Shown here: positions 1 through 55,428 of the stretch, in pieces | Position numbering within the stretch: the stretch's first letter is position 1 | How the letters are laid out: every line of letters begins with the position of its first letter | IMG/VR virus record: IMGVR_UViG_3300034102_000073 | Span: 1-55,428 of that record | Strand: one strand, 5' to 3' | Length of the DNA: 55,428 nucleotides | DNA from: a virus | Program-made: the position numbers and the translations under genes | The notes under the pieces: model-generated | The model's database searches: none | Told to the model about the DNA's origin: nothing | Seen by the model: only the letters and a program-made list of their open reading frames with translations

Positions 1-90
1 TCCCTTGAACACGACAACTGGCCTATGAAACCGTCAGGGTTATGTCGCTTCTGTCCTGCTCGTCACGATTGTGTGAGTGCTAGGGTTTAA
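1..90 (+). CDS. 3' fragment of Cas4/RecB-like nuclease gene (duplicate of window end)
   Basis: These 29 codons plus TAA encode the same C-terminus as the gene at 54732-55391, including the Cys-rich stretch CRFCPARHDC. It is the same gene seen a second time because of the terminal overlap, not a separate pseudogene. On the circular molecule this gene runs directly into the VRR-NUC gene. Confidence 0.9.
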   Translation, partial: SLEHDNWPMKPSGLCRFCPARHDCVSARV

Positions 91-127
91 CCTGATAAAA
101 AATACTTGACAGGAGCGTAAAGTGTCT
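1..127. repeat. Left copy of 127-bp terminal direct repeat
   Basis: The first 127 bases are identical to bases 55302-55428. The repeat covers the last 30 codons of the Cas4/RecB-like nuclease gene, the short spacer, and the first six bases of the VRR-NUC gene. A repeat of exactly 127 bp that ignores gene boundaries is what an assembler using k=127 leaves on a circular contig, so I infer an overlap artefact rather than a biological terminal repeat. A real short terminal repeat of this size cannot be excluded. Confidence 0.95.
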
Positions 128-424
128 TACAATACACCGGAAGGTAAAGTTAAAAGGAAGGTTGTTGAGTTACTGAAGGCAAAGAAGATTTGGTACTTCT
201 TCCCTGCCAACAATGGGATGGGTAAGGCAGGTATCCCCGACATCATTGCCATAGTGGGTGGGATTTTTGTAGGGGTAGAAGTGAAGGCTGACCGTACGAA
301 GAAGCCGACAGAGTTGCAGGTACGGTGCGGTGCTGAGATTAGAGGCGCAGGTGGTGAATGGTTCTTGGTGTGCGATGAAGCCAGTCTGCGTCAGGTAGAA
401 CTATACATAGAAAAGAACGGGTGA
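122..424 (+). CDS. VRR-NUC domain nuclease
   Basis: A 100-aa protein that consists of a single VRR-NUC nuclease domain of the PD-(D/E)XK superfamily. Visible core: GIPD at residues 37-40, then EVK at 53-55 and a conserved Gln at 66 (segment VEVKADRTKKPTELQ). Family members are often stand-alone phage proteins that act on branched or structured DNA as a metal-dependent endonuclease. Translation starts at GTG, preceded by AGGAG at good spacing. It lies between the Cas4/RecB-like nuclease and an SNF2-type helicase, and a VRR-NUC plus helicase pair is common in phage replication modules. The role in replication or recombination intermediate processing is inferred from context. Confidence 0.88.
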   Translation: MSYNTPEGKVKRKVVELLKAKKIWYFFPANNGMGKAGIPDIIAIVGGIFVGVEVKADRTKKPTELQVRCGAEIRGAGGEWFLVCDEASLRQVELYIEKNG

Positions 425-428
425 AGAT

Positions 429-1982
429 ATGCTAGTGGTTGAAGAAGCCAAAGCACTGGCTCTCAAATTAAACAATCCTGATCGGGTGCTTGAGTGCATC
501 CCGACTGCCAAGCCATTCGAGTACCAAGGCACACCCCTTGTCGTTACTCCGCATAGGCTTGATGAAGTGCGCGTGTTGCGCAACCTCGGTATACAAGCCC
601 CATCACCCATCCTGTATTACTACGACTGGCCCGGCCAGTTCACGCCGTATGACCACCAAAAACAAACTGCTGCGTTCTTGACGCTCCAGCAGCGCGGGCT
701 GGTGCTGAATGAAATTGGTACGGGCAAGACCCAATCATCCCTGTGGGCTGCGGACTACCTTATCAAGACCAAGCAGGTTAAGAAGGTTCTTATTCTTTCG
801 CCGTTGTCCACCCTTGAACGTGTGTGGGCTGACGGTATCTTCATGGGGTTCCCTCACCGCAAGTTCTTGGTGCTACACGGCACAGCGAAGAAGCGTTTGG
901 AAATGTTAAAGCGTGAGGCTGACTTCTACATTATCAATCATGACGGGTTCCCAATCATCAGTGAACATACTCATGGAATGTTTGATCTCATCATCGTTGA
1001 CGAGGCGGCAGTACTACGCAATCCCTCGACACAGCGGTTCAAGATTTTTCGTAAGTGGATGGAGACAAATCATTCTGCGCGTCTGTGGTTGATGACGGGT
1101 ACACCAACTCCCAACGACCCCACCGATGCGTGGGCGTTGGCGAAGTTGGTCAACAGTCCATACTGCACAAAGACTTTCACATCGTTCCGTGAACAGGTGA
1201 TGATGAAGATTGGTCAGTGGAAATTCATACCACGACCTGAGTCTGTAGAGATTGTGAAGAACATCCTACAACCTGCTGTCAGATATACCCGCGATGAGTG
1301 TTTCGATTTGCCGGATACCATTGTGCAGACTCGCTCAGTTGAACTTACTGCCGAACAGAAGAAGCATTACACACAGATGCTCCGCCATTTCGTAACGGAG
1401 ATGTCTGCGGAGGGGACGATTACCGCAGTGAACGAAGCGGTCAAGATTCAGAAACTTGTACAGATTTGTTGCGGCGTTGCTTACGGTGACGACGGGCAGA
1501 ACATTGAGATTGATGCGACCCCTCGCGTCAACTTGGTGAAGGAGGTAATAGAAGAAGCAGGGGAAAAAGTAATTGTGTTTGTACCGCTGACGGGTACTCT
1601 GCATATGTTGGAGAAAGAGTTGAGCAAGCATTGGTCGGTTGGTGTTGTGAATGGCGAGGTGTCCTCGAACAAACGCAATGACATCTTCCATAACTTTCAG
1701 AACAACAAACATCCACATGTGTTGATTGCCCACCCCGGCACGATGGCGCACGGACTTACGCTCACCACGGCATCCACAATTATTTGGTACGGCCCGATCA
1801 ATAGCAATGAAACATATACACAAGCAAATGGTCGGATAGAGCGCATCGGCAAGAAGCATGTATCCAATGTCATACACATTGAAGCAACAGACCTTGAGCA
1901 TAGGATGTATGAGCGGCTCAAGAACAAACAAAAGTTGCAGGGTCTACTTCTTGATTTGATACAACAAGAAACTGAAAGGTGA
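429..1982 (+). CDS. SNF2/DEAD-like superfamily 2 helicase
   Basis: A 517-aa superfamily 2 ATPase of the SNF2-like phage group. Motif I (Walker A) is NEIGTGKT at 94-101, motif II is DEAA at 191-194, motif III is TGTP at 223-226, and the C-terminal RecA-like lobe carries motif VI QANGRIERIG at about 465-474. Both lobes are intact, so an active DNA-dependent ATPase or translocase is expected. The ATG is 4 nt after the VRR-NUC stop, in the context GGTGAAGATATG that recurs before the next gene, showing translational coupling. It probably works with the nuclease on replication or recombination intermediates; this partnership is inferred from adjacency. Confidence 0.9.
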   Translation: MLVVEEAKALALKLNNPDRVLECIPTAKPFEYQGTPLVVTPHRLDEVRVLRNLGIQAPSPILYYYDWPGQFTPYDHQKQTAAFLTLQQRGLVLNEIGTGKTQSSLWAADYLIKTKQVKKVLILSPLSTLERVWADGIFMGFPHRKFLVLHGTAKKRLEMLKREADFYIINHDGFPIISEHTHGMFDLIIVDEAAVLRNPSTQRFKIFRKWMETNHSARLWLMTGTPTPNDPTDAWALAKLVNSPYCTKTFTSFREQVMMKIGQWKFIPRPESVEIVKNILQPAVRYTRDECFDLPDTIVQTRSVELTAEQKKHYTQMLRHFVTEMSAEGTITAVNEAVKIQKLVQICCGVAYGDDGQNIEIDATPRVNLVKEVIEEAGEKVIVFVPLTGTLHMLEKELSKHWSVGVVNGEVSSNKRNDIFHNFQNNKHPHVLIAHPGTMAHGLTLTTASTIIWYGPINSNETYTQANGRIERIGKKHVSNVIHIEATDLEHRMYERLKNKQKLQGLLLDLIQQETER

Positions 1983-1986
1983 AGAT

Positions 1987-2391
1987 ATGTCTGTAACAGT
2001 AGACGAAGTAGTCTCAGCCTATATCAAACTCCGTGCGAAGAAGGACGCAATGGAAGCCAATACTAAGGCTGAGGTAAAGAAGATTGTCGAGAAGATGGAC
2101 AAGTTCGAGGGTTGGCTGAAACAACAAGCCGATGCTCAGGGTGTTACATCATTCAAGACAAAGCACGGTACGGCGTTCCTCAAGACCACTGACTATGCCA
2201 ACGTCGAGAATTGGGATGCTGCGTTCAAGTTTATCCTCGACAACCAAGCATACGACCTGCTAAACAAAGCAGTCAGCAAGGTTGCCGTACGTGGATATAT
2301 TGAGACGAATAAAGCAGTACCGCCCGGTGTCAACTATGGCACAAAGATAGAGGTAGAAGTTCGTAAACCAACAACCCGCGTGGAGGATTGA
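1987..2391 (+). CDS. Conserved phage protein, Gp157-like layout
   Basis: A 134-aa protein with a charged helical N-terminus (about residues 10-50, probable coiled coil), then a segment around GVTSFKTKHGTAFLKTT and a C-terminal half with short beta-prone stretches. This layout, long helix followed by an xxSFKTxxGTxxxxK segment, resembles the Gp157-type phage proteins, but the match is by eye and weak. It starts 4 nt after the helicase stop with the same GGTGAAGATATG context, so it is translationally coupled to the helicase. No catalytic motif is visible. A role in the replication module is inferred only from position. Confidence 0.75.
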   Translation: MSVTVDEVVSAYIKLRAKKDAMEANTKAEVKKIVEKMDKFEGWLKQQADAQGVTSFKTKHGTAFLKTTDYANVENWDAAFKFILDNQAYDLLNKAVSKVAVRGYIETNKAVPPGVNYGTKIEVEVRKPTTRVED

Positions 2392-2392
2392 T

Positions 2393-2761
2393 ATGTTAGG
2401 AGGATGGTTCAAAAAGAAATTACAGGCTGCGTTGCGTGAAATGCACGATCAATCGCCTGAGGTGCGTCGCACAACAGCGATGGAGGAAATGTTTGGACGT
2501 ACTCTACCCACTATAGTTGCGTTCAAAATCAACAATGGTTTTGTAGTGCAAGCACAAGACACGCCTACTATTGCGCAGTATGGAGAACTCCGACAGTCAG
2601 GGTTCACCTACTGCAAAGATGCTGAGGCAATCGCGGAACATATCGTATCTTCCGCAGTAAGAGAGAAGATCGGAATACAGCAAGAGATGTTTGGTCAGAG
2701 CGTCCCTTCCATGCTTAAACAATCTGTCATATCCGGCGCACAAACTCGCCGTCAACCGTAA
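2393..2761 (+). CDS. Hypothetical protein
   Basis: A 122-aa soluble protein that I do not recognise. The N-terminus is basic and amphipathic (WFKKKLQAALREM), the middle contains a small alpha/beta-like segment, and the C-terminus is Ser/Gln/Arg-rich. There is no signal peptide, membrane segment or metal-binding motif. It begins 1 nt after the stop of the preceding gene and is followed after 22 nt by the candidate ssDNA-binding protein, so it sits within the replication operon. Confidence 0.7.
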   Translation: MLGGWFKKKLQAALREMHDQSPEVRRTTAMEEMFGRTLPTIVAFKINNGFVVQAQDTPTIAQYGELRQSGFTYCKDAEAIAEHIVSSAVREKIGIQQEMFGQSVPSMLKQSVISGAQTRRQP

Positions 2762-2783
2762 CGCTCAACTAAAGGAGAAATCT

Positions 2784-3755
2784 ATGAGCAATCTCGTTCC
2801 AGTAAATGTGCAAGTTCCCGCCCACCTTGCAGCCCGTATCGGGCAACCATCGGCACTCGCTACATCTATGGCAGGTGGACTCGCCACTGGTGAAGCGTTT
2901 CCACGAATCAGCATTAAGGGTTCACGGTTCCGTATTGTCGAAGGTGATGCCGAGACTGTGTTGGACTCGACTACCATTGATGTAGTTGTTGTTGGTGCTA
3001 ACCCTCGCCTGAGTAAGACTTGGTATGCGAAGGCATGGACACCTGATAGCGAACCTGCTGCACCTGAATGTTTCTCGTTGGATGGTGTGTCACCTGACCC
3101 GCAGTCCACTCAACCACAGAATGATCTGTGTGCATCGTGTCCGCAAAATGCTTGGGGTTCGAAAGTCACGCAGCAAGGTCAGCAGATTAAAGCATGTTCT
3201 GACAAGAAGCGACTTGCTGTGGTGAGTGCGGATGACCCGACCGGCCCTGTGTACCTGCTTGAGGTAACTCCTGCGGCACTGAAAGGTTTGAACCAGTACC
3301 AAAAAGAACTGGCTCATCGCGGCATCGCCCCCGAAATTGTGCGTACCCGTGTATCATTCGATACCGATGCGTCGTTCCCGAAACTCAAGTTCGGTTTCGG
3401 TGGCTTTAATGAAGCCGATGCTCAGGAAGCTGTTGACCCGCTATTTGGTTCAGCGCAAGTCAAAGAGATCACTGGCGAAACTACTCGCCAACCTGTAGCA
3501 GTACCGCAACTTGCGGCTGCTCCTGCGCCAGTTGCACCGAAACCTGCCGTGAAAGTGGCAGAACCCCAACCCGCTCCTACCCCTGCGGAACCACCCGCTG
3601 CTCCCAAGCGCGGTTTCGGTGCAACCAAACAAGCGGCTCCTAAGGCTGCGGCTCCTGCTGCACCTGCTGCGGCTCCTGCTGCTCCTATGGCTGCGGCGGC
3701 GTTGGCTGATAGTATTGCCGCCCTTGTCGGGGAGGTAAACTCTGATGACGCCTAA
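2784..3755 (+). CDS. Zinc-binding protein, candidate ssDNA-binding protein
   Basis: A 323-aa protein. The ATG at 2784 is chosen because it follows a strong AAAGGAGAAA site; an in-frame start 93 nt upstream lacks one. Residues 40-230 form a folded domain with four cysteines at 96, 116, 119 and 138 (CASCPQNAWGS then ACSDKKRL) that look like a zinc site. The C-terminal third is an Ala/Pro-rich linker ending in an acidic tail (SDDA). Core plus flexible linker plus acidic tip is the architecture of many ssDNA-binding proteins, and it sits between helicase and primase genes. The ssDNA-binding role is inferred; similar Cys-containing proteins occur in many phage replication modules. It overlaps the next gene by 11 nt. 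Confidence 0.8.
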   Translation: MSNLVPVNVQVPAHLAARIGQPSALATSMAGGLATGEAFPRISIKGSRFRIVEGDAETVLDSTTIDVVVVGANPRLSKTWYAKAWTPDSEPAAPECFSLDGVSPDPQSTQPQNDLCASCPQNAWGSKVTQQGQQIKACSDKKRLAVVSADDPTGPVYLLEVTPAALKGLNQYQKELAHRGIAPEIVRTRVSFDTDASFPKLKFGFGGFNEADAQEAVDPLFGSAQVKEITGETTRQPVAVPQLAAAPAPVAPKPAVKVAEPQPAPTPAEPPAAPKRGFGATKQAAPKAAAPAAPAAAPAAPMAAAALADSIAALVGEVNSDDA

Positions 3756-4032
3756 GCAACCACTTGACTTTTCCAAGGTCGAGGCGTTGCGCAAGCATAT
3801 GCTCCTAACAACAGTTGACATGGCTGCTCTGTTAGGAGTGTCACGGATGACGTACTACGGATGGGTAAGGGGGAAACCCCTGCGCAAATCCAGTGACCAA
3901 AAGGTGCGTCAGATGTTAAAGTCACTGCTTGCGATTATGACCGACCATGGCTGGCCTTCTCCTGAAGTTATTGCCATGGAGCAACCGCAACGCAAACAAC
4001 GCCTTGATGAGATTCTAGAGTCGTACGTATAA
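3745..4032 (+). CDS. Small helix-turn-helix protein (putative transcriptional regulator)
   Basis: A 95-aa protein with an Xre/Cro-type helix-turn-helix: residues around VDMAALLGVSRMTYYGWVRG show the AAxLGVSxxTxxxW pattern. The start is supported by GGGGAGG 8 nt upstream, and the gene overlaps the end of the preceding gene by 11 nt. No effector or oligomerisation domain is visible beyond a basic helical C-terminus. It could be a repressor acting on the phage's own operators, possibly the 9-mer repeats at 43990-44333, but that link is speculation. Confidence 0.8.
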   Translation: MTPKQPLDFSKVEALRKHMLLTTVDMAALLGVSRMTYYGWVRGKPLRKSSDQKVRQMLKSLLAIMTDHGWPSPEVIAMEQPQRKQRLDEILESYV

Positions 4033-4038
4033 GGGTGC

Positions 4039-4060
4039 GGCGGGGGAGCAATCCCCCGCC
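4039..4060 (+). other. GC-rich hairpin between HTH and primase genes
   Basis: A perfect 9-bp inverted repeat GGCGGGGGA / TCCCCCGCC with loop GCAA sits in the 45-nt gap. No T run follows (AATAGATAGG), so it is not a canonical terminator. It lies just upstream of the AGGGG ribosome binding site of the primase-helicase gene and may act as an mRNA stability element or a weak attenuator. Confidence 0.6.
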
Positions 4061-4077
4061 AATAGATAGGGGTATCA

Positions 4078-6981
4078 ATGAACACGCTTGATTTTTTGAA
4101 GCGGGTTCTTCCGTCAGAGGGGTTATATTGTTCATTCACTGTAGTGGGCAAGTACCCAAAACAGGTTCACCACCAGACGATAGAAGAACTTGCTGCTGAA
4201 GTACTGACAGATAGTCAGAAGGGGCACAACACATACTTTGCGATCTCCGCTTTCAATAGCGACGAGAGCAGGGAACAAGCAAACGTCAGAGTCATAAAGA
4301 CATTTGCGCTCGACATCGACTGCGGTGAGGGTAAACCCTACCCATCGTGGAAAGAAGGGCTGCTTGTTTTATCCGACTACATCCGTGAACTGAATCTCCC
4401 CGGCCCGATGATTGTTCGATCAGGCAACGGGCTACATGTTTACTGGACTTTGACTACTGAGATGACGCCACAGGAATGGCGTCCGATTGCTACGGCGTTC
4501 AAGGCTTCTGCTGTTGCCAAGTTCAAAGAACTTGCAGAGAAGCGCGGCATCATATCGCCCACACCGAGTAAACCCTATATCGACCCTGCTGTACCTGCTG
4601 ACCATGCGCGGGTGCTACGTCCTGTTGGAACCGTTAATACCAAAGGTGGCAATACAGTCGCCCTGATTTTCGACGCGCCACCTGTTGACCCACAACACTT
4701 TGCGTCGTTCTTCCCTGTTACCTATGGCTCACCCAGTGAGCCACCACCACGACACGCATCTGGCAGCACATTGCTAGATAACCTAGCAGTCAAACAAGAT
4801 TACCCGCCATCCAATGCTGATGCTGTTCTGAGCAAATGCCAACAGATTAAATGGATGTACGAGAACCGTCACGACAAGACCAAGATAGATGAACCGATAT
4901 GGTATCGGATGTTAGGTGTTGCAGCGTTCTGCCACGACTCCCATGCAGTTGCTATTAAATGGAGCGAAGGTCATCCTGAGTTCGACCCACAAGCAACCAT
5001 AGATAAGATGGAGCAGTGGAAGCAGAAATGTACTGGCCCAACATCATGCGAGAAGATTGAAGAAGTACGCCCCGATGGGTGTAAGGGATGTAAGTTCAAA
5101 GGAAAAGTTTCCTACCCCACACAACTTGGTATTCAGTATCAGGAAGTGCAGATAGCCCCCGACGCGCTAGACACTGCTGCTTACGAAGTGGAGTTGCCCA
5201 AACCATTTAAGAGAACCAACAAAGGCATTAAGGTCAGTATTGATGACGCAGATATTGATGTATGCCCGTTTGATATTTACCCTGTTGGGTACGGCAGAGA
5301 TGAATCACTTGGCTATGAGGTCGTCCGGTATCACTGGAACCGACAACATATTGGCTGGCAACCGCTGAACCTACGCCAAGCATTTCTCACCGACGGTAGC
5401 CGTGAGTTTGCAGGAGCCATTGCAGATCAAGGCATCGTTCTTTTCAACAAGAAACAAACGGAGTACTTCCAATATATGCTGCGCACCTACATGGACAAAC
5501 TGCGGCAGCAGAGAGCCATGACGAACCTCTATTCCACAATGGGATGGAAGCATGACTACACAGAGTTCGTCATGGGTGACACCATTCTGCGCTGCAATAA
5601 AGATGGAACTATCACAGAGGAACAAGTTCTCTTATCCTCTACATCCCAACGCCTAGGGCATGACCTCTACGGTACAAGCGGAAGCCTTGCCGAGTGGCGA
5701 GAGTTCACTCGTATCATGCCGAAGGTCAACTTGTTGGGGCAGATGTTTGCGATAGGCGTCAGCCTATCGTCGCCGTTGTATGCCTTCACAGGACTTAAAT
5801 CCACAACCGTGTCGCTCTACGGGCCGACAGGCTGCGGCAAAACCCTTGCTCAGTTGTGGGGTCAGTCTGTGTGGGGCGTACCTGAGAAGCTGCATTTCGC
5901 TGCCAAGTACACACAGAACGCTGTGTTCGCACGGTTTGGTCTGTACTGCAATATGCCGCTGACCATCGACGAAACCACGATGATGGATGTCAAAGATGTT
6001 GGTGACTTCCTGTACTGGATTTCCCAAGGTCGAGACAAAGCACGACTGAACCGCAATGCGGAGGAACGTGAGTCTAAAGAGTGGCAAGCCCCTGCCATAC
6101 TATCCAACAATACATCTATGGGTTCTAAACTTGTGGCATCCGGGATGGAAACCACAGCGCAGATGGTTCGACTGTTGGAAGTTTCGTTACAAGTCCACCC
6201 GATATTTAAGTCAGGTAGCACCGCAGGTCGAGACATCTATAACTTCATCTCATCTAACTACGGTCATGCAGGTCGAGAGTTCGTGAAGTATCTGTTGCAG
6301 CTTGGGCCTGAAGGTATGAAGGCCATCGTTGATGATGCGTTCAAGACTTTCCCTAAACGCTATCACCACCACTTCACAGGTGAAGAACGCTTTTGGGAAC
6401 AAGCCATTGTACTGGCTGACCTTGCTGTTCGGCTTGCTTACGAGAACAACATCGTGGCGTTTCCACCTGAGGTCATGACGAATTGGATTCTGAATCAGAT
6501 AGGTGCGCTGCGTAAGACAGTCATTGACTATCAGAACGATGGGTTCGATATGTTGACTGAATACCTAAACGAACACGCAAACATGGCGCTGACGGTATGG
6601 CACACAGGTGACACTAAACCTGCTGTTGATATGCAGCGGTTACCCCGTGGTGAAGTACGTGCAAGGTTCGACTGCCACCGTAAAGACCACTCCTCACAGT
6701 TTGACCACGGTACAGTGATGGTTGACCGTACGCACTTCCGTAAATGGCTTGCCATGAAAGGCGTGGACTACCGTGGATTTATACGAGAGATGACTTCTGC
6801 TCAGATTGTCGTAACGCCCAAGTCTAACAAAGCCAGTCTCGGTAAGGACAGCCCAATCAAACTGCCTCAGTCCTACGTGATTGCGCTGAACCTAAGCCAC
6901 CCCCGCCTCAAGGGAATCCTAGAGGACGAGGATATGGCTATCGACAACACATTGCTAGGTCAACTCAAAGTCGTTCAATAA
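4078..6981 (+). CDS. Primase-helicase (AEP-like primase domain plus DUF927-type helicase)
   Basis: A 967-aa two-part replication enzyme. The N-terminal 250 residues look like an archaeo-eukaryotic primase domain: ALDID with D79 and D81, then SGNGLHVYW at 115-123. A Cys cluster (C318, C324, C335, C338) may bind zinc. The C-terminal half is a DUF927-like P-loop helicase: Walker A GPTGCGKT at 582-589, Walker B LTIDET near 628-633, and an Asn-containing ILSNNTS segment as sensor I. It would synthesise primers and unwind DNA at the fork with the family A polymerase encoded at 52799-54676. Its 3' end overlaps the convergent giant virion gene by 7 nt. Confidence 0.88.
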   Translation: MNTLDFLKRVLPSEGLYCSFTVVGKYPKQVHHQTIEELAAEVLTDSQKGHNTYFAISAFNSDESREQANVRVIKTFALDIDCGEGKPYPSWKEGLLVLSDYIRELNLPGPMIVRSGNGLHVYWTLTTEMTPQEWRPIATAFKASAVAKFKELAEKRGIISPTPSKPYIDPAVPADHARVLRPVGTVNTKGGNTVALIFDAPPVDPQHFASFFPVTYGSPSEPPPRHASGSTLLDNLAVKQDYPPSNADAVLSKCQQIKWMYENRHDKTKIDEPIWYRMLGVAAFCHDSHAVAIKWSEGHPEFDPQATIDKMEQWKQKCTGPTSCEKIEEVRPDGCKGCKFKGKVSYPTQLGIQYQEVQIAPDALDTAAYEVELPKPFKRTNKGIKVSIDDADIDVCPFDIYPVGYGRDESLGYEVVRYHWNRQHIGWQPLNLRQAFLTDGSREFAGAIADQGIVLFNKKQTEYFQYMLRTYMDKLRQQRAMTNLYSTMGWKHDYTEFVMGDTILRCNKDGTITEEQVLLSSTSQRLGHDLYGTSGSLAEWREFTRIMPKVNLLGQMFAIGVSLSSPLYAFTGLKSTTVSLYGPTGCGKTLAQLWGQSVWGVPEKLHFAAKYTQNAVFARFGLYCNMPLTIDETTMMDVKDVGDFLYWISQGRDKARLNRNAEERESKEWQAPAILSNNTSMGSKLVASGMETTAQMVRLLEVSLQVHPIFKSGSTAGRDIYNFISSNYGHAGREFVKYLLQLGPEGMKAIVDDAFKTFPKRYHHHFTGEERFWEQAIVLADLAVRLAYENNIVAFPPEVMTNWILNQIGALRKTVIDYQNDGFDMLTEYLNEHANMALTVWHTGDTKPAVDMQRLPRGEVRARFDCHRKDHSSQFDHGTVMVDRTHFRKWLAMKGVDYRGFIREMTSAQIVVTPKSNKASLGKDSPIKLPQSYVIALNLSHPRLKGILEDEDMAIDNTLLGQLKVVQ

Positions 6982-9900
6982 GAAAGAATCTCAGCCGCAG
7001 ACCTAAGGTCGGTACGTGATGCCTTAGGCGCGGTACGGAGATACCGCTGTGTTGCAGGACGGATGGCCTCGGCGTATGCCTTGGCAGCGTTCTCTTGGAA
7101 GTTGGCAATGTAGAGCGGTGTGCCATACGCTGCTCTATTCCAATCTGCTACTGCTGCGTTGATGTCTCTGACTTGATCTGAGTCGCCGGACATACGAGCC
7201 TTAATCCACGCCTGTTGATACCCCGCAGAAATCTCACGCTGGTAGTCTGTCATTCTCCGCGCTGTGCGGATGAACTCGTACTGCTGCGCCGCAGCTACAG
7301 GATAGAAGCCTAAAGCACGGGTTAGATAAGTTCCTGCGGTAAGGTCTTTGGACACCACGTAACCACGGCGATCAATGATCGCACCCGCGCTGTCGTACGC
7401 CAACATGTCGCCAAGTGCGCGACCCATGGTGATTGGGTTTTCCCGCAGTACATCAACCATTGAAATCTTCTCAGAGAACGGTGCTCTAATCGCGTTGGGG
7501 ATGGTAGATGCTACTCCCCACAACATTGACAGCGATGGGCCACCTATCTCCTCAAGCTCTTTGGCTGCATTGGAACCTGCAAGAAGTAGTCCTGTGCCGG
7601 GAACGAAGTTACCGACGGATACCCGTGACGCAATGTCAGCAGGGATGAAGGAGTTCAACACGCCGCGCATGACGTATGGAGAAATCCCCGGTGCGATCTG
7701 GTCGAGGTATTTAGCAACCTCATACCGGACGCTACCTGTGATACCTAGTTTCTGCGCGAGTGTGTCCAATAAGTCCTCGGCGTCCTCTGCAAATGGGAAA
7801 GCCAGCAGACCGCCGAACAGCCAGAGTGAAACAAGCATAGCTACTTTGCCGGGCCGGTCGAGGCGGTTCAACAACTGAATAGTTGTTGTTGGATACACCT
7901 TGTACATATACAAGAAAGACTGCAACCCTGTACGCCACGCAGATGGACGGTTCATCACCGAGTACTCACCAAGTGTGAACTTCAGAGTTTCAACAGCAAA
8001 GGCACGGGCGTCAGTAGTCGCTTCTGCTGGGCTTCTTCCTGCTGCAATAGCGCGGTCGTAAGCCAGACGATAAGCTGCAAGACCTAAGCCTCTGCGTACT
8101 GCTTGCTCTGTGGAGTTGAAAGTCCACATCATGCCATCAAGAAGTTTCTGTCCTGCACCGGAGGTTACTCGACCACGAGCAGTCGCCGTCAGTGCGTTGG
8201 ACTGCGCAGGAATCATCACACCTTCACGGATTTCATCTGCGATGAACTTAGCCTCATGCGATCTCAGACCATACTTAGCTTGCAGCTTAGGGTCTTTCGC
8301 AACAGCGTCATAGAACTCAGCCGTTTCAAATCCGGGGGTATCTTGCCCGATGTTACCAAGTGAAGTCATTGTTGACTTGCGTAGGCCAACTTGGTTTAGA
8401 GCAATACCAAACGCAGCCATAGACTTGGCGAATCCGAATCCGCCACCAAAGGCAGTCTTGGAGTTATAAGTTGCCAGATAAGGGATGCCGTTGGTTACAG
8501 CGCCCACATAGTTCAACGCACCCGTAGCTATAGATAAACCCAGTTGGAACACACTGGTATACGCACGGACAGAGGAAGCGACTTCACCGCTACCAAAGTC
8601 AGACTCGTCCACGTTGCGGTTATTGTTCAGGAAGGCAAGGAGTTGAGCAGCTTCGTTGTAGTACTGGTTAGCCTTCTCGTATGTACCGCCTTCATTGGTC
8701 TTGTTGTACATGAAGGCGTAGCGGTAGTAGTCAACTTTGGCGTAGTGCTTCTCCTCCCTAGTAGCAGTGGGGTTCTTCTCCATTGCTTCCCAGTGTCTAC
8801 GCTTTGTCTCAAGTACCGATTTGCTGCCATTCCATAGCTCGTTGGATGAGCGCAGGTTACGGTTCATGATCTCCGACAAGCGTGGACGGATGATGACCTT
8901 AGCGATTGTGGACGCACGCGCCTCGACATGTTGCATGATAGCTTGCACGCCATCACTGCTGGCCCCCGGTGTGAACTCACGCTTCAAGCGGTTACGCGCA
9001 CGAGCGTTCTGTTTGGTCAACGCAACCACTACGTTTTCCATCTTCACGGGGTTCAGGGTAATACCGAACTGCCGCAAGCCACGGACAAACTCGTTAAGGT
9101 TCAGTTCGAGTGGAGCAGCGATAGAGTTAAGCGCAGCCCCCGGCATTGCGGTAAGTTTAACTTCTTGGATTGTGTACCTGCCAGAAGCCTCATCATAGAC
9201 TTCTGCTTTGTAAGTACGATCCCCGAACAAGTCTTGGTTCAGAGTACGGGCGAACGCTACGGCCTCATCCTTACCCTCGAACTGAGAGTACACCAACATG
9301 TTCTTGTAGTCTTGCTTGAGGTTGACGACTCGTCCCGCTGCGTTAGTTACAACCACACGGACTTGATGATCGCCCTTACGGTTGATCGGGGTATAGCCTG
9401 TAGCCAGAGACTTTTTAGTGAACAGATCGGCGTCATCATTCGCCACTTCAAAGGTAATGATGTCTTTAAGGCGGTTCTGGATTGTGAACTTAGCCTGCTC
9501 ATCCCCTTCAGGGAAAACCAACCGCTGCTTAAAGTCTTTGGCAAAAGCGATAGCGTCATCGGCTACAGTCTTATCGTCAAAGAAACTTGCAAATCGGTCG
9601 TAGTCCATCTGTTCGCCAAGAATGATGGCTTTGTTTACTGCCACGATAAAGTCGTTGGCTTTCTCGATACTAGCCGAGTTCAGCATTGGGTCGCCGTTCT
9701 CGTCATAGGTTTTGTCGGCAGTGTAGAACTCTTTGTACCTACGGTAGATACGCTGGAAAGCCTGACGTTCTGCGGCAGTCAGAGCATACTTACCTTCTGC
9801 GTTTGGTTTAGTGATGTCAGCGATCTCACGGAAGGCCAAGTCTTGATCTTGTAGGAAGCTGCTGTATCTTGCCCACAAGAGTTTGACTTCAACTTCTTTA

Positions 9901-12900
9901 ACGGATTCACGAGCGCGTAGGTAGCCCTTCCAAACTTTGCTATCTTCGGTTAGGTCTTTGATCCCCGGCACGTTGACCTTCTCTTTGACTACTTCGCCTT
10001 TGTCGTTGAGATACTCGACATCATAGGAGTAACCATTTTTAGCTTCGGCGAAGGTCAGCTTACCTAGCTCGAACAGACGATCAACTTCAGTCTGCCCATT
10101 CTCATTTACGGTCAGCGCCAACTGTCCTTTGTCATCGACATAGAACAGCGGGGTTTTACCTAGCTTACGAACGTCACCGACAGTGGCTACCTTATAGCGC
10201 AGTCCACCGTACAGCAACTTGTTGACCTGATCTAGTTCTTCCGTGGTGATGCCACCTACTTCACCAATACCGAGTTTGACTGCGCGATTAAGCAGCACAC
10301 CAAGACGTTCTTTCTCTGTGACCTTGATGTTCATCGCAAGGTCTTTACCGGAATTCAGGAGGTCGTTAATAGCAGACAAGCCTGCGTTCTCACGGGCGCG
10401 GAAGTTGGTCAGGCTAAAGAACTGAGTCACGAACTTGTCTGCCGCAAACGAGAACTTACCGGTCTTATCAATGAAGCGTTGTACTGCCTCGTTGATGGAC
10501 ATTGGAATACCAGCGGCATCGTCCATCATTAGACCAGCCATCAAGTTATCCCTACGTAGGTCGCCTGCCATTGCGAAACGTCCAGACCCGTCAATATCCT
10601 GCCCATGCACCATACTTACCATACGCTGTGCAACATCTTTGGCGTCGAAGAACTGCGAGGTCTGTCCATTGCGGGTGTAAGCACGGGCTTGGTTGACAAA
10701 GAACCTAGCCGTTTCGTCACCGAATTTAATACCCAACTTGTTGAGCGCACCCTTGATAGAGTTCCAGATACGCGCCAGCAGGCTGGAATCCAACTGTGCT
10801 GCAAAGTCCGCGAGGTATTCCTCAGTAGCTTCTGCTTTAGACTGGTCGGTGACCGACATAGCAGCGTCTACATATGACTGAATAGCAGGGCTGAACTTGT
10901 AGATTTGCTCCATCAGAGCGTTGAACTGCTTCTCTCCGATCAGGCTGCGCAGTCCGTTGTGACCAATGGCTTCGTGAGCCAGCACGAAATTCAACTGCTG
11001 CTCAGTTGCTACGCGGTCAGCAAACACAATAACCGTGTCGCCACCAAAGGAGTACGCCACAGCCGATACGTTATCGAAGTCACCTTGCGTACGAGCCGCA
11101 GCAGCACGGGCGTAGAGTTCAGGGTTACGCGCCTTGAGATCAGCTTGATTCTTGTAGATGAATGTACGTGGCTTGACTGCTAGGCGAGACAGGAAATTCG
11201 CCACCAACATCTTGATCTTACCCATTGGCACTGGGTTGGTGATCGGCGTGCCGTCATCACGCTCAAAGCGTCCGGTGTCATCACGGTTGTTAGTGCCATA
11301 GGCGTTCCAATCATCGAGAGAAAACGGCGAACGGTACTCACCCTTGGCTTGGCCTTCCTCAGAAATCTTCACATCGGGATCAACTTCTCCGCGATCTTCT
11401 GCCTCAAAGTTACGTACCTCAGTATCCGATACCTCACGGACATAGACGCGTAGTTTGCCATTGACCACACGGGTCTTTGGAGTACCGTCGTCAAAGTAAG
11501 CAGAGATAGGATTGCCGCCCGGTGTTTCCCAGTCCTCAAGTTCAGCAGCCTGTACGTCTGCATACAGTTTCTTCAGCGCATTGATGGCGTCTTGCTGCTG
11601 CTTAGTGGTGTACGCCATACGGTTGGAGTTCAAACGCTGAATCTCGTCGAACAACTTAGTGGCAGGATTGCGTTTGGTGAAGTCGTTAGCCCCGTTGTCT
11701 TTTGCTTCTGTACCACCACGCTTGAGTTTCTTCAGCGTGTCCTTAGGGAAGTTGTCAGGACGTAGCTGCCCACCATCAAGATACAGTTGGGCGTCGTTTA
11801 CGCTGATACCAGTAAGGCGGGTCTTGATCTGCGGGAGTAATTCGTTTTCCTGCGCAAACTTAAACCATGGCTTTTCCATGCCTTTGTTTTCACCACGGGT
11901 GTACACGGCTTCGATAGTCTGAAGGGTATTGACCTCGTTCAGCACTATTTGTTTGATGAGCGCACGCTCAGTACTGCTCCAGTTCTTACTAGACAGATAG
12001 TCACGAGCGCGGGCTACAGCTTCAGCAAGATTAGTTTCTTCCGGCGAGAAGTATGCGTATCTAACCACAGTGGTTAGCGCATCAGCTTTACCTCTGATCG
12101 TCGTAGCTTCCTCGACGTTATTGATCTCATCGTTGACTACGCTGAGCGGAGTTATCTCGCCTTTGAGTAGACCTTCTTCTTTCTGCTCGTCAATGTATGA
12201 CTCAGTTAGAAGATTGGCCTCAGCCATAGTGGCCTTGCCACGAGTGACAAGGTTGCGCCACGACTGCTGGTGAACTGGGTTTAGCTTGTCGAACGTCGGT
12301 GCGTTATCAGGCTTTTTATCCTCCCACTGTTCTTCAGCAGTGACAGGCTCAGGCTCAGCTTTTTTTGGCTCGGCCTTTTTCTCAACCTTACCTTTCTTCA
12401 AGGTAGCAGCTTTTGGAGCAGGAACAATCTCTTGCTCTTTGCCAGCCTTGACTACATCTTTCCGAACAGCTTCTTGCTTATCTTCTTGCTTCTTTGCTTT
12501 GAGGGCTTGACCTTTTCCGGCAGTTTTCGGTTGTCCGGTGTCTCCTTCTCCCACCTTTTCGCCATCTCTGGTTCGTTTGCGTGCATCCAGCGGCGTTGGC
12601 TTTCGCTCTTGAACGGCATTTGTTTCCTCCCCTTTATAGACAGTTCGGACTGTCGTGTCTCCAATTTGGTCTAACAAAAATGCACGGTGATGCCCGTCGT
12701 TAATATAAAAAGAACCATCGGGCAATGCTGTTACGACTATTGGGTTTTGCGCAGTAAAGTCACGCAGACGTTGTTGTGCTTCGGGGTCTGCCTTAAACGC
12801 ATCGACCATCTCCCGCATGGTCATATATTCATCAATGTTCTTCATCCCCGCGACATTAGTCAGTATGTCGAATACTTGGGATTCAGTAACACCCTGAGTA

Positions 12901-15551
12901 CCAATCGCACCATTAGGACGCTTTATATTTGCAATAAGAAAATCAAACGATCCTTCTGCTGGCTTTACTTCTTGTTTCTTTCCTCGCTTCAAACCCCGCA
13001 TATTTTGCGCAGCACGCGCCGCCGCAATAGTATTTGCCGTGACTGGTGCGCCTGTCGGTGGAATCTGGGTAGTGCCTTGCTGCGTAGTCGGTACAACTTG
13101 CTGCCGCGTGCCTGCACTCTTTAGCGCTGCTACTGTAGGCTCGCCTTTTTGCGTGAACAACGCCATCTGTCCCATACGACGAAGATCGGCAGGAGTAACG
13201 GGTGTTACAGGTGCAACAGGCTCAGGTAATTGTGTACCCACACCACGGCGCAAACCTTCGGCACGAGAAGGACGAGGCAAATCACGGGGTCTAAATAACG
13301 GCAACTGCTGAGGGGTACGCTCACGAGGCGCAGTCATCGGCAGTGAAGGTGTCTGCGGTGTGCTTTCCTGCGGGAAAGCCAAATCCAGTTGGCGCTGGTT
13401 CTGTGCTGCTTGCGCTAAACGAGCTATCTCTGCCTCGCGCTGCGCAGCGGCAGCAGCCTCAGCTTGCTGAAACGCAGCCTGCCGTGCCTGTTGGTCTTGC
13501 AACTGCTGGAGTTGACCAGCCATCTGATTGTTGAACGGAGCCTGAGGTGCAGGTGGAGCGAACTGTAATGCACCCTGACGAGGATCAGAAGTAGGACTAC
13601 CAAGTGGCTGCGCATTAGGGATAATACCGAGTTGCCGTGCATAAGCGATTGCCTCAGGGTCTTCATTCAGTAAACCAATCTGAAGGTCTTTGACGCTCTG
13701 ATACCGAACTTGCCCACCCATGCGCGATGCCAATTCCTGCGCAGAGATGCTACCGCCAAATACATCGAGTACACCTTGCGAACCTTGCGTTGCACCGGGC
13801 GGGACGTTACCTTGTTGCCGTAGCATTTGGTCGGGGTAAGCCACGCCTTGCGGGGTGACCATCATTGTCGGGCCACCGACAGGACTTACCGGCGACACAG
13901 GGCCACCTAGCATTGGCGGTGGCGGTGGCGGCAGGGCAGGGAATTCCCTAGTAAATGCACCACCCTGCATAGGTGCAGCGGGCGGCGTTGGCGGCGGGCT
14001 AGTCGGAACAACAGCCCCGCCAGTAGTAGGCGGAGATGGGTCTTTGCCGCTGTCTAGAAGGTTTACTGCTAACTTGTTGTCACGAAGGTTGCTCAGGCCA
14101 CCAATGGGGCCACCGACACCAAAGCCAGCGGCAAAGGCGTTCAGCAATCGGCGACGCCCTTCAGGAGAATCAATGTTTACGTCTTTGTTGGCGTAGATAC
14201 CGAGCGATTCTTGGAAGGCTTCAGTCGCACCTTCTGCCAAACCACCAACGGCTGTACCCGTGGCGAGCCGCCGCCCGACTTCAAGGCTCTTACCTCCAAG
14301 GGTTTTTATATCACCTAGTGCGCCGCGTGCCATCCATTGAGGAGTACCACCCACACCGAAGATACGACTTGCAGCCAAGAACTCAGCGGCAGATTCAGCC
14401 AGACCGTAGGGGATGCCCAAAGCCACAGCCATCAGGCGATCACCTTCACCGTCGCCGCTCTCTAGGGTTTCTCCGTAGATGTCTGAGATACCAGTGGCGA
14501 TGTTCTGTCCAGTGGTTGCAAGCGTAGCCCCGCCAATCTGACCGGCACGCCTGTAGTACTGAGACAGAGTGTTCTCCGCAGCTTGACGTAGTGCAGCAGC
14601 TTCTTGCTGGATAGCAAGCCGTTCTGCTTGGTTCTTTGCTTGTGCAGCCAGCACCGCATCGTAGGGAATCAGGGCGCGAGAAGCCGATGGGTTCTTAATT
14701 GCCGCTGCTGCGGTAATACCAGCAGCTTCTTTGAGAAGTTTTGTTTCCGCTGCATCAAGAGCTTCACCGCGCAGATGCTTCTGCGCTGCCAGCATCACAC
14801 CCTTCTTGAATGTCTCCTTACCAGTCAGCGCCATAATTGCGCCGCCTGTAGCAGTTACAGGGTTCGGGCCACCACCGGCTGCGCCACCTGCGAGGAAGCC
14901 GACAGCACCAGTCACAATAGACTCAATAAGATTCGGGCCTTGTTGGGCAAGGTTAGCGGCGAACCAGTCGAACAACCCACGGTCACCGGATGTAACACCC
15001 ATGCCGTAGTCTTTCTTGTCGCCGATACCTGTGAACTCCCGCTGGTATACCTGATTACGGGACAAGTCTTGGATTTGCTGTTCGACTACGTTCCTGCCAA
15101 CCTTCTCCATACCAAGGAACTGTAGGCCGTAGCCACCAAGCAACTGAAGATTATCAACTCCGATACCGAAGTTCTTCTTCATCAACTGCCATGTAGTTGG
15201 GTCAGCGATGCTCTTAGCATGGGATAGATAGCCACTCACCGATACAGGACGCCAATCACCATCAGGCAATGGAGTACGCCCTCCATCAGGGCGCATATTC
15301 TTCAGTGACTCTACAACCGCTGTGTCGTTGTCAGCGTCGAACGTAGTACCGTTGACAAACAATCTGTTGGTTGACGGGCTGTATGCGACCGTAGCAGCAG
15401 GAATAAATGGTTGGAAAGCCGGAGCTTGAGGCCGTGGAGCAGCAGCATCAAGAGCGGCAGAATACCGCCCAAGATCAATACCCCCCATACCACTGCCCGG
15501 TTGGGGCGTCAGTCCGTAAGGAAGTCCTACCGTCAGTGCTTGGTCAGCCAT
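6975..15551 (-). CDS. Giant polyvalent virion protein with metallopeptidase domain
   Basis: A 2,858-aa protein, the largest in the genome and last in the virion operon, in the position of T7 gp16. Residues 1-500 are Ala/Gly-rich with hydrophobic stretches; 500-850 are Pro/Gln-rich linker. A ParB/Srx-like segment holds DGHHR at 952-956. Residues 978-1034 are a Lys/Glu/Ala-rich linker. A zincin motif HEAIGH lies at 1526-1531, followed by a Glu-rich EATEEYLAD segment that could supply the third ligand, as in polyvalent-protein metallopeptidases. The long helical C-terminus has a probable membrane segment near 2570 and resembles large-polyvalent-protein C-terminal modules. It is probably packaged and injected with the DNA. 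The injection role is inferred from order and domain mix. A second gene is nested in another frame at 12452-12619. Confidence 0.85.
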   Translation of the reverse strand: MADQALTVGLPYGLTPQPGSGMGGIDLGRYSAALDAAAPRPQAPAFQPFIPAATVAYSPSTNRLFVNGTTFDADNDTAVVESLKNMRPDGGRTPLPDGDWRPVSVSGYLSHAKSIADPTTWQLMKKNFGIGVDNLQLLGGYGLQFLGMEKVGRNVVEQQIQDLSRNQVYQREFTGIGDKKDYGMGVTSGDRGLFDWFAANLAQQGPNLIESIVTGAVGFLAGGAAGGGPNPVTATGGAIMALTGKETFKKGVMLAAQKHLRGEALDAAETKLLKEAAGITAAAAIKNPSASRALIPYDAVLAAQAKNQAERLAIQQEAAALRQAAENTLSQYYRRAGQIGGATLATTGQNIATGISDIYGETLESGDGEGDRLMAVALGIPYGLAESAAEFLAASRIFGVGGTPQWMARGALGDIKTLGGKSLEVGRRLATGTAVGGLAEGATEAFQESLGIYANKDVNIDSPEGRRRLLNAFAAGFGVGGPIGGLSNLRDNKLAVNLLDSGKDPSPPTTGGAVVPTSPPPTPPAAPMQGGAFTREFPALPPPPPPMLGGPVSPVSPVGGPTMMVTPQGVAYPDQMLRQQGNVPPGATQGSQGVLDVFGGSISAQELASRMGGQVRYQSVKDLQIGLLNEDPEAIAYARQLGIIPNAQPLGSPTSDPRQGALQFAPPAPQAPFNNQMAGQLQQLQDQQARQAAFQQAEAAAAAQREAEIARLAQAAQNQRQLDLAFPQESTPQTPSLPMTAPRERTPQQLPLFRPRDLPRPSRAEGLRRGVGTQLPEPVAPVTPVTPADLRRMGQMALFTQKGEPTVAALKSAGTRQQVVPTTQQGTTQIPPTGAPVTANTIAAARAAQNMRGLKRGKKQEVKPAEGSFDFLIANIKRPNGAIGTQGVTESQVFDILTNVAGMKNIDEYMTMREMVDAFKADPEAQQRLRDFTAQNPIVVTALPDGSFYINDGHHRAFLLDQIGDTTVRTVYKGEETNAVQERKPTPLDARKRTRDGEKVGEGDTGQPKTAGKGQALKAKKQEDKQEAVRKDVVKAGKEQEIVPAPKAATLKKGKVEKKAEPKKAEPEPVTAEEQWEDKKPDNAPTFDKLNPVHQQSWRNLVTRGKATMAEANLLTESYIDEQKEEGLLKGEITPLSVVNDEINNVEEATTIRGKADALTTVVRYAYFSPEETNLAEAVARARDYLSSKNWSSTERALIKQIVLNEVNTLQTIEAVYTRGENKGMEKPWFKFAQENELLPQIKTRLTGISVNDAQLYLDGGQLRPDNFPKDTLKKLKRGGTEAKDNGANDFTKRNPATKLFDEIQRLNSNRMAYTTKQQQDAINALKKLYADVQAAELEDWETPGGNPISAYFDDGTPKTRVVNGKLRVYVREVSDTEVRNFEAEDRGEVDPDVKISEEGQAKGEYRSPFSLDDWNAYGTNNRDDTGRFERDDGTPITNPVPMGKIKMLVANFLSRLAVKPRTFIYKNQADLKARNPELYARAAAARTQGDFDNVSAVAYSFGGDTVIVFADRVATEQQLNFVLAHEAIGHNGLRSLIGEKQFNALMEQIYKFSPAIQSYVDAAMSVTDQSKAEATEEYLADFAAQLDSSLLARIWNSIKGALNKLGIKFGDETARFFVNQARAYTRNGQTSQFFDAKDVAQRMVSMVHGQDIDGSGRFAMAGDLRRDNLMAGLMMDDAAGIPMSINEAVQRFIDKTGKFSFAADKFVTQFFSLTNFRARENAGLSAINDLLNSGKDLAMNIKVTEKERLGVLLNRAVKLGIGEVGGITTEELDQVNKLLYGGLRYKVATVGDVRKLGKTPLFYVDDKGQLALTVNENGQTEVDRLFELGKLTFAEAKNGYSYDVEYLNDKGEVVKEKVNVPGIKDLTEDSKVWKGYLRARESVKEVEVKLLWARYSSFLQDQDLAFREIADITKPNAEGKYALTAAERQAFQRIYRRYKEFYTADKTYDENGDPMLNSASIEKANDFIVAVNKAIILGEQMDYDRFASFFDDKTVADDAIAFAKDFKQRLVFPEGDEQAKFTIQNRLKDIITFEVANDDADLFTKKSLATGYTPINRKGDHQVRVVVTNAAGRVVNLKQDYKNMLVYSQFEGKDEAVAFARTLNQDLFGDRTYKAEVYDEASGRYTIQEVKLTAMPGAALNSIAAPLELNLNEFVRGLRQFGITLNPVKMENVVVALTKQNARARNRLKREFTPGASSDGVQAIMQHVEARASTIAKVIIRPRLSEIMNRNLRSSNELWNGSKSVLETKRRHWEAMEKNPTATREEKHYAKVDYYRYAFMYNKTNEGGTYEKANQYYNEAAQLLAFLNNNRNVDESDFGSGEVASSVRAYTSVFQLGLSIATGALNYVGAVTNGIPYLATYNSKTAFGGGFGFAKSMAAFGIALNQVGLRKSTMTSLGNIGQDTPGFETAEFYDAVAKDPKLQAKYGLRSHEAKFIADEIREGVMIPAQSNALTATARGRVTSGAGQKLLDGMMWTFNSTEQAVRRGLGLAAYRLAYDRAIAAGRSPAEATTDARAFAVETLKFTLGEYSVMNRPSAWRTGLQSFLYMYKVYPTTTIQLLNRLDRPGKVAMLVSLWLFGGLLAFPFAEDAEDLLDTLAQKLGITGSVRYEVAKYLDQIAPGISPYVMRGVLNSFIPADIASRVSVGNFVPGTGLLLAGSNAAKELEEIGGPSLSMLWGVASTIPNAIRAPFSEKISMVDVLRENPITMGRALGDMLAYDSAGAIIDRRGYVVSKDLTAGTYLTRALGFYPVAAAQQYEFIRTARRMTDYQREISAGYQQAWIKARMSGDSDQVRDINAAVADWNRAAYGTPLYIANFQENAAKAYAEAIRPATQRYLRTAPKASRTDLRSAAEILSY
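12452..12619 (-). CDS. Nested small basic phage protein in alternative frame of the giant gene
   Basis: A 55-aa ORF lying wholly inside the giant gene, in another frame on the same strand. It begins MPFKSESQRRWMHAN and continues with EMAKRWEKETP and KLPEK. This is the pattern of a widespread small phage protein family (MPFKS-x-QRR, AKRW, KLPEK) that I recognise from other phage genomes. The start has an excellent ribosome site: GGGGAGGAAACAAATG. The host gene encodes only a Lys/Glu/Ala-rich linker here (residues 978-1034), which tolerates overprinting. Family function is unknown; small size and basic character suggest nucleic acid or virion binding. Confidence 0.78.
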   Translation of the reverse strand: MPFKSESQRRWMHANEPEMAKRWEKETPDNRKLPEKVKPSKQRSKKISKKLFGKM

Positions 15552-15563
15552 TTATGCCTCTAC

Positions 15564-18461
15564 TTATTTTCTATTGACATTTAGTCCGCGATTCATTTGG
15601 GTAGGTAGAACAGTTATGTTCTCCGCTGAAAACTTACCGTCTGTACCCATCTTAGCCGGGTTCATATCGAACCTAGCAACATAGTTTCCATCTTTTGAGA
15701 AGGCCACCAAGCTTTCACCGCCGTCAGGGTTGATAACTTTCTGAGGGCTATCGAATCCTTGCATCTCCATAGCCTTCTTAATAAGCTCCGTCTGGCTCTT
15801 AAAGGATTCTACTTTTAGTGAATTGATTCCTTTTACCAATTCGACCTGAACCAACTTAGCGGTTTCTAACTGCGTCTCAAACTGTTTACTATACAGCGCA
15901 GCTTCAGCATCCTGCTTTCTCTGCCGGTATGACTGGTCAATAGTCCGCATAGCCATGTCTGCAAGTGTAGCCTTATCAAGTACATTGGCGACACGTAACT
16001 CTCCGTCTACCGGCATATACAGATTAAATTTACCATCTGTTCGAGGTTGAATACGAATTTCCTGTCCAGAATACCAAGACCAGATACGCTCAAGCCGCTG
16101 GGGATTGTTTGCATACTGGAAGTCATGTAGTGCTTGGTACGTGATAGACATACCAAGATTGTTGTCCACTCCTTCCAAACCTTTCTGGATAGCTTGGTCA
16201 GTGGTAACCATGTCTTGCTGATACTTCAACCTAGATTGGTTGATCTGCCCGTCCAGAGTACGAATCTGATCTAGCTTACTCTGAGCTTCTTTAATCAACC
16301 CATTACGGCGTGCAACTTCAGCTTCCATAGCCAACTGCTGACGTTGCTGCGAAGCAAGTCCCAATTCATTTTTATAGAATTGTTCGATGGCAGCACGAGA
16401 TTGCTGGTACTGCTGTATAGCCGTGTTACGCTGATAGAGCAGTTTGTTTGTCTCGAAGTTGTGCTGCTCAGGAGTCATCGAGAGCGCAACGCGCACTCGC
16501 TTCAAAACCTCATCAGACTCCAAATCACCAGCGGGTTTAGATACTCCAGCAACTTGCGCAGGAGCTTCTGCCGCTGGCTGATCTTGGCGCACACCCGGTG
16601 AAACTTGAACATTCTGGGCATCGGGGCGAACTACATAACGACCAGTGTTGTCTACCTGAACTCTAGCTGTACGTCGTCCATACAAATCTTGATACTGCTT
16701 CGGCTGCAAGTGTAGCCCCATCGGGTCTTTAGCGACTGATGGATACAAGTCCATAAGCCTGCCGGTAAACTCGACGTTGTTTGTTTGCGCCAATTGCGAT
16801 AGGAAATCGTTCTGCCCAGTTGTCGGATTCTTTTGTGTCCCCGGCCCAGTTCCGAAGATCACAGGAACACCGCCTTTAGATTTGATAAAGGCGATCTGTT
16901 GTTCTACAGCAGTACGCTCAGCAGGGTTGTTAGGCAAACCTGTACCAAGATAAATGGTCACGCCGTTAAGATCATTCTTAGCCGCGTATTCTTTCAGCAT
17001 TTTCAGGACAGCCGTAGGGCTTGCACCTGTTTTGTAGGAGCCATCTAACTTGTTTGCCTTCGCAAACCCTTCAGCCAGACTATCACCTATAGCTATGACC
17101 TTACCACTTGGGGCAGCCGCAGCTTGCTTGGTGGTTTGTGGAGCAGCTTGTGGCACACCAGTTTTTGCAAGCTGGTTATATTGCGCGATGTAGTTTTTGG
17201 TTTCAGTAGGTAGCGCATTGGGATTGCTACCCTTCTTGATCCAGTTGTCTACATTGCCCGGCCCCCAGTTATATGCAGCCAATGCGTAGTAGACATTGTT
17301 ATCGTAACGATTCAACATCGCTGCAAAATAGTCCCGCCCAAACCGACGGTTCTCCTCAGGAGAATTATTTTGCAGAGGCTTAACACCGAAGCCGGGGTCT
17401 TTACCAGTCGCACGCATGATCTGCATTGCGCCCTGTGCGCCTTTAGGACTGACCGCGTTAACATTTCCACGACTTTCAATGTACTCAATGATCGGTACAA
17501 CCTGTTCTACTACCGAGGAAGTTTTAGTTGCTGCTCGACGCGAGTCACGAATAGCGCCTTCTTTTTTGAACGCGTTTACAAATCCAACAGGGTCAATATC
17601 TGCTATCGGTAAAGCGTTAGGGTTCTGGTTGAAGTAGTCAATAGCTTCTTTGCTATTGAACCAGTCCAGTGCCTCAGTAATAGCCGCACGTTTGTTTGCT
17701 TCCTGCGCGGTATCAGTGAAGTATCCTTTGATCGCGCCGAACACATTACCCGCTAGGCCGTAGTCACCCGTAGCAAGTTTGTTGCGGATATTTTCACGGG
17801 CACGATTAACTGCTAACTGTGCGTTTTGTGTAGCTGCATTGCGGTTAAATCCGGCGAGATTCGGGTCAACCTTTGTATACCCCGGAATGTTGGCATCAAT
17901 CTCTCCTACACGGCTTCTACCATTAGGAATGAAATCCGGTACGGTTAGTGAAGTGCCTTTACCCTGTGCATTTGCGTAGATTTTTTCACGGATAGCAGCA
18001 GGAAATTTACCATTCTGTGCTTCGTAATTTTGTAGGTACGTAGTCGCATCTATTGGTACTTGGTCAGAACCAGCAACCGCAGGTTCAGGAACACGATTTA
18101 CAGGCTGAGTAGCGTCTTTCCAAGTACTGACTTTGCCATCAGACGCAGGAGCGGGCACTGGAACCGGGGCAGGTTCGCGCACTACATAGGGAGTACGGAA
18201 GGTAGAAGCATCCCCCGGCATGGGTTTGTTCGTAACGTCAAACACCGAGGGCGGCATTGTGAAACCTACCGGCTGTAGCCCCGCTACATTATCTTTAACT
18301 GTAGGTAAGCGTTGCTGTAGCTCCGCACGTTGCCGCTCTGCGCGATAGAAGTCGTCAGTTTCTTGAACCGCACCCAACATCTGCGGGATACGGCGCATGG
18401 TTTGAAACTGCGCATCTTCATTCGCAGGGATTGATCTAAAGAACGCATCAAGTCCAGCCAT
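15564..18461 (-). CDS. Internal virion protein: lytic transglycosylase plus SGNH hydrolase
   Basis: A 965-aa ejection protein. Residues about 320-420 are a soluble lytic transglycosylase (Slt/goose-lysozyme-like) domain: catalytic Glu329 in YIESRGN, then GAQGAMQIM and ALAAYNWGPGNV. Residues about 450-600 are an SGNH/GDSL hydrolase: IGDSLAEG with Ser461 as nucleophile and GLHL with His584. The usual Asp three residues before the His is Met581 here, though Asp579 is nearby. The C-terminal third is coiled-coil rich. T7 gp16 carries a transglycosylase, so local peptidoglycan opening during DNA entry is a good inference. The SGNH part could de-esterify cell wall or surface sugars. The ATG lies 12 nt after the stop of the 486-aa gene. 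Confidence 0.87.
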   Translation of the reverse strand: MAGLDAFFRSIPANEDAQFQTMRRIPQMLGAVQETDDFYRAERQRAELQQRLPTVKDNVAGLQPVGFTMPPSVFDVTNKPMPGDASTFRTPYVVREPAPVPVPAPASDGKVSTWKDATQPVNRVPEPAVAGSDQVPIDATTYLQNYEAQNGKFPAAIREKIYANAQGKGTSLTVPDFIPNGRSRVGEIDANIPGYTKVDPNLAGFNRNAATQNAQLAVNRARENIRNKLATGDYGLAGNVFGAIKGYFTDTAQEANKRAAITEALDWFNSKEAIDYFNQNPNALPIADIDPVGFVNAFKKEGAIRDSRRAATKTSSVVEQVVPIIEYIESRGNVNAVSPKGAQGAMQIMRATGKDPGFGVKPLQNNSPEENRRFGRDYFAAMLNRYDNNVYYALAAYNWGPGNVDNWIKKGSNPNALPTETKNYIAQYNQLAKTGVPQAAPQTTKQAAAAPSGKVIAIGDSLAEGFAKANKLDGSYKTGASPTAVLKMLKEYAAKNDLNGVTIYLGTGLPNNPAERTAVEQQIAFIKSKGGVPVIFGTGPGTQKNPTTGQNDFLSQLAQTNNVEFTGRLMDLYPSVAKDPMGLHLQPKQYQDLYGRRTARVQVDNTGRYVVRPDAQNVQVSPGVRQDQPAAEAPAQVAGVSKPAGDLESDEVLKRVRVALSMTPEQHNFETNKLLYQRNTAIQQYQQSRAAIEQFYKNELGLASQQRQQLAMEAEVARRNGLIKEAQSKLDQIRTLDGQINQSRLKYQQDMVTTDQAIQKGLEGVDNNLGMSITYQALHDFQYANNPQRLERIWSWYSGQEIRIQPRTDGKFNLYMPVDGELRVANVLDKATLADMAMRTIDQSYRQRKQDAEAALYSKQFETQLETAKLVQVELVKGINSLKVESFKSQTELIKKAMEMQGFDSPQKVINPDGGESLVAFSKDGNYVARFDMNPAKMGTDGKFSAENITVLPTQMNRGLNVNRK

Positions 18462-18473
18462 GCTGTTTCTCCT

Positions 18474-19934
18474 TTAACCGCGATAGATGTCGCGAGTATC
18501 TTTCGACAACAGCGGGTATGTCATGTAGGAAGCCATCTTTGTTGCACCCTGACCGGCAAGCGCACGAGACGTATCAAGTTCACCATACATAGACTGCAAC
18601 TCTTTCAGTCCGGCTTGCATACCGCGAGGCGCGGTGGGATACATGCTCTGCGCACGCGATAGAGCTTGGTTACGCATATCCAAACCGCCTGCATAGCCAC
18701 GGTCATATGCGCTGCCCACGTTTGCAGTGAGGCCGAGAGTTGCACGGCGACGCTCAGCAGCGCCATAGCCGGGGCTACGCAATCCTGCAAAACGGTCATC
18801 GCGGAATCCTTCTGCCAGTGCTTTTGCACCACGAACTTGAGCTTCGTTAGAAGCCTGCTGCGCCCAGTATTCAGGGTTGATAGCTTTAGCCTGCGTTACA
18901 AAATCGTTGTACTCAGCCAGCTTAGCTTGGTACGCTGCTTGGTCTTGACCTTCAAGACGTTTGAGTTCTGCTTGATACTCGTCGATACGTTTTTGCTGTT
19001 CCTTACCTGCTTGCGACGCATAGATGCCGCCAATTACTTGTGGAGTCATCATCAAGGTCATGTCTGCAAGTTTGGTAGGGTCAGTTACCCGACCCTTTAG
19101 CGCAGCCCAATACCCCGGATCAGTAGCAGCAGCGGGAGTAACAGCATTAGCACCACTTGTCGCTGTGCTGGCAACACCGGTATTAACACCGCCACCACCA
19201 GATACATACCCCGGTAGCTGGCCTGCATTTGCTCCGCTATAGTACGTTCCTCCATCAACTGCTGATGTAGCAGGATTTACAGCACCAGATGATCCTGAGA
19301 CGTTAGCATATTGCGGAGGGTTCGTCGTCGTCGAAAGGGTATTACCAGCGTTGCTTGTGTTTGTAGCTTGGAGATTCTGCGATGCACCCGCGTTGGGGTA
19401 CTGCGCATTTGCTAACTGTGCGTTAGTAACATCATCTACACCACTAGCAGCAGGCCCACCAAAGAAGCCGGTCTGGCTTTGACCAGCATTAGTTACTGTA
19501 CCAGTTGGGCCAAAGAAACCGGCGTTTTGGGTAGTTGCTTGCCCAAATAGCGGGTTATTCGTGGAGCCAAACCCGCCCATACCTTGCGTAAATCCACCGC
19601 CAATACCGCCCATCAGCGCACTACGACCGACATCTCCGCCAGTTAGCGCCGCTCCAGCGGCTCCAAGTACAGCACCAGTAGCGGCGGAGGCCAGCGTACC
19701 GGAGATAGCGCCAGCCATAATACTGGAGCCAAATACCGTGGTTGCAACCATAGGAGCAATAAACGGAACCGCGATAGCAACGACCACACCAAGTAGTCCT
19801 TTAAGGCCACCGCCACCGCCCATCTCAGACTCACCGCGAATAGCCGCAGCAATAGGATTCAATTTACCGGGGAACATATCGCGTGTTCCGTACGTGACAA
19901 ACTCAATGTTGCCAAAGGTGATTTGCTTAGTCAT
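18474..19934 (-). CDS. Putative internal virion (ejection) protein, gp14-like position
   Basis: A 486-aa protein. Residues about 45-120 are hydrophobic and Gly/Ala-rich with small-residue spacing (for example AGAISGTLASAATGAVLG), a glycine-zipper-like membrane segment. Residues 120-270 are low-complexity Asn/Gly/Thr/Ala. The C-terminal half is helical with coiled-coil character. T7 gp14 forms an outer-membrane pore during ejection, and this gene holds the matching position between gp13-like and transglycosylase genes. The pore role is inferred. Its ATG overlaps the stop of the gp13-like gene (ATGA). Confidence 0.75.
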   Translation of the reverse strand: MTKQITFGNIEFVTYGTRDMFPGKLNPIAAAIRGESEMGGGGGLKGLLGVVVAIAVPFIAPMVATTVFGSSIMAGAISGTLASAATGAVLGAAGAALTGGDVGRSALMGGIGGGFTQGMGGFGSTNNPLFGQATTQNAGFFGPTGTVTNAGQSQTGFFGGPAASGVDDVTNAQLANAQYPNAGASQNLQATNTSNAGNTLSTTTNPPQYANVSGSSGAVNPATSAVDGGTYYSGANAGQLPGYVSGGGGVNTGVASTATSGANAVTPAAATDPGYWAALKGRVTDPTKLADMTLMMTPQVIGGIYASQAGKEQQKRIDEYQAELKRLEGQDQAAYQAKLAEYNDFVTQAKAINPEYWAQQASNEAQVRGAKALAEGFRDDRFAGLRSPGYGAAERRRATLGLTANVGSAYDRGYAGGLDMRNQALSRAQSMYPTAPRGMQAGLKELQSMYGELDTSRALAGQGATKMASYMTYPLLSKDTRDIYRG

Positions 19935-20434
19935 TTTGTGACCTCCGTTAGTTCAAGCCTCATGTGGGAGTAAACCTGCTTAAATCCAAAACGAGTAATC
20001 ATGCGTTGCATTGCAGGATTTACCCACCCATCAATTACACGTACTCCGTTCATGTAAGCCCATCCGCAAAATTCGCGCCAGAACTTACGATGAAACACAG
20101 CTAAATCTGTACCGCCTAATGCTAGGATATTCAGTGCTGGAAGCCGTGGGTACTGTACGACTTCCGCAGCTAGGGCTAACCGGACATCTAGATTAGGGTT
20201 TGTACCAGTCTTATCATTGGTGAGGACGAAGATAAAAGCAGCGCGGTTCAGCGCCATGACTTTTATATCTTCAATTTCCAACTCACCGTGCATCGACTCT
20301 TTTACGCAACGATCCAACAAAGGCTTAGCTAGAGGCCAAAAGCGATCAATCAGCCGAGCATCGGCGAGCATAAGAGGCTCGTACTCACGCAACGGAGCGT
20401 ATTGAACTTGCTCGGCTGGTTGACTGTGCATCAT
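19931..20434 (-). CDS. T7 gp13-like internal virion protein (GNAT-like fold)
   Basis: A 167-aa protein with the size and layout of the T7 gp13 / phage acyltransferase-like family. It has an N-terminal helix with RLIDRFWPLAKPLL, a beta-strand middle (AAFIFVLTNDKTG) and a C-terminal IDGWVNPAMQRMITRFGF segment typical of GNAT-fold phage proteins. The acetyl-CoA loop is not clear, so enzyme activity is uncertain. Position directly before the gp14-like gene supports a role in assembling the ejection proteins. Both ends overlap neighbours by 4 nt. Confidence 0.72.
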   Translation of the reverse strand: MMHSQPAEQVQYAPLREYEPLMLADARLIDRFWPLAKPLLDRCVKESMHGELEIEDIKVMALNRAAFIFVLTNDKTGTNPNLDVRLALAAEVVQYPRLPALNILALGGTDLAVFHRKFWREFCGWAYMNGVRVIDGWVNPAMQRMITRFGFKQVYSHMRLELTEVTK

Positions 20435-21417
20435 GACTTAGACTTTCCTTCGTCTTTGTCACCCTTCTTGTACTTGTCCAGCAACATATCAAAGAAGTCA
20501 GTACCTTTTGCTTCGACAACATGCTTGGGGATGACATACTCACCGCCGGAAACACGAATCTGGATGTCGTCCGCACGGCCCGTCTTGTCCTTAGTAGGCG
20601 ACCATTCTTCCGGTATGTCTCCACCCATATTAAAGCCCGGACGGAATGTATCGTTGAATGTCTGAACTCGTCCGCCATTGGCTAACTGTTGCATTGGGCC
20701 ACTAGCCTGAGCGCCTTGTAACTCTTGCTGCACCGCAGCACCAGCCATCAAAAGTGCAAACACAATCCCTTGGTCATACTCGGCAGGCAAGTCTTGTTCA
20801 GTAGCCAGACCGCGCTGAATAGCAAGCTGACGTAGGCGTGGGTACAACGCAGGGTTCTGAGCCGCAGCAGTCGCAAGCTGGACAGCGGTATTTAGCTGCT
20901 CCATAGTCAACTCACCAGACTGGATAGCTTGCATAATTACTTGCCGCATTTGACTAATAGCTTGCGGATTATTTTGCAGAACCCTCTCAATCTCGTTTTC
21001 CATCTCCTCGTAGCCAGCAGGTTCTCCGCCACCCATCATCGGCTGTCCACCCATCATAGGCTGTCCACCCATCATCGGCTGCCCCATCGGGCCTACTTGC
21101 CCACCGTCCGCGTACGTAGGCTGCATACGGAAGTCAAGTACAGGGTAATTAGGATTAGAAGCTACTGTCCCTGTCGGGGCTGTCTGAAGGGCTTGCATGT
21201 TGATACCGCCGGTAGAAGCGCCACCGCCACCGCCGCCCATCAATCCTTGCCCCTGCTGGTTAATTAGATTGGCTAAGGACGCCGGGAGCGCCGTTGTAGC
21301 CGGAGCCATACCGGAACCAAAGCCGGGGCTACGCATACCTGCTGCTGGGCTAAAACCATCTTGCAGACCCAAGTTCTGCATCCATGCTTGCCCGCCGTTT
21401 TGTTGTCCTCGTGACAT
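20431..21417 (-). CDS. Virion-associated protein with Met/Gly/Pro/Gln repeats
   Basis: A 328-aa protein that I do not assign to a named family. It has a Gly-rich N-terminus, three tandem copies of a six-residue MMGGQP-type repeat, a helical centre (about residues 140-240), and a C-terminal block with RVSGGEYVIPKHVVEAKGTDFFD. That last block, GEYVIPxxVVxxxGTDFFD, is typical of a family in many podovirus-like genomes next to tail and ejection genes. It probably belongs to the virion or its assembly, judged by context. It overlaps the gp13-like gene by 4 nt. Confidence 0.72.
   Translation of the reverse strand: MSRGQQNGGQAWMQNLGLQDGFSPAAGMRSPGFGSGMAPATTALPASLANLINQQGQGLMGGGGGGASTGGINMQALQTAPTGTVASNPNYPVLDFRMQPTYADGGQVGPMGQPMMGGQPMMGGQPMMGGGEPAGYEEMENEIERVLQNNPQAISQMRQVIMQAIQSGELTMEQLNTAVQLATAAAQNPALYPRLRQLAIQRGLATEQDLPAEYDQGIVFALLMAGAAVQQELQGAQASGPMQQLANGGRVQTFNDTFRPGFNMGGDIPEEWSPTKDKTGRADDIQIRVSGGEYVIPKHVVEAKGTDFFDMLLDKYKKGDKDEGKSKS
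21031..21084 (-). repeat. Three 18-bp tandem repeats inside a virion gene
   Basis: Three head-to-tail 18-bp units (plus-strand ACCCATCATCGGCTGTCC with one or two changes per copy) at 21031, 21049 and 21067. They encode a hexapeptide repeat of Met, Gly, Gln and Pro. Near-identical DNA suggests recent slippage expansion, so copy number may vary between related phages. Confidence 0.9.
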
Positions 21418-21437
21418 GATCGTATCCTTTCGAGTCG

Positions 21438-21776
21438 CTATGATTTAAGTTGGTTAATCAGAGCGTTCAGCACATCCTTGATGTATGCTACATCCCCGAT
21501 CAGTGTTTGTACATCCACAATAAGTTTTGCATAGTCCTCCGCACTGGCGACATTCACACCGCTTATTGTAAACCCAGCACCCGTTGCTGTCACTTGTCGT
21601 ATAGACAAATCACCTATAGGCTGGACTCCTACCTGCCCAGCGATTAGGGCTTGATACCCAGTGTTACCCCGCTGTCCAGTTAGGATTTCTACGTTCTGCT
21701 TTACGTTGTTCAGGAATTGAAATTGCCATTCAGGTACTCCTACCTGTGGCACGGCGGGTAATGCTGCGTAGCTCAT
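21438..21776 (-). CDS. Small putative tail/virion protein
   Basis: A 112-aa protein of unknown function. The middle has a beta-rich segment and the C-terminus is a heptad-like helix (AEDYAKLIVDVQTLIGDVAYIKDVLNALI), probably a trimeric coiled coil as in tail or fibre-attachment proteins. Its ATG overlaps the stop of the nozzle-like gene (TAATG), so it is translationally coupled to that tail gene. Confidence 0.65.
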   Translation of the reverse strand: MSYAALPAVPQVGVPEWQFQFLNNVKQNVEILTGQRGNTGYQALIAGQVGVQPIGDLSIRQVTATGAGFTISGVNVASAEDYAKLIVDVQTLIGDVAYIKDVLNALINQLKS

Positions 21777-24160
21777 TATGCTGTCCTTAATCCGAAGGGA
21801 GTCTCGCCCACATGGATAGCCCGAATACGAGCCGAGCCAGCCACAGAGACTTCAAATGTGTCTGACCTATATCCAGCCGGGAGCCGGAAAATTTCTGAGC
21901 TATCTACAGTCACATCACAGACCAATTCTTTATTAGCCCATAACTTAAACGTCACAGGGAACGCGCCTGTAATCGACCGTAGGTAAATAGTCAGATCAGG
22001 GTCACCGTTCAGCATCATGCTATTGACTGTACCTAGTACGTCTACATGCGCCGAAGTATTTGGATCAACATAATCTACAGGGCCGTTCACCGTACCTAGT
22101 TGCGGGACTAGTGACCAAATCTCTGCGTTATGGGGTGCTACTGTAGCGTTATATGCGACGATTGCTTCTGTCTCCTCAGAAGGTACAGAATAATCAGCAA
22201 CTACACGCGCTGCTCCCAAGTTCAGATAGTCTTTAGTGACAATGACTTTCGACTTCCACTCTAGCGGTAGCAACGGCTGGGAGTCGTCGTCCCATTTAGA
22301 CAGCGAGCCGGACGTATCCGAGATGTAGTAAAACACGTTGGTACGGGAGTCATAGTGCGCAGCGCTAAACACAACTGGCGCGGTGATAAAAAATCCCCCA
22401 ACCTTATCTTCGCGCTCGAAGATAAATGAGCCTGCGGAATGTGACGCAAAGTACTTACCTGCGTAAAACGCTGCCACAAGGGTAGTTGGATTAAGATCAC
22501 GTTCCCATGTATCCCAGTCGTGAACAAGTTTGGTTACGAGATCAATACCCGCCGAAGGGTTATAAACACCGATACCACCATACGTAGGGAACACGACACC
22601 GTATCCAATATTCACAATACCGCGTTTAGATGTACATGGGTACGGAGCATCGATACGTGCGTACGACATATTTGCCGGTGTGTTTCCGCTAACCAAGAAT
22701 GGGTACGATTCAGTCAGCACTAATACCGAACCTGCAATCGGAGATATACCGATAATTCGAGAGTCAAAAACTAGTCTGTACTTAGCAGGCCACGCCCAAG
22801 GTTTGTTCGGTTCGGAAAAGCACAACTCATTCTCTGTGAAGCCGCAGAGAATGTTGTTCTGAATAGACGATAGCCCCTGCATATTCGCCGGAGGCGCATC
22901 GTAATCCTGTGATGCCAAGGCTATACCTAGACCATCTGGATCGTAGTCGTCAATAAACGTAGTGGACTCATAGTACCGCGATACGTTTGTCTCAGGTTCA
23001 GAAATATCCCAGTAAAGCGTACCTGCTGAACAAGCAGTATTTGCTTTATCCGATCCATTCTTTACGTAGCTAAACTCATATTCCCCATCTACGTCAGTCA
23101 CTATACCGTCTGTGATATTAAATGTGGTATCAGGCGTGCCGCCAAAGGCGATACCCGTTACTTTTATCTTATCCCCCACAAGTAAATTATGTGGGGTAGC
23201 AGTAGTAAGCGTAACGGTATTAGAGGTACGAGAAGCGAAATCTACGTCAACCGGGAACCATACCGTGCGCAAACGGAAATAATCTGTGCCGCTACTTGAA
23301 GTGATCGTGCGATACAGCCTAAAGCCAGAGATATACGTATTACCCGCTGGCTTTGCCGTAGGCAAGTTACCTACGGTGACCACTTGTCCCTCTTTAAGAT
23401 AATCCGTAACAGATGGGTCAGACGGTATAGACTCCTCTCCCCACCCTGTCAACCACGTATAAACGTAGTTGCGAGTAATCGTATTACCAGCAAGATTGAC
23501 TTTTCCAGATGTATCCGCAGTTGTGGACACCGCGTCGCCGGAATTAAAGTAGGTAAACGATGTTGAGTTCGTTACTGTAATTCGTACGTTAGTGGCGTTA
23601 AAAGTTTTACCAGTAGTAGTGGTAAACCCGGACACGGTTACAACCTGCCCGGTTTTTAAATTGTGTGCTGCGCCTGTGACAATCGTGGCTATGTTGCCGG
23701 AGTCACGAGCGTATGAAGCAGTTGTTGCAGCAGTGAATGAAGTGACTACTGTAGTTGGGATAGTCTCAGGCAGAGGCAGACCTAGGTCGTACGCAGTGAC
23801 GGGGTAAGGCCCAGCACCTTGGATAGCAAGATCATAGTTGGTGACTTTAGGGACGCCATCACCACTGAAGTAAATACGTTGTTCTTCTTCCGTCAGCGCA
23901 GTAGTAACCGCCACATCTACGTCGGTTAGCCAAGATAACCATTTAAGATCATCCGGGTCAGCAGGATTCCGCATAGGGTAAATCGCCCTAACAACACCGT
24001 TGCGACTTACGTTATCCACGATGGTCGGTTGGTGGTACGGAATCAGATCGCCAGAGTAGACCTTAGCGTTAGACGCAATCTGTGCGGCAGCATCCGGCAG
24101 CAACTCCGGGCTGATCTTCGGAGCCGCCCCTAAAAACTTGCTGAGTTTAATTGCTGCCAT
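21776..24160 (-). CDS. Tail tubular protein B / nozzle-like protein
   Basis: A 794-aa beta-rich protein. The N-terminus (AIKLSKFLGAAPKISPELLP then a YSGDLIPYHQP segment) matches the start of podoviral tail-nozzle or tubular B proteins, which describe removal of default values along a list-like beta-propeller. The middle has Thr/Val/Ser-rich Ig-like repeats. T7 gp12 is 794 aa, the same length, and forms the tail nozzle. It stands just upstream of the ejection series, as gp12 does in T7. Assignment is by layout and context, not by a catalytic motif. Confidence 0.72.
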   Translation of the reverse strand: MAAIKLSKFLGAAPKISPELLPDAAAQIASNAKVYSGDLIPYHQPTIVDNVSRNGVVRAIYPMRNPADPDDLKWLSWLTDVDVAVTTALTEEEQRIYFSGDGVPKVTNYDLAIQGAGPYPVTAYDLGLPLPETIPTTVVTSFTAATTASYARDSGNIATIVTGAAHNLKTGQVVTVSGFTTTTGKTFNATNVRITVTNSTSFTYFNSGDAVSTTADTSGKVNLAGNTITRNYVYTWLTGWGEESIPSDPSVTDYLKEGQVVTVGNLPTAKPAGNTYISGFRLYRTITSSSGTDYFRLRTVWFPVDVDFASRTSNTVTLTTATPHNLLVGDKIKVTGIAFGGTPDTTFNITDGIVTDVDGEYEFSYVKNGSDKANTACSAGTLYWDISEPETNVSRYYESTTFIDDYDPDGLGIALASQDYDAPPANMQGLSSIQNNILCGFTENELCFSEPNKPWAWPAKYRLVFDSRIIGISPIAGSVLVLTESYPFLVSGNTPANMSYARIDAPYPCTSKRGIVNIGYGVVFPTYGGIGVYNPSAGIDLVTKLVHDWDTWERDLNPTTLVAAFYAGKYFASHSAGSFIFEREDKVGGFFITAPVVFSAAHYDSRTNVFYYISDTSGSLSKWDDDSQPLLPLEWKSKVIVTKDYLNLGAARVVADYSVPSEETEAIVAYNATVAPHNAEIWSLVPQLGTVNGPVDYVDPNTSAHVDVLGTVNSMMLNGDPDLTIYLRSITGAFPVTFKLWANKELVCDVTVDSSEIFRLPAGYRSDTFEVSVAGSARIRAIHVGETPFGLRTA

Positions 24161-24166
24161 GATGTA

Positions 24167-24505
24167 TCACACGTTTCGTTCAAAGTGAGGGCAATCCACT
24201 AGCGATTTGAAGTTGCCGCCCCAACGATTCTTAGGATGCAGTGACTCCCAGTACGCGCCGACAGGAGTAATAATCTCCTTGCTCCAGATGATCTTACCGT
24301 CCTTAAAGAAGTTTAAGTCAATGGCGCACCGCTTTAGGTGGATAGAATTCATAGTCTTAGAACGCCCAGCCTTCACATGAAGGGCTTGTTGTTCGGGAGT
24401 ACGAGCCAACTCACCACCCGTGACCATAAATCCCTGATCGGTAGCGTATTGGATCAGCTTACAGACATCAAGAAGAAATGCTGCTTGTTCCTTTGCGAGG
24501 CTCAT
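24167..24505 (-). CDS. Endolysin, M15-type L,D/D-Ala peptidase
   Basis: A 112-aa single-domain peptidoglycan peptidase of the M15 (VanY/D-Ala-D-Ala carboxypeptidase) family. The zinc site is visible: His56 and Asp63 in SIHLKRCAID and His107 in CPHFE, with a Glu at 87 as likely catalytic base. There is no signal peptide, so release depends on the holin encoded just upstream in transcription; the two genes overlap by 4 nt. It cleaves peptide cross-links at the end of infection. Confidence 0.87.
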   Translation of the reverse strand: MSLAKEQAAFLLDVCKLIQYATDQGFMVTGGELARTPEQQALHVKAGRSKTMNSIHLKRCAIDLNFFKDGKIIWSKEIITPVGAYWESLHPKNRWGGNFKSLVDCPHFERNV

Positions 24506-25023
24506 TTGTCACCTCCTTTGTTGCGCATCTCCATAACTTTTTCAACTGTACGCCCGCCGAAATACGCAGTCATAACCAGCATACCCCACTGTCCTAACAG
24601 CGTGACATAGGCTTCAGCTATACGGTAACCAGCGCCGTCTAGGAGCGCGAACAACAGATATGCACTCAACAAATAGACCAGTGTACCGGGGCGGATATTC
24701 TTGGATAGCCAAGAATCAGAAGCCATATCTGCTTTCCAACGGTCGGTGACATTGTTCTCTTGGTTGGCTTGCGCAGCCAACAGAGCTTCCAATTCCTGTT
24801 GTTCCAGCTTTGCCTTCTCGATACCGAGTTCGAGCAGACGTTCTTCATGGTCGTACTGAAGTTGGCGCAGCTTCTCTACTTCTTCAGGAGAAGGATTGTC
24901 GGAGATTTTGACTCCCAAAGTTTTCTCGACAACTTCTTTACCTTTAGCTTGGATAGCACTAGACAGCAGGTTAAGACCACTTTCTGCTAATGTACCAAGT
25001 AATGCACCAACAATCGGTATCAT
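24502..25023 (-). CDS. Holin of the 3-TM (GTA-type) superfamily
   Basis: A 173-aa protein. The ATG at 25023 is preferred because GAGGGGG stands just before it; an in-frame start 24 nt earlier would overlap the neighbour. It has an N-terminal hydrophobic segment (IPIVGALLGTLAESGLNLL), a long charged helical region, and two C-terminal membrane segments (LVYLLSAYLLFALL and GQWGMLVMTAYFGG). This matches the 3-TM holin family of phages and gene transfer agents. It would permeabilise the inner membrane so the endolysin can act. Neighbours are a membrane protein upstream and the endolysin downstream. Confidence 0.82.
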   Translation of the reverse strand: MIPIVGALLGTLAESGLNLLSSAIQAKGKEVVEKTLGVKISDNPSPEEVEKLRQLQYDHEERLLELGIEKAKLEQQELEALLAAQANQENNVTDRWKADMASDSWLSKNIRPGTLVYLLSAYLLFALLDGAGYRIAEAYVTLLGQWGMLVMTAYFGGRTVEKVMEMRNKGGDK

Positions 25024-25024
25024 G

Positions 25025-25555
25025 TTACCCCCTCGCGTATTTTGCAATCATATAAAACATGTATGACACCACCGAAATTAGGAAAACTACTGACCCAATG
25101 ATGACGCCGTACAAGATAATCTTCTCCCTCAACTCACGCTTCAACTTCCGTGCCTTTGATACAAGGCGTCGCTGCTCTGCTTCTTCCTCTGCTCGCTCAT
25201 CCCGGATTCTTTTCCTCTCTAGCTGAAAGTCATCCCACAATCCGGGCAACGGGCAGTGGTAAATTATCAATTCCCGTAACTCCACTTCATACTGCTGCAA
25301 CTGCCTAACCCGCATTACGTTTTCCATTGCCTCGCTATCTACTGATAAACGCTTTAATGGGTTCAGCGATTTCTGACTACTGGCCTTAGCAACTACCTCT
25401 TGCGCCTCAAAGAAACTACCTAGATGAAAAGTAACTTCGTGGGCAATAGAATGTATGTCTTTAGCAGCACCTCTTGCGTCCTTATACAAATTGATCGCAG
25501 CTTTCACCCCTGCTACTGCGGCTTGGGCTGTTGCGAAAGCTGTAATCGGATCCAA
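25025..25555 (-). CDS. Membrane protein of the lysis cassette
   Basis: A 176-aa protein with an N-terminal Ala-rich amphipathic region (ITAFATAQAAVAGVKAAINL), a highly charged coiled-coil region (about 115-145), and a C-terminal membrane anchor (VIIGSVVFLISVVSYMFYMI). A charged coiled coil plus one membrane segment would suit a spanin-like or antiholin role, but the membrane segment is at the C-terminus, unlike classical i-spanins. Spacing to both neighbours is 1-4 nt. Function is inferred from the cassette only. Confidence 0.7.
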   Translation of the reverse strand: MDPITAFATAQAAVAGVKAAINLYKDARGAAKDIHSIAHEVTFHLGSFFEAQEVVAKASSQKSLNPLKRLSVDSEAMENVMRVRQLQQYEVELRELIIYHCPLPGLWDDFQLERKRIRDERAEEEAEQRRLVSKARKLKRELREKIILYGVIIGSVVFLISVVSYMFYMIAKYARG

Positions 25556-25559
25556 TTTT

Positions 25560-25826
25560 TCACTCCTTATCTTCCTTACTCTCTAGCTTCTTAAACAAAA
25601 GCCCAAGAGTGTTGTCGATCTTATTGAATCCGTCTTTCATATCTTCTTTAATTTCGCGCACCGCATCTTTGAAATCGTCACGACGTACGAAATCCTCGTG
25701 CATCTTGGTGTCAATAGCCCGAACATCTTTCTTCAGGTCTTGAATCGCGTCCCAGATGATTTTCAAAATCCATCCCCCGCAAAAACCAGCAATGGCGACA
25801 GCCCAATTGAATACCACCTGATCCAT
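25560..25826 (-). CDS. Small membrane-anchored coiled-coil protein, holin-like
   Basis: An 88-aa protein with one N-terminal membrane segment (VVFNWAVAIAGFCGGWILKII) followed by a charged helical tail with heptad character to the end. Proteins of this type (N-terminal TM and coiled coil) are frequent in phage lysis cassettes and are annotated as holins or spanin-like proteins. Position next to the 3-TM holin and endolysin supports a lysis role. Confidence 0.7.
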   Translation of the reverse strand: MDQVVFNWAVAIAGFCGGWILKIIWDAIQDLKKDVRAIDTKMHEDFVRRDDFKDAVREIKEDMKDGFNKIDNTLGLLFKKLESKEDKE

Positions 25827-25853
25827 GATTTACCTTTCCGCACGAGGCTTCTG

Positions 25854-26036
25854 TCATTTCTTTTTCATGCACTTACCCATCGCCTTGCATTTAGCAGGAC
25901 TTGGGCAACCAGCGCACGCTTTAAACGCTTTCATAGGAACCTTGCCGCCTTTTTTATAGCCAGCAACAGCCTTGCGTTTTGCTTCATCTTCATCCTTACG
26001 GCGCATTGCCGATTCCGTCATTAGTTTGAGAGGCAT
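25854..26036 (-). CDS. Small Lys/Cys-rich protein
   Basis: A 60-aa, strongly basic protein with four cysteines in the second half (CAGCPSPAKCKAMGKC), which could bind a metal ion. The start is well supported by AAAGGAGAACTGAAATG. The GYKKGGKVP segment is a short Gly/Lys motif also seen in phage structural-operon small proteins. It stands between the first fibre gene and the lysis cassette. Function unknown. Confidence 0.7.
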   Translation of the reverse strand: MPLKLMTESAMRRKDEDEAKRKAVAGYKKGGKVPMKAFKACAGCPSPAKCKAMGKCMKKK

Positions 26037-26053
26037 TTCAGTTCTCCTTTAAG

Positions 26054-27313
26054 TTACCAAACAGTTATAACCACACGCCCTGCGCCGCCGTTACCGCCCG
26101 CGCTGAACCCTGCACCACCCCCACCAGCGGGGGTACTTCCATTCTGCCCTGCACCACTGTCAAAAGCACTAGACGTTCCACCATTACCGCCGACCATAGA
26201 CTGCCCGCCAGCGGACGCAGCACCAGCAGCAACGGGCTTACCGCCACCACCACCGCCGCCGTATACTGAGTGTTGCCCAATACCATCAATAATCGAATAA
26301 CCGCCTACCATTTGGTATTTCGTAGTGTCCTTACGCATACCTGCACCGCCGCTAAATGTAGCAGTAAGGTAGATATAACCTAACCACGCCGACGTATATG
26401 GATTAGCAAATCCATCTTGCTGCCCACCGGGGAGTGTAGTAAATGGAGCGCCGCCAAGGGCAACGAGATTCATATTCCCGCCGCCAAAGTTATATCCTTG
26501 TTGGTACGCAAGACGACCTTCGCCACCACCCACGGTGTAGCCTAGGAACGTAGTCGTGCCGCCCGAAGCACCGTCGCCGTTGACACCGGTTTTTCCTGCA
26601 CCGCCCTGACCTACAGAACCGCTATAGGATGCGTTTGGTAGGTCTGTAAGGAGAATAATTTTTTCGAGGTATCCGCCACCGCCGCCACCATGAGCCTGTG
26701 TACCGTTTGCTGCTTGGCGGGAACCGCCAGCGCCTCCGCCCCACATCTGGATTAAGGCATACGTACCCTTGTTAGGCTTTGTCCATGTGAAGTTAGTAGG
26801 GGCTGCACCGGCTACATCACCGGTAAAAATTTGTCTGTCAACGACTGCGGAATCTTCAGTGACCGAGGTGACTAGACCTTTACTATTGACAGTGAATCTA
26901 GGCGTTAAACCATTGCCACCGAATGTACCGGCGGATACGCCAGATGCAGCTAGTTTAGAAGCGACTACTGCACCGTCCTCAAGATCATCTTCGCCAATTG
27001 TGCGGATAGGCAAATCGCCTAGTAGTGCTGCTGTAACACGAAGCTCAACTCGGTCACCTGTTGCGAACGCTTGCGCGGTCGTCCCGTCCTGCCCGCGCAC
27101 AACAGTAAGTGTATCGTTAGTGCGGTTAGTTACTTTTACAATTTCTAAGTTATTGGAGGTGTCAAGGAGCGTTACATAGAAGTAATTACCAGAGGCTACA
27201 GAAGCAGCAGGAAAACGCGCACCCTGACCAACAGCCAAACTAATAGTAGTCGCTGAGGAGTTAATCCCTGTAAGGATGGTACTGAACGCATTGTTTTTAA
27301 TCTGTACGCCCAT
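26054..27313 (-). CDS. Tail fibre 3 with Gly-rich tip
   Basis: A 419-aa fibre. Residues 1-100 are the shared fibre N-terminal domain, with LDTSNNLEIVKVT and TLTVVRGQDGTTAQAF; the same domain begins the proteins at 27628-28626 and 29007-30944. The C-terminal half is very Gly-rich (runs such as HGGGGGGYLEK and VYGGGGGGGKP), like the polyglycine adhesin tips of T-even-type phages. The shared domain probably attaches to the tail and the Gly-rich tip probably contacts the receptor; both are inference. Confidence 0.82.
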   Translation of the reverse strand: MGVQIKNNAFSTILTGINSSATTISLAVGQGARFPAASVASGNYFYVTLLDTSNNLEIVKVTNRTNDTLTVVRGQDGTTAQAFATGDRVELRVTAALLGDLPIRTIGEDDLEDGAVVASKLAASGVSAGTFGGNGLTPRFTVNSKGLVTSVTEDSAVVDRQIFTGDVAGAAPTNFTWTKPNKGTYALIQMWGGGAGGSRQAANGTQAHGGGGGGYLEKIILLTDLPNASYSGSVGQGGAGKTGVNGDGASGGTTTFLGYTVGGGEGRLAYQQGYNFGGGNMNLVALGGAPFTTLPGGQQDGFANPYTSAWLGYIYLTATFSGGAGMRKDTTKYQMVGGYSIIDGIGQHSVYGGGGGGGKPVAAGAASAGGQSMVGGNGGTSSAFDSGAGQNGSTPAGGGGAGFSAGGNGGAGRVVITVW

Positions 27314-27316
27314 GCT

Positions 27317-27631
27317 TTACTCCGGCTTTGGATACTTGGCTTTAACAGCCAAACACGTATCAGTATATCGCTGTAACTGTGCAGTGTCACCTTTTACGAT
27401 AGCATCTAGATAATCTGTAATAGGGGGGTACTCCGCTTTACGCTTGCGCTGGTACTCAGCCCTACTCCATTCGCGGTTCAGCCGCAATACCTCAGCGTCA
27501 AGTTGCGCCTTTGTGGGCTTGTCAATCTGGGTATCCCGCCACTTCAACGTGCTGTAATCCTCCCCAATAATAGACCACGACGCGCCGGGGCAAAGAGACT
27601 GAATTGCATGTGTAATATCGTACTTACTCAT
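27317..27631 (-). CDS. Fibre-associated small protein
   Basis: A 104-aa protein with CPGASWSIIGEDYSTLKW in the N-terminus, a KPTKAQLDAEVLRL helix, and a C-terminal YPPITDYLDAIVKGD segment. This arrangement is shared by small proteins encoded beside tail fibre genes in many phages (XkdW or chaperone-like). It overlaps the stop and start of the upstream fibre gene (ATGA) and is 3 nt from the next fibre, so it is co-translated with fibre genes. A fibre assembly role is inferred. Confidence 0.72.
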   Translation of the reverse strand: MSKYDITHAIQSLCPGASWSIIGEDYSTLKWRDTQIDKPTKAQLDAEVLRLNREWSRAEYQRKRKAEYPPITDYLDAIVKGDTAQLQRYTDTCLAVKAKYPKPE

Positions 27632-28626
27632 TGCGCGATCTCCATCAGCGTTACCGAACTGGTAGCGATTTCGTACCCACTCTGCCCGACTGCTGCACCG
27701 GAGACAGCCCGATTAAGATAAAACGTAGTCGCAGTACCATGGTTTATAAAGCGCAACTGGTAGGTCAGAGTGCTTGTAGTCGCCGGGGAGTCCATATAGG
27801 ACATTAACCGAGATTGAGGAGTCGAGTCGTCGTTGGCATCGTATACGCTAGATTTCCAACCAACCCATCCTTGTAGGGGTACAGCACTATTGTTACCGAT
27901 TGCTGTGCCATTTCGCGTCAAACGGAAAACTATATTGTGGTTATTCTGCTCGCAAGTTACGTCCATCAATACCCAGATTTTGCTGTCGCTGTACTTGGGC
28001 GTTATATCCAAGAACATATCCGTGACACTGGCCTCCAAATTAGCGGAAGTAGCAATCGTAGTTACTGTGTCTACCTGCTTATGCACAGTCTGAATAATCA
28101 TACCGGGAACTTTAATTGCCCCCGGATCAGCCCCATCTAAGTAGTGTCCAGACGGAATATCAATCACGTTAGACGGGCCGCGTAGCTCTGGCACGATCAA
28201 CGCACCAGTCATGGTATCGCCGGATTTCCTTACGACCTCGTTGACGCGTGGAATCTGGTTACCGGTCGCGTTGGCGATTGCCTCAAGATGCCCTAACATC
28301 GTACCGCCGCCGCGAGATACTTTATCGTCGAATAGCCCCTGTACAGGACGTAGCTCTACTCGTGAAGTAGAAGGGTAATTTCTTGCAGTAGTACCGTCTT
28401 GCCCGCGAACAATAGTAAATACATCAGTCGCAACCGCTGTTACTTTAACTACCTCAATGTTGTTTGAGGTATCAAGTATCGTAAGAAAAAAGAAGTCGCC
28501 TGATCCACCAGCAATAGATGGAAACCGCACCCCAGTACCTACCGCTACATTTAAGCTGGTATCAGAACTGGTAATTGAAGCCGCCAGTGTGCTGTATGCG
28601 TTGTTTTTTACAAGTGCGACGCCCAT
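27628..28626 (-). CDS. Tail fibre 2
   Basis: A 332-aa fibre. Residues 1-105 are the shared N-terminal domain (LDTSNNIEVVKVT, FTIVRGQDGTTARNY). A KSGDTMTGALIVPEL segment follows, the short fibre-repeat motif (SGDTMTG) common in phage tail fibres. The C-terminal about 150 residues are beta-rich (for example FLDITPKYSDSKIWVLMDV) and resemble a receptor-binding beta-sandwich. It differs from the tips of the other two fibres. It overlaps the following gene by 4 nt. Confidence 0.8.
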   Translation of the reverse strand: MGVALVKNNAYSTLAASITSSDTSLNVAVGTGVRFPSIAGGSGDFFFLTILDTSNNIEVVKVTAVATDVFTIVRGQDGTTARNYPSTSRVELRPVQGLFDDKVSRGGGTMLGHLEAIANATGNQIPRVNEVVRKSGDTMTGALIVPELRGPSNVIDIPSGHYLDGADPGAIKVPGMIIQTVHKQVDTVTTIATSANLEASVTDMFLDITPKYSDSKIWVLMDVTCEQNNHNIVFRLTRNGTAIGNNSAVPLQGWVGWKSSVYDANDDSTPQSRLMSYMDSPATTSTLTYQLRFINHGTATTFYLNRAVSGAAVGQSGYEIATSSVTLMEIAQ

Positions 28627-28635
28627 ATCAAATCC

Positions 28636-29010
28636 TTATTCCCACGGTGGAACGAGCATTACAGGTTTTGGGATTACGGGAGCGTTAAGAATTCGTTCAA
28701 CGCTATGTTCCAACATGCTCTCGATATTTGTTACCTCTGTAGTACCTAGTGCGCTTTTTACCCATGTAATAACATCTTGCTCGGTAACAGTATCGTACTG
28801 AAGGAAGTTATCCGGGTCTATAGATGGAGCGTACCAACTGACCCCATCCTCGCGGACTTTAGGTTTGCATATCCGCAGCACCCGCTTCTCAATCGCAGAC
28901 GCACCGTTTTCCTCCGCCTTAATCTGTACGGAAACCTCGGTAACAACTGTACCCAACGGAGCGCCAGCATCGACACCCCGCATAGCCAAGACTGTCCATG
29001 TTATGTTCAT
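28636..29010 (-). CDS. Fibre-locus conserved protein
   Basis: A 124-aa protein that starts NITWTVLAMRGVD; the ATG at 29010 overlaps the stop of the large fibre (ATGA), whereas a longer in-frame start lacks support. It opens with a beta strand in which NITWTV is characteristic of a small protein family found in phage tail loci. The rest is mixed alpha/beta with a helical C-terminus and proline-rich end. Likely a fibre or baseplate accessory protein from context; no function can be read from the sequence. Confidence 0.7.
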   Translation of the reverse strand: MNITWTVLAMRGVDAGAPLGTVVTEVSVQIKAEENGASAIEKRVLRICKPKVREDGVSWYAPSIDPDNFLQYDTVTEQDVITWVKSALGTTEVTNIESMLEHSVERILNAPVIPKPVMLVPPWE

Positions 29011-30944
29011 GCTGCTAAATCCTCTATAGGTACTTTTGTAAATACAGTCGCCATCATGGGCGAATCCTTCCAAGGGAATGGACTTGCCGGGTAGGTTGTA
29101 CCACCATCTGAACTTGGTAACACCCGCCCAGTAGCATAAAGCTCACCTTTAGTTGTAAGGAGAAGTCCGTATCCTTTTCTATTAGCGTTTATCGAGTGCA
29201 TAGCCTCCATCCAAACAATCTCGTTAGCAGGAACAGGAAGTAGGTTTGTAATATCACTATGCACCGTACCCGATACTGCGTCGTTCCCACGCGTGCCATC
29301 AACGGCGTACCCAACAGACATAATCTTGTAATTACCGGAGCCGTCTACCCACCGTGAATAGAAGAAGCCCTGTGCCTCAGCGCATCCGGGCCAAACGGCA
29401 TTTACAGAATACCCTGCCGGAATATCAGTAGCCGCAGAGAATGTTGTTTTCTGCGTTGTGTTACCCATCAAGCACTGATAGTAAGAACTAACGCCAGTAG
29501 TGTGCAATGTACCATCAGTTTTTTTGATCCATGTAGTATTCGCGCCAGTGCTATACCTATTACCTGCTATCCAGAAATCAGACACATCAGTAGCACGGGT
29601 TGCAAAAGTACTTTTTAGTACCGTAGTGCCGTCGCCAAGTGAGCCGTTATTATTGTCCCCAGCCCCCCATAATGTGTTATCGGGGAACAAAATCATGCAA
29701 TCCATGACTGCATTTTGCCCAGCGAACATGACTTTGGTGGGTGTACTAGTAGGTAGTTCAGGAATAGCTGCCCACCGTAATCGGTTAGCAACAGACCCAG
29801 CACCAAGAATTCCGGCTGCACCATACCCTAGTCCATACCAAGCACCAAAAAAATCTTGACACATAATACTAGGAGATACTGTTTGCAGAGGACACCAAGC
29901 GTCGCTAATAAAATTTAATGCGCTACCAGTTGAATCCTGTGTTGCAACCCATGTAGTTGAATCAGTAGTTGAGTTTTGCCCTAGCGCACCGGTTGCACCT
30001 TCGCCAGAAGCCCATATTTTGTTGAAGTTTGTGAGTACCCAGACGGTCTGATTAACATCGGAGACCGCTAATCCACGGTTGTTGGTAAGTACTTTACGAG
30101 GGTATTCCCCCCACCACGCCTTAGAGCTATCGGCATAATTCCAAATAAGTCTCCAACGCACTTGGTCAATCGCGTTACCGATACCAAAAGAACCCGCACC
30201 AGCTAGTCCGGTTGCTACGATATAACCGGCATCATCCCACGCAATAACAGTGATCTCGGCTGGGTCAGTGGCAAGGATCACCTCGTTGTAATCAAACGGG
30301 CCTATACCCTCTACATAAGTTGGAATCTCAACAAGCGAAGTCTGTATACGCTGATCTGTAGGGAAACCACCAGTGCCATAATAAGGTGCGTCTACTAACG
30401 CACTGCGAGCAGATGCGTACAAGATGTACCATTTACCATTAGTCGCTTTAAACGCAATAGCATAAGGCGAAACTTCGACTGGAAACGCGGTGTCTACACG
30501 TAACCGTGTGTTTCTGTATATAAAATCCGAATTAACTAGTAGAGTATCCCCAGACATAGGAGCGCCGTAGGAAGCGGCACTATACACCCCTATGTTATTA
30601 GTCAACACTCCTGTCATAGTGTCGCCGGACTTGGACACCTTCTCGTTGAAATGCTCACGAGTTACGCGCATCTCAAATCGATCACCAGCCACATACGCTT
30701 TTGCAGTTGTGCTTTGCTGCGCCCGTGTAATCGTGAATGTATTAGACGCAGCAGTGTGCGCCGTGCATTTCACAATCTCAATGTTGTTACTGGCGTCAAT
30801 CAACGTACCCCAGAAATAGTTAGTTCCTGTGATCGTTGGAAACCTAGCCCCCTGACCTGTTTGTAGGGTGAGCGAAGTCGCCCCACTTGCAAGGTTGGAA
30901 GCTAGGACACCAGTAGCGTTATTGGTTACGGTGGCAGCAGGCAT
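29007..30944 (-). CDS. Tail fibre 1 with RCC1-like repeats
   Basis: A 645-aa fibre. Residues 1-105 are the shared N-terminal domain (IDASNNIEIVKCT, FTITRAQQSTTAKAY), then KSGDTMTGVLTNN. Residues about 270-560 contain repeats of the pattern W-x-x-G-x-x-x-x-G-x-L-G-x-x (IWASGEGATGALGQN, LWGAGDNNNGSLGDGT, WYGLGYGAAGILGAG), typical of RCC1-type beta-propeller blades. A propeller of this kind at a fibre tip could bind surface glycans. The binding role is inferred. Confidence 0.82.
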   Translation of the reverse strand: MPAATVTNNATGVLASNLASGATSLTLQTGQGARFPTITGTNYFWGTLIDASNNIEIVKCTAHTAASNTFTITRAQQSTTAKAYVAGDRFEMRVTREHFNEKVSKSGDTMTGVLTNNIGVYSAASYGAPMSGDTLLVNSDFIYRNTRLRVDTAFPVEVSPYAIAFKATNGKWYILYASARSALVDAPYYGTGGFPTDQRIQTSLVEIPTYVEGIGPFDYNEVILATDPAEITVIAWDDAGYIVATGLAGAGSFGIGNAIDQVRWRLIWNYADSSKAWWGEYPRKVLTNNRGLAVSDVNQTVWVLTNFNKIWASGEGATGALGQNSTTDSTTWVATQDSTGSALNFISDAWCPLQTVSPSIMCQDFFGAWYGLGYGAAGILGAGSVANRLRWAAIPELPTSTPTKVMFAGQNAVMDCMILFPDNTLWGAGDNNNGSLGDGTTVLKSTFATRATDVSDFWIAGNRYSTGANTTWIKKTDGTLHTTGVSSYYQCLMGNTTQKTTFSAATDIPAGYSVNAVWPGCAEAQGFFYSRWVDGSGNYKIMSVGYAVDGTRGNDAVSGTVHSDITNLLPVPANEIVWMEAMHSINANRKGYGLLLTTKGELYATGRVLPSSDGGTTYPASPFPWKDSPMMATVFTKVPIEDLAA

Positions 30945-30946
30945 GA

Positions 30947-31393
30947 TTAGCTAATCGTCACAGTCCAAGAAATAGTCAGCGTATCCGCTGCGCCCTTGTT
31001 GATGACCGCAAAAATCGTGCGGCAAAGCATGTCGCCAGCAGAAGAATCGTTGAAGATACCTGCTTCGACCAGTGCGCCAGTACCAACGCCGGGGTTAAAC
31101 GTACAAGCGTACGTAACTTGATCGGTTGATACCGTAGTGCTAGTCAACGCTGTACGGCTACTAGCCACTGGTGCAGCAAGAGTTGTGTCACCTAGCGCCG
31201 GAGCAGTATTGGTCGTACCCACTTCCATGTGCGACATCACGTTGGTAGTGGCGTCTTTCATTCGCTCAGCGATGAAATCCAGACCGGACTGCACAACAAG
31301 GTTATCTACCTCGCGTTGATCTTTTACCTGCCCATCTTCACCAGTCAAGACAAACTTGACTTTACCGGTGGCCTTTACAGAATCTTTAATCAT
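30947..31393 (-). CDS. Putative tail/virion structural protein
   Basis: A 148-aa beta-rich protein. It starts with KATGKVKFVLTGEDGQVKD and ends in a strand that reads TLTISWTVTIS, which is typical of small phage structural proteins with a beta-sandwich (for example SHMEVGTTNTAP in the centre). It lies between the repeat protein and fibre 1. No enzymatic motif. Structural role inferred from context. Confidence 0.7.
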   Translation of the reverse strand: MIKDSVKATGKVKFVLTGEDGQVKDQREVDNLVVQSGLDFIAERMKDATTNVMSHMEVGTTNTAPALGDTTLAAPVASSRTALTSTTVSTDQVTYACTFNPGVGTGALVEAGIFNDSSAGDMLCRTIFAVINKGAADTLTISWTVTIS

Positions 31394-31403
31394 GATTCAC
31401 TCC

Positions 31404-32621
31404 TTAGTTAAATTGAGACTCATCAATGGCGTAGCCGTTGATCGAACGAGAATCCACGCCAGTAGTGAATTCCCTAATAGCTAGATTATCCGATGTTGTA
31501 CCATCTTCTGTGAAGAAGCGTACAGGAACAATGTTGACAGTCGCCACATCGGTTACAGTTACCGAGTCCGCTAACACTGCGGTTATCGACTTCACATCTG
31601 CGTCTGAAGTTGTCGCTGTATCGGCTAAGACTTTGGTTCCGGTGAAACTATTGATCGCATCGGTGGCTACCGCAGTATCAGTAAGATCAGGTTTTGTAAC
31701 CTGTTTCGCGTCAGCATCCGAAGTCGTAGCTATGTCCGCCACATCGGGGCGGGTCAAATCTCTTACCAGTGCATCAGTAGTTGTTGCCGTGTCCTGAAGC
31801 ACCTTAGTAGGATTCAGGTAATCTATGGCATCAGCCGTACCTACAGTGTCGGAATAGACGACTTGTGGGTGATACGCCGCTGCGTCTGTAGCTTGCGCCG
31901 CGCTCGTAAGGTCAGGCTTGGTAACGGACTTAGCGTCGGCGTCCGAAGTCGTCGCCGTATCCGCCACATCAGGACGAACAAGTACAAACGAGTTGATAAC
32001 ATCAGTCGGTACTGCCGTATCCACAAGGACTTTCGTCGCCACCAAGTAATCAATACCGTCGGAGGTAGTAGCAACATCTTGGGATACCTTTGTCGAGTGC
32101 TTGGCTGCAAGATCAGACGTTGTTGCAGTGTCAGCTATGTCTGGACGAGTAAGATCAAACGAGGGGAAATCGGTAGCAAACGCTGGGTCAGGGTCTACAT
32201 CTGCGTCCGTCTGGTCAAAGTCCAGCGGTTTGGTATGTACCTTTGTTAGGGAGTCTGTCGTAGTGACGGCATCATTGAGTACCTTAGTGAATGTAAAGTA
32301 GTCAACTGCATCCCCAGTTGTAGAGACATCCAATAGCACTTTGTTTATTGCTATGGCAACCGTATCCGAAGGCGTAGCCCCATCCATGAACTGAACAGGG
32401 AAAGTTACTTCCGCACGCAGGCGAGGAGAATCTAGGTAGGTAGCCTTAGGCGCAGCATACGCCGCCGACACAGCAAGAATACCGGCTGTAACAACCGCAG
32501 CAGCTTTTGGGGCGGCAATCTCAGAGGCAAGAGAAACAAGCGCCTTCACAGCCCCAACGACTGTAACAGTCGCCGTAGCCGTGGAAGGCGTTGTTATAGA
32601 GAATCTTGCCCGAATACGCAT
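31404..32621 (-). CDS. Repetitive structural protein (Asp/Thr/Val-rich repeats)
   Basis: A 405-aa protein. Residues 1-80 are Ala/Val-rich. Residues about 85-370 consist of about a dozen imperfect repeats of 17-22 residues with the core DTATTSDA or DVATTSDG, followed by a K-rich turn such as KSVTKPDL. The repeat DxxTTxDA at regular spacing suggests a beta-solenoid or calcium-binding rod of the kind used for virion appendages. It stands among tail genes. The rod interpretation is inference; I do not recognise the family. Confidence 0.75.
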   Translation of the reverse strand: MRIRARFSITTPSTATATVTVVGAVKALVSLASEIAAPKAAAVVTAGILAVSAAYAAPKATYLDSPRLRAEVTFPVQFMDGATPSDTVAIAINKVLLDVSTTGDAVDYFTFTKVLNDAVTTTDSLTKVHTKPLDFDQTDADVDPDPAFATDFPSFDLTRPDIADTATTSDLAAKHSTKVSQDVATTSDGIDYLVATKVLVDTAVPTDVINSFVLVRPDVADTATTSDADAKSVTKPDLTSAAQATDAAAYHPQVVYSDTVGTADAIDYLNPTKVLQDTATTTDALVRDLTRPDVADIATTSDADAKQVTKPDLTDTAVATDAINSFTGTKVLADTATTSDADVKSITAVLADSVTVTDVATVNIVPVRFFTEDGTTSDNLAIREFTTGVDSRSINGYAIDESQFN

Positions 32622-32950
32622 CAGAACTCCCCACGCACGCGGAAACGCAGCACATCAAACACAGTGTGTTTTGCTCCGTTATAACTAATTTCGATCTCGC
32701 CTTCGTATTGACCGGGGTCTACATCAAGTACCCCGCCAGTAAAATTAAAACTTACTTTACCGTTTACAGCATCAGTTTTAGTGCAATTGATCGTGGACAA
32801 CAGCGTAGTACTACCTGCGGCACGAAATTTAACTACGACGGTAGTTGTACCGGCAGATAAATCAATCGGTAGCCCAGTGTTCTCGTCAGTCAGAGTCAGA
32901 TTGATCTCTGGCTTACTGTCGTTCTGGACTAGGCGTATAACGTCGCTCAT
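32621..32950 (-). CDS. BppU-N-like beta-sandwich structural protein
   Basis: A 109-aa all-beta protein: LVQNDSKPEINLTLTDENTG, then VVVKFRAAGSTTLL and DPGQYEGEIEISYNG. The order, a D-x-x-TG turn followed by VxVKF and a GxYEGEIxI strand, resembles the N-terminal domain of baseplate upper proteins (BppU type) found alone in many podoviruses. It overlaps the neighbour by 1 nt. Structural role inferred. Confidence 0.7.
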   Translation of the reverse strand: MSDVIRLVQNDSKPEINLTLTDENTGLPIDLSAGTTTVVVKFRAAGSTTLLSTINCTKTDAVNGKVSFNFTGGVLDVDPGQYEGEIEISYNGAKHTVFDVLRFRVRGEF

Positions 32951-32958
32951 ATCTTCTC

Positions 32959-33612
32959 CTATGCAAAAGGTCGCATCTGCACAGTCATCGACGCCCTAGC
33001 GACGCCTAGGTTGGCCTTAGCACGGCGGGCTGCTGTCTTATATGCAAATTGTTTAGCGTGATACGTAGCCAGTTCTCGGTCTGCCCATGACTTACCGGGC
33101 AATACTAGCAAGTGTTGCAATGCCCCATGGATAATTAGTTGCTCACACTCATCAAACGGCGTCTGATCCATTCCACGAGAACTAATGCTAGGCTTTAACG
33201 CCACGAACATTTTGACATCATAAGTCTTAGAGTTGTCTGGAACTGGGACAACAACAAAATGGTCAGGGTCAAACTGTGAAATGTGGCGGGGGTCAGACCT
33301 TTTACTAGCCTCAGTTGCAGGCCAGTCAGGATACTGAGCATGAACTTGTTCCTGCGTAAGTGGGGTAATTTTTTCGCCGTTTACTGTCGAATGAATTACC
33401 GCCACGATTTCCGAGTTCTCAGGAGTCTCGTACTCATACTCATACACCCCGGCTGTTAGACGAATAAGCGGCTGCTCATAACGCCACACTAGCGTTTTTT
33501 CACATACCTCTATAGCAGCGTCTCGAACATACTGCTCAATAGTAGGACGCGGGCAACCCGGCACACTGGGAGCCAGTTTAGATTCAAGAGATAAAAAAGT
33601 CCGCGTAGCCAT
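32959..33612 (-). CDS. Putative neck/adaptor protein
   Basis: A 217-aa protein. The first third is helical with RPTIEQYVRDAAIEVCEKT, a middle part is beta-rich (YEYEYETPENSEIV), and the C-terminus is helical. It is adjacent to, and abuts, the DUF6682-like gene, and two such genes in a row before the tail region are typical of head-tail connector proteins. The exact adaptor type is not resolved. Confidence 0.7.
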   Translation of the reverse strand: MATRTFLSLESKLAPSVPGCPRPTIEQYVRDAAIEVCEKTLVWRYEQPLIRLTAGVYEYEYETPENSEIVAVIHSTVNGEKITPLTQEQVHAQYPDWPATEASKRSDPRHISQFDPDHFVVVPVPDNSKTYDVKMFVALKPSISSRGMDQTPFDECEQLIIHGALQHLLVLPGKSWADRELATYHAKQFAYKTAARRAKANLGVARASMTVQMRPFA

Positions 33613-34266
33613 TTACACCACCTGATTAGGTTGTAGTCCTGCTTCTTCGGTATCCGTAACCGGACGGGCTTGGAAGTTAGTACTCAACGCCTGAACAAAA
33701 GACTGTTGGAACAACTGAGCGCGGTTTGAGTTCACATGCTCGTTATCAATAGATTCCGCCAAGAAAATTGTGCCGTCAACTACGACGGGGAAATACGCAT
33801 CAGGCAGTAAATCTACAGTCTCACCAAGGACGTAATTCTTCGGGGCTTGCGCGTACTCAATAATCAAGACCTGCGAAGCAGGAGCTTTGGGGTAAATAAA
33901 AAAGCGGTTGTTGTTACGTACATGCCGCATCCAATTTACACACGCACCGGGGTCATCATTAGCCCAGTCGGGATATGTCTGGTCAAGAGTCAACCGATTA
34001 GTCTCTCGTACCGCTGCTCCATCCTTTACACGGAATACTTCCATGATTCGAATAGAATCAGAAGGAGCAGTCTGTAGTACCTCTCCCGCAGTAGTAGTGA
34101 ACTCCGCTACTTTAGCGAATAGGTCAGGACGCAACACTGCCATGCGCTTGAGCGCCTGATTCGCAAAACCGAGTAACTCGGTATCCGAATAGCGTTGCAG
34201 CACCGCGTTTGCATTGGTATCCTGCAACATACGGCGAACTTCAACGATAACAGTGTCGAGTATCAT
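33613..34266 (-). CDS. DUF6682-like head-tail adaptor
   Basis: A 217-aa protein. Residues 1-50 hold VRRMLQDTNANAVLQRYSD and ELLGFANQALKRMAVLRPDL, the classic beginning of DUF6682-type phage proteins (TD/LLxxANxAQxxLxxxRPD). The rest is mixed beta and ends with the FFIYPKAPASQVLIIEYAQ segment. The family occurs at the position of head-tail adaptor or tail tubular A genes in podoviruses, so it probably connects portal to tail. The ATG overlaps the stop of the small gene before it (TAATG). Confidence 0.75.
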   Translation of the reverse strand: MILDTVIVEVRRMLQDTNANAVLQRYSDTELLGFANQALKRMAVLRPDLFAKVAEFTTTAGEVLQTAPSDSIRIMEVFRVKDGAAVRETNRLTLDQTYPDWANDDPGACVNWMRHVRNNNRFFIYPKAPASQVLIIEYAQAPKNYVLGETVDLLPDAYFPVVVDGTIFLAESIDNEHVNSNRAQLFQQSFVQALSTNFQARPVTDTEEAGLQPNQVV

Positions 34267-34502
34267 TACATCAGCCCTCTAGATGCTTCGATGTTTAGTT
34301 CTTCATTTACAACGACTGGCTCCTCTGGAACATTCTCAGTCTCCAACACTAGCCCAGACTTACGGCCTTTTTGTTTCTTAGGAATAAACTTTTCAGGAAA
34401 TGCTTCTTCTTCAGTCACTTCCTCGCATATAGGATTCTCCGCGAGAATTGGATTCCAGTCGTAGATAAAACCGTCTCTTTTGTTTCGTAGGAATCGCGCC
34501 AT
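34266..34502 (-). CDS. Small conserved phage protein
   Basis: A 78-aa protein that starts ARFLRNKRDGFIYDWNPIL and continues with Glu-rich and Lys-rich patches, as in short proteins in podovirus head operons. The ATG at 34502 is chosen because it overlaps the stop of the gene at 34502-34657 (TGATG); a GTG one codon earlier is also in frame. Unknown function. Confidence 0.7.
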   Translation of the reverse strand: MARFLRNKRDGFIYDWNPILAENPICEEVTEEEAFPEKFIPKKQKGRKSGLVLETENVPEEPVVVNEELNIEASRGLM

Positions 34503-34657
34503 CACTTACTCCTTTTCGCTGCGTTCATATTATCGACCAAGTTAGGGTACTTGCGCCCCGCTTTCTTAGCCGCTGCTTTTGCCTTTGCTTTTTGCTCAGG
34601 CGTTAAAGGTTTCGATTTACCGATTCCCTTAGGTCTTGGTTTATTCCAGACTTCCAT
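34502..34657 (-). CDS. Small basic phage protein (too short for standard gene calls)
   Basis: A 51-aa protein: MEVWNKPRPKGIGKSKPLTP, then a Lys/Ala-rich helix and the ending YPNLVDNMNAAKR. The GKSKPLTPxQKAxAKAxAK pattern followed by PNLVDNM recurs in small proteins of podovirus structural operons, so I consider it real. Both ends fit the operon: 1 nt from the gene before it and a TGATG overlap with the gene after it. Function is unknown; the basic helical character suggests DNA or virion binding. Confidence 0.78.
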   Translation of the reverse strand: MEVWNKPRPKGIGKSKPLTPEQKAKAKAAAKKAGRKYPNLVDNMNAAKRSK

Positions 34658-34658
34658 A

Positions 34659-34913
34659 TCAGCACTTCCATGCCCGAAGGCTTTTATTGATCCGGCTATT
34701 TGGATCGTTTGCTGTTTTCTTGGATGTCAGCTTCTTCTTCATCCCTTCCATCCTCGCGCAGAACGAATCTCTACGGGAGCCGCCTTCAGGCTGCGGAGGT
34801 TTTAGTCCGGGTTTACCCGGATTGGCTTTGTTGTAAGCGGCGCGACCCTTAGCATTTAGCCCGCCATCAGGGTCTTTACCCTCCTTACGCTGCCATGCTG
34901 GGGTCTTAGCCAT
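34659..34913 (-). CDS. DUF6321-like small protein
   Basis: An 84-aa protein that opens AKTPAWQRKEGKDPDGGLN and has AYNKANPGKPGLKPPQPEGG, SRRDSFCARMEGM and NDPNSRINKSLRAW. This highly conserved sequence matches a family of small phage proteins (DUF6321 as I recall it) common in podoviruses. The ATG at 34913 (or 34916) follows GAGGT and overlaps the stop of the previous gene. Function unknown. Confidence 0.82.
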   Translation of the reverse strand: MAKTPAWQRKEGKDPDGGLNAKGRAAYNKANPGKPGLKPPQPEGGSRRDSFCARMEGMKKKLTSKKTANDPNSRINKSLRAWKC

Positions 34914-35206
34914 CATGCCACCTCGTACCAAATAGTGACAGAACAATCTGCTGGGAGGTCGATATAAACACCATTGGCAAAAATCATTCCGTCGCCGGGC
35001 ATATCAACTTGTGTAATCCCCTTACCGTACGCATTGATTGAATAAAACGGGTCAGACACACCGGGCGTAGTATCTAAATCATAGTACTTAACGATGGCAT
35101 CACTTCCGCCGCTGTGCATCACCATTGTCTTGAGCATACGACAATGCCCACTGATGGCAACACCATCGGTGGTTACTTGTACTGCTCTAACTCCTAGCAC
35201 AGCCAT
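34913..35206 (-). CDS. Small beta-rich structural protein
   Basis: A 97-aa protein that begins AVLGVRAVQVTTDGVAISG and reads as a series of beta strands to SVTIWYEVA. This resembles small virion proteins, perhaps a head decoration or stabilisation protein. It follows the terminator after the 158-aa gene and shares a TGATG/ATGA overlap with the next gene. Function inferred from context. Confidence 0.68.
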   Translation of the reverse strand: MAVLGVRAVQVTTDGVAISGHCRMLKTMVMHSGGSDAIVKYYDLDTTPGVSDPFYSINAYGKGITQVDMPGDGMIFANGVYIDLPADCSVTIWYEVA

Positions 35207-35220
35207 AACTGTTCTCCTTT

Positions 35221-35246
35221 AGAAGAAAGGGGGCCGAAGCCCCCTT
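35221..35246 (-). terminator. Terminator hairpin after the 158-aa head protein gene
   Basis: On the minus strand an 8-bp stem AAGGGGGC / GCCCCCTT encloses a TTCG loop, followed by TTTCTTCT. It lies 5 nt after the stop of the gene at 35251-35727. A UUCG tetraloop closed by C-G is unusually stable. It probably reduces transcription beyond the capsid genes or protects the 3' end of their mRNA. Confidence 0.75.
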
Positions 35247-35250
35247 CCGT

Positions 35251-35727
35251 TTAGGCGCAGTCAGCAACCAATGCCCACACGCGAACAACTGCTGCATCAG
35301 CAGCGTTCACAGTGATGACATCAATCGTATCAGCAGCGCTGTAGTATTTACCAGCACCATAGCCTACGAACGTGTTCGGAGTGCCTTCAGCGAGGGCAGC
35401 AGCCGAGCAGTAAGAAGCAACAGTGTTGGCGTTCACGCCATCCAACCAACCGTCAGCATCAGTACCATCACCGATGTCAACAGTCAGAGTGCCGCCTTCA
35501 GCAGTCACAACGTCCATACCAACCGCCATCACCAACGACTTGGCTGGGATACGGATGGCTTCAACGCCGTCACCTGCACCGATGGCAGCAGCGCCAGCAG
35601 CAGTACGAGCAGCAGAAATTGCTGCGAAATCAAGTTCAACCTCGTAACGGGTGACCTTGTGCAAACCCTCTGCGCGAGGAGCGGCTGAGCCTTTGTTGTA
35701 GCCCAACGATTCAGTAAGAATAGCCAT
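35251..35727 (-). CDS. Putative head decoration or minor head protein
   Basis: A 158-aa, Ala/Gly-rich beta protein: ILTESLGYNKGSAAPRAEGL at the start, a helical Ala stretch (AAISAARTAAGAAAIG), and strands such as TLTVDIGDGTDADG. Similar proteins follow the major capsid gene in many podoviruses. Two strong hairpins flank it, suggesting that it is made at high level with the capsid protein. A head-decoration function is inferred. Confidence 0.72.
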   Translation of the reverse strand: MAILTESLGYNKGSAAPRAEGLHKVTRYEVELDFAAISAARTAAGAAAIGAGDGVEAIRIPAKSLVMAVGMDVVTAEGGTLTVDIGDGTDADGWLDGVNANTVASYCSAAALAEGTPNTFVGYGAGKYYSAADTIDVITVNAADAAVVRVWALVADCA

Positions 35728-35738
35728 GATAAATCTCC

Positions 35739-35770
35739 AAAAAAGTTACGAACGGGGGCCGAAGCCCCCG
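35739..35770 (-). terminator. Terminator-like hairpin after the major capsid gene
   Basis: On the minus strand the 7-bp stem CGGGGGC / GCCCCCG with a TTCG loop begins 4 nt after the capsid stop, and a run of six T follows 8 nt after the stem. The stem and tetraloop are nearly the same as in the hairpin at 35221-35246. The displaced T run makes it more likely a partial terminator or mRNA stabiliser than a full stop. Confidence 0.65.
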
Positions 35771-35774
35771 ACCT

Positions 35775-36680
35775 TTACAGGGTGATAACAGCCTGAGTCA
35801 ACGCTTCAGGTTTCACAACCTTGTAGCCATACACTTGCAGACCACGGATGATGTTGCCGAACGTGGTTTCAGAGCGGATGGTTTCCATGTTGGTCATTTG
35901 CGAAGCAAATGTGAAACCCATCTTGTGACCGCCGATAACGCTGAACTTACCAGAAGACACGTTCAGGTTGTGGCTCACATAGAGGGTGAAGCGGTCGATC
36001 ATGCCGAGACGACCATTGCGCAGCGGAGTCATGCTGTCACCGGTCAAAGACGCATCCTTCAGGTCAGAACGCTTGATGTAACCAGCCATCTTAGCCGGGA
36101 TAACCAAGAAACGATCTTGCTCAGGAGCGTTGGCTTCGTCAAGAACAGTACCCATATCAACGATCAAGTCGATGACGTTGGTTTTGTCGATGGCAAGAGC
36201 CGAACCGGTAGTGCCAAGGTCGATGTCACCAGAGATACGACCAGCAGTTGCGCCTTTGTTCAAGGCGGAAATGTCTGGAAGGATGTCGGTGAGAACGCGC
36301 TGGTCAATCTTGATCTTCATACGCTCGGAAGCGTCTTTAGACCATTGATCCATCAGGTTGATGTCCGACTGAACCTTGTCCACATCATCTTCGATACAGG
36401 CAAAATACTCGCCCTTGTCGATCACGAGTTGGAGTTTTGGCTTGTCAGGATTTTCAACCGACAGCGTTTGACCTTTGACATAGGTCTTGATGGTGATCTC
36501 AGGAGTGGTACGGATATTGACCGTATCACCGTGCTGACGAATCTCGCCTTCGTAATCAGTATTGGAAATAGCAGCCAACACAGTTGCGTCGTAGAAATTC
36601 TCGATCAGTTTGCCCGACCAGATTTCGGGAATGAAATTGCCGCTGTAGTTAGGGCGGCCACCTGCGTTAGGAAAAGACAT
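35775..36680 (-). CDS. Major capsid protein
   Basis: A 301-aa capsid protein of the HK97-fold group, P22/N4-like in its short form. Visible: FIPEIWSGKLIENFYDATVL near residue 17, a DTVNIRTTPEITIKTYVKG beta segment, and the SKDASERMKIKIDQRVL helix (spine helix), followed by a domain ending AYGYKVVKPEAL-like strands. It assembles the shell around the scaffold encoded just upstream. Position after portal and scaffold and the flanking hairpins support the call. Confidence 0.88.
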   Translation of the reverse strand: MSFPNAGGRPNYSGNFIPEIWSGKLIENFYDATVLAAISNTDYEGEIRQHGDTVNIRTTPEITIKTYVKGQTLSVENPDKPKLQLVIDKGEYFACIEDDVDKVQSDINLMDQWSKDASERMKIKIDQRVLTDILPDISALNKGATAGRISGDIDLGTTGSALAIDKTNVIDLIVDMGTVLDEANAPEQDRFLVIPAKMAGYIKRSDLKDASLTGDSMTPLRNGRLGMIDRFTLYVSHNLNVSSGKFSVIGGHKMGFTFASQMTNMETIRSETTFGNIIRGLQVYGYKVVKPEALTQAVITL

Positions 36681-36694
36681 GTTAGTTCTCCAAA

Positions 36695-37744
36695 TTAAGC
36701 GTTAGCAACAATGCGCCCATCTCGCTGTGCAGCGAAGATGTCGCGTTCGATGCGGTCACGCTCAGCCTCTCGCCCTTTGTACTTACCCTGACGGACATCG
36801 TTGAAAAAGTCCTTAATGTCAGACGGAGAGTACTGGCGAGAAGTTTGACCAGTGGGTACGTTCGTGCCGCGTCCGCGACCCGGCGATACCTGCTTTTCAA
36901 GTTCTGAGGCAGACCGATTAGGTTGAGCATTAGCAGTCGATTGGTATCTACCAGTAGCTTGAGAGAATGTACTGAAGAAAGCCGCTACACGTTCCACATC
37001 GAGATTCTGCTGTGCCTGCTCTAGATACACTTGACGGTTCATTCCTGTCATCGGATCAACTTCTAGTAGCCAACTTTGGAAGTCAAGATCATTATTGATA
37101 TGCTGCCAGTTGGGTACGAGATGTGACAACGAATTCCAGAAACGATCCTCAGCACTAAGTGCTTGTTGCTGAGCAACTCGCTGTACCTGAGGCACAACAG
37201 ATGTGTTAAGGCTGGTAGCAATTTGGCTGATTGCGTTTTCAAGCGCAGCCAGCTTGCCGATCATAGGAACAAGTTCCTCTCTCGACACTTTGCGCATTAC
37301 ATCCAGCGACTCACCATACTCCTCTTTCTCTTTATCAGAGACGAGAATAGGAGCCTGCATACTCGCAGGAGCCTGAGATGGTGCGGCAGATAGAGACGAA
37401 AGCAACTGCTCCATCTGACTAACACGGGACTGCAACTCTCGATTAGTGGCGTGTAAGCGCGGAACTTCCGCGTTGTACATACCCTGAAGAGTTCGCCATT
37501 TCTGAGCATAAGTCTCAGAATTTGCGTCGTCATTGCTTTGCTCTGTACCTGACGACGGCGCAGCATTTTCAGTAGCAGCACTGTTGGCAGCAGGCGCTTC
37601 ATTCTCAGCAGGCGTCCCAGCGTCGGGGGAAGGGTCATTAGACGATGGAGTATTCTCCGCGCCTTCGGTTCCCTCGCTGTTGAGTTGCTTGTAGAGTTCC
37701 TGAACGGCCTCAGTCTGTTTACGAATTTGCTCTGGTAATGCCAT
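36695..37744 (-). CDS. Scaffolding protein
   Basis: A 349-aa, acidic, mostly helical protein. Residues 20-75 are a disordered Glu/Asn/Ser/Pro/Ala-rich stretch; residues 80-120 form a coiled coil (TYAQKWRTLQGMYNAEVPRL, then LQSRVSQMEQLLSSL). The C-terminus is basic (SDIKDFFNDVRQGKYKGRE), as in scaffolds that bind the inside of the capsid. Position between portal and major capsid protein is the classical one. It guides procapsid assembly and is then removed. Confidence 0.85.
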   Translation of the reverse strand: MALPEQIRKQTEAVQELYKQLNSEGTEGAENTPSSNDPSPDAGTPAENEAPAANSAATENAAPSSGTEQSNDDANSETYAQKWRTLQGMYNAEVPRLHATNRELQSRVSQMEQLLSSLSAAPSQAPASMQAPILVSDKEKEEYGESLDVMRKVSREELVPMIGKLAALENAISQIATSLNTSVVPQVQRVAQQQALSAEDRFWNSLSHLVPNWQHINNDLDFQSWLLEVDPMTGMNRQVYLEQAQQNLDVERVAAFFSTFSQATGRYQSTANAQPNRSASELEKQVSPGRGRGTNVPTGQTSRQYSPSDIKDFFNDVRQGKYKGREAERDRIERDIFAAQRDGRIVANA

Positions 37745-37755
37745 GATGTACGCTC

Positions 37756-38007
37756 CTATCGGTGTGCGTTAAAAGAATTTTGGGGCGAGGATGAATCCTT
37801 TGCCGCCAGATCAGGGGCATCTTTGACGAGTTTGTAAATCTCGCCCAATACCTGACACCGCCCCTGTTGGAGTGCCGGGTTGTTTACTGCCTGCGGCAGT
37901 TGTTCTAGCTCGTGCATACGCCAGTCTTTCAGAAAGTCCAGAATCTCTGGATACTGTCTGACTGTGACAGCGAACGCTTTGATAACTTTTGGATCGGGGC
38001 GGATCAT
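37756..38007 (-). CDS. Small helical protein between portal and scaffold
   Basis: An 83-aa helical protein: FAVTVRQYPEILDFLKDWR and ALQQGRCQVLGEIYKLVKD. Proteins of this length and pattern occur between portal and scaffold in many podoviruses. The ATG overlaps the portal stop (ATGA). No function known; a role in head assembly is inferred from position. Confidence 0.72.
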   Translation of the reverse strand: MIRPDPKVIKAFAVTVRQYPEILDFLKDWRMHELEQLPQAVNNPALQQGRCQVLGEIYKLVKDAPDLAAKDSSSPQNSFNAHR

Positions 38008-40052
38008 GCTGCCCCCGTCTGTTTATTCGAAACTACATTACCCTCTGCTCCGCCCTTAGGCGCACCATCAGGCTGCGTAGGAGTAGACGTAGCGCCTTTA
38101 GCTTGCGACATAGCAAGCCGCGCCTGCGTACGCGATTCAAAAAGAGCTTTCTCTTTGGACGGAATAAGCTCGTCCACTGGCATCTGAAGTCCCTTAGCCA
38201 CTTCGCGCAGCACTGCCGCACGCCCATCTTTACCCATGATCTCCATGTCGATCTGGTTGGCAGTAGCAGTTAGGAACTCGATACGGCGAACATTCATCTG
38301 CTCTTTGTTCGCAAGGTTAATTGCTCCACGCGGCATGATGTCGAGGTCACCCTTGATGGATTCATCCTCGTCGTACCGCATGTTGTAGATGTACTGTCTC
38401 TCAACGATAGGCTTAATCACATCCGAATCAATGTGCATCACCACTTGCCGGATGCCCTTACCAGCCGACCCCATCAGCATGGACAGTCCAGATGATGTGC
38501 GACCTGCGCCCTGTACATTGAGGTCACCGTATAGATATGCGGGAATACCCGAATGGTCGTCAGCCAGTCGGCTGAACTTATCGTAAACAGCGACAAGCGT
38601 ATTCGCGTTGTCCTCAGGCTGTGAGAAACGCACCGCTGGTGCGCTCGACCCAGCCGGATCGTTCATTACCTGCCAGATTTTCCACGGAGAGATTTGAGTA
38701 ATATCTTCGTTTGCCGGGAGACGTTCGAGATTAACTTCGACTTGAGGGCCACTAGCGATGCCCATGTTGTTGACAAGTGCCCGCGCAGCCGCGTTACATA
38801 CGTTCTGAATATCTTCAATAATCTCTGGTATGCCTTTACCCCAGAACGCACCGGGGCACTTGATAAAAGACGTTTTAGCATAAGGCTTCTCCCCTAACGG
38901 ATCGTAGTTTAGGACAGCCTTAATGACATAGTTACCTACTACCCAGACGTTTGCATCGTACTCTTTTGCTGAGTCAGGAACCTCATCTTCGGTCATCCCC
39001 CACTCCTGCAACATCTTGCCGGAGACTTTACCCCAGAACTCAAGGGCGTCAAAGATTTCAGTCGGACGCATTTCCGTATGGTATTTACGCTCCTCCTGTT
39101 CCTTGATTAGCTCGACATCTTGGTTGATCCAAGACTGTCCATTACCGATCTCAAGTACTTTACGAATAGCGTCGTCGTCATAACCCGGCACACCGATCAG
39201 GTCTGCCAGTTCCATACGAGTCAGGGGGTGATGCTCAAAGATGTAGCCCTCATGGACATTGGAAATGCCCGGCTCAGGAAAAATACGGAAGGGATCAACA
39301 CGCTCGAACTCCGGCGCAATCCGGTCAACAGGCAGGGCTGTAGTACGGCCTTGCTCGTCTTTACCCCAGCCTAGCGCACGCTGACGGCGTACCACTGGCC
39401 CTTTGATGAAGGCTGCTGGGAATGTGACCAGATCGGTGATGAAATCGTTGAACGCCTCAGCCCAGCCACCTTGAGCAAACTGATCGCTGATACGATGCTT
39501 CATACGATCAGCGCGGTTCTGAGCCTCTTGCAGTACACGGAAGCGGAAATCTTGCGAAATCATTTCGCGCAGTTCAGCCATCTCCTGCTGCGAGGGCGCA
39601 CGATCTTGTGCTTCGATGATCTTCATGACCTGATCGTAGAAAATCTTTTCTACCTCAGCCTTTTGTGCGGGCTGCAAATCAGGGATCGGAGTTGGCTGTG
39701 CATCCCACGGAGGAGTGCCAGTATCTAGGAGGATGTCCCTGAGCCAAGACTCCGCTGCGCGGCACTTGACTTCGGTAATCATCATGAACACTTCAGACCC
39801 GCCTTGTTTACGGATCGCTGTCAATTTATCTGCTTCGTACTCGCCGTTACGCTGGCGCATAGCCCTTAGCATCTTCTGCTCAATGGGCTTCTTAGCAATA
39901 CGCGCTGCGTCCCAACACTGCCGCAAGTAATCGGAGATACCCAGAATAAAGGGCGTGTTCTGGCGGTCAGCCAGTTCTCTTTCGAGCTGCTCCTTTTCGG
40001 CTTTTACAAGTTGGTCGTTCGAGACGACCCGCAGTATTGAGAGGCCAGCCAT
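38004..40052 (-). CDS. Portal protein
   Basis: A 682-aa podoviral portal protein. The ATG at 40052 overlaps the previous stop (TGATG); the TTG one codon earlier is less likely. It begins with a long helix, then WDAARIAKKPIEQKML and FMMITEVKCRAAESWLRDIL, and in the C-terminal half AGRTSSGLSMLMGSAGKGIR, a motif that recurs in T7-like portals. The dodecameric ring is the DNA entry point and terminase docking site. Confidence 0.87.
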   Translation of the reverse strand: MAGLSILRVVSNDQLVKAEKEQLERELADRQNTPFILGISDYLRQCWDAARIAKKPIEQKMLRAMRQRNGEYEADKLTAIRKQGGSEVFMMITEVKCRAAESWLRDILLDTGTPPWDAQPTPIPDLQPAQKAEVEKIFYDQVMKIIEAQDRAPSQQEMAELREMISQDFRFRVLQEAQNRADRMKHRISDQFAQGGWAEAFNDFITDLVTFPAAFIKGPVVRRQRALGWGKDEQGRTTALPVDRIAPEFERVDPFRIFPEPGISNVHEGYIFEHHPLTRMELADLIGVPGYDDDAIRKVLEIGNGQSWINQDVELIKEQEERKYHTEMRPTEIFDALEFWGKVSGKMLQEWGMTEDEVPDSAKEYDANVWVVGNYVIKAVLNYDPLGEKPYAKTSFIKCPGAFWGKGIPEIIEDIQNVCNAAARALVNNMGIASGPQVEVNLERLPANEDITQISPWKIWQVMNDPAGSSAPAVRFSQPEDNANTLVAVYDKFSRLADDHSGIPAYLYGDLNVQGAGRTSSGLSMLMGSAGKGIRQVVMHIDSDVIKPIVERQYIYNMRYDEDESIKGDLDIMPRGAINLANKEQMNVRRIEFLTATANQIDMEIMGKDGRAAVLREVAKGLQMPVDELIPSKEKALFESRTQARLAMSQAKGATSTPTQPDGAPKGGAEGNVVSNKQTGAA

Positions 40053-40282
40053 CAAGATTCCTTCTTGTACTTAAACAGATCGCGCTTACCGACTAGCTTT
40101 CTGGGTGTAATGTCGGTGGCTCCTAGCTCTGCGACTCGTGGTTTAGGAGCTTCAGGCTCAGGCATCGGTTCTTCTTCAGGAACGTACCCACCCTCCGCAT
40201 AGCCTTTAGCTTGCGGGCGGTATGGCTTGCCCATCTTCGGGTTATCCGAGTAGCAAGTCGAGGGTTTTCCTTTTCCGTTCAT
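40052..40282 (-). CDS. Small Pro/Glu/Lys-rich protein
   Basis: A 76-aa protein with a basic N-terminus (GKPYRPQAKGYAEGGYVP), a Pro/Glu centre and a Lys-rich C-terminus (RKLVGKRDLFKYKK). The GYAEGGYVP segment is like the GYKKGGKVP part of the protein at 25854-26036. AGGAGGAG stands 4 nt before the ATG. It is translationally coupled to the portal gene and follows the terminator of the terminase gene. Unknown function. Confidence 0.7.
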   Translation of the reverse strand: MNGKGKPSTCYSDNPKMGKPYRPQAKGYAEGGYVPEEEPMPEPEAPKPRVAELGATDITPRKLVGKRDLFKYKKES

Positions 40283-40340
40283 ATGCTCCTCCTACTACAT
40301 ATTGTAGTGTAGGTCTAGCAGGAAGTATATACGGGTGTCA

Positions 40341-40375
40341 AAGAAAAAAGAACCCCCGGATTTCTCGACGGGGGT
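40341..40375 (-). terminator. Rho-independent terminator after the large terminase gene
   Basis: Minus-strand stem ACCCCCG / CGGGGGT with a loop of 10 nt, followed by the T-rich run TTCTTTTTTCTTTG. It lies 48 nt beyond the terminase stop. This would separate the packaging genes from the head genes and reduce terminase read-through. Confidence 0.82.
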
Positions 40376-40423
40376 AAAGCCGCTGGAAGGGAACAGCGGG
40401 GCGAAGGAGAAATAAAACGACAA

Positions 40424-41809
40424 CTATGTCCACCCCACCGCCGACGCTGGCTTGATTTCCCGCCGCTGGGCGAGCATCTGACCCCCACCGGTAGTGATAT
40501 GGAGCATGAGATATTGTAACGCTTCGGCAACATGAGAGTGTTTGTTTTTCTCAATATCCATGTCGCCACGGGGTTTATACCTATAGCCCCCCATCATGGC
40601 GGCTTTGAGTTGAGTGCAGCCGGGATCGACAATGAACGCTGGATCGCCGTCAACCTGACGCATCAGGTATTCGTCCACCGCGTTGATTCGCGCCGAGACA
40701 TTATTCGTCTTAGCCGGGATAACCCGCAGATTCTCCGCCTTAATGATGTCCACAGCAGAACGCTCATCCGTCTGCGCCCGCTGAACACCCGCCGGATCAG
40801 TAACCACCAATATGGGCGCACCGGGGAACCTCTCGTAAAGTAAGGGCTTTAAGACGGTTCGGACAAATCGTTGGACACCCATGTCAAAACTGACCGCTTC
40901 CGCCAGCACGAGGGCACGGCCTCTGGCATCTTGTTGCCCGATGACGGCGGCTGGGGTAAGCCCCAAGTCCATCCCGATAACAATGGGTCGAACCCCATTG
41001 TTGATATAGCGAAGTTTCTGCTTAGCCATATGGTAGTCAGGCCGGAAATACTTGTACACCGGCATACCAGCCGAGGACAGTCCATACTCGCCGTCGATGT
41101 AAACTCGGATGTATTCTTCGGAACGACCCTGAGTGTCGTAGTACCCCTCTGGTAAGTTCTCGACGTTTTCTGCGTAGATGCTACGACCCGAAGGTTGCTT
41201 GAATACATCCCATCCGTTGTCATTGGGCGATACTCCGTCCTTGGGATCGAGTCCTTCCATCTGATAATACCACCAAGTATCCATGGTGGGAGGGTTAGTA
41301 TCGCCCCACATACCGTGCCAAGTCGGGCCACCATCCTTGGCTGAAGGAAAACGACCGATACGTTTGGACATTGCGTCCACAATATCCGGGTGGATGTCCC
41401 GGCACTCGTTGAACCACGCGAATGTCAATTCCAGCGAGTTCAAGTTGGCTACATCGTCCGCATCGTCCAGCGCACGGAACATAATCTCGCACTCTACGTC
41501 CCCCACTTTAAAGAAATAGGTCTTGGTGGTACGCATATAGTCGCCGCATACCCCCGGTGGGAACCAGTCGAGGAAAGTTTTGATCGTTGTATCCTGCAAC
41601 TGACGGGCAGTTTCACGGACAATCGCCGCTCGCGTCTTGCGAATCCCCTGCGCGTTGGGTTTTTGCATGGAAGCACGGCGGACAATCTCAAAAGATGAAG
41701 TCACGGACTTGCCAGAGCCGACCGGCCCCATCAAAACGCGCATTTTCGCGTTCGACTCCATGAACTTTGCCCCCGTAGGTGGGGGTGTGTAGTCAATATC
41801 GAGTGCCAT
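40424..41809 (-). CDS. Terminase large subunit
   Basis: A 461-aa packaging motor ATPase and nuclease. The ATG at 41809 overlaps the upstream stop (TAATG); an in-frame start 102 nt earlier would run into the neighbouring gene. Walker A is GPVGSGKS at 28-35, Walker B ends with FAWFNE at 130-135, and the RNase H-like nuclease begins IVIGMDLGLTPA with its acidic residue. The nuclease cuts DNA during packaging and the ATPase pumps it into the procapsid through the portal. Confidence 0.88.
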   Translation of the reverse strand: MALDIDYTPPPTGAKFMESNAKMRVLMGPVGSGKSVTSSFEIVRRASMQKPNAQGIRKTRAAIVRETARQLQDTTIKTFLDWFPPGVCGDYMRTTKTYFFKVGDVECEIMFRALDDADDVANLNSLELTFAWFNECRDIHPDIVDAMSKRIGRFPSAKDGGPTWHGMWGDTNPPTMDTWWYYQMEGLDPKDGVSPNDNGWDVFKQPSGRSIYAENVENLPEGYYDTQGRSEEYIRVYIDGEYGLSSAGMPVYKYFRPDYHMAKQKLRYINNGVRPIVIGMDLGLTPAAVIGQQDARGRALVLAEAVSFDMGVQRFVRTVLKPLLYERFPGAPILVVTDPAGVQRAQTDERSAVDIIKAENLRVIPAKTNNVSARINAVDEYLMRQVDGDPAFIVDPGCTQLKAAMMGGYRYKPRGDMDIEKNKHSHVAEALQYLMLHITTGGGQMLAQRREIKPASAVGWT

Positions 41810-42078
41810 TACGGACGATCCGGGAAAATTCCCTCGACACAGATGATTTTGCTGGGCTGCCCGATCTCCCAACCATGGACTTTCGTGCCATGCTCGTTTG
41901 TCGGACGCCAATCGGGTAGTTTGAAGTTATTGACACCATCGCCGCCGTAGGTTGTACCAATAATGGCGAACAACGGGGTGAAATCTCGGATGTTTATGGT
42001 CTGTCCGTCACACGATGCCCAATGTCTTGGTGCAAACTGCCCCGCAAACTCTCGTACTTCTCCAATATAGCCTTCCAT
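41809..42078 (-). CDS. Free-standing tail collar domain protein
   Basis: An 89-aa protein that is a phage tail collar domain: GEVREFAGQFAPRHWASCDG, LFAIIGTTYGGDGVNNFKLP and DWRP are the marks of the family, also seen in microcystin-dependent protein-like sequences. Normally the domain is part of larger fibre or collar proteins with tail genes; here it stands alone between the terminase subunits. It may be a virion spike or collar component, judged by family. The location is odd. Confidence 0.85.
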   Translation of the reverse strand: MEGYIGEVREFAGQFAPRHWASCDGQTINIRDFTPLFAIIGTTYGGDGVNNFKLPDWRPTNEHGTKVHGWEIGQPSKIICVEGIFPDRP

Positions 42079-42088
42079 ATCGCCCTCC

Positions 42089-42289
42089 TTAGGTCAGTGG
42101 TTCCACAAGCATAACCACAAACTCGCGCCCGCGCTTCTTATGCTTGGAGATTTTAGTCTTGAAAGAAGCTCCCGCCTCCCTTAGACCGGTTGTAAAGTTA
42201 TGATACTCAGCGGAACTGGTGAAAATTGCGGCCTTGAAGCCATCGTAAGTCTGATTAAGCCTGTTGGCTATGCTCAATGGTAGCGACAT
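42089..42289 (-). CDS. Hypothetical small protein
   Basis: A 66-aa protein that I do not recognise: a helical N-terminus (LSIANRLNQTYDGFKAAIF) and a basic middle (KISKHKKRGREF) with a beta-type C-terminus. It starts inside the small terminase gene, with 35 nt of overlap and GAGGTG before the ATG. The overlap with a packaging gene makes translational coupling likely. Confidence 0.6.
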   Translation of the reverse strand: MSLPLSIANRLNQTYDGFKAAIFTSSAEYHNFTTGLREAGASFKTKISKHKKRGREFVVMLVEPLT

Positions 42290-42749
42290 CCGTCACCTCG
42301 TTTGTGGATTCAGCCTCAATAACCTGCATCTCGTGATCTTTACCACCCAAATTGATGGTGATTCGCACACCGCCAGCACTATTGTCGGTCTGAATGTCGC
42401 CCTTCGGCTCCAACCCAGCCCACTTTACGGTCGATTTGATGAGATCAGCCTTCACCGCCGGGCTTACGCCGGGGTCGTGGATCAACATATAAGATGTTGT
42501 CAGGAGTTCTTCAGCCTGTGCGCGGGCCTTTAGGCGGAATGTCAACCCTTTTTCCTTGATCTCGGACTGGTAGTGTTCCACTTTTTTCAGGAACACCGGG
42601 TCTTTGTTGAACTCAAGGATGTCTGCGGCGGCAATTTTGTGCCGTGCGACTACTTCCTGCAACGATTCTCCGCTGCCTTCAAGCATCAGCGCGACATCAA
42701 AGGCCAGTCGGTCTGACCATTTCGTGAGTTGTAGAGGGAGAGTATCCAT
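42255..42749 (-). CDS. Terminase small subunit
   Basis: A 164-aa protein. Residues 15-60 contain a helix-turn-helix-type segment (LAFDVALMLEGSGESLQEVV, then AAADILEFNKDPVFLKKVEHYQ), residues 85-120 a helical oligomerisation region, and the C-terminus is beta-rich with an acidic tail. First gene of the packaging operon and upstream of the large subunit, which fits a DNA-recognition subunit. A promoter overlaps the upstream region; its -10 lies only 6 nt from the ATG and there is no clear ribosome site, so leaderless translation is possible. Confidence 0.8.
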   Translation of the reverse strand: MDTLPLQLTKWSDRLAFDVALMLEGSGESLQEVVARHKIAAADILEFNKDPVFLKKVEHYQSEIKEKGLTFRLKARAQAEELLTTSYMLIHDPGVSPAVKADLIKSTVKWAGLEPKGDIQTDNSAGGVRITINLGGKDHEMQVIEAESTNEVTDVATIEHSQQA

Positions 42750-42755
42750 GCGCCG

Positions 42756-42786
42756 ACTATATCACAGCAACTTACGGCAGTGTCAA
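42756..42786 (-). promoter_or_regulatory. Putative sigma-70 promoter for the virion operon
   Basis: On the minus strand TTGACA (42781-42786) and the extended -10 element TGATATAGT (hexamer TATAGT at 42756-42761) are separated by 19 nt. The hexamers match 6/6 and 5/6 to consensus, the 19-nt spacer is long and the TGn extension compensates. Transcription would begin close to the ATG of the small terminase gene. Confidence 0.6.
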
Positions 42787-42938
42787 TAGGGGGTATATAG
42801 ATATTAGGAAGATTAGGCGGCGGGGCTAACTTTACACGATGCTTTTTTGGGGTCTTGTTTTGAGAGGTTTACTACACATGGGGGGCGGCTCGAATCGCCA
42901 GTCCATGTGCCCCCCTCCCTGCCAGTCCGAATCGACTG

Positions 42939-42974
42939 CGACCGACCGCGACCGCTCGACCGACCGCGACCGCA
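42939..42974. repeat. Two 18-bp GC-rich tandem repeats
   Basis: Two adjacent units, CGACCGACCGCGACCGCT and the same ending in A, at 42939 and 42957. Within each unit a shorter CGACCG motif recurs. The GC-rich block contrasts with the AT-rich regulatory region at 43881-44512. It may be a protein-binding site or the result of slippage; no function is assigned. Confidence 0.8.
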
Positions 42975-43112
42975 AAGCCCTAGCATTTGCTGGTAACTTG
43001 ACACTTTCGTCAGGTTCTGCGAGTCTGAAATTGTCGATGCAAGACAGCACCGACAGAGCAGGCGAGTTGCCTAGCTCACCTGTTCTTTGACAATTAGGCA
43101 TGGAGAAATGAA

Positions 43113-43415
43113 ATGACTAATGTCATGGATCGTCCGACACACGTACGTGTCATCGTCGCCCCTAAAGCAGGGTACTTGAAACTTGAGGGCTGCGCTGCTG
43201 ATGCCACTGGCACAGTGTTCAAAGCCGATCAACACAAGGAAGTTTACAACTTCATGGTGAAGAAAGGCAAAGAACTCAAGCGCGAAGTCAAGGTTTGGAT
43301 TCAGTCTGCTGGTGCAAAAACACCAGAGATTAAATTCAACAAGTGGGATCAGAAACCTTACATGGCTCTGATCGACGACACACAACCCAAAGCATCCGCT
43401 AAGGTTGTGTTGTAA
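43113..43415 (+). CDS. Early protein, paralogue A of a tandem pair
   Basis: A 100-aa protein homologous to that at 44513-44833: both have PTHV, PKAG, EG near the start, then FMVKKGKELK (or YMVLKGKELK), and IKFNKWD / IKFNKYD followed by PYMAL / PYVAL and a V-V/I-L end. I estimate about 40% identity by eye. It follows the leader CATGGAGAAATGAAATG and has its own terminator, so it is probably a strongly expressed monocistronic gene. I do not recognise the family; a small basic beta-rich DNA-binding protein is a guess. Confidence 0.82.
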   Translation: MTNVMDRPTHVRVIVAPKAGYLKLEGCAADATGTVFKADQHKEVYNFMVKKGKELKREVKVWIQSAGAKTPEIKFNKWDQKPYMALIDDTQPKASAKVVL

Positions 43416-43424
43416 GTAAGAGAC

Positions 43425-43451
43425 CCCAGCCGGTAACCCCGGCTGGGTTTT
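43425..43451 (+). terminator. Rho-independent terminator after paralogue A
   Basis: A 9-bp stem CCCAGCCGG / CCGGCTGGG with a 5-nt loop is followed by TTTT. It is 9 nt after the stop of paralogue A and separates it from the next small gene. Confidence 0.85.
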
Positions 43452-43473
43452 CCTAAACTCTCTGGAGATAAAG

Positions 43474-43650
43474 ATGAAAGAGACTATGCAAAAACCGTGG
43501 CTCACGGAACTAGAGCAAAAACTGGCAGACCGTGTAGAGCAGCAAAACCTGTACTTTACACAGACTAGCAAGTTCATCCGCAGGGAATGGGATATTGAGT
43601 TCAAACAACTCAAAGACCAGAACTGCCACGGTATCAACCAGCGGTACTAA
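43474..43650 (+). CDS. Small hypothetical protein
   Basis: A 58-aa, mostly helical, charged protein: MKETMQKPWLTELEQKLADR at the start and KFIRREWDIEFKQLKDQ later. It has a good ribosome site (CTCTGGAGATAAAGATG) and stands between two hairpins, so expression is likely. No family recognised. Confidence 0.7.
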   Translation: MKETMQKPWLTELEQKLADRVEQQNLYFTQTSKFIRREWDIEFKQLKDQNCHGINQRY

Positions 43651-43655
43651 CCACA

Positions 43656-43675
43656 GGGAGGGCAGACGCCCTCCC
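43656..43675 (+). other. Hairpin after the 58-aa gene
   Basis: A perfect 8-bp stem GGGAGGGC / GCCCTCCC with loop AGAC starts 5 nt after the stop codon. The following TACTTTC is not a good T run, so it may be a partial terminator or 3'-end stabiliser. Confidence 0.65.
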
Positions 43676-43693
43676 TACTTTCAGGAGAATGAA

Positions 43694-43852
43694 ATGGAAA
43701 AGATCATGGAAATCACATTCGCCATCATCGGCACAATACTGACCACAGTTGCACTGATTCAGTTAGTACCCGAAGGGATGTGGCTCTCACTGGCAGCACT
43801 GGTGATTGGCCCACAGATGATAGCGATGGCGATACGATCAGCAAGAGACTAA
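43694..43852 (+). CDS. Small membrane protein (two TM)
   Basis: A 52-aa protein made of two hydrophobic segments, ITFAIIGTILTTVALIQLV and MWLSLAALVIGPQMIAMAI, with a short basic end. The ATG at 43694 follows CAGGAGAATGAA. Inner-membrane protein of unknown role in early infection; an exclusion or host-membrane effect can only be guessed. Confidence 0.75.
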   Translation: MEKIMEITFAIIGTILTTVALIQLVPEGMWLSLAALVIGPQMIAMAIRSARD

Positions 43853-43858
43853 CCACAG

Positions 43859-43880
43859 CCCGGCGAAAGCCGGGTTTTTT
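43859..43880 (+). terminator. Strong rho-independent terminator
   Basis: Stem CCCGGC / GCCGGG with a GAAA loop followed by six T. It is 6 nt after the stop of the small membrane protein gene and insulates the following regulatory region. Confidence 0.9.
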
Positions 43881-43989
43881 ATTGCCTGCGTTTTTCTTTT
43901 GTATATATAAAACACCATACGTCGGGGGTATATAGCACGCTATGCGGCATAACTAGACATGAATGGGGGTAAAAGCGTAGCAATGCAGC

Positions 43990-44333
43990 AACTATCTAAC
44001 TCAGATTTTCCATGGCCCGAACTATATAGCAGTTTTAGATACCTCAACTTTACACTTTACATGTCAAGTTACTAGTGTTTCCAAGGGAATCCAAGGGATT
44101 GACTCTCTATATCTATCTAACTATCTAGAATATATAGATAAAAAGGGTACTGTTTGATTCCACTTTCGATGATTCTGATTTTTAATTTTTGCGAACAATA
44201 ATTGTAGTACCCCATCATCTCAAAAAACATAGATAGTTTAGATAGTTGCCCCAAAACCCGCATGAATACTAAGTTTTCCCTATCTCGTACAGTTAGATAA
44301 TCTACCTAAACTTGACACTTCATCTAGATAGTT
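43990..44333. repeat. Five copies of 9-mer TAGATAGTT / AACTATCTA
   Basis: Exact copies: AACTATCTA at 43990-43998 and 44119-44127; TAGATAGTT at 44230-44238, 44239-44247 (tandem) and 44325-44333. The two left copies point one way and the three right copies the other, so the cluster is roughly an inverted array. Five exact 9-mers in 344 bp cannot be chance. Such arrays are typical for iterons or operators. Confidence 0.85.
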
Positions 44334-44340
44334 GTATATA
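44312..44340 (+). promoter_or_regulatory. Near-consensus sigma-70 promoter with an embedded 9-mer operator
   Basis: TTGACA (44312-44317), a 17-nt spacer and TATATA (44335-44340): a 6/6 -35, an ideal spacer and a -10 with 4/6 matches. The spacer contains TAGATAGTT at 44325-44333, the same 9-mer that occurs four more times upstream. A protein bound there would block RNA polymerase. Transcription is expected from about 44347 toward paralogue B at 44513. Confidence 0.78.
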
Positions 44341-44396
44341 AACCTTACATCTGATGGTCACAACAGTAGCTCCATTCACCTTACTTCTTACTTTGA

Positions 44397-44483
44397 AGTG
44401 TCGAAACTTGACACTCGGCTCGGCTTCGGCGAGACTGGGTTTGTCCCGAAAGGGCAAGCCGTTAATGACATTACGTCATTAAC
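44397..44483 (+). other. Structured 5' leader of paralogue B
   Basis: Within the expected 5' UTR are successive inverted repeats: AGTGTC / GACACT (44397-44415), a CTCGGCTTCGGCGAG hairpin, a CCCGAAAGGG hairpin, and GTTAATGAC / GTCATTAAC (44461-44483, loop ATTAC). The last ends 15 nt before the ribosome site region. The set may regulate translation or stabilise the mRNA. Confidence 0.6.
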
Positions 44484-44512
44484 TTTACATTTACTTTCAT
44501 GGAGATAATGAA

Positions 44513-44833
44513 ATGAAAAAAGAGAAGCCAACACATGTAAACGTCATCCTTCGTCCTAAGGCAGGTGATATTGCCATTGAGGGTGTATGGAAAGCTGATG
44601 GTACAGCGTCATCTGACGGTAAGTTTAGCGTTGATGATGCCAAGGTTATCTACGATTACATGGTTCTGAAGGGTAAGGAACTGAAGAAGAAGTTGCATAC
44701 ATGGTCACCTAAGGAAGGTGCAGGTAGTGTACCTGTCATCAAGTTCAACAAGTATGACAATGCACCGTATGTTGCATTGGTCAGCAGTGCAGAAGCATCT
44801 CGTCAGCCTAGTGCAGTCAAGATTGTTCTGTAA
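44513..44833 (+). CDS. Early protein, paralogue B of a tandem pair
   Basis: A 106-aa homologue of the protein at 43113-43415 (PTHVNVILRPKAG, YMVLKGKELKKK, VIKFNKYDNAPYVAL). The leader CATGGAGATAATGAAATG is also shared. It is driven by the promoter at 44312-44340 and closed by the terminator at 44839-44866, so it is a separately controlled transcript. Compared with paralogue A the middle is longer and has an extra Asp/Ser/Gly insertion. Function unknown. Confidence 0.82.
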   Translation: MKKEKPTHVNVILRPKAGDIAIEGVWKADGTASSDGKFSVDDAKVIYDYMVLKGKELKKKLHTWSPKEGAGSVPVIKFNKYDNAPYVALVSSAEASRQPSAVKIVL

Positions 44834-44838
44834 TCCGT

Positions 44839-44866
44839 GGGACGGTAGCAATACCGTCCCTTTTTT
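44839..44866 (+). terminator. Strong rho-independent terminator after paralogue B
   Basis: A perfect 9-bp stem GGGACGGTA / TACCGTCCC with GCAA loop and six T, 6 nt after the stop codon. With the leader and promoter it makes the paralogue B gene a complete stand-alone transcription unit. Confidence 0.92.
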
Positions 44867-44888
44867 CGTTTGTTCATGGAGATATGAA

Positions 44889-45134
44889 ATGACACAACTT
44901 TACATTGATGACACCACTGGTGCATTGAAGATTCAATTTGACCTCGTTGATGAGATGCAATGGGAAGATAAGGCTGAGGCTGAGGGGTTGTTTGTCCCAT
45001 TGGAACTCGTTGGATTGGAGGAAGATGCAGGTCACAACCATGGTTATCACCATGGCAAGGGCAGCAATGGCAGCATCTATGAGTACACCGAATGGTTCTA
45101 TGACGGTGACGATTCAGCGTTCTCTGTTGCGTAA
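44889..45134 (+). CDS. Small acidic hypothetical protein
   Basis: An 81-aa acidic protein, MTQLYIDDTTGALKIQFDLV at the start, with a His/Gly-rich stretch (GHNHGYHHGKG) and an aromatic-acidic end (EYTEWFYDGDD). The ATG at 44889 is preceded by the leader CATGGAGATATGAAATG. The His-rich loop could bind metal. Unknown function. Confidence 0.75.
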   Translation: MTQLYIDDTTGALKIQFDLVDEMQWEDKAEAEGLFVPLELVGLEEDAGHNHGYHHGKGSNGSIYEYTEWFYDGDDSAFSVA

Positions 45135-45146
45135 TAGGTGAGCATC

Positions 45147-45491
45147 ATGGCAAGGATTCCGAACCGTGATGCTCGACTCTATGTCGAGCAACGTAAGCCC
45201 TTTGAGGGTTCAAACATATGGGGTGTATGGCAGAAGTCCACTCTGGTCGAGGATGGGTCAGAGTTCTATGTCGTGTACAGTTTCGGTCATCATTTCCCCA
45301 TGTATGTGTGGTCAGAGGGGGTATGGTTTGAGAATGAGGACAGGTTCAGCCGTACTACATCCAAGCATCAGACCCAATGCCGCCCATCACGTACCACTAT
45401 CCTGCTATCAACGGCATGGATGAAAAAACTAGCCACCCTTGGGTATAGGGGGATAGCAGGACAGCGTGTACTCACAGGAGAACCAGCCTAA
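45147..45491 (+). CDS. Conserved phage protein (FPMYVW / SRTTSKHQ motif)
   Basis: A 114-aa protein with EFYVVYSFGHHFPMYVWSEG and WFENEDRFSRTTSKHQTQ. The arrangement YVVYSxGxHFPxYV then W-x-N-x-D-x-xSRTTSKHQxQ is shared by a family of phage proteins (DUF8033 in my recollection). The ATG at 45147 is preferred over a GTG 9 nt earlier because AGGTG is correctly spaced. Function unknown. Confidence 0.75.
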   Translation: MARIPNRDARLYVEQRKPFEGSNIWGVWQKSTLVEDGSEFYVVYSFGHHFPMYVWSEGVWFENEDRFSRTTSKHQTQCRPSRTTILLSTAWMKKLATLGYRGIAGQRVLTGEPA

Positions 45492-45703
45492 TGGAAGATT
45501 ACCACTTACCAATATGCACCAACTGCTATGCAGTCAGAGTCGAGCCACATCGCCGCAATATGACAAGACCAACATGTATGGCATGTGGGGAGAAACTTGC
45601 CAAGCAGCGTAAGTTTACGGTGGCATGTAGCAACAAGCAGGGGTACGAGTTGATTACCAACATTGACTACCTCAAACAACTTAACCCAAAAAGGACAATG
45701 TAA
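45491..45703 (+). CDS. Small zinc-ribbon protein
   Basis: A 70-aa protein with two CxxC pairs, CTNC at about 9-12 and CMAC at about 29-32, plus a third isolated Cys, i.e. a zinc-ribbon fold. The rest is basic. It starts in the overlap with the preceding stop (TAATG) and ends on the next start. Nucleic acid or protein interaction is likely, but a specific role is not known. Confidence 0.75.
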   Translation: MEDYHLPICTNCYAVRVEPHRRNMTRPTCMACGEKLAKQRKFTVACSNKQGYELITNIDYLKQLNPKRTM

Positions 45704-45909
45704 TGTTCCATAAACCTAGACGATCATTACCGAAAGTATTTACCGCCATTGGTACATTCATTGCCTTGGCGGTATTTGTAGGGCTTCTCGCCGCCATGAT
45801 TCTTGAGTGGATGGTGGGGTGTGGGGAAACCTATGTCGATTCCAAAGGGGTACGGCATAGGTATGAGTGTGTGTTCTTAACTATACATAATGAAGGGGTA
45901 AAGAAATGA
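45703..45909 (+). CDS. Small membrane protein
   Basis: A 68-aa protein with a basic N-terminus and one membrane segment (VFTAIGTFIALAVFVGLLAAMIL), then a short outside tail with two Cys (GCGETYVDSKGVRHRYEC) that could form a disulfide. Overlaps neighbours at both ends. Unknown role. Confidence 0.72.
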   Translation: MFHKPRRSLPKVFTAIGTFIALAVFVGLLAAMILEWMVGCGETYVDSKGVRHRYECVFLTIHNEGVKK

Positions 45910-46091
45910 AACGTCTGTTCACGCTACGGCATGGCAGAGGTGGAGCCATGGTTCATGTCCTGACATCGGACAACCGCATCGAACCTGTCCACTTTGGCAA
46001 CAAGATGATAGCCAAGCAAGCCCGTAATAGCGGCAATGGCTTGGTGGTATCCAAGGGTTATGACCATGACAAATTCAAAGGAGCAAGATAA
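45906..46091 (+). CDS. Small basic hypothetical protein
   Basis: A 61-aa basic protein (KRLFTLRHGRGGAMVHVLTS at the start) with no recognised domain. It lies directly before the MoxR gene, sharing the A of its ATG (TAATG), so it is co-translated with the MoxR cassette. Confidence 0.65.
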   Translation: MKRLFTLRHGRGGAMVHVLTSDNRIEPVHFGNKMIAKQARNSGNGLVVSKGYDHDKFKGAR

Positions 46092-47077
46092 TGCGAGCCG
46101 CGACACTTAAAGCAACCATCAAGTCACTATTCCCCATTCAGCGTACGATCTGCATTGAAGGCAGTCCGGGGGGTGGCAAGACAACCATCGTCCATGAAGT
46201 TGCCAAGGAGATGGATGTACCCTGCATCGAGCGGCATATGCCAACCATGTTGGTCGAGGACTTCGGCATCCTGTTCCCTGATGGTGATGACCAACTGAAG
46301 TACAAGCTGCCTGATTGGTTCCCCATCAAGGGTAAAGCCCCTGAACGTGGCATCTTGCTGTTCGATGACCGCAACCAAGCCAATGCAGATTTGCAGAAGG
46401 TGCTTGCCAACATATGCCAAGCCCGAACATTACACGGCACACCGATGCCTGATGGATGGATGGTTATCTCGACAGGCAATCGTCAAGCTGACAGAGCAGG
46501 TGCTAACCGAGTACTTGGACATCTTCGCAATCGTGAGACTGTCTATGAACTTGACACACACCTTGATGACTGGACATCATGGGCTATTGACAACGGTGTC
46601 AAGCCTGAGGTTGTGGCGTTCATTCGCTTTCGTCCCAACTTGTTGCATGATTACGATCCACAGCGTGACCAGAACGCTACGCCTCGTTCATGGGTTGAGG
46701 GTGTATCCGATGTGCTTGGTACTGTCCCTGCCGAGGCAGAGTATGAGTCATTCAAGGGTGCAGTAGGGGAAGGTGCGGCGGCAGAGTTCGTTGGCTTCGT
46801 AAAAATCTTCCGTACTCTGCCCAACCCTGACGCTATATTGCTCAACCCAACTACCTCAGATGTACCGAAAGACCCTGCAACATTGTATGCCTTGAGTGGT
46901 GCATTGGCTGACCGTGCTACCGAGGCAAACATGGAGCGAGTATGTACCTATGCTGAACGTATGGGTGGTGACTTCTCTGTTCTGACCATCTCATATGCTG
47001 CTCGTAAGAAGCCTGAGTTGACCAACACGCAAGCATTTACGAAGTGGTCGTTGGCACATCAGGACATCCTGTTCTAA
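46091..47077 (+). CDS. MoxR-type AAA+ ATPase
   Basis: A 328-aa AAA+ ATPase. Walker A is GSPGGGKT at 24-31, Walker B ends in LLFDD at about 89-93, sensor I is ISTGN at 126-130, and later GANRVLGHLRNRE includes an Arg typical of the MoxR arginine finger area. MoxR proteins act as chaperones, often with a VWA-domain partner. Two genes on is a VWA/metallopeptidase protein, so this looks like such a pair. The substrate in infection is unknown. Confidence 0.85.
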   Translation: MRAATLKATIKSLFPIQRTICIEGSPGGGKTTIVHEVAKEMDVPCIERHMPTMLVEDFGILFPDGDDQLKYKLPDWFPIKGKAPERGILLFDDRNQANADLQKVLANICQARTLHGTPMPDGWMVISTGNRQADRAGANRVLGHLRNRETVYELDTHLDDWTSWAIDNGVKPEVVAFIRFRPNLLHDYDPQRDQNATPRSWVEGVSDVLGTVPAEAEYESFKGAVGEGAAAEFVGFVKIFRTLPNPDAILLNPTTSDVPKDPATLYALSGALADRATEANMERVCTYAERMGGDFSVLTISYAARKKPELTNTQAFTKWSLAHQDILF

Positions 47078-47082
47078 CCACC

Positions 47083-47099
47083 GAGGGGCAATGCCCCTC
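47083..47099 (+). other. Hairpin between MoxR and the 282-aa gene
   Basis: The 7-bp stem GAGGGGC / GCCCCTC with loop AAT is followed by ATTCAAC, without a T run. It lies 6 nt after the MoxR stop, and may adjust the relative mRNA levels of the cassette genes. Confidence 0.6.
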
Positions 47100-47125
47100 A
47101 TTCAACAACATCATGGAGGAATGAA

Positions 47126-47974
47126 ATGAATCTATCTGACCGCGCATTACTGGTGCAACTGTCCATCTCCCAATGGACTGCCCGTAAGTATGACAAGAAG
47201 GCAACCCAAGAAGTTGCCGTTACCTTCAATACATCGAAGGACGCAGGACGCTACAACAAGTCGTTGCTACCCATGAACGACTACCTTGACCGTGTGCATA
47301 AGAAAACCACCCATATCCGTGAGAAGTTCTACAAGAACACGCTGCCATGGGGTATCGAAGGCACGATGATGTTGCCCACTACCAACTACCTTGCGTTCAT
47401 GACTGAGTTCCGTAAGGAAAAGAACGAGTGGCTGACCTTGGTGGATGACTTTGTTGACGAGTATCCAAGGCTTCAGATGGATGCACAACGAGTACTTGGT
47501 GGGTTGTATGCTGACTCAGACTATCCAACTCCTGACGCTATTGCCCGTAAGTTCAACATCGACATGGCGGTATTCCCTGTACCCACTACTGACTTCCGTT
47601 GTCAGATAGCGAGCGATGAGTTGACACGTATCCAACAGGATGTTGAGGCACGGGTAGCTAATGCTCAGGCTACTGCCATGAACGAGGTATGGCAGCGTAT
47701 GTTTGATAAGGTCAAGCATATGGCTGAGAAGTTGGCTGACCCCAAGGCAATCTTCCGTGATACCTTGGTGGATAACCTGAAAGACCAGTGTGCCATGTTG
47801 TCTCGACTGAACTTCATGGATGACCCGAACCTTGAAGCCTTACGGCAACAAGTTGAAGGAACACTTGCATCGCATCACCCAGATGCTTTGCGTAATGACC
47901 CTGACCTTCGCCGTGATACTGCGGCAGAAGCCAAAGCAATCATGGACAAAATGTCCGTCTTTATGGGAGCCTAA
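47126..47974 (+). CDS. Unknown middle gene of the MoxR/VWA cassette
   Basis: A 282-aa, largely helical protein, reminiscent of the DUF3150-type proteins that accompany MoxR ATPases in phages, but I do not claim a firm match. Visible: an N-terminal LSISQWTARKYDKKATQEVA, a central region with TLVDDFVDEYPRLQMDAQ, and C-terminal helices with coiled-coil character. It has the CATGGAGGAATGAAATG leader and stands between MoxR and VWA genes, which suggests a third complex member or adaptor. Confidence 0.75.
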   Translation: MNLSDRALLVQLSISQWTARKYDKKATQEVAVTFNTSKDAGRYNKSLLPMNDYLDRVHKKTTHIREKFYKNTLPWGIEGTMMLPTTNYLAFMTEFRKEKNEWLTLVDDFVDEYPRLQMDAQRVLGGLYADSDYPTPDAIARKFNIDMAVFPVPTTDFRCQIASDELTRIQQDVEARVANAQATAMNEVWQRMFDKVKHMAEKLADPKAIFRDTLVDNLKDQCAMLSRLNFMDDPNLEALRQQVEGTLASHHPDALRNDPDLRRDTAAEAKAIMDKMSVFMGA

Positions 47975-47975
47975 T

Positions 47976-49151
47976 ATGACTAGCGTAATGCCTACATCTG
48001 TCGTGCGTAATACCAAGTACGCCGATATGACACCGTTGACTGATGCTCAGAAGGCGGTGCAACACAAGCGAATCATCAAGGCACGTACTGCCTTGGTGTT
48101 GGAGCATCCGTTCATCGGTTCCATTGCATTGAACTTGCCATTCAGTTTCGATGACAAGATTCCTACTGCGGCAACCAATGGCAAGAACATCAAGTACAAC
48201 CCTCGCTTTGTCGAGTCATTGACCGATGAGGAAGTGAAGTTCTTGGTTGCTCATGAGTGCTTTCACCCTATGTTGGAACACAACTTCCGGCGTGGTGGGC
48301 GTCATCCTCGCAAGTGGAACCAAGCAGGTGACTATGTAATCAATCAGCTATTGACTGACGATAGCATCGGCAAGATGCCTCAGGGCGGTTTACTTGACCC
48401 TCGTCTACACCAAGCAGGTGGCGGTACTACCGATGGTATCTACAACTTACTGCCTGAACCTGATGATGGTGGGGATGGTGGTGACCCAATGGATGACTGC
48501 GAAGATGGTGATGGTTCACCTGCCGAGAAGGAACAACAAGCGGCAGAGTGGAAGGTCAAGGTAGCCCAAGCAGCACAAGCGGCGAAGATGATGGGCAAGA
48601 TGTCGGCAGGTCTTGAGCGTCTTGTCACCGAGGTATTACAGCCTAAGGTTGATTGGCGTGACGTATGGTATCGGTTCTTCCAACGATGCAAGGATGACAC
48701 ACGTTCATATGCTAGACCCAACCGTAGGTTCCTTGCACAAGGAATGTATCTGCCTAGTGCCTCAGGTGAAACCCTTGGTGAGGTACTGTTCGCCATTGAC
48801 TGCTCAGGTTCCATTAACCAACAAACCATTGACCAATTTGCGGCAGAGATTCGTATTACTAAGGACGACTTCAATCCTGCTGCTATTCATCTTGTGTACT
48901 TTGATAGCGAGGTATCACACTATGAACGGTTCGGTCGTGACGATGACCTGCATGTCGAGCCTCATGGCGGTGGTGGTACTGACTTTGCACCTGTGTTTGA
49001 GTTCATCAAGGAACGTCAGATTGAACCTGTTGCAATCGTATTCCTGACTGACCTGTGCTGTAACTCATTCGGTGAACAACCTGACTGCCCTGTGCTATGG
49101 GTATCCACCGATGAAGGTACTGCCCCATTCGGTGAAGTGGTGGTGATGTAA
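47976..49151 (+). CDS. Putative metallopeptidase with VWA-like domain (DUF2201-like)
   Basis: A 391-aa protein with two parts. Residues 1-130 hold the zincin-like motif HECFHPMLEH at 93-102 (HExxH plus a following His). Residues about 265-391 are a VWA-like domain: FAIDCSGS with D275, S277 and S279 as a MIDAS, and GGGGTDFAPVFEF later. A Gly/Asp-rich linker lies between. This is the DUF2201 architecture. The start at 47976 is used because the longer ORF would overlap the preceding gene. It is the likely partner of the MoxR ATPase. Substrate unknown. Confidence 0.83.
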   Translation: MTSVMPTSVVRNTKYADMTPLTDAQKAVQHKRIIKARTALVLEHPFIGSIALNLPFSFDDKIPTAATNGKNIKYNPRFVESLTDEEVKFLVAHECFHPMLEHNFRRGGRHPRKWNQAGDYVINQLLTDDSIGKMPQGGLLDPRLHQAGGGTTDGIYNLLPEPDDGGDGGDPMDDCEDGDGSPAEKEQQAAEWKVKVAQAAQAAKMMGKMSAGLERLVTEVLQPKVDWRDVWYRFFQRCKDDTRSYARPNRRFLAQGMYLPSASGETLGEVLFAIDCSGSINQQTIDQFAAEIRITKDDFNPAAIHLVYFDSEVSHYERFGRDDDLHVEPHGGGGTDFAPVFEFIKERQIEPVAIVFLTDLCCNSFGEQPDCPVLWVSTDEGTAPFGEVVVM

Positions 49152-49366
49152 TGATTACATACGCCGAACTACTGGCGTTGAGTGTATTCGTGGGTATGGG
49201 ATGCTACATCTCATACCTGCGGTACAAACTCACGACCTCTGAACAGAAAAGATATTTCCTTGAGACAGTCATTGTCGATGTCTGCGAAGGCAACGTCACG
49301 ATAAGGAGAGAACGCGATGGATTTAGCATACATAAAACAGAACGCCAAACTGTTGGAAAAGTATAG
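49151..49366 (+). CDS. Small membrane-anchored protein
   Basis: A 71-aa protein with one N-terminal membrane segment (YAELLALSVFVGMGCYISYL) and a charged cytoplasmic tail. It overlaps the preceding gene by 1 nt and the next gene by 50 nt. Unknown function. Confidence 0.65.
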   Translation: MITYAELLALSVFVGMGCYISYLRYKLTTSEQKRYFLETVIVDVCEGNVTIRRERDGFSIHKTERQTVGKV

Positions 49367-49919
49367 GCACTTCAACGTAGACACTATTGACTGGTGGGAT
49401 GATGTGTTCGAGATGTTCACCGAGGACATGAAAGAGAAGGGCATTGCAGTAGACCGCATGTTCTTCTCAGGCTTCTGTTCGCAGGGTGATGGTGCTTGTT
49501 TCGAGGGTGAGATAGATGACATTGAAAGATTCTTCTCTCACAACTTTAAGTACACCGACTATCCAATCATCCAACAGCTTATTAAGCATGGCGGTACGGT
49601 GAGTATGAAGTGCGTTCATCGTGGGCATTATTACCATGAGAACTGTACTGTGTTCAGCATGGATAGTGACTGCTTCTACAACCTATGGCAACAACCTGAT
49701 GAACTCCGACAACATGTTGTTCGTGCATTGGACGAGGGACTTGGGTATGAACTCGTGCATTTTGAGGAAGATGTTGTATCCATATTCAGGAACTACATGC
49801 GTGAGTTATATAAGCGGTTGGAAGATGAGTATGACTCATTGGTAAGTGATGATGCAGTAGCCGAAGCGATTCTTGAGTACGACTTATATGAGGAGGTCGA
49901 TGATGATGGGGATACTTGA
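49317..49919 (+). CDS. Conserved phage protein (FSGFxSQGDGACFEG motif)
   Basis: A 200-aa acidic protein. Residues about 45-65 read MFFSGFCSQGDGACFEGEI, a signature of a family common in phages, preceded by DWWDDVFEMF. The rest is helical with an acidic C-terminus. AAGGAG before the ATG is a good ribosome site. The family's function is not known to me. Confidence 0.75.
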   Translation: MDLAYIKQNAKLLEKYRHFNVDTIDWWDDVFEMFTEDMKEKGIAVDRMFFSGFCSQGDGACFEGEIDDIERFFSHNFKYTDYPIIQQLIKHGGTVSMKCVHRGHYYHENCTVFSMDSDCFYNLWQQPDELRQHVVRALDEGLGYELVHFEEDVVSIFRNYMRELYKRLEDEYDSLVSDDAVAEAILEYDLYEEVDDDGDT

Positions 49920-50076
49920 CTACGACAAGATAACGGAAGAAGGAAAGGTTTTCATTGACATGGACGCCCTACCTGACGATGTAGTGGGGTTAGACATATT
50001 GCAGGATTGGATATGTGACCTTCAAGCAATATACGCAGCGAGACATGCGGAAGTTTTTAAACCAAAAGGAGAATGA
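49903..50076 (+). CDS. Small acidic protein
   Basis: A 57-aa acidic protein (GILDYDKITEEGKVFIDMDA in the first part) with a helical C-terminus. Three consecutive ATG codons lie at 49900, 49903 and 49906; the second has the best spacing to GGAGG, but the exact start is uncertain. Overlaps the upstream gene. Unknown. Confidence 0.6.
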   Translation: MMGILDYDKITEEGKVFIDMDALPDDVVGLDILQDWICDLQAIYAARHAEVFKPKGE

Positions 50077-50077
50077 C

Positions 50078-50710
50078 ATGGCGACAGTACGATTCAGCAA
50101 AGAACTACAGGATGCAATCCTGAACAACGCACGGATTGTGTTCAACAAACAGAGAGAAGATGCGGATAACAACCGTCCATCCGATGAGTGGGGTGACAAG
50201 ATATATAACACGCTGTTCGGTGAGCATACTGCTGTACTCAATGCAGTACCACCATACTTTTTCAACATGGTAGACAAGATCAAGGTAGAACATATTGGTA
50301 CTCTACCAGTCAACCTTGAGTTCAAACTCAACAGTAAAAGACCCATGCCACATGAGTTTCCTGATACTGAACTAGCTAAGAAGTCAGGGTACTACGGCAA
50401 CGACATACACCTCAAAGATAATCTTACATGGGGTGAATTCCATGCCGATGTAACACGGTGGAAGCAGAGCATCAAGGCAGTAGAAGAAAAGCGTACTGCG
50501 TTCATCATGCAGGTCAAGAAGATCATCGAAGCACACGCCACCCTTGCTCCTGCTCTCAAGGTATGGCCTCCGTTATGGGACTTGGTTCCTGAGAACTACA
50601 AAGAGAAACATCGTGAAGTGAAGGAACGAGAGAAGAAAGAAGTATCTCTCGAAGGCGTGGACTTATCCTCGCTGACTTCCATTGTTGTTGCCAACAAACT
50701 TACACGATAA
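50078..50710 (+). CDS. Hypothetical phage protein
   Basis: A 210-aa protein: ATVRFSKELQDAILNNARIV at the start, then WGDKIYNTLFGEHT, VPPYFFNMVDKIKVEHIG and RPMPHEFPD, with a charged helical C-terminus (ENYKEKHREVKEREKKE). The ATG at 50078 has an AAAAGGAGAATGAC site. The general look is like nucleotide-modification-associated small domains (Nmad type), but that is only a weak impression. Confidence 0.75.
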   Translation: MATVRFSKELQDAILNNARIVFNKQREDADNNRPSDEWGDKIYNTLFGEHTAVLNAVPPYFFNMVDKIKVEHIGTLPVNLEFKLNSKRPMPHEFPDTELAKKSGYYGNDIHLKDNLTWGEFHADVTRWKQSIKAVEEKRTAFIMQVKKIIEAHATLAPALKVWPPLWDLVPENYKEKHREVKEREKKEVSLEGVDLSSLTSIVVANKLTR

Positions 50711-50720
50711 GGAACAGACC

Positions 50721-51593
50721 ATGACAGTAGCAACTAAAGACTGGTGGAATAGGTGCGTCCTGCGCACCTATGATGATTTCCATGCCCACTTTATGACAGC
50801 CCGAAACAAAGATAAGGGTAAACCCCTGAAGTCTTGGGCTAGGATATACAAGAATGGCTCAACCCTTGAGTTCTATTTCGGTGACCGTACCGGATTGAAG
50901 TTCGGTGAACTAACACCCGACAACATCTTTACGTTCACCGAGTCCCCTCATACCGTTCGCAAGATAGCAGCGGTAACATTCTCATCAAGCATATATAAAG
51001 CCCTGCCACTTATGTGGCAACGGGTGGGTGTCGCCCGATACCGCGTTAGCCATACTTCTGCCATCCCCGAAGATAAAGATCGCGGCTACATGGTGTGGTC
51101 TTACATGCGGCAAGACGCACCTGAATACTTTCAGGGTATGCAGTTCGACATGTTGACAGGTGAGTGCCTCAACCGACGACCTGATTTCAACACTACCGTT
51201 GACCATGGGCAACGCAAGGTATGGCTTAACTCACTACGCAAATTCAAGTATGGCGTCAGAGCGCGTACTCGTATCGGCGCGTTCGACCCGCTAATCCAAA
51301 CACAAAAGAATCTTCCGCGCAGTAATAACTCTGTCCCTGATTGGGCTGCTCCTGAGTGGCAAGACCTTCTATATACATCTATTCGCGACAATCAATTCCC
51401 TATGGAACTCTTGAATGGTTTCGCTGCACACGCAGTACACGACCGATGGTACTATCATCGTGGAAATATAAAAGCAGCAGACATCTTAGCTGCTGTTGAT
51501 GATGTGTGTAAAACGCACAGCATTGACTTGCGTAAACGATTCGGAGTGTTTGATGAAGTGTCCAAGTTGCACAAGGAGGATGAAGTGTCTTGA
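50721..51593 (+). CDS. Hypothetical phage protein
   Basis: A 290-aa protein that I do not recognise. It starts TVATKDWWNRCVLRTYDDFH; the first half is mixed beta (TLEFYFGDRTGLKFGELTPD), the second is helical. Cys are few and no nucleotide-binding motif is visible. The ATG follows AAGGAACAGACC. The next gene starts inside its end in another frame. Confidence 0.72.
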   Translation: MTVATKDWWNRCVLRTYDDFHAHFMTARNKDKGKPLKSWARIYKNGSTLEFYFGDRTGLKFGELTPDNIFTFTESPHTVRKIAAVTFSSSIYKALPLMWQRVGVARYRVSHTSAIPEDKDRGYMVWSYMRQDAPEYFQGMQFDMLTGECLNRRPDFNTTVDHGQRKVWLNSLRKFKYGVRARTRIGAFDPLIQTQKNLPRSNNSVPDWAAPEWQDLLYTSIRDNQFPMELLNGFAAHAVHDRWYYHRGNIKAADILAAVDDVCKTHSIDLRKRFGVFDEVSKLHKEDEVS

Positions 51594-51918
51594 TACACGA
51601 TGGCAAGAGGCGACCAAGACTACTGTAAGGCGGCACGCATGTGACTGCGGGGTACGGGGAAGGACTATCGAAAGTTGGGATAGTTCCCCTGCCCCTCAGG
51701 GTAATACCCTACGACAGCCAAAGAGCAAGAAGTTGCCAGTTGTTAAGGCGTCTGATTCCTTGCAGGCTGCCATGTATAACATGACAAAGAAACAGAAACA
51801 TGTTGCTGATAAACACAAGCCTCCCAAGTCTGCGTTCGATTCAATGGATGAGGACTATTCCTATGGTGATAGGTACGATGACATAGGCATCGACATACCG
51901 AGGGGGGATGACTGGTAG
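51553..51918 (+). CDS. Zinc-ribbon protein (NrdR/Ogr-like N-terminus)
   Basis: A 121-aa protein with an N-terminal zinc ribbon: CPSC at 3-6 and CDCG at about 29-32, the spacing and the MKCPSCTRRMK start being like those of NrdR and Ogr-type ribbons. The rest is disordered and charged, ending in an Asp-rich tail. The gene overlaps the preceding one by 41 nt. Transcriptional regulation would be plausible from the ribbon alone; no second domain supports it. Confidence 0.7.
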   Translation: MKCPSCTRRMKCLDTRWQEATKTTVRRHACDCGVRGRTIESWDSSPAPQGNTLRQPKSKKLPVVKASDSLQAAMYNMTKKQKHVADKHKPPKSAFDSMDEDYSYGDRYDDIGIDIPRGDDW

Positions 51919-51931
51919 GGTAACTACGAAC

Positions 51932-51960
51932 TTGACAGCAATGCAAAGTAGCATAACAAT
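51932..51960 (+). promoter_or_regulatory. Weak promoter candidate before the Ntn-hydrolase gene
   Basis: TTGACA at 51932-51937 in the 71-nt intergenic gap, followed after 16 nt by TAACAA (51954-51959), which matches only 3/6 to the -10 consensus. It may provide extra transcription of the polymerase genes. Low confidence. Confidence 0.3.
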
Positions 51961-51989
51961 ACATAAAAACAAAGGCGAAGGAAATCACA

Positions 51990-52418
51990 ATGACCATTGT
52001 TGTATGGGATGGCAGTACTCTCGCTGTAGATAGGGGAGTCTCCGATGGCTATACCATGTGGGAACAGGACAAGGCATGGCGACTAGGCGATGCCGTACTT
52101 ACAGGTGTAGGAACAATGACGCTCGTGATTGCGATGCGTGACTGGTACATCAACGGGCATATCCCTGACCAATTCCCCCCTCAACAAACATTACCTGATA
52201 GATGGTGTGAGTTCATTGTCGCAACACCTGACGGTTTGTTTCGCTACGAACGGTCACACATCCCAATAGAACATGGCAGGAACAAGTGCGCCTTTGGCTA
52301 TGGCAAGGACTTTGCCTATGGTGCGATGGCTATGGGCGCAACAGCAGAGCAAGCGGCGCATGTTGCTTGTAAGTTCTCCCCTCATTGTGGGATGGGGGTA
52401 GATGTCTTTAACTTTTGA
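51990..52418 (+). CDS. Proteasome/HslV-like Ntn hydrolase
   Basis: A 142-aa protein. After Met removal it begins TIVVWDGSTLAVDRGVSDGY, which is the start of proteasome beta/HslV-like proteins: Thr2 as nucleophile and Asp-Arg further on. Later, GYGKDFAYGAMAMGATAEQA resembles the conserved GxGxxxAxGA segment of the family, and VACKFSPHCGMGVDVF the end. Phage members of this kind are frequent and usually unstudied. It could process or degrade proteins; activity depends on oligomerisation. Confidence 0.78.
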   Translation: MTIVVWDGSTLAVDRGVSDGYTMWEQDKAWRLGDAVLTGVGTMTLVIAMRDWYINGHIPDQFPPQQTLPDRWCEFIVATPDGLFRYERSHIPIEHGRNKCAFGYGKDFAYGAMAMGATAEQAAHVACKFSPHCGMGVDVFNF

Positions 52419-52429
52419 AGGAGAACAAA

Positions 52430-52690
52430 ATGAAACCACAAAACTCTCAGATTACCGACGCGGTAACGCAAGCCAACCACAAACAAATTGGTGGTGACCA
52501 TTACATGAACATGGGCGTCCAACCATGGAAGGCAATGGAGTCGTGGATGACACCCGAAGAATTCCGTGGGTTCCTCAAGGGTAACGCAATCAAATATCTT
52601 GCCCGAAGCAATACTAAGGGTGGAGTAACTGATCTGCGTAAGGCATACCACTACCTTGAGAAACTCATTGAGGAGGTCGGCGATGAGTGA
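52430..52690 (+). CDS. DUF3310 domain protein
   Basis: An 86-aa protein with HYMNMGVQPWKAMESWMTPE, then FRGFLKGNAIKYLARSNTKG and DLRKAYHYLEKLI. The motif GGDHY, QPW and GNAIKYLxR is typical for DUF3310, called a nucleotide kinase-like family in some annotations, with no experimental role that I know. The ATG at 52430 has a GAAGGAGAACAAA site. Confidence 0.85.
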   Translation: MKPQNSQITDAVTQANHKQIGGDHYMNMGVQPWKAMESWMTPEEFRGFLKGNAIKYLARSNTKGGVTDLRKAYHYLEKLIEEVGDE

Positions 52691-52799
52691 ACTTGCTACG
52701 GTACTCTCTTTTGCTGGCGGCATATTCGTAGGAGCAGGGTTGATGCTGTTCCTATTGGTCATCGCTATAGCGACAATGTTCTTTTGGGGTGATGAATAA
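52683..52799 (+). CDS. Very small membrane protein
   Basis: A 38-aa protein with one long hydrophobic segment (FAGGIFVGAGLMLFLLVIAI) and an acidic end. It overlaps the preceding gene by 8 nt, with GGAGGTCGGCG as ribosome site, and its stop overlaps the polymerase start (TAATG). The position as leader cistron of the polymerase and the tight coupling indicate that it is translated. Confidence 0.68.
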   Translation: MSELATVLSFAGGIFVGAGLMLFLLVIAIATMFFWGDE

Positions 52800-54676
52800 T
52801 GGACATAGTTACCATTGACTTTGAAACCTTCTACTCGAAGGACTTCTCACTCTCCAAGATGACAACGGAATCCTATATCCGTAGTCCTGAGTTCGAAGTG
52901 ATTGGCGTGGGGGTCAAGGTTAATAAAGACCCAACCGTATGGTACAGCGGCAGTAATGTGAAGGGATTTCTGACTGGCTTGGACTACTCCGACAAGGCTA
53001 TCCTCTGCCACAACACAGCGTTCGATGGGGCAATCCTATCGTGGCATTACGGCATCAAGCCGAAATTGTGGCTAGACACCCTGAGCATGGCGCGACCCTT
53101 GCACCAACTTACTGTGGGCGGTTCGCTCAAAGCACTCGCTACTTACTACGGGCTTGGGCAGAAGGGCGAGGAAGTTCTGCAAGCTATCGGCAAGCGCAGG
53201 GCTGACTTCTCCGCTGACGAACTGGCGCGGTACGGTGAGTACTGTAAGAACGATGTGGAGTTGACCTATGAACTGTTCAAGAAACTAAGCAAGGGGTTCC
53301 CCATCTCGGAACTCATGGTCATCGACCAAACCCTGCGTATGTACACCGAACCAGTGATCGAGTTAGATGTGCCTGTGTTACAGCAACATCTTGCTGAGGT
53401 ACAAACACGCAAGCGTTCGCTGCTTGCGGACATGGGAATCGGGGTAGGCGGGGAGCAAGCAGTCAAGGACATGCTCATGTCCAATCAGAAGTTTGCCACT
53501 TACTTAGAATCACTTGGTGTCGAACCACCGAAGAAGGTAAGTGCCAAGACAGGCAAGGAAGCCTACGCTTTCTCAAAGACCGACAAAGGATTCACCGACT
53601 TGCTAGAACATCCTGATGATAGGGTGCAAGCGGCGGTGTCTGCTAGGCTCGGCGTCAAATCCACTATTGAAGAAACACGCACCGAAGCACTCATCGGTGT
53701 GGCAGAGCGTGGTCGGCTACCCATCATGCTCAACTACTATGGCGCACACACAGGGCGATTCTCAGGCGGCGACAAGCTGAACTTGCAGAACTTACCTGCG
53801 CGTGGCAACAACTCTATACGTCGTGCGCTAAAGCCACCGGCAGGACACAAGGTAATTGCAAGCGACTCGTCGCAGATCGAAGCACGTATGGTTGCCTATG
53901 TCGCAGGGCAGGAGGACTTAGTACAAGCGTTTGCTGAAGGGCGCGATGTGTATTCAGAGTTTGCTACTGAAGTCTATGGGCGCAAGATAACGAAGGCTGA
54001 CAAGGTAGAACGATTCGTAGGAAAGACCTGCATCCTTGGTCTTGGCTACGGTATGGGGGCAGAGAAGTTCCGCAGGACTCTTGAGATCGGGCAGGGCGGT
54101 ATCTCCGTCAAGATTGAGTTGAGTGAAGCCGAACGCATCGTCCGGTTGTACAGGCAGAAGAATCATCGAATAGTATCTTTGTGGTCGAAGTGCAATAACG
54201 CGCTTAACCAAATGGTGTGCGGTCAATCGGGACAGATTGTCGATTGGATTCCGTTCGACAACGAGGGCATCATTCTACCGAACGGTCTACGTATACGCTA
54301 CCCTGCGCTACGGCAGGAGGGGAATCAGTACATCTACATCGCTGACCCGCGAGAGTACCGCAAGGCGGTAACGAAGCGAGTGATGACAGGCGAGGTTGAG
54401 GAAATCAACTGGACTAAAATCTACGGCGGTAAGGTGACAGAGAACCTAGTCCAAGCACTCGCACGAATAGTTGTTGCTGAACAGATGGCTGCGATTGGGC
54501 AGCACTACCATGTTGCCTTCCAAGTTCACGATGAAATAATCATCACGGCCCCGGAGACAGATACGTCTAACGCCGAACAACTTCTTGTCAGGATAATGTC
54601 CACCCCACCAGTCTGGGCGGCAGGGCTACCCGTGGCTTGCGAATCAGGAATTGCAGACAACTACGGCGAAACCTGA
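52799..54676 (+). CDS. Family A DNA polymerase
   Basis: A 625-aa replicative polymerase. The N-terminal 3'-5' exonuclease is intact: exo I DFET (D7, E9), exo II around LCHNTAFDGAIL and exo III YCKNDVELT. The polymerase part has NYYGAHTGRFSG, motif A SDSSQIEAR with D356, motif B-like KTCILGLGYGMG, and motif C HDE with D578. It lacks a 5'-3' exonuclease domain, as phage enzymes usually do. It works with the primase-helicase and the nuclease set around the junction. Confidence 0.95.
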   Translation: MDIVTIDFETFYSKDFSLSKMTTESYIRSPEFEVIGVGVKVNKDPTVWYSGSNVKGFLTGLDYSDKAILCHNTAFDGAILSWHYGIKPKLWLDTLSMARPLHQLTVGGSLKALATYYGLGQKGEEVLQAIGKRRADFSADELARYGEYCKNDVELTYELFKKLSKGFPISELMVIDQTLRMYTEPVIELDVPVLQQHLAEVQTRKRSLLADMGIGVGGEQAVKDMLMSNQKFATYLESLGVEPPKKVSAKTGKEAYAFSKTDKGFTDLLEHPDDRVQAAVSARLGVKSTIEETRTEALIGVAERGRLPIMLNYYGAHTGRFSGGDKLNLQNLPARGNNSIRRALKPPAGHKVIASDSSQIEARMVAYVAGQEDLVQAFAEGRDVYSEFATEVYGRKITKADKVERFVGKTCILGLGYGMGAEKFRRTLEIGQGGISVKIELSEAERIVRLYRQKNHRIVSLWSKCNNALNQMVCGQSGQIVDWIPFDNEGIILPNGLRIRYPALRQEGNQYIYIADPREYRKAVTKRVMTGEVEEINWTKIYGGKVTENLVQALARIVVAEQMAAIGQHYHVAFQVHDEIIITAPETDTSNAEQLLVRIMSTPPVWAAGLPVACESGIADNYGET

Positions 54677-54703
54677 TATATTGGAACCTCAATCTGAGCA
54701 AGG

Positions 54704-54722
54704 GCGGTGGAAGTCCCACCGC
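54704..54722 (+). other. Hairpin upstream of the Cas4/RecB-like gene
   Basis: A 7-bp stem GCGGTGG / CCACCGC with a 5-nt loop, 9 nt before the ATG at 54732. No T run follows, so not a terminator. There is no Shine-Dalgarno site between the stem and the ATG; the loop AAGTC cannot serve as one. The hairpin may hold the start site open or block ribosomes. Confidence 0.55.
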
Positions 54723-54731
54723 TGACAATCT

Positions 54732-55391
54732 ATGAAACTGAGTCATTCATACAGTTCAATCAAACTGTACGAGAACTGCCCCTACCGTTACTTCCGTCAG
54801 CGTGTTCTGAAGGATGTGGTCGATGAGGGTGGCGAAGCGTCCAAGTATGGTGAACGTATCCACGAGTACCTTGAGCATCGCCTCAAGTCCAACAAGATGT
54901 TGCCACAGGATGTGGCGCATTACGAACCTCTCTGCGCATCGGTGGAAAAGATTGCGCAGGATGGGCAATTACTCATCGAACATGAGCTTGTACTGACCGA
55001 CAACCTTACACCAACAGGTTGGTGGGATGCTGACGCATGGCTCCGATCCAAACTAGACATCTTGGTATTGAATGGAACATTAGCCAATGTGATGGATTGG
55101 AAAACTGGCAAGCGCAATGCTGACCAGTTTCAGATGCAGTTGTTCGCGGCTCAGGTGTTCAAACATTTCCCCGAAGTAGATACAGTCAAGACCTCCCTCG
55201 TATGGCTCAAGACCATGGAGATGGATACGGAGACTTACTATAGGGGGCAGGTCAATGAGATATGGGCTGACGTAATGAGGCGTATCCAACGTATCTATAC
55301 GTCCCTTGAACACGACAACTGGCCTATGAAACCGTCAGGGTTATGTCGCTTCTGTCCTGCTCGTCACGATTGTGTGAGTGCTAGGGTTTAA
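54732..55391 (+). CDS. Cas4/RecB-like PD-(D/E)XK exonuclease
   Basis: A 219-aa nuclease of the PD-(D/E)XK superfamily. The central motif is DWKTGK with D122 and K124, with an upstream GERIHEYLEHRL helix and a Gln-rich QFQMQLFAAQVF helix as in RecB/Cas4 proteins. Four cysteines, C16 and C205, C208, C214 (CRFCPARHDC), are placed as in the iron-sulfur cluster of Cas4 and AddB nucleases. It probably degrades or processes DNA ends in replication or recombination. The gene spans the circle junction; its last 30 codons are repeated at the window start. Confidence 0.88.
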   Translation: MKLSHSYSSIKLYENCPYRYFRQRVLKDVVDEGGEASKYGERIHEYLEHRLKSNKMLPQDVAHYEPLCASVEKIAQDGQLLIEHELVLTDNLTPTGWWDADAWLRSKLDILVLNGTLANVMDWKTGKRNADQFQMQLFAAQVFKHFPEVDTVKTSLVWLKTMEMDTETYYRGQVNEIWADVMRRIQRIYTSLEHDNWPMKPSGLCRFCPARHDCVSARV

Positions 55392-55428
55392 CCTGATAAA
55401 AAATACTTGACAGGAGCGTAAAGTGTCT
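55302..55428. repeat. Right copy of the 127-bp terminal direct repeat
   Basis: Identical to bases 1-127 and includes the end of the nuclease gene and the first bases of the VRR-NUC gene. Removing one copy gives a circle of 55,301 bp in which the nuclease, VRR-NUC and helicase genes are consecutive. Confidence 0.95.

Follow-up and report, generated by a model that had tools for sequence, protein, structure and literature searches.

A small phage gene nested in another frame of a giant gene, and its probable origin by capture

Can a reading frame of 55 codons that lies wholly inside a much longer gene be a gene in its own right, and how would it have come there? The locus that raises the question belongs to a viral contig of 55,428 bases, analysed here over its whole length (the window), which encodes a large terminase, an SU10-type portal, a capsid protein, two internal virion proteins and a giant protein. 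The features concerned are the following.

12452..12619, minus strand: nested gene, 55 codons plus stop (MPFKS...FGKM), for a small basic two-helix protein of family 1
12620..12634, minus strand: ribosome-binding region of the nested gene, AAGGGGAGGAAACAA, with GGGGAGG at 12626-12632
12453..12620, minus strand: host-frame reading of the nested gene, residues 978-1033 of the giant, disordered linker NAVQERKPTPLDARK...
12635..13001, minus strand: domain segment immediately upstream of the nested gene, with a DGHHR motif, ParB/sulfiredoxin-like by eye only
6975..15551, minus strand: giant host ORF of 2858 aa that closes the internal-virion-protein block and matches phrog_11358 at its C-terminus (E=3.8e-34)
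15564..18461, minus strand: internal virion protein with a transglycosylase/endolysin domain, adjoining the giant
21776..24160, minus strand: internal virion protein, phrog_511
35775..36680, minus strand: major capsid protein, phrog_267
38004..40055, minus strand: portal protein, SU10-type

The initial annotation had reported a 55-codon ORF inside the giant, on the same strand and in another frame. Its coordinates are confirmed exactly, the sequence it gave (GGGGAGGAAACAAATG) is exact, and the host text over the ORF (NAVQERKPTPLDARKRTRDGEKVGEGDTGQPKTAGKGQ...) is of low complexity, as it described. On comparative evidence the ORF appears to be a real, selected gene; its translation and function are inferred, in the absence of transcript, ribosome or proteome data.

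The nested frame and its host gene

The minus strand from 12619 to 12452 runs from ATG to TAG and reads MPFKSESQRRWMHANEPEMAKRWEKETPDNRKLPEKVKPSKQRSKKISKKLFGKM. This ORF is entirely contained in the giant (6975-15551), whose codons begin 1 nt ahead of the nested codons. The GGAGG core of a Shine-Dalgarno sequence (SD) stands 6 nt from the nested ATG, with a dG of -10.4, and none of the 69 other out-of-frame ATGs of the giant has one as strong. In-frame internal starts occur in phage genes, e.g. T7 gene 4B, and this SD could likewise drive the synthesis of a C-terminal part of the giant instead of the nested protein. However, ATG, GTG and TTG are absent from the host frame from -58 to +65 of the nested ATG, so the SD is not positioned to serve the giant; with its core at 6 nt from the nested ATG, we regard such a start as practically ruled out.

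The small protein matches phrog_1375 weakly (E=0.0027). This PHROG, of unknown function, is the only one matched by family 1 (E<=0.01 for 28 of 48 members, 2e-6 at best). Searches of Pfam and NCBIfam gave no significant match and a sequence search of the PDB gave none, while a fold search against viral models returned only small, mostly uncharacterised phage proteins, at E values of at least 0.013. The AlphaFold2 model of family 1 has two short helices and a flexible basic tail.

The giant comes last in a block composed of the phrog_511 internal virion protein, the transglycosylase protein and the giant itself, and so meets the positional criterion for a T7 gp16-like protein. From this position we infer that it is probably an ejected virion protein. 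A Pfam search of the giant found no domain above threshold. A HExxGH motif (HEAIGH), of the zincin-like metallopeptidase type, was recognised by eye in the giant (6975-15551) at FVLAHEAIGHNG, without a Pfam match. A ParB identity was considered for the segment at 12635..13001, and a PDB search gave it no significant support. Elsewhere in the window, positions 29007-30944 encode a tail-fibre-like protein whose C-terminal part carries repeats like those of the regulator of chromosome condensation (RCC1).

Homologues and selection on both frames

Two IMG/VR scans with the small protein and a few annotated phage records provided the homologue set. The homologues whose absence, according to the initial annotation, would have told against the gene do exist: 122 distinct MP[FYL]xS..Q loci were found, 41 of them wholly nested in a long same-strand ORF of either 1,261-3,576 aa or about 400 aa. 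All 41 nested copies have the same relative frame, and none the other; L086, an upstream extension of a terminase-like ORF, was excluded from this count. The remaining copies are standalone genes or the N-terminal part of a longer protein. In L043, L055, L057, L059 and L061, longer proteins of 252-747 aa that are not otherwise related begin with the MPFKS segment, as if with a tag or targeting module.

BLAST separates the host proteins into several groups. One host is the gene of about 400 aa, located between a portal gene (phrog_6547) and a structural-protein gene (phrog_13704) in L035, L037, L051, L052, L129 and their relatives; there the nested gene is close to the 5' end. Among phage records, nested copies are found in Podoviridae sp. 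ctfjg026 and in Flavobacterium elemoviruses, where the host gene is annotated as 'structural protein' (in MT497017, MPFKSKAQMKACYSQDNPKWDCKKW... is nested in a structural protein of 3694 aa), and two more lie on contigs of metagenome-assembled bacterial genomes. Each of the 28 nested records examined holds exactly one family-1 copy; many records are incomplete, which qualifies this count and the exclusion counts given below. An SD is present at the nested start in all nine family-1 loci from SD-using genomes (dG -5.1 to -10.9), and genomes whose ordinary genes lack an SD have nested starts that likewise lack one. Thus the presence of an SD at nested starts tracks each genome's own habit.

In 27 pairs of nested relatives, which are not independent, divergence within the overlap is 13.9, 8.6 and 28.5% at nested codon positions 1, 2 and 3, against 34.7, 26.2 and 46.0% at host codon positions 1, 2 and 3 in the host flanks. 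The overlaps are islands of conservation, in which the substitution pattern follows the nested frame, opposite to that of the host. The same is seen when the window is compared with L002, its nearest relative: the overlap has three differences, each of them silent in the nested frame and host-changing, whereas 51 of 60 differences in the next 1,800 bases downstream fall at host third positions. The comparison of synonymous sites in relatives, proposed in the initial annotation as a check, came out in favour of the gene, these sites being constrained. Host residues are constrained too, at the Pro2 codon and at codon 10. The Pro2 codon is CCA or CCG in 22 of 22 nested clusters as compared to 24 of 44 standalone clusters (p=5e-5), and the last base of codon 10 is G in 18/22 versus 16/44 (p=6e-4). 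Both contrasts are significant by clusters, whether or not they reflect a function of the host peptide. GC3 is 0.71 in the nested set and 0.52 in the standalone set, a difference that can exaggerate some of the contrasts in codon choice.

An island of DNA conservation could also reflect a non-coding constraint, such as a regulatory or packaging element in which the ORF is incidental. Against this, the differences pile up at nested third positions, standalone homologues conserve the protein and not the codons, and the nested starts have SDs appropriate to their genomes; we consider a non-coding cause very improbable. The window ORF lies wholly inside an other-frame gene, has its own start signal and shows purifying selection on the nested frame while the host frame remains open, and it meets in these respects the criteria for an embedded gene.

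Other small genes in the linkers and the frame of nesting

Relatives of the window giant without MPFKS exist (L273 and L275), so family 1 is not essential to the giant as such. In both, the same linker encodes, in the same frame, a small protein with no relation to family 1. That of L275, MPLKSGKSNKVVSSNVQKIVDDW...KIGTSRPKSKKQAVRQAVA, belongs to phrog_2423 (E=2.9e-8) and defines family 2 (MPLKSGKS), also predicted to form two helices. Thirteen of the 55 distinct family-2 loci are nested, all 13 in the same frame and all 13 with an SD, and their host giants include homologues of the window giant (36-41% identical); the host frame is closed in the 42 standalone copies. A tblastn search in phages with the L275 protein gave no match, and the family-2 consensus query matched one phage. 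Nesting of family 2 in giants was recorded in L278-L289, L293, L312, L313 and L315.

Family 2 was not found in 27 of 28 nested family-1 records, the last (G020) giving one weak partial match, and family 1 was not found in any of the 14 family-2 records. As controls, the family-2 model recovered its two positive controls and the family-1 model its targets. The two families are mutually exclusive in the records as observed, within the incompleteness noted above.

Scanning the giants for further SD-led nested ORFs gave mostly noise-like results and revealed a family 3, MENCxCKxxPGWExFQSKAEQ... (MENCxCK..PGWEQFQSKAEQ...), found only nested (24/24 loci). It usually has an SD and lies mostly upstream of family 1 within the same stretch; therefore some giants hold two nested genes. 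Its sites are L058:4903, L112:8702, L265:3892, L271:3883 and L358-L381. In L374, L376 and L377, giants with a nested family 3, family 1 was not found in the sequence stretch examined.

Could the host frame be open by accident? When the window protein was recoded at random with synonymous codons, according to the codon usage of the standalone copies, the host frame was open in 5e-5 of trials and the other shifted frame in 0.51; the means over the 22 nested clusters are 0.0056 and 0.24 respectively. Real standalone family-1 clusters have the host frame open in 5 of 44 cases and the other frame in 37 of 44. The frame always kept open in nested copies is the one that is hard to keep open.

In the converse search the query was the host-frame peptide by itself, and the best 80 of its 170 candidates, those examined here, represent 47 distinct loci. 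An MPF[KR]S ORF of at least 36 codons is kept in 47/47 of these distinct loci, with the caveat that the first residue of the search pattern partly encodes the nested ATG. For families 1 and 2, the host-frame reading is almost without Cys, Trp and aromatics, rich in E, Q, G, D, T, N, V and A, and near neutral or acidic in charge. The other shifted frame is rich in Cys and Trp, strongly basic and interrupted by about two stops per gene. We infer that the frame of nesting is constant because a linker can bear the host-frame reading and hardly the other.

Origin, possible role and known systems

The explanation that we retain, with considerable confidence, makes the 55-codon ORF a functional gene. 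It would belong to an old family of phage proteins that are small and basic, and would have been captured into the linker of the giant, its shifted frame having become that linker. The small gene would have been inserted between two modules of the giant virion-protein gene, and the giant would now read its one-base-shifted frame as a linker, tolerated presumably for its acidic or neutral, disordered character, free of Cys, Trp and aromatics. The small gene is probably the older partner.

Capture is favoured, and was perhaps repeated, because nested and after-stop variants exist, because a module edge coincides with the gene and because the tree is intermingled. One family of giants has the small gene either inside, near residue 600 (L120, L143, L134), or immediately past the giant's stop (L153, L161), and the giants of L153 and L161 have no host-frame peptide. 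Between the window and L002, a domain segment of 367 bases (12635..13001) is replaced by an unrelated one (MORN-like by eye), with flanks 89% and 97% identical; the right edge of the swapped segment is exactly the SD region of the nested gene, whose letters (12620..12634) are the same in L002 and mark the exact upstream edge of the homology. The downstream module has therefore kept the nested gene together with its SD. Finally, nested copies are mixed with standalone ones in the tree of the small protein, where supported branches force at least six changes of the giant-nested label (on 53 columns only).

The initial annotation had left two origins open, overprinting and the capture of a separate gene when two ORFs fused. 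The capture, with the alternative frame as linker, stands as the better fit: the small gene occurs standalone where the host frame is closed, and the host peptide was never found without the small gene among the best 80 of 170 candidates. A fusion of two ORFs is not demonstrated, since a search for an unfused ancestor, with both modules and the small gene separate, found none. De novo overprinting would make the giant's linker the older sequence, with the small ORF arising inside it and later escaping to standalone sites. Family 3, nested in all its loci, may have had this origin. For the window gene it seems improbable: families 1 and 2 are mostly standalone with the host frame closed, full-length homologous giants whose gene is elsewhere lack the peptide, and nested and standalone copies are mixed in a tree that, although short in alignment, forces several changes on supported branches. 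The capture could also be real and incidental, the small gene being an accessory passenger unlinked to the giant or to head function. The varied neighbourhoods of the standalone copies would suit a passenger; its being the sole copy, its strong protein conservation, the mutual exclusion with family 2 and the repeated placement in giants or in portal-MCP intervals would not, and we judge a passenger unlikely, if less so than overprinting.

Having retained capture, we may ask what the gene does. From sequence alone, ribosomes would initiate at the internal SD on the giant's late mRNA, and the small protein would be made alongside the giant, probably in excess of it. In phages 023Pt_psg01 and DSL-LC04, standalone genes of both families occur between portal and GroES-like, scaffold or capsid genes, and in many contigs the gene next after the portal gene is one of family 2; the initial annotation's remark that such proteins normally sit at a locus of their own among structural genes is true of many copies. 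A factor of head or portal assembly, or a co-packaged DNA-contacting factor, is a possibility that we infer only tentatively, because many standalone copies of families 1 and 2 are located between portal and scaffold/capsid or directly after a giant, and because nested copies lie in giants or in a gene at the scaffold position. The portal inference is weakened by standalone family-1 copies near tail-sheath, primase/ribonucleotide-reductase and terminase genes. More generally, we lean slightly towards the idea of a nested-gene slot: giant ejection-protein genes of podovirus-like phages would repeatedly capture, exchange and sometimes stack unrelated small virion or assembly genes, always in the frame that reads as a harmless linker, so that a partner and the giant come from one gene.

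Dozens of distantly related phages show the same arrangement, either with this gene or with one of two small genes unrelated to it; standard annotation is therefore missing a whole class of genes. In its record the nested gene is the only copy of a widespread small family, one that has an unrelated, interchangeable substitute, and it is unannotated even in cultured phages such as the Flavobacterium elemoviruses. It also offers a worked example of how the shifted frame of a gene turns into a linker in a protein, and of why one frame is preferred. A literature search for 'MPFKS' or for nested genes in such giants found nothing in the papers covered, which is no proof of absence.

The Phage Annotation Guide describes embedded genes as rare in Caudoviricetes, citing the lambda lysis cassette, and urges annotators to great caution (PMC8785237). 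Contrasting with this supposed rarity, the present embedded gene has clear selection in dozens of lineages. The giant resembles the polyvalent proteins (Iyer et al. 2017, PMC5512222) in being very large, built of several modules, encoded among virion genes and presumably injected, but differs from them in having no Pfam domain at threshold; the word 'overlapping' is absent from the text of that paper, and the two uses of 'nested' do not, in their passages, concern genes. Family 2 (phrog_2423) is nested, with an SD, in homologous giants, where it occupies the same linker in the same frame; its sequence (MPLKSGKS...) is unrelated, and it is a positional analogue, not a homologue. The closest parallel in form is Rz/Rz1 of phage lambda, also a complete small gene with its own start in another frame of a larger phage gene. 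The host gene of Rz1, however, encodes its functional partner and is of similar size, whereas the host here is a giant virion-protein gene, the small genes are interchangeable and unrelated, and the family also exists standalone. Embedded genes are known, as in Rz/Rz1; recurrent, interchangeable ones in the linkers of giants appear to be new.
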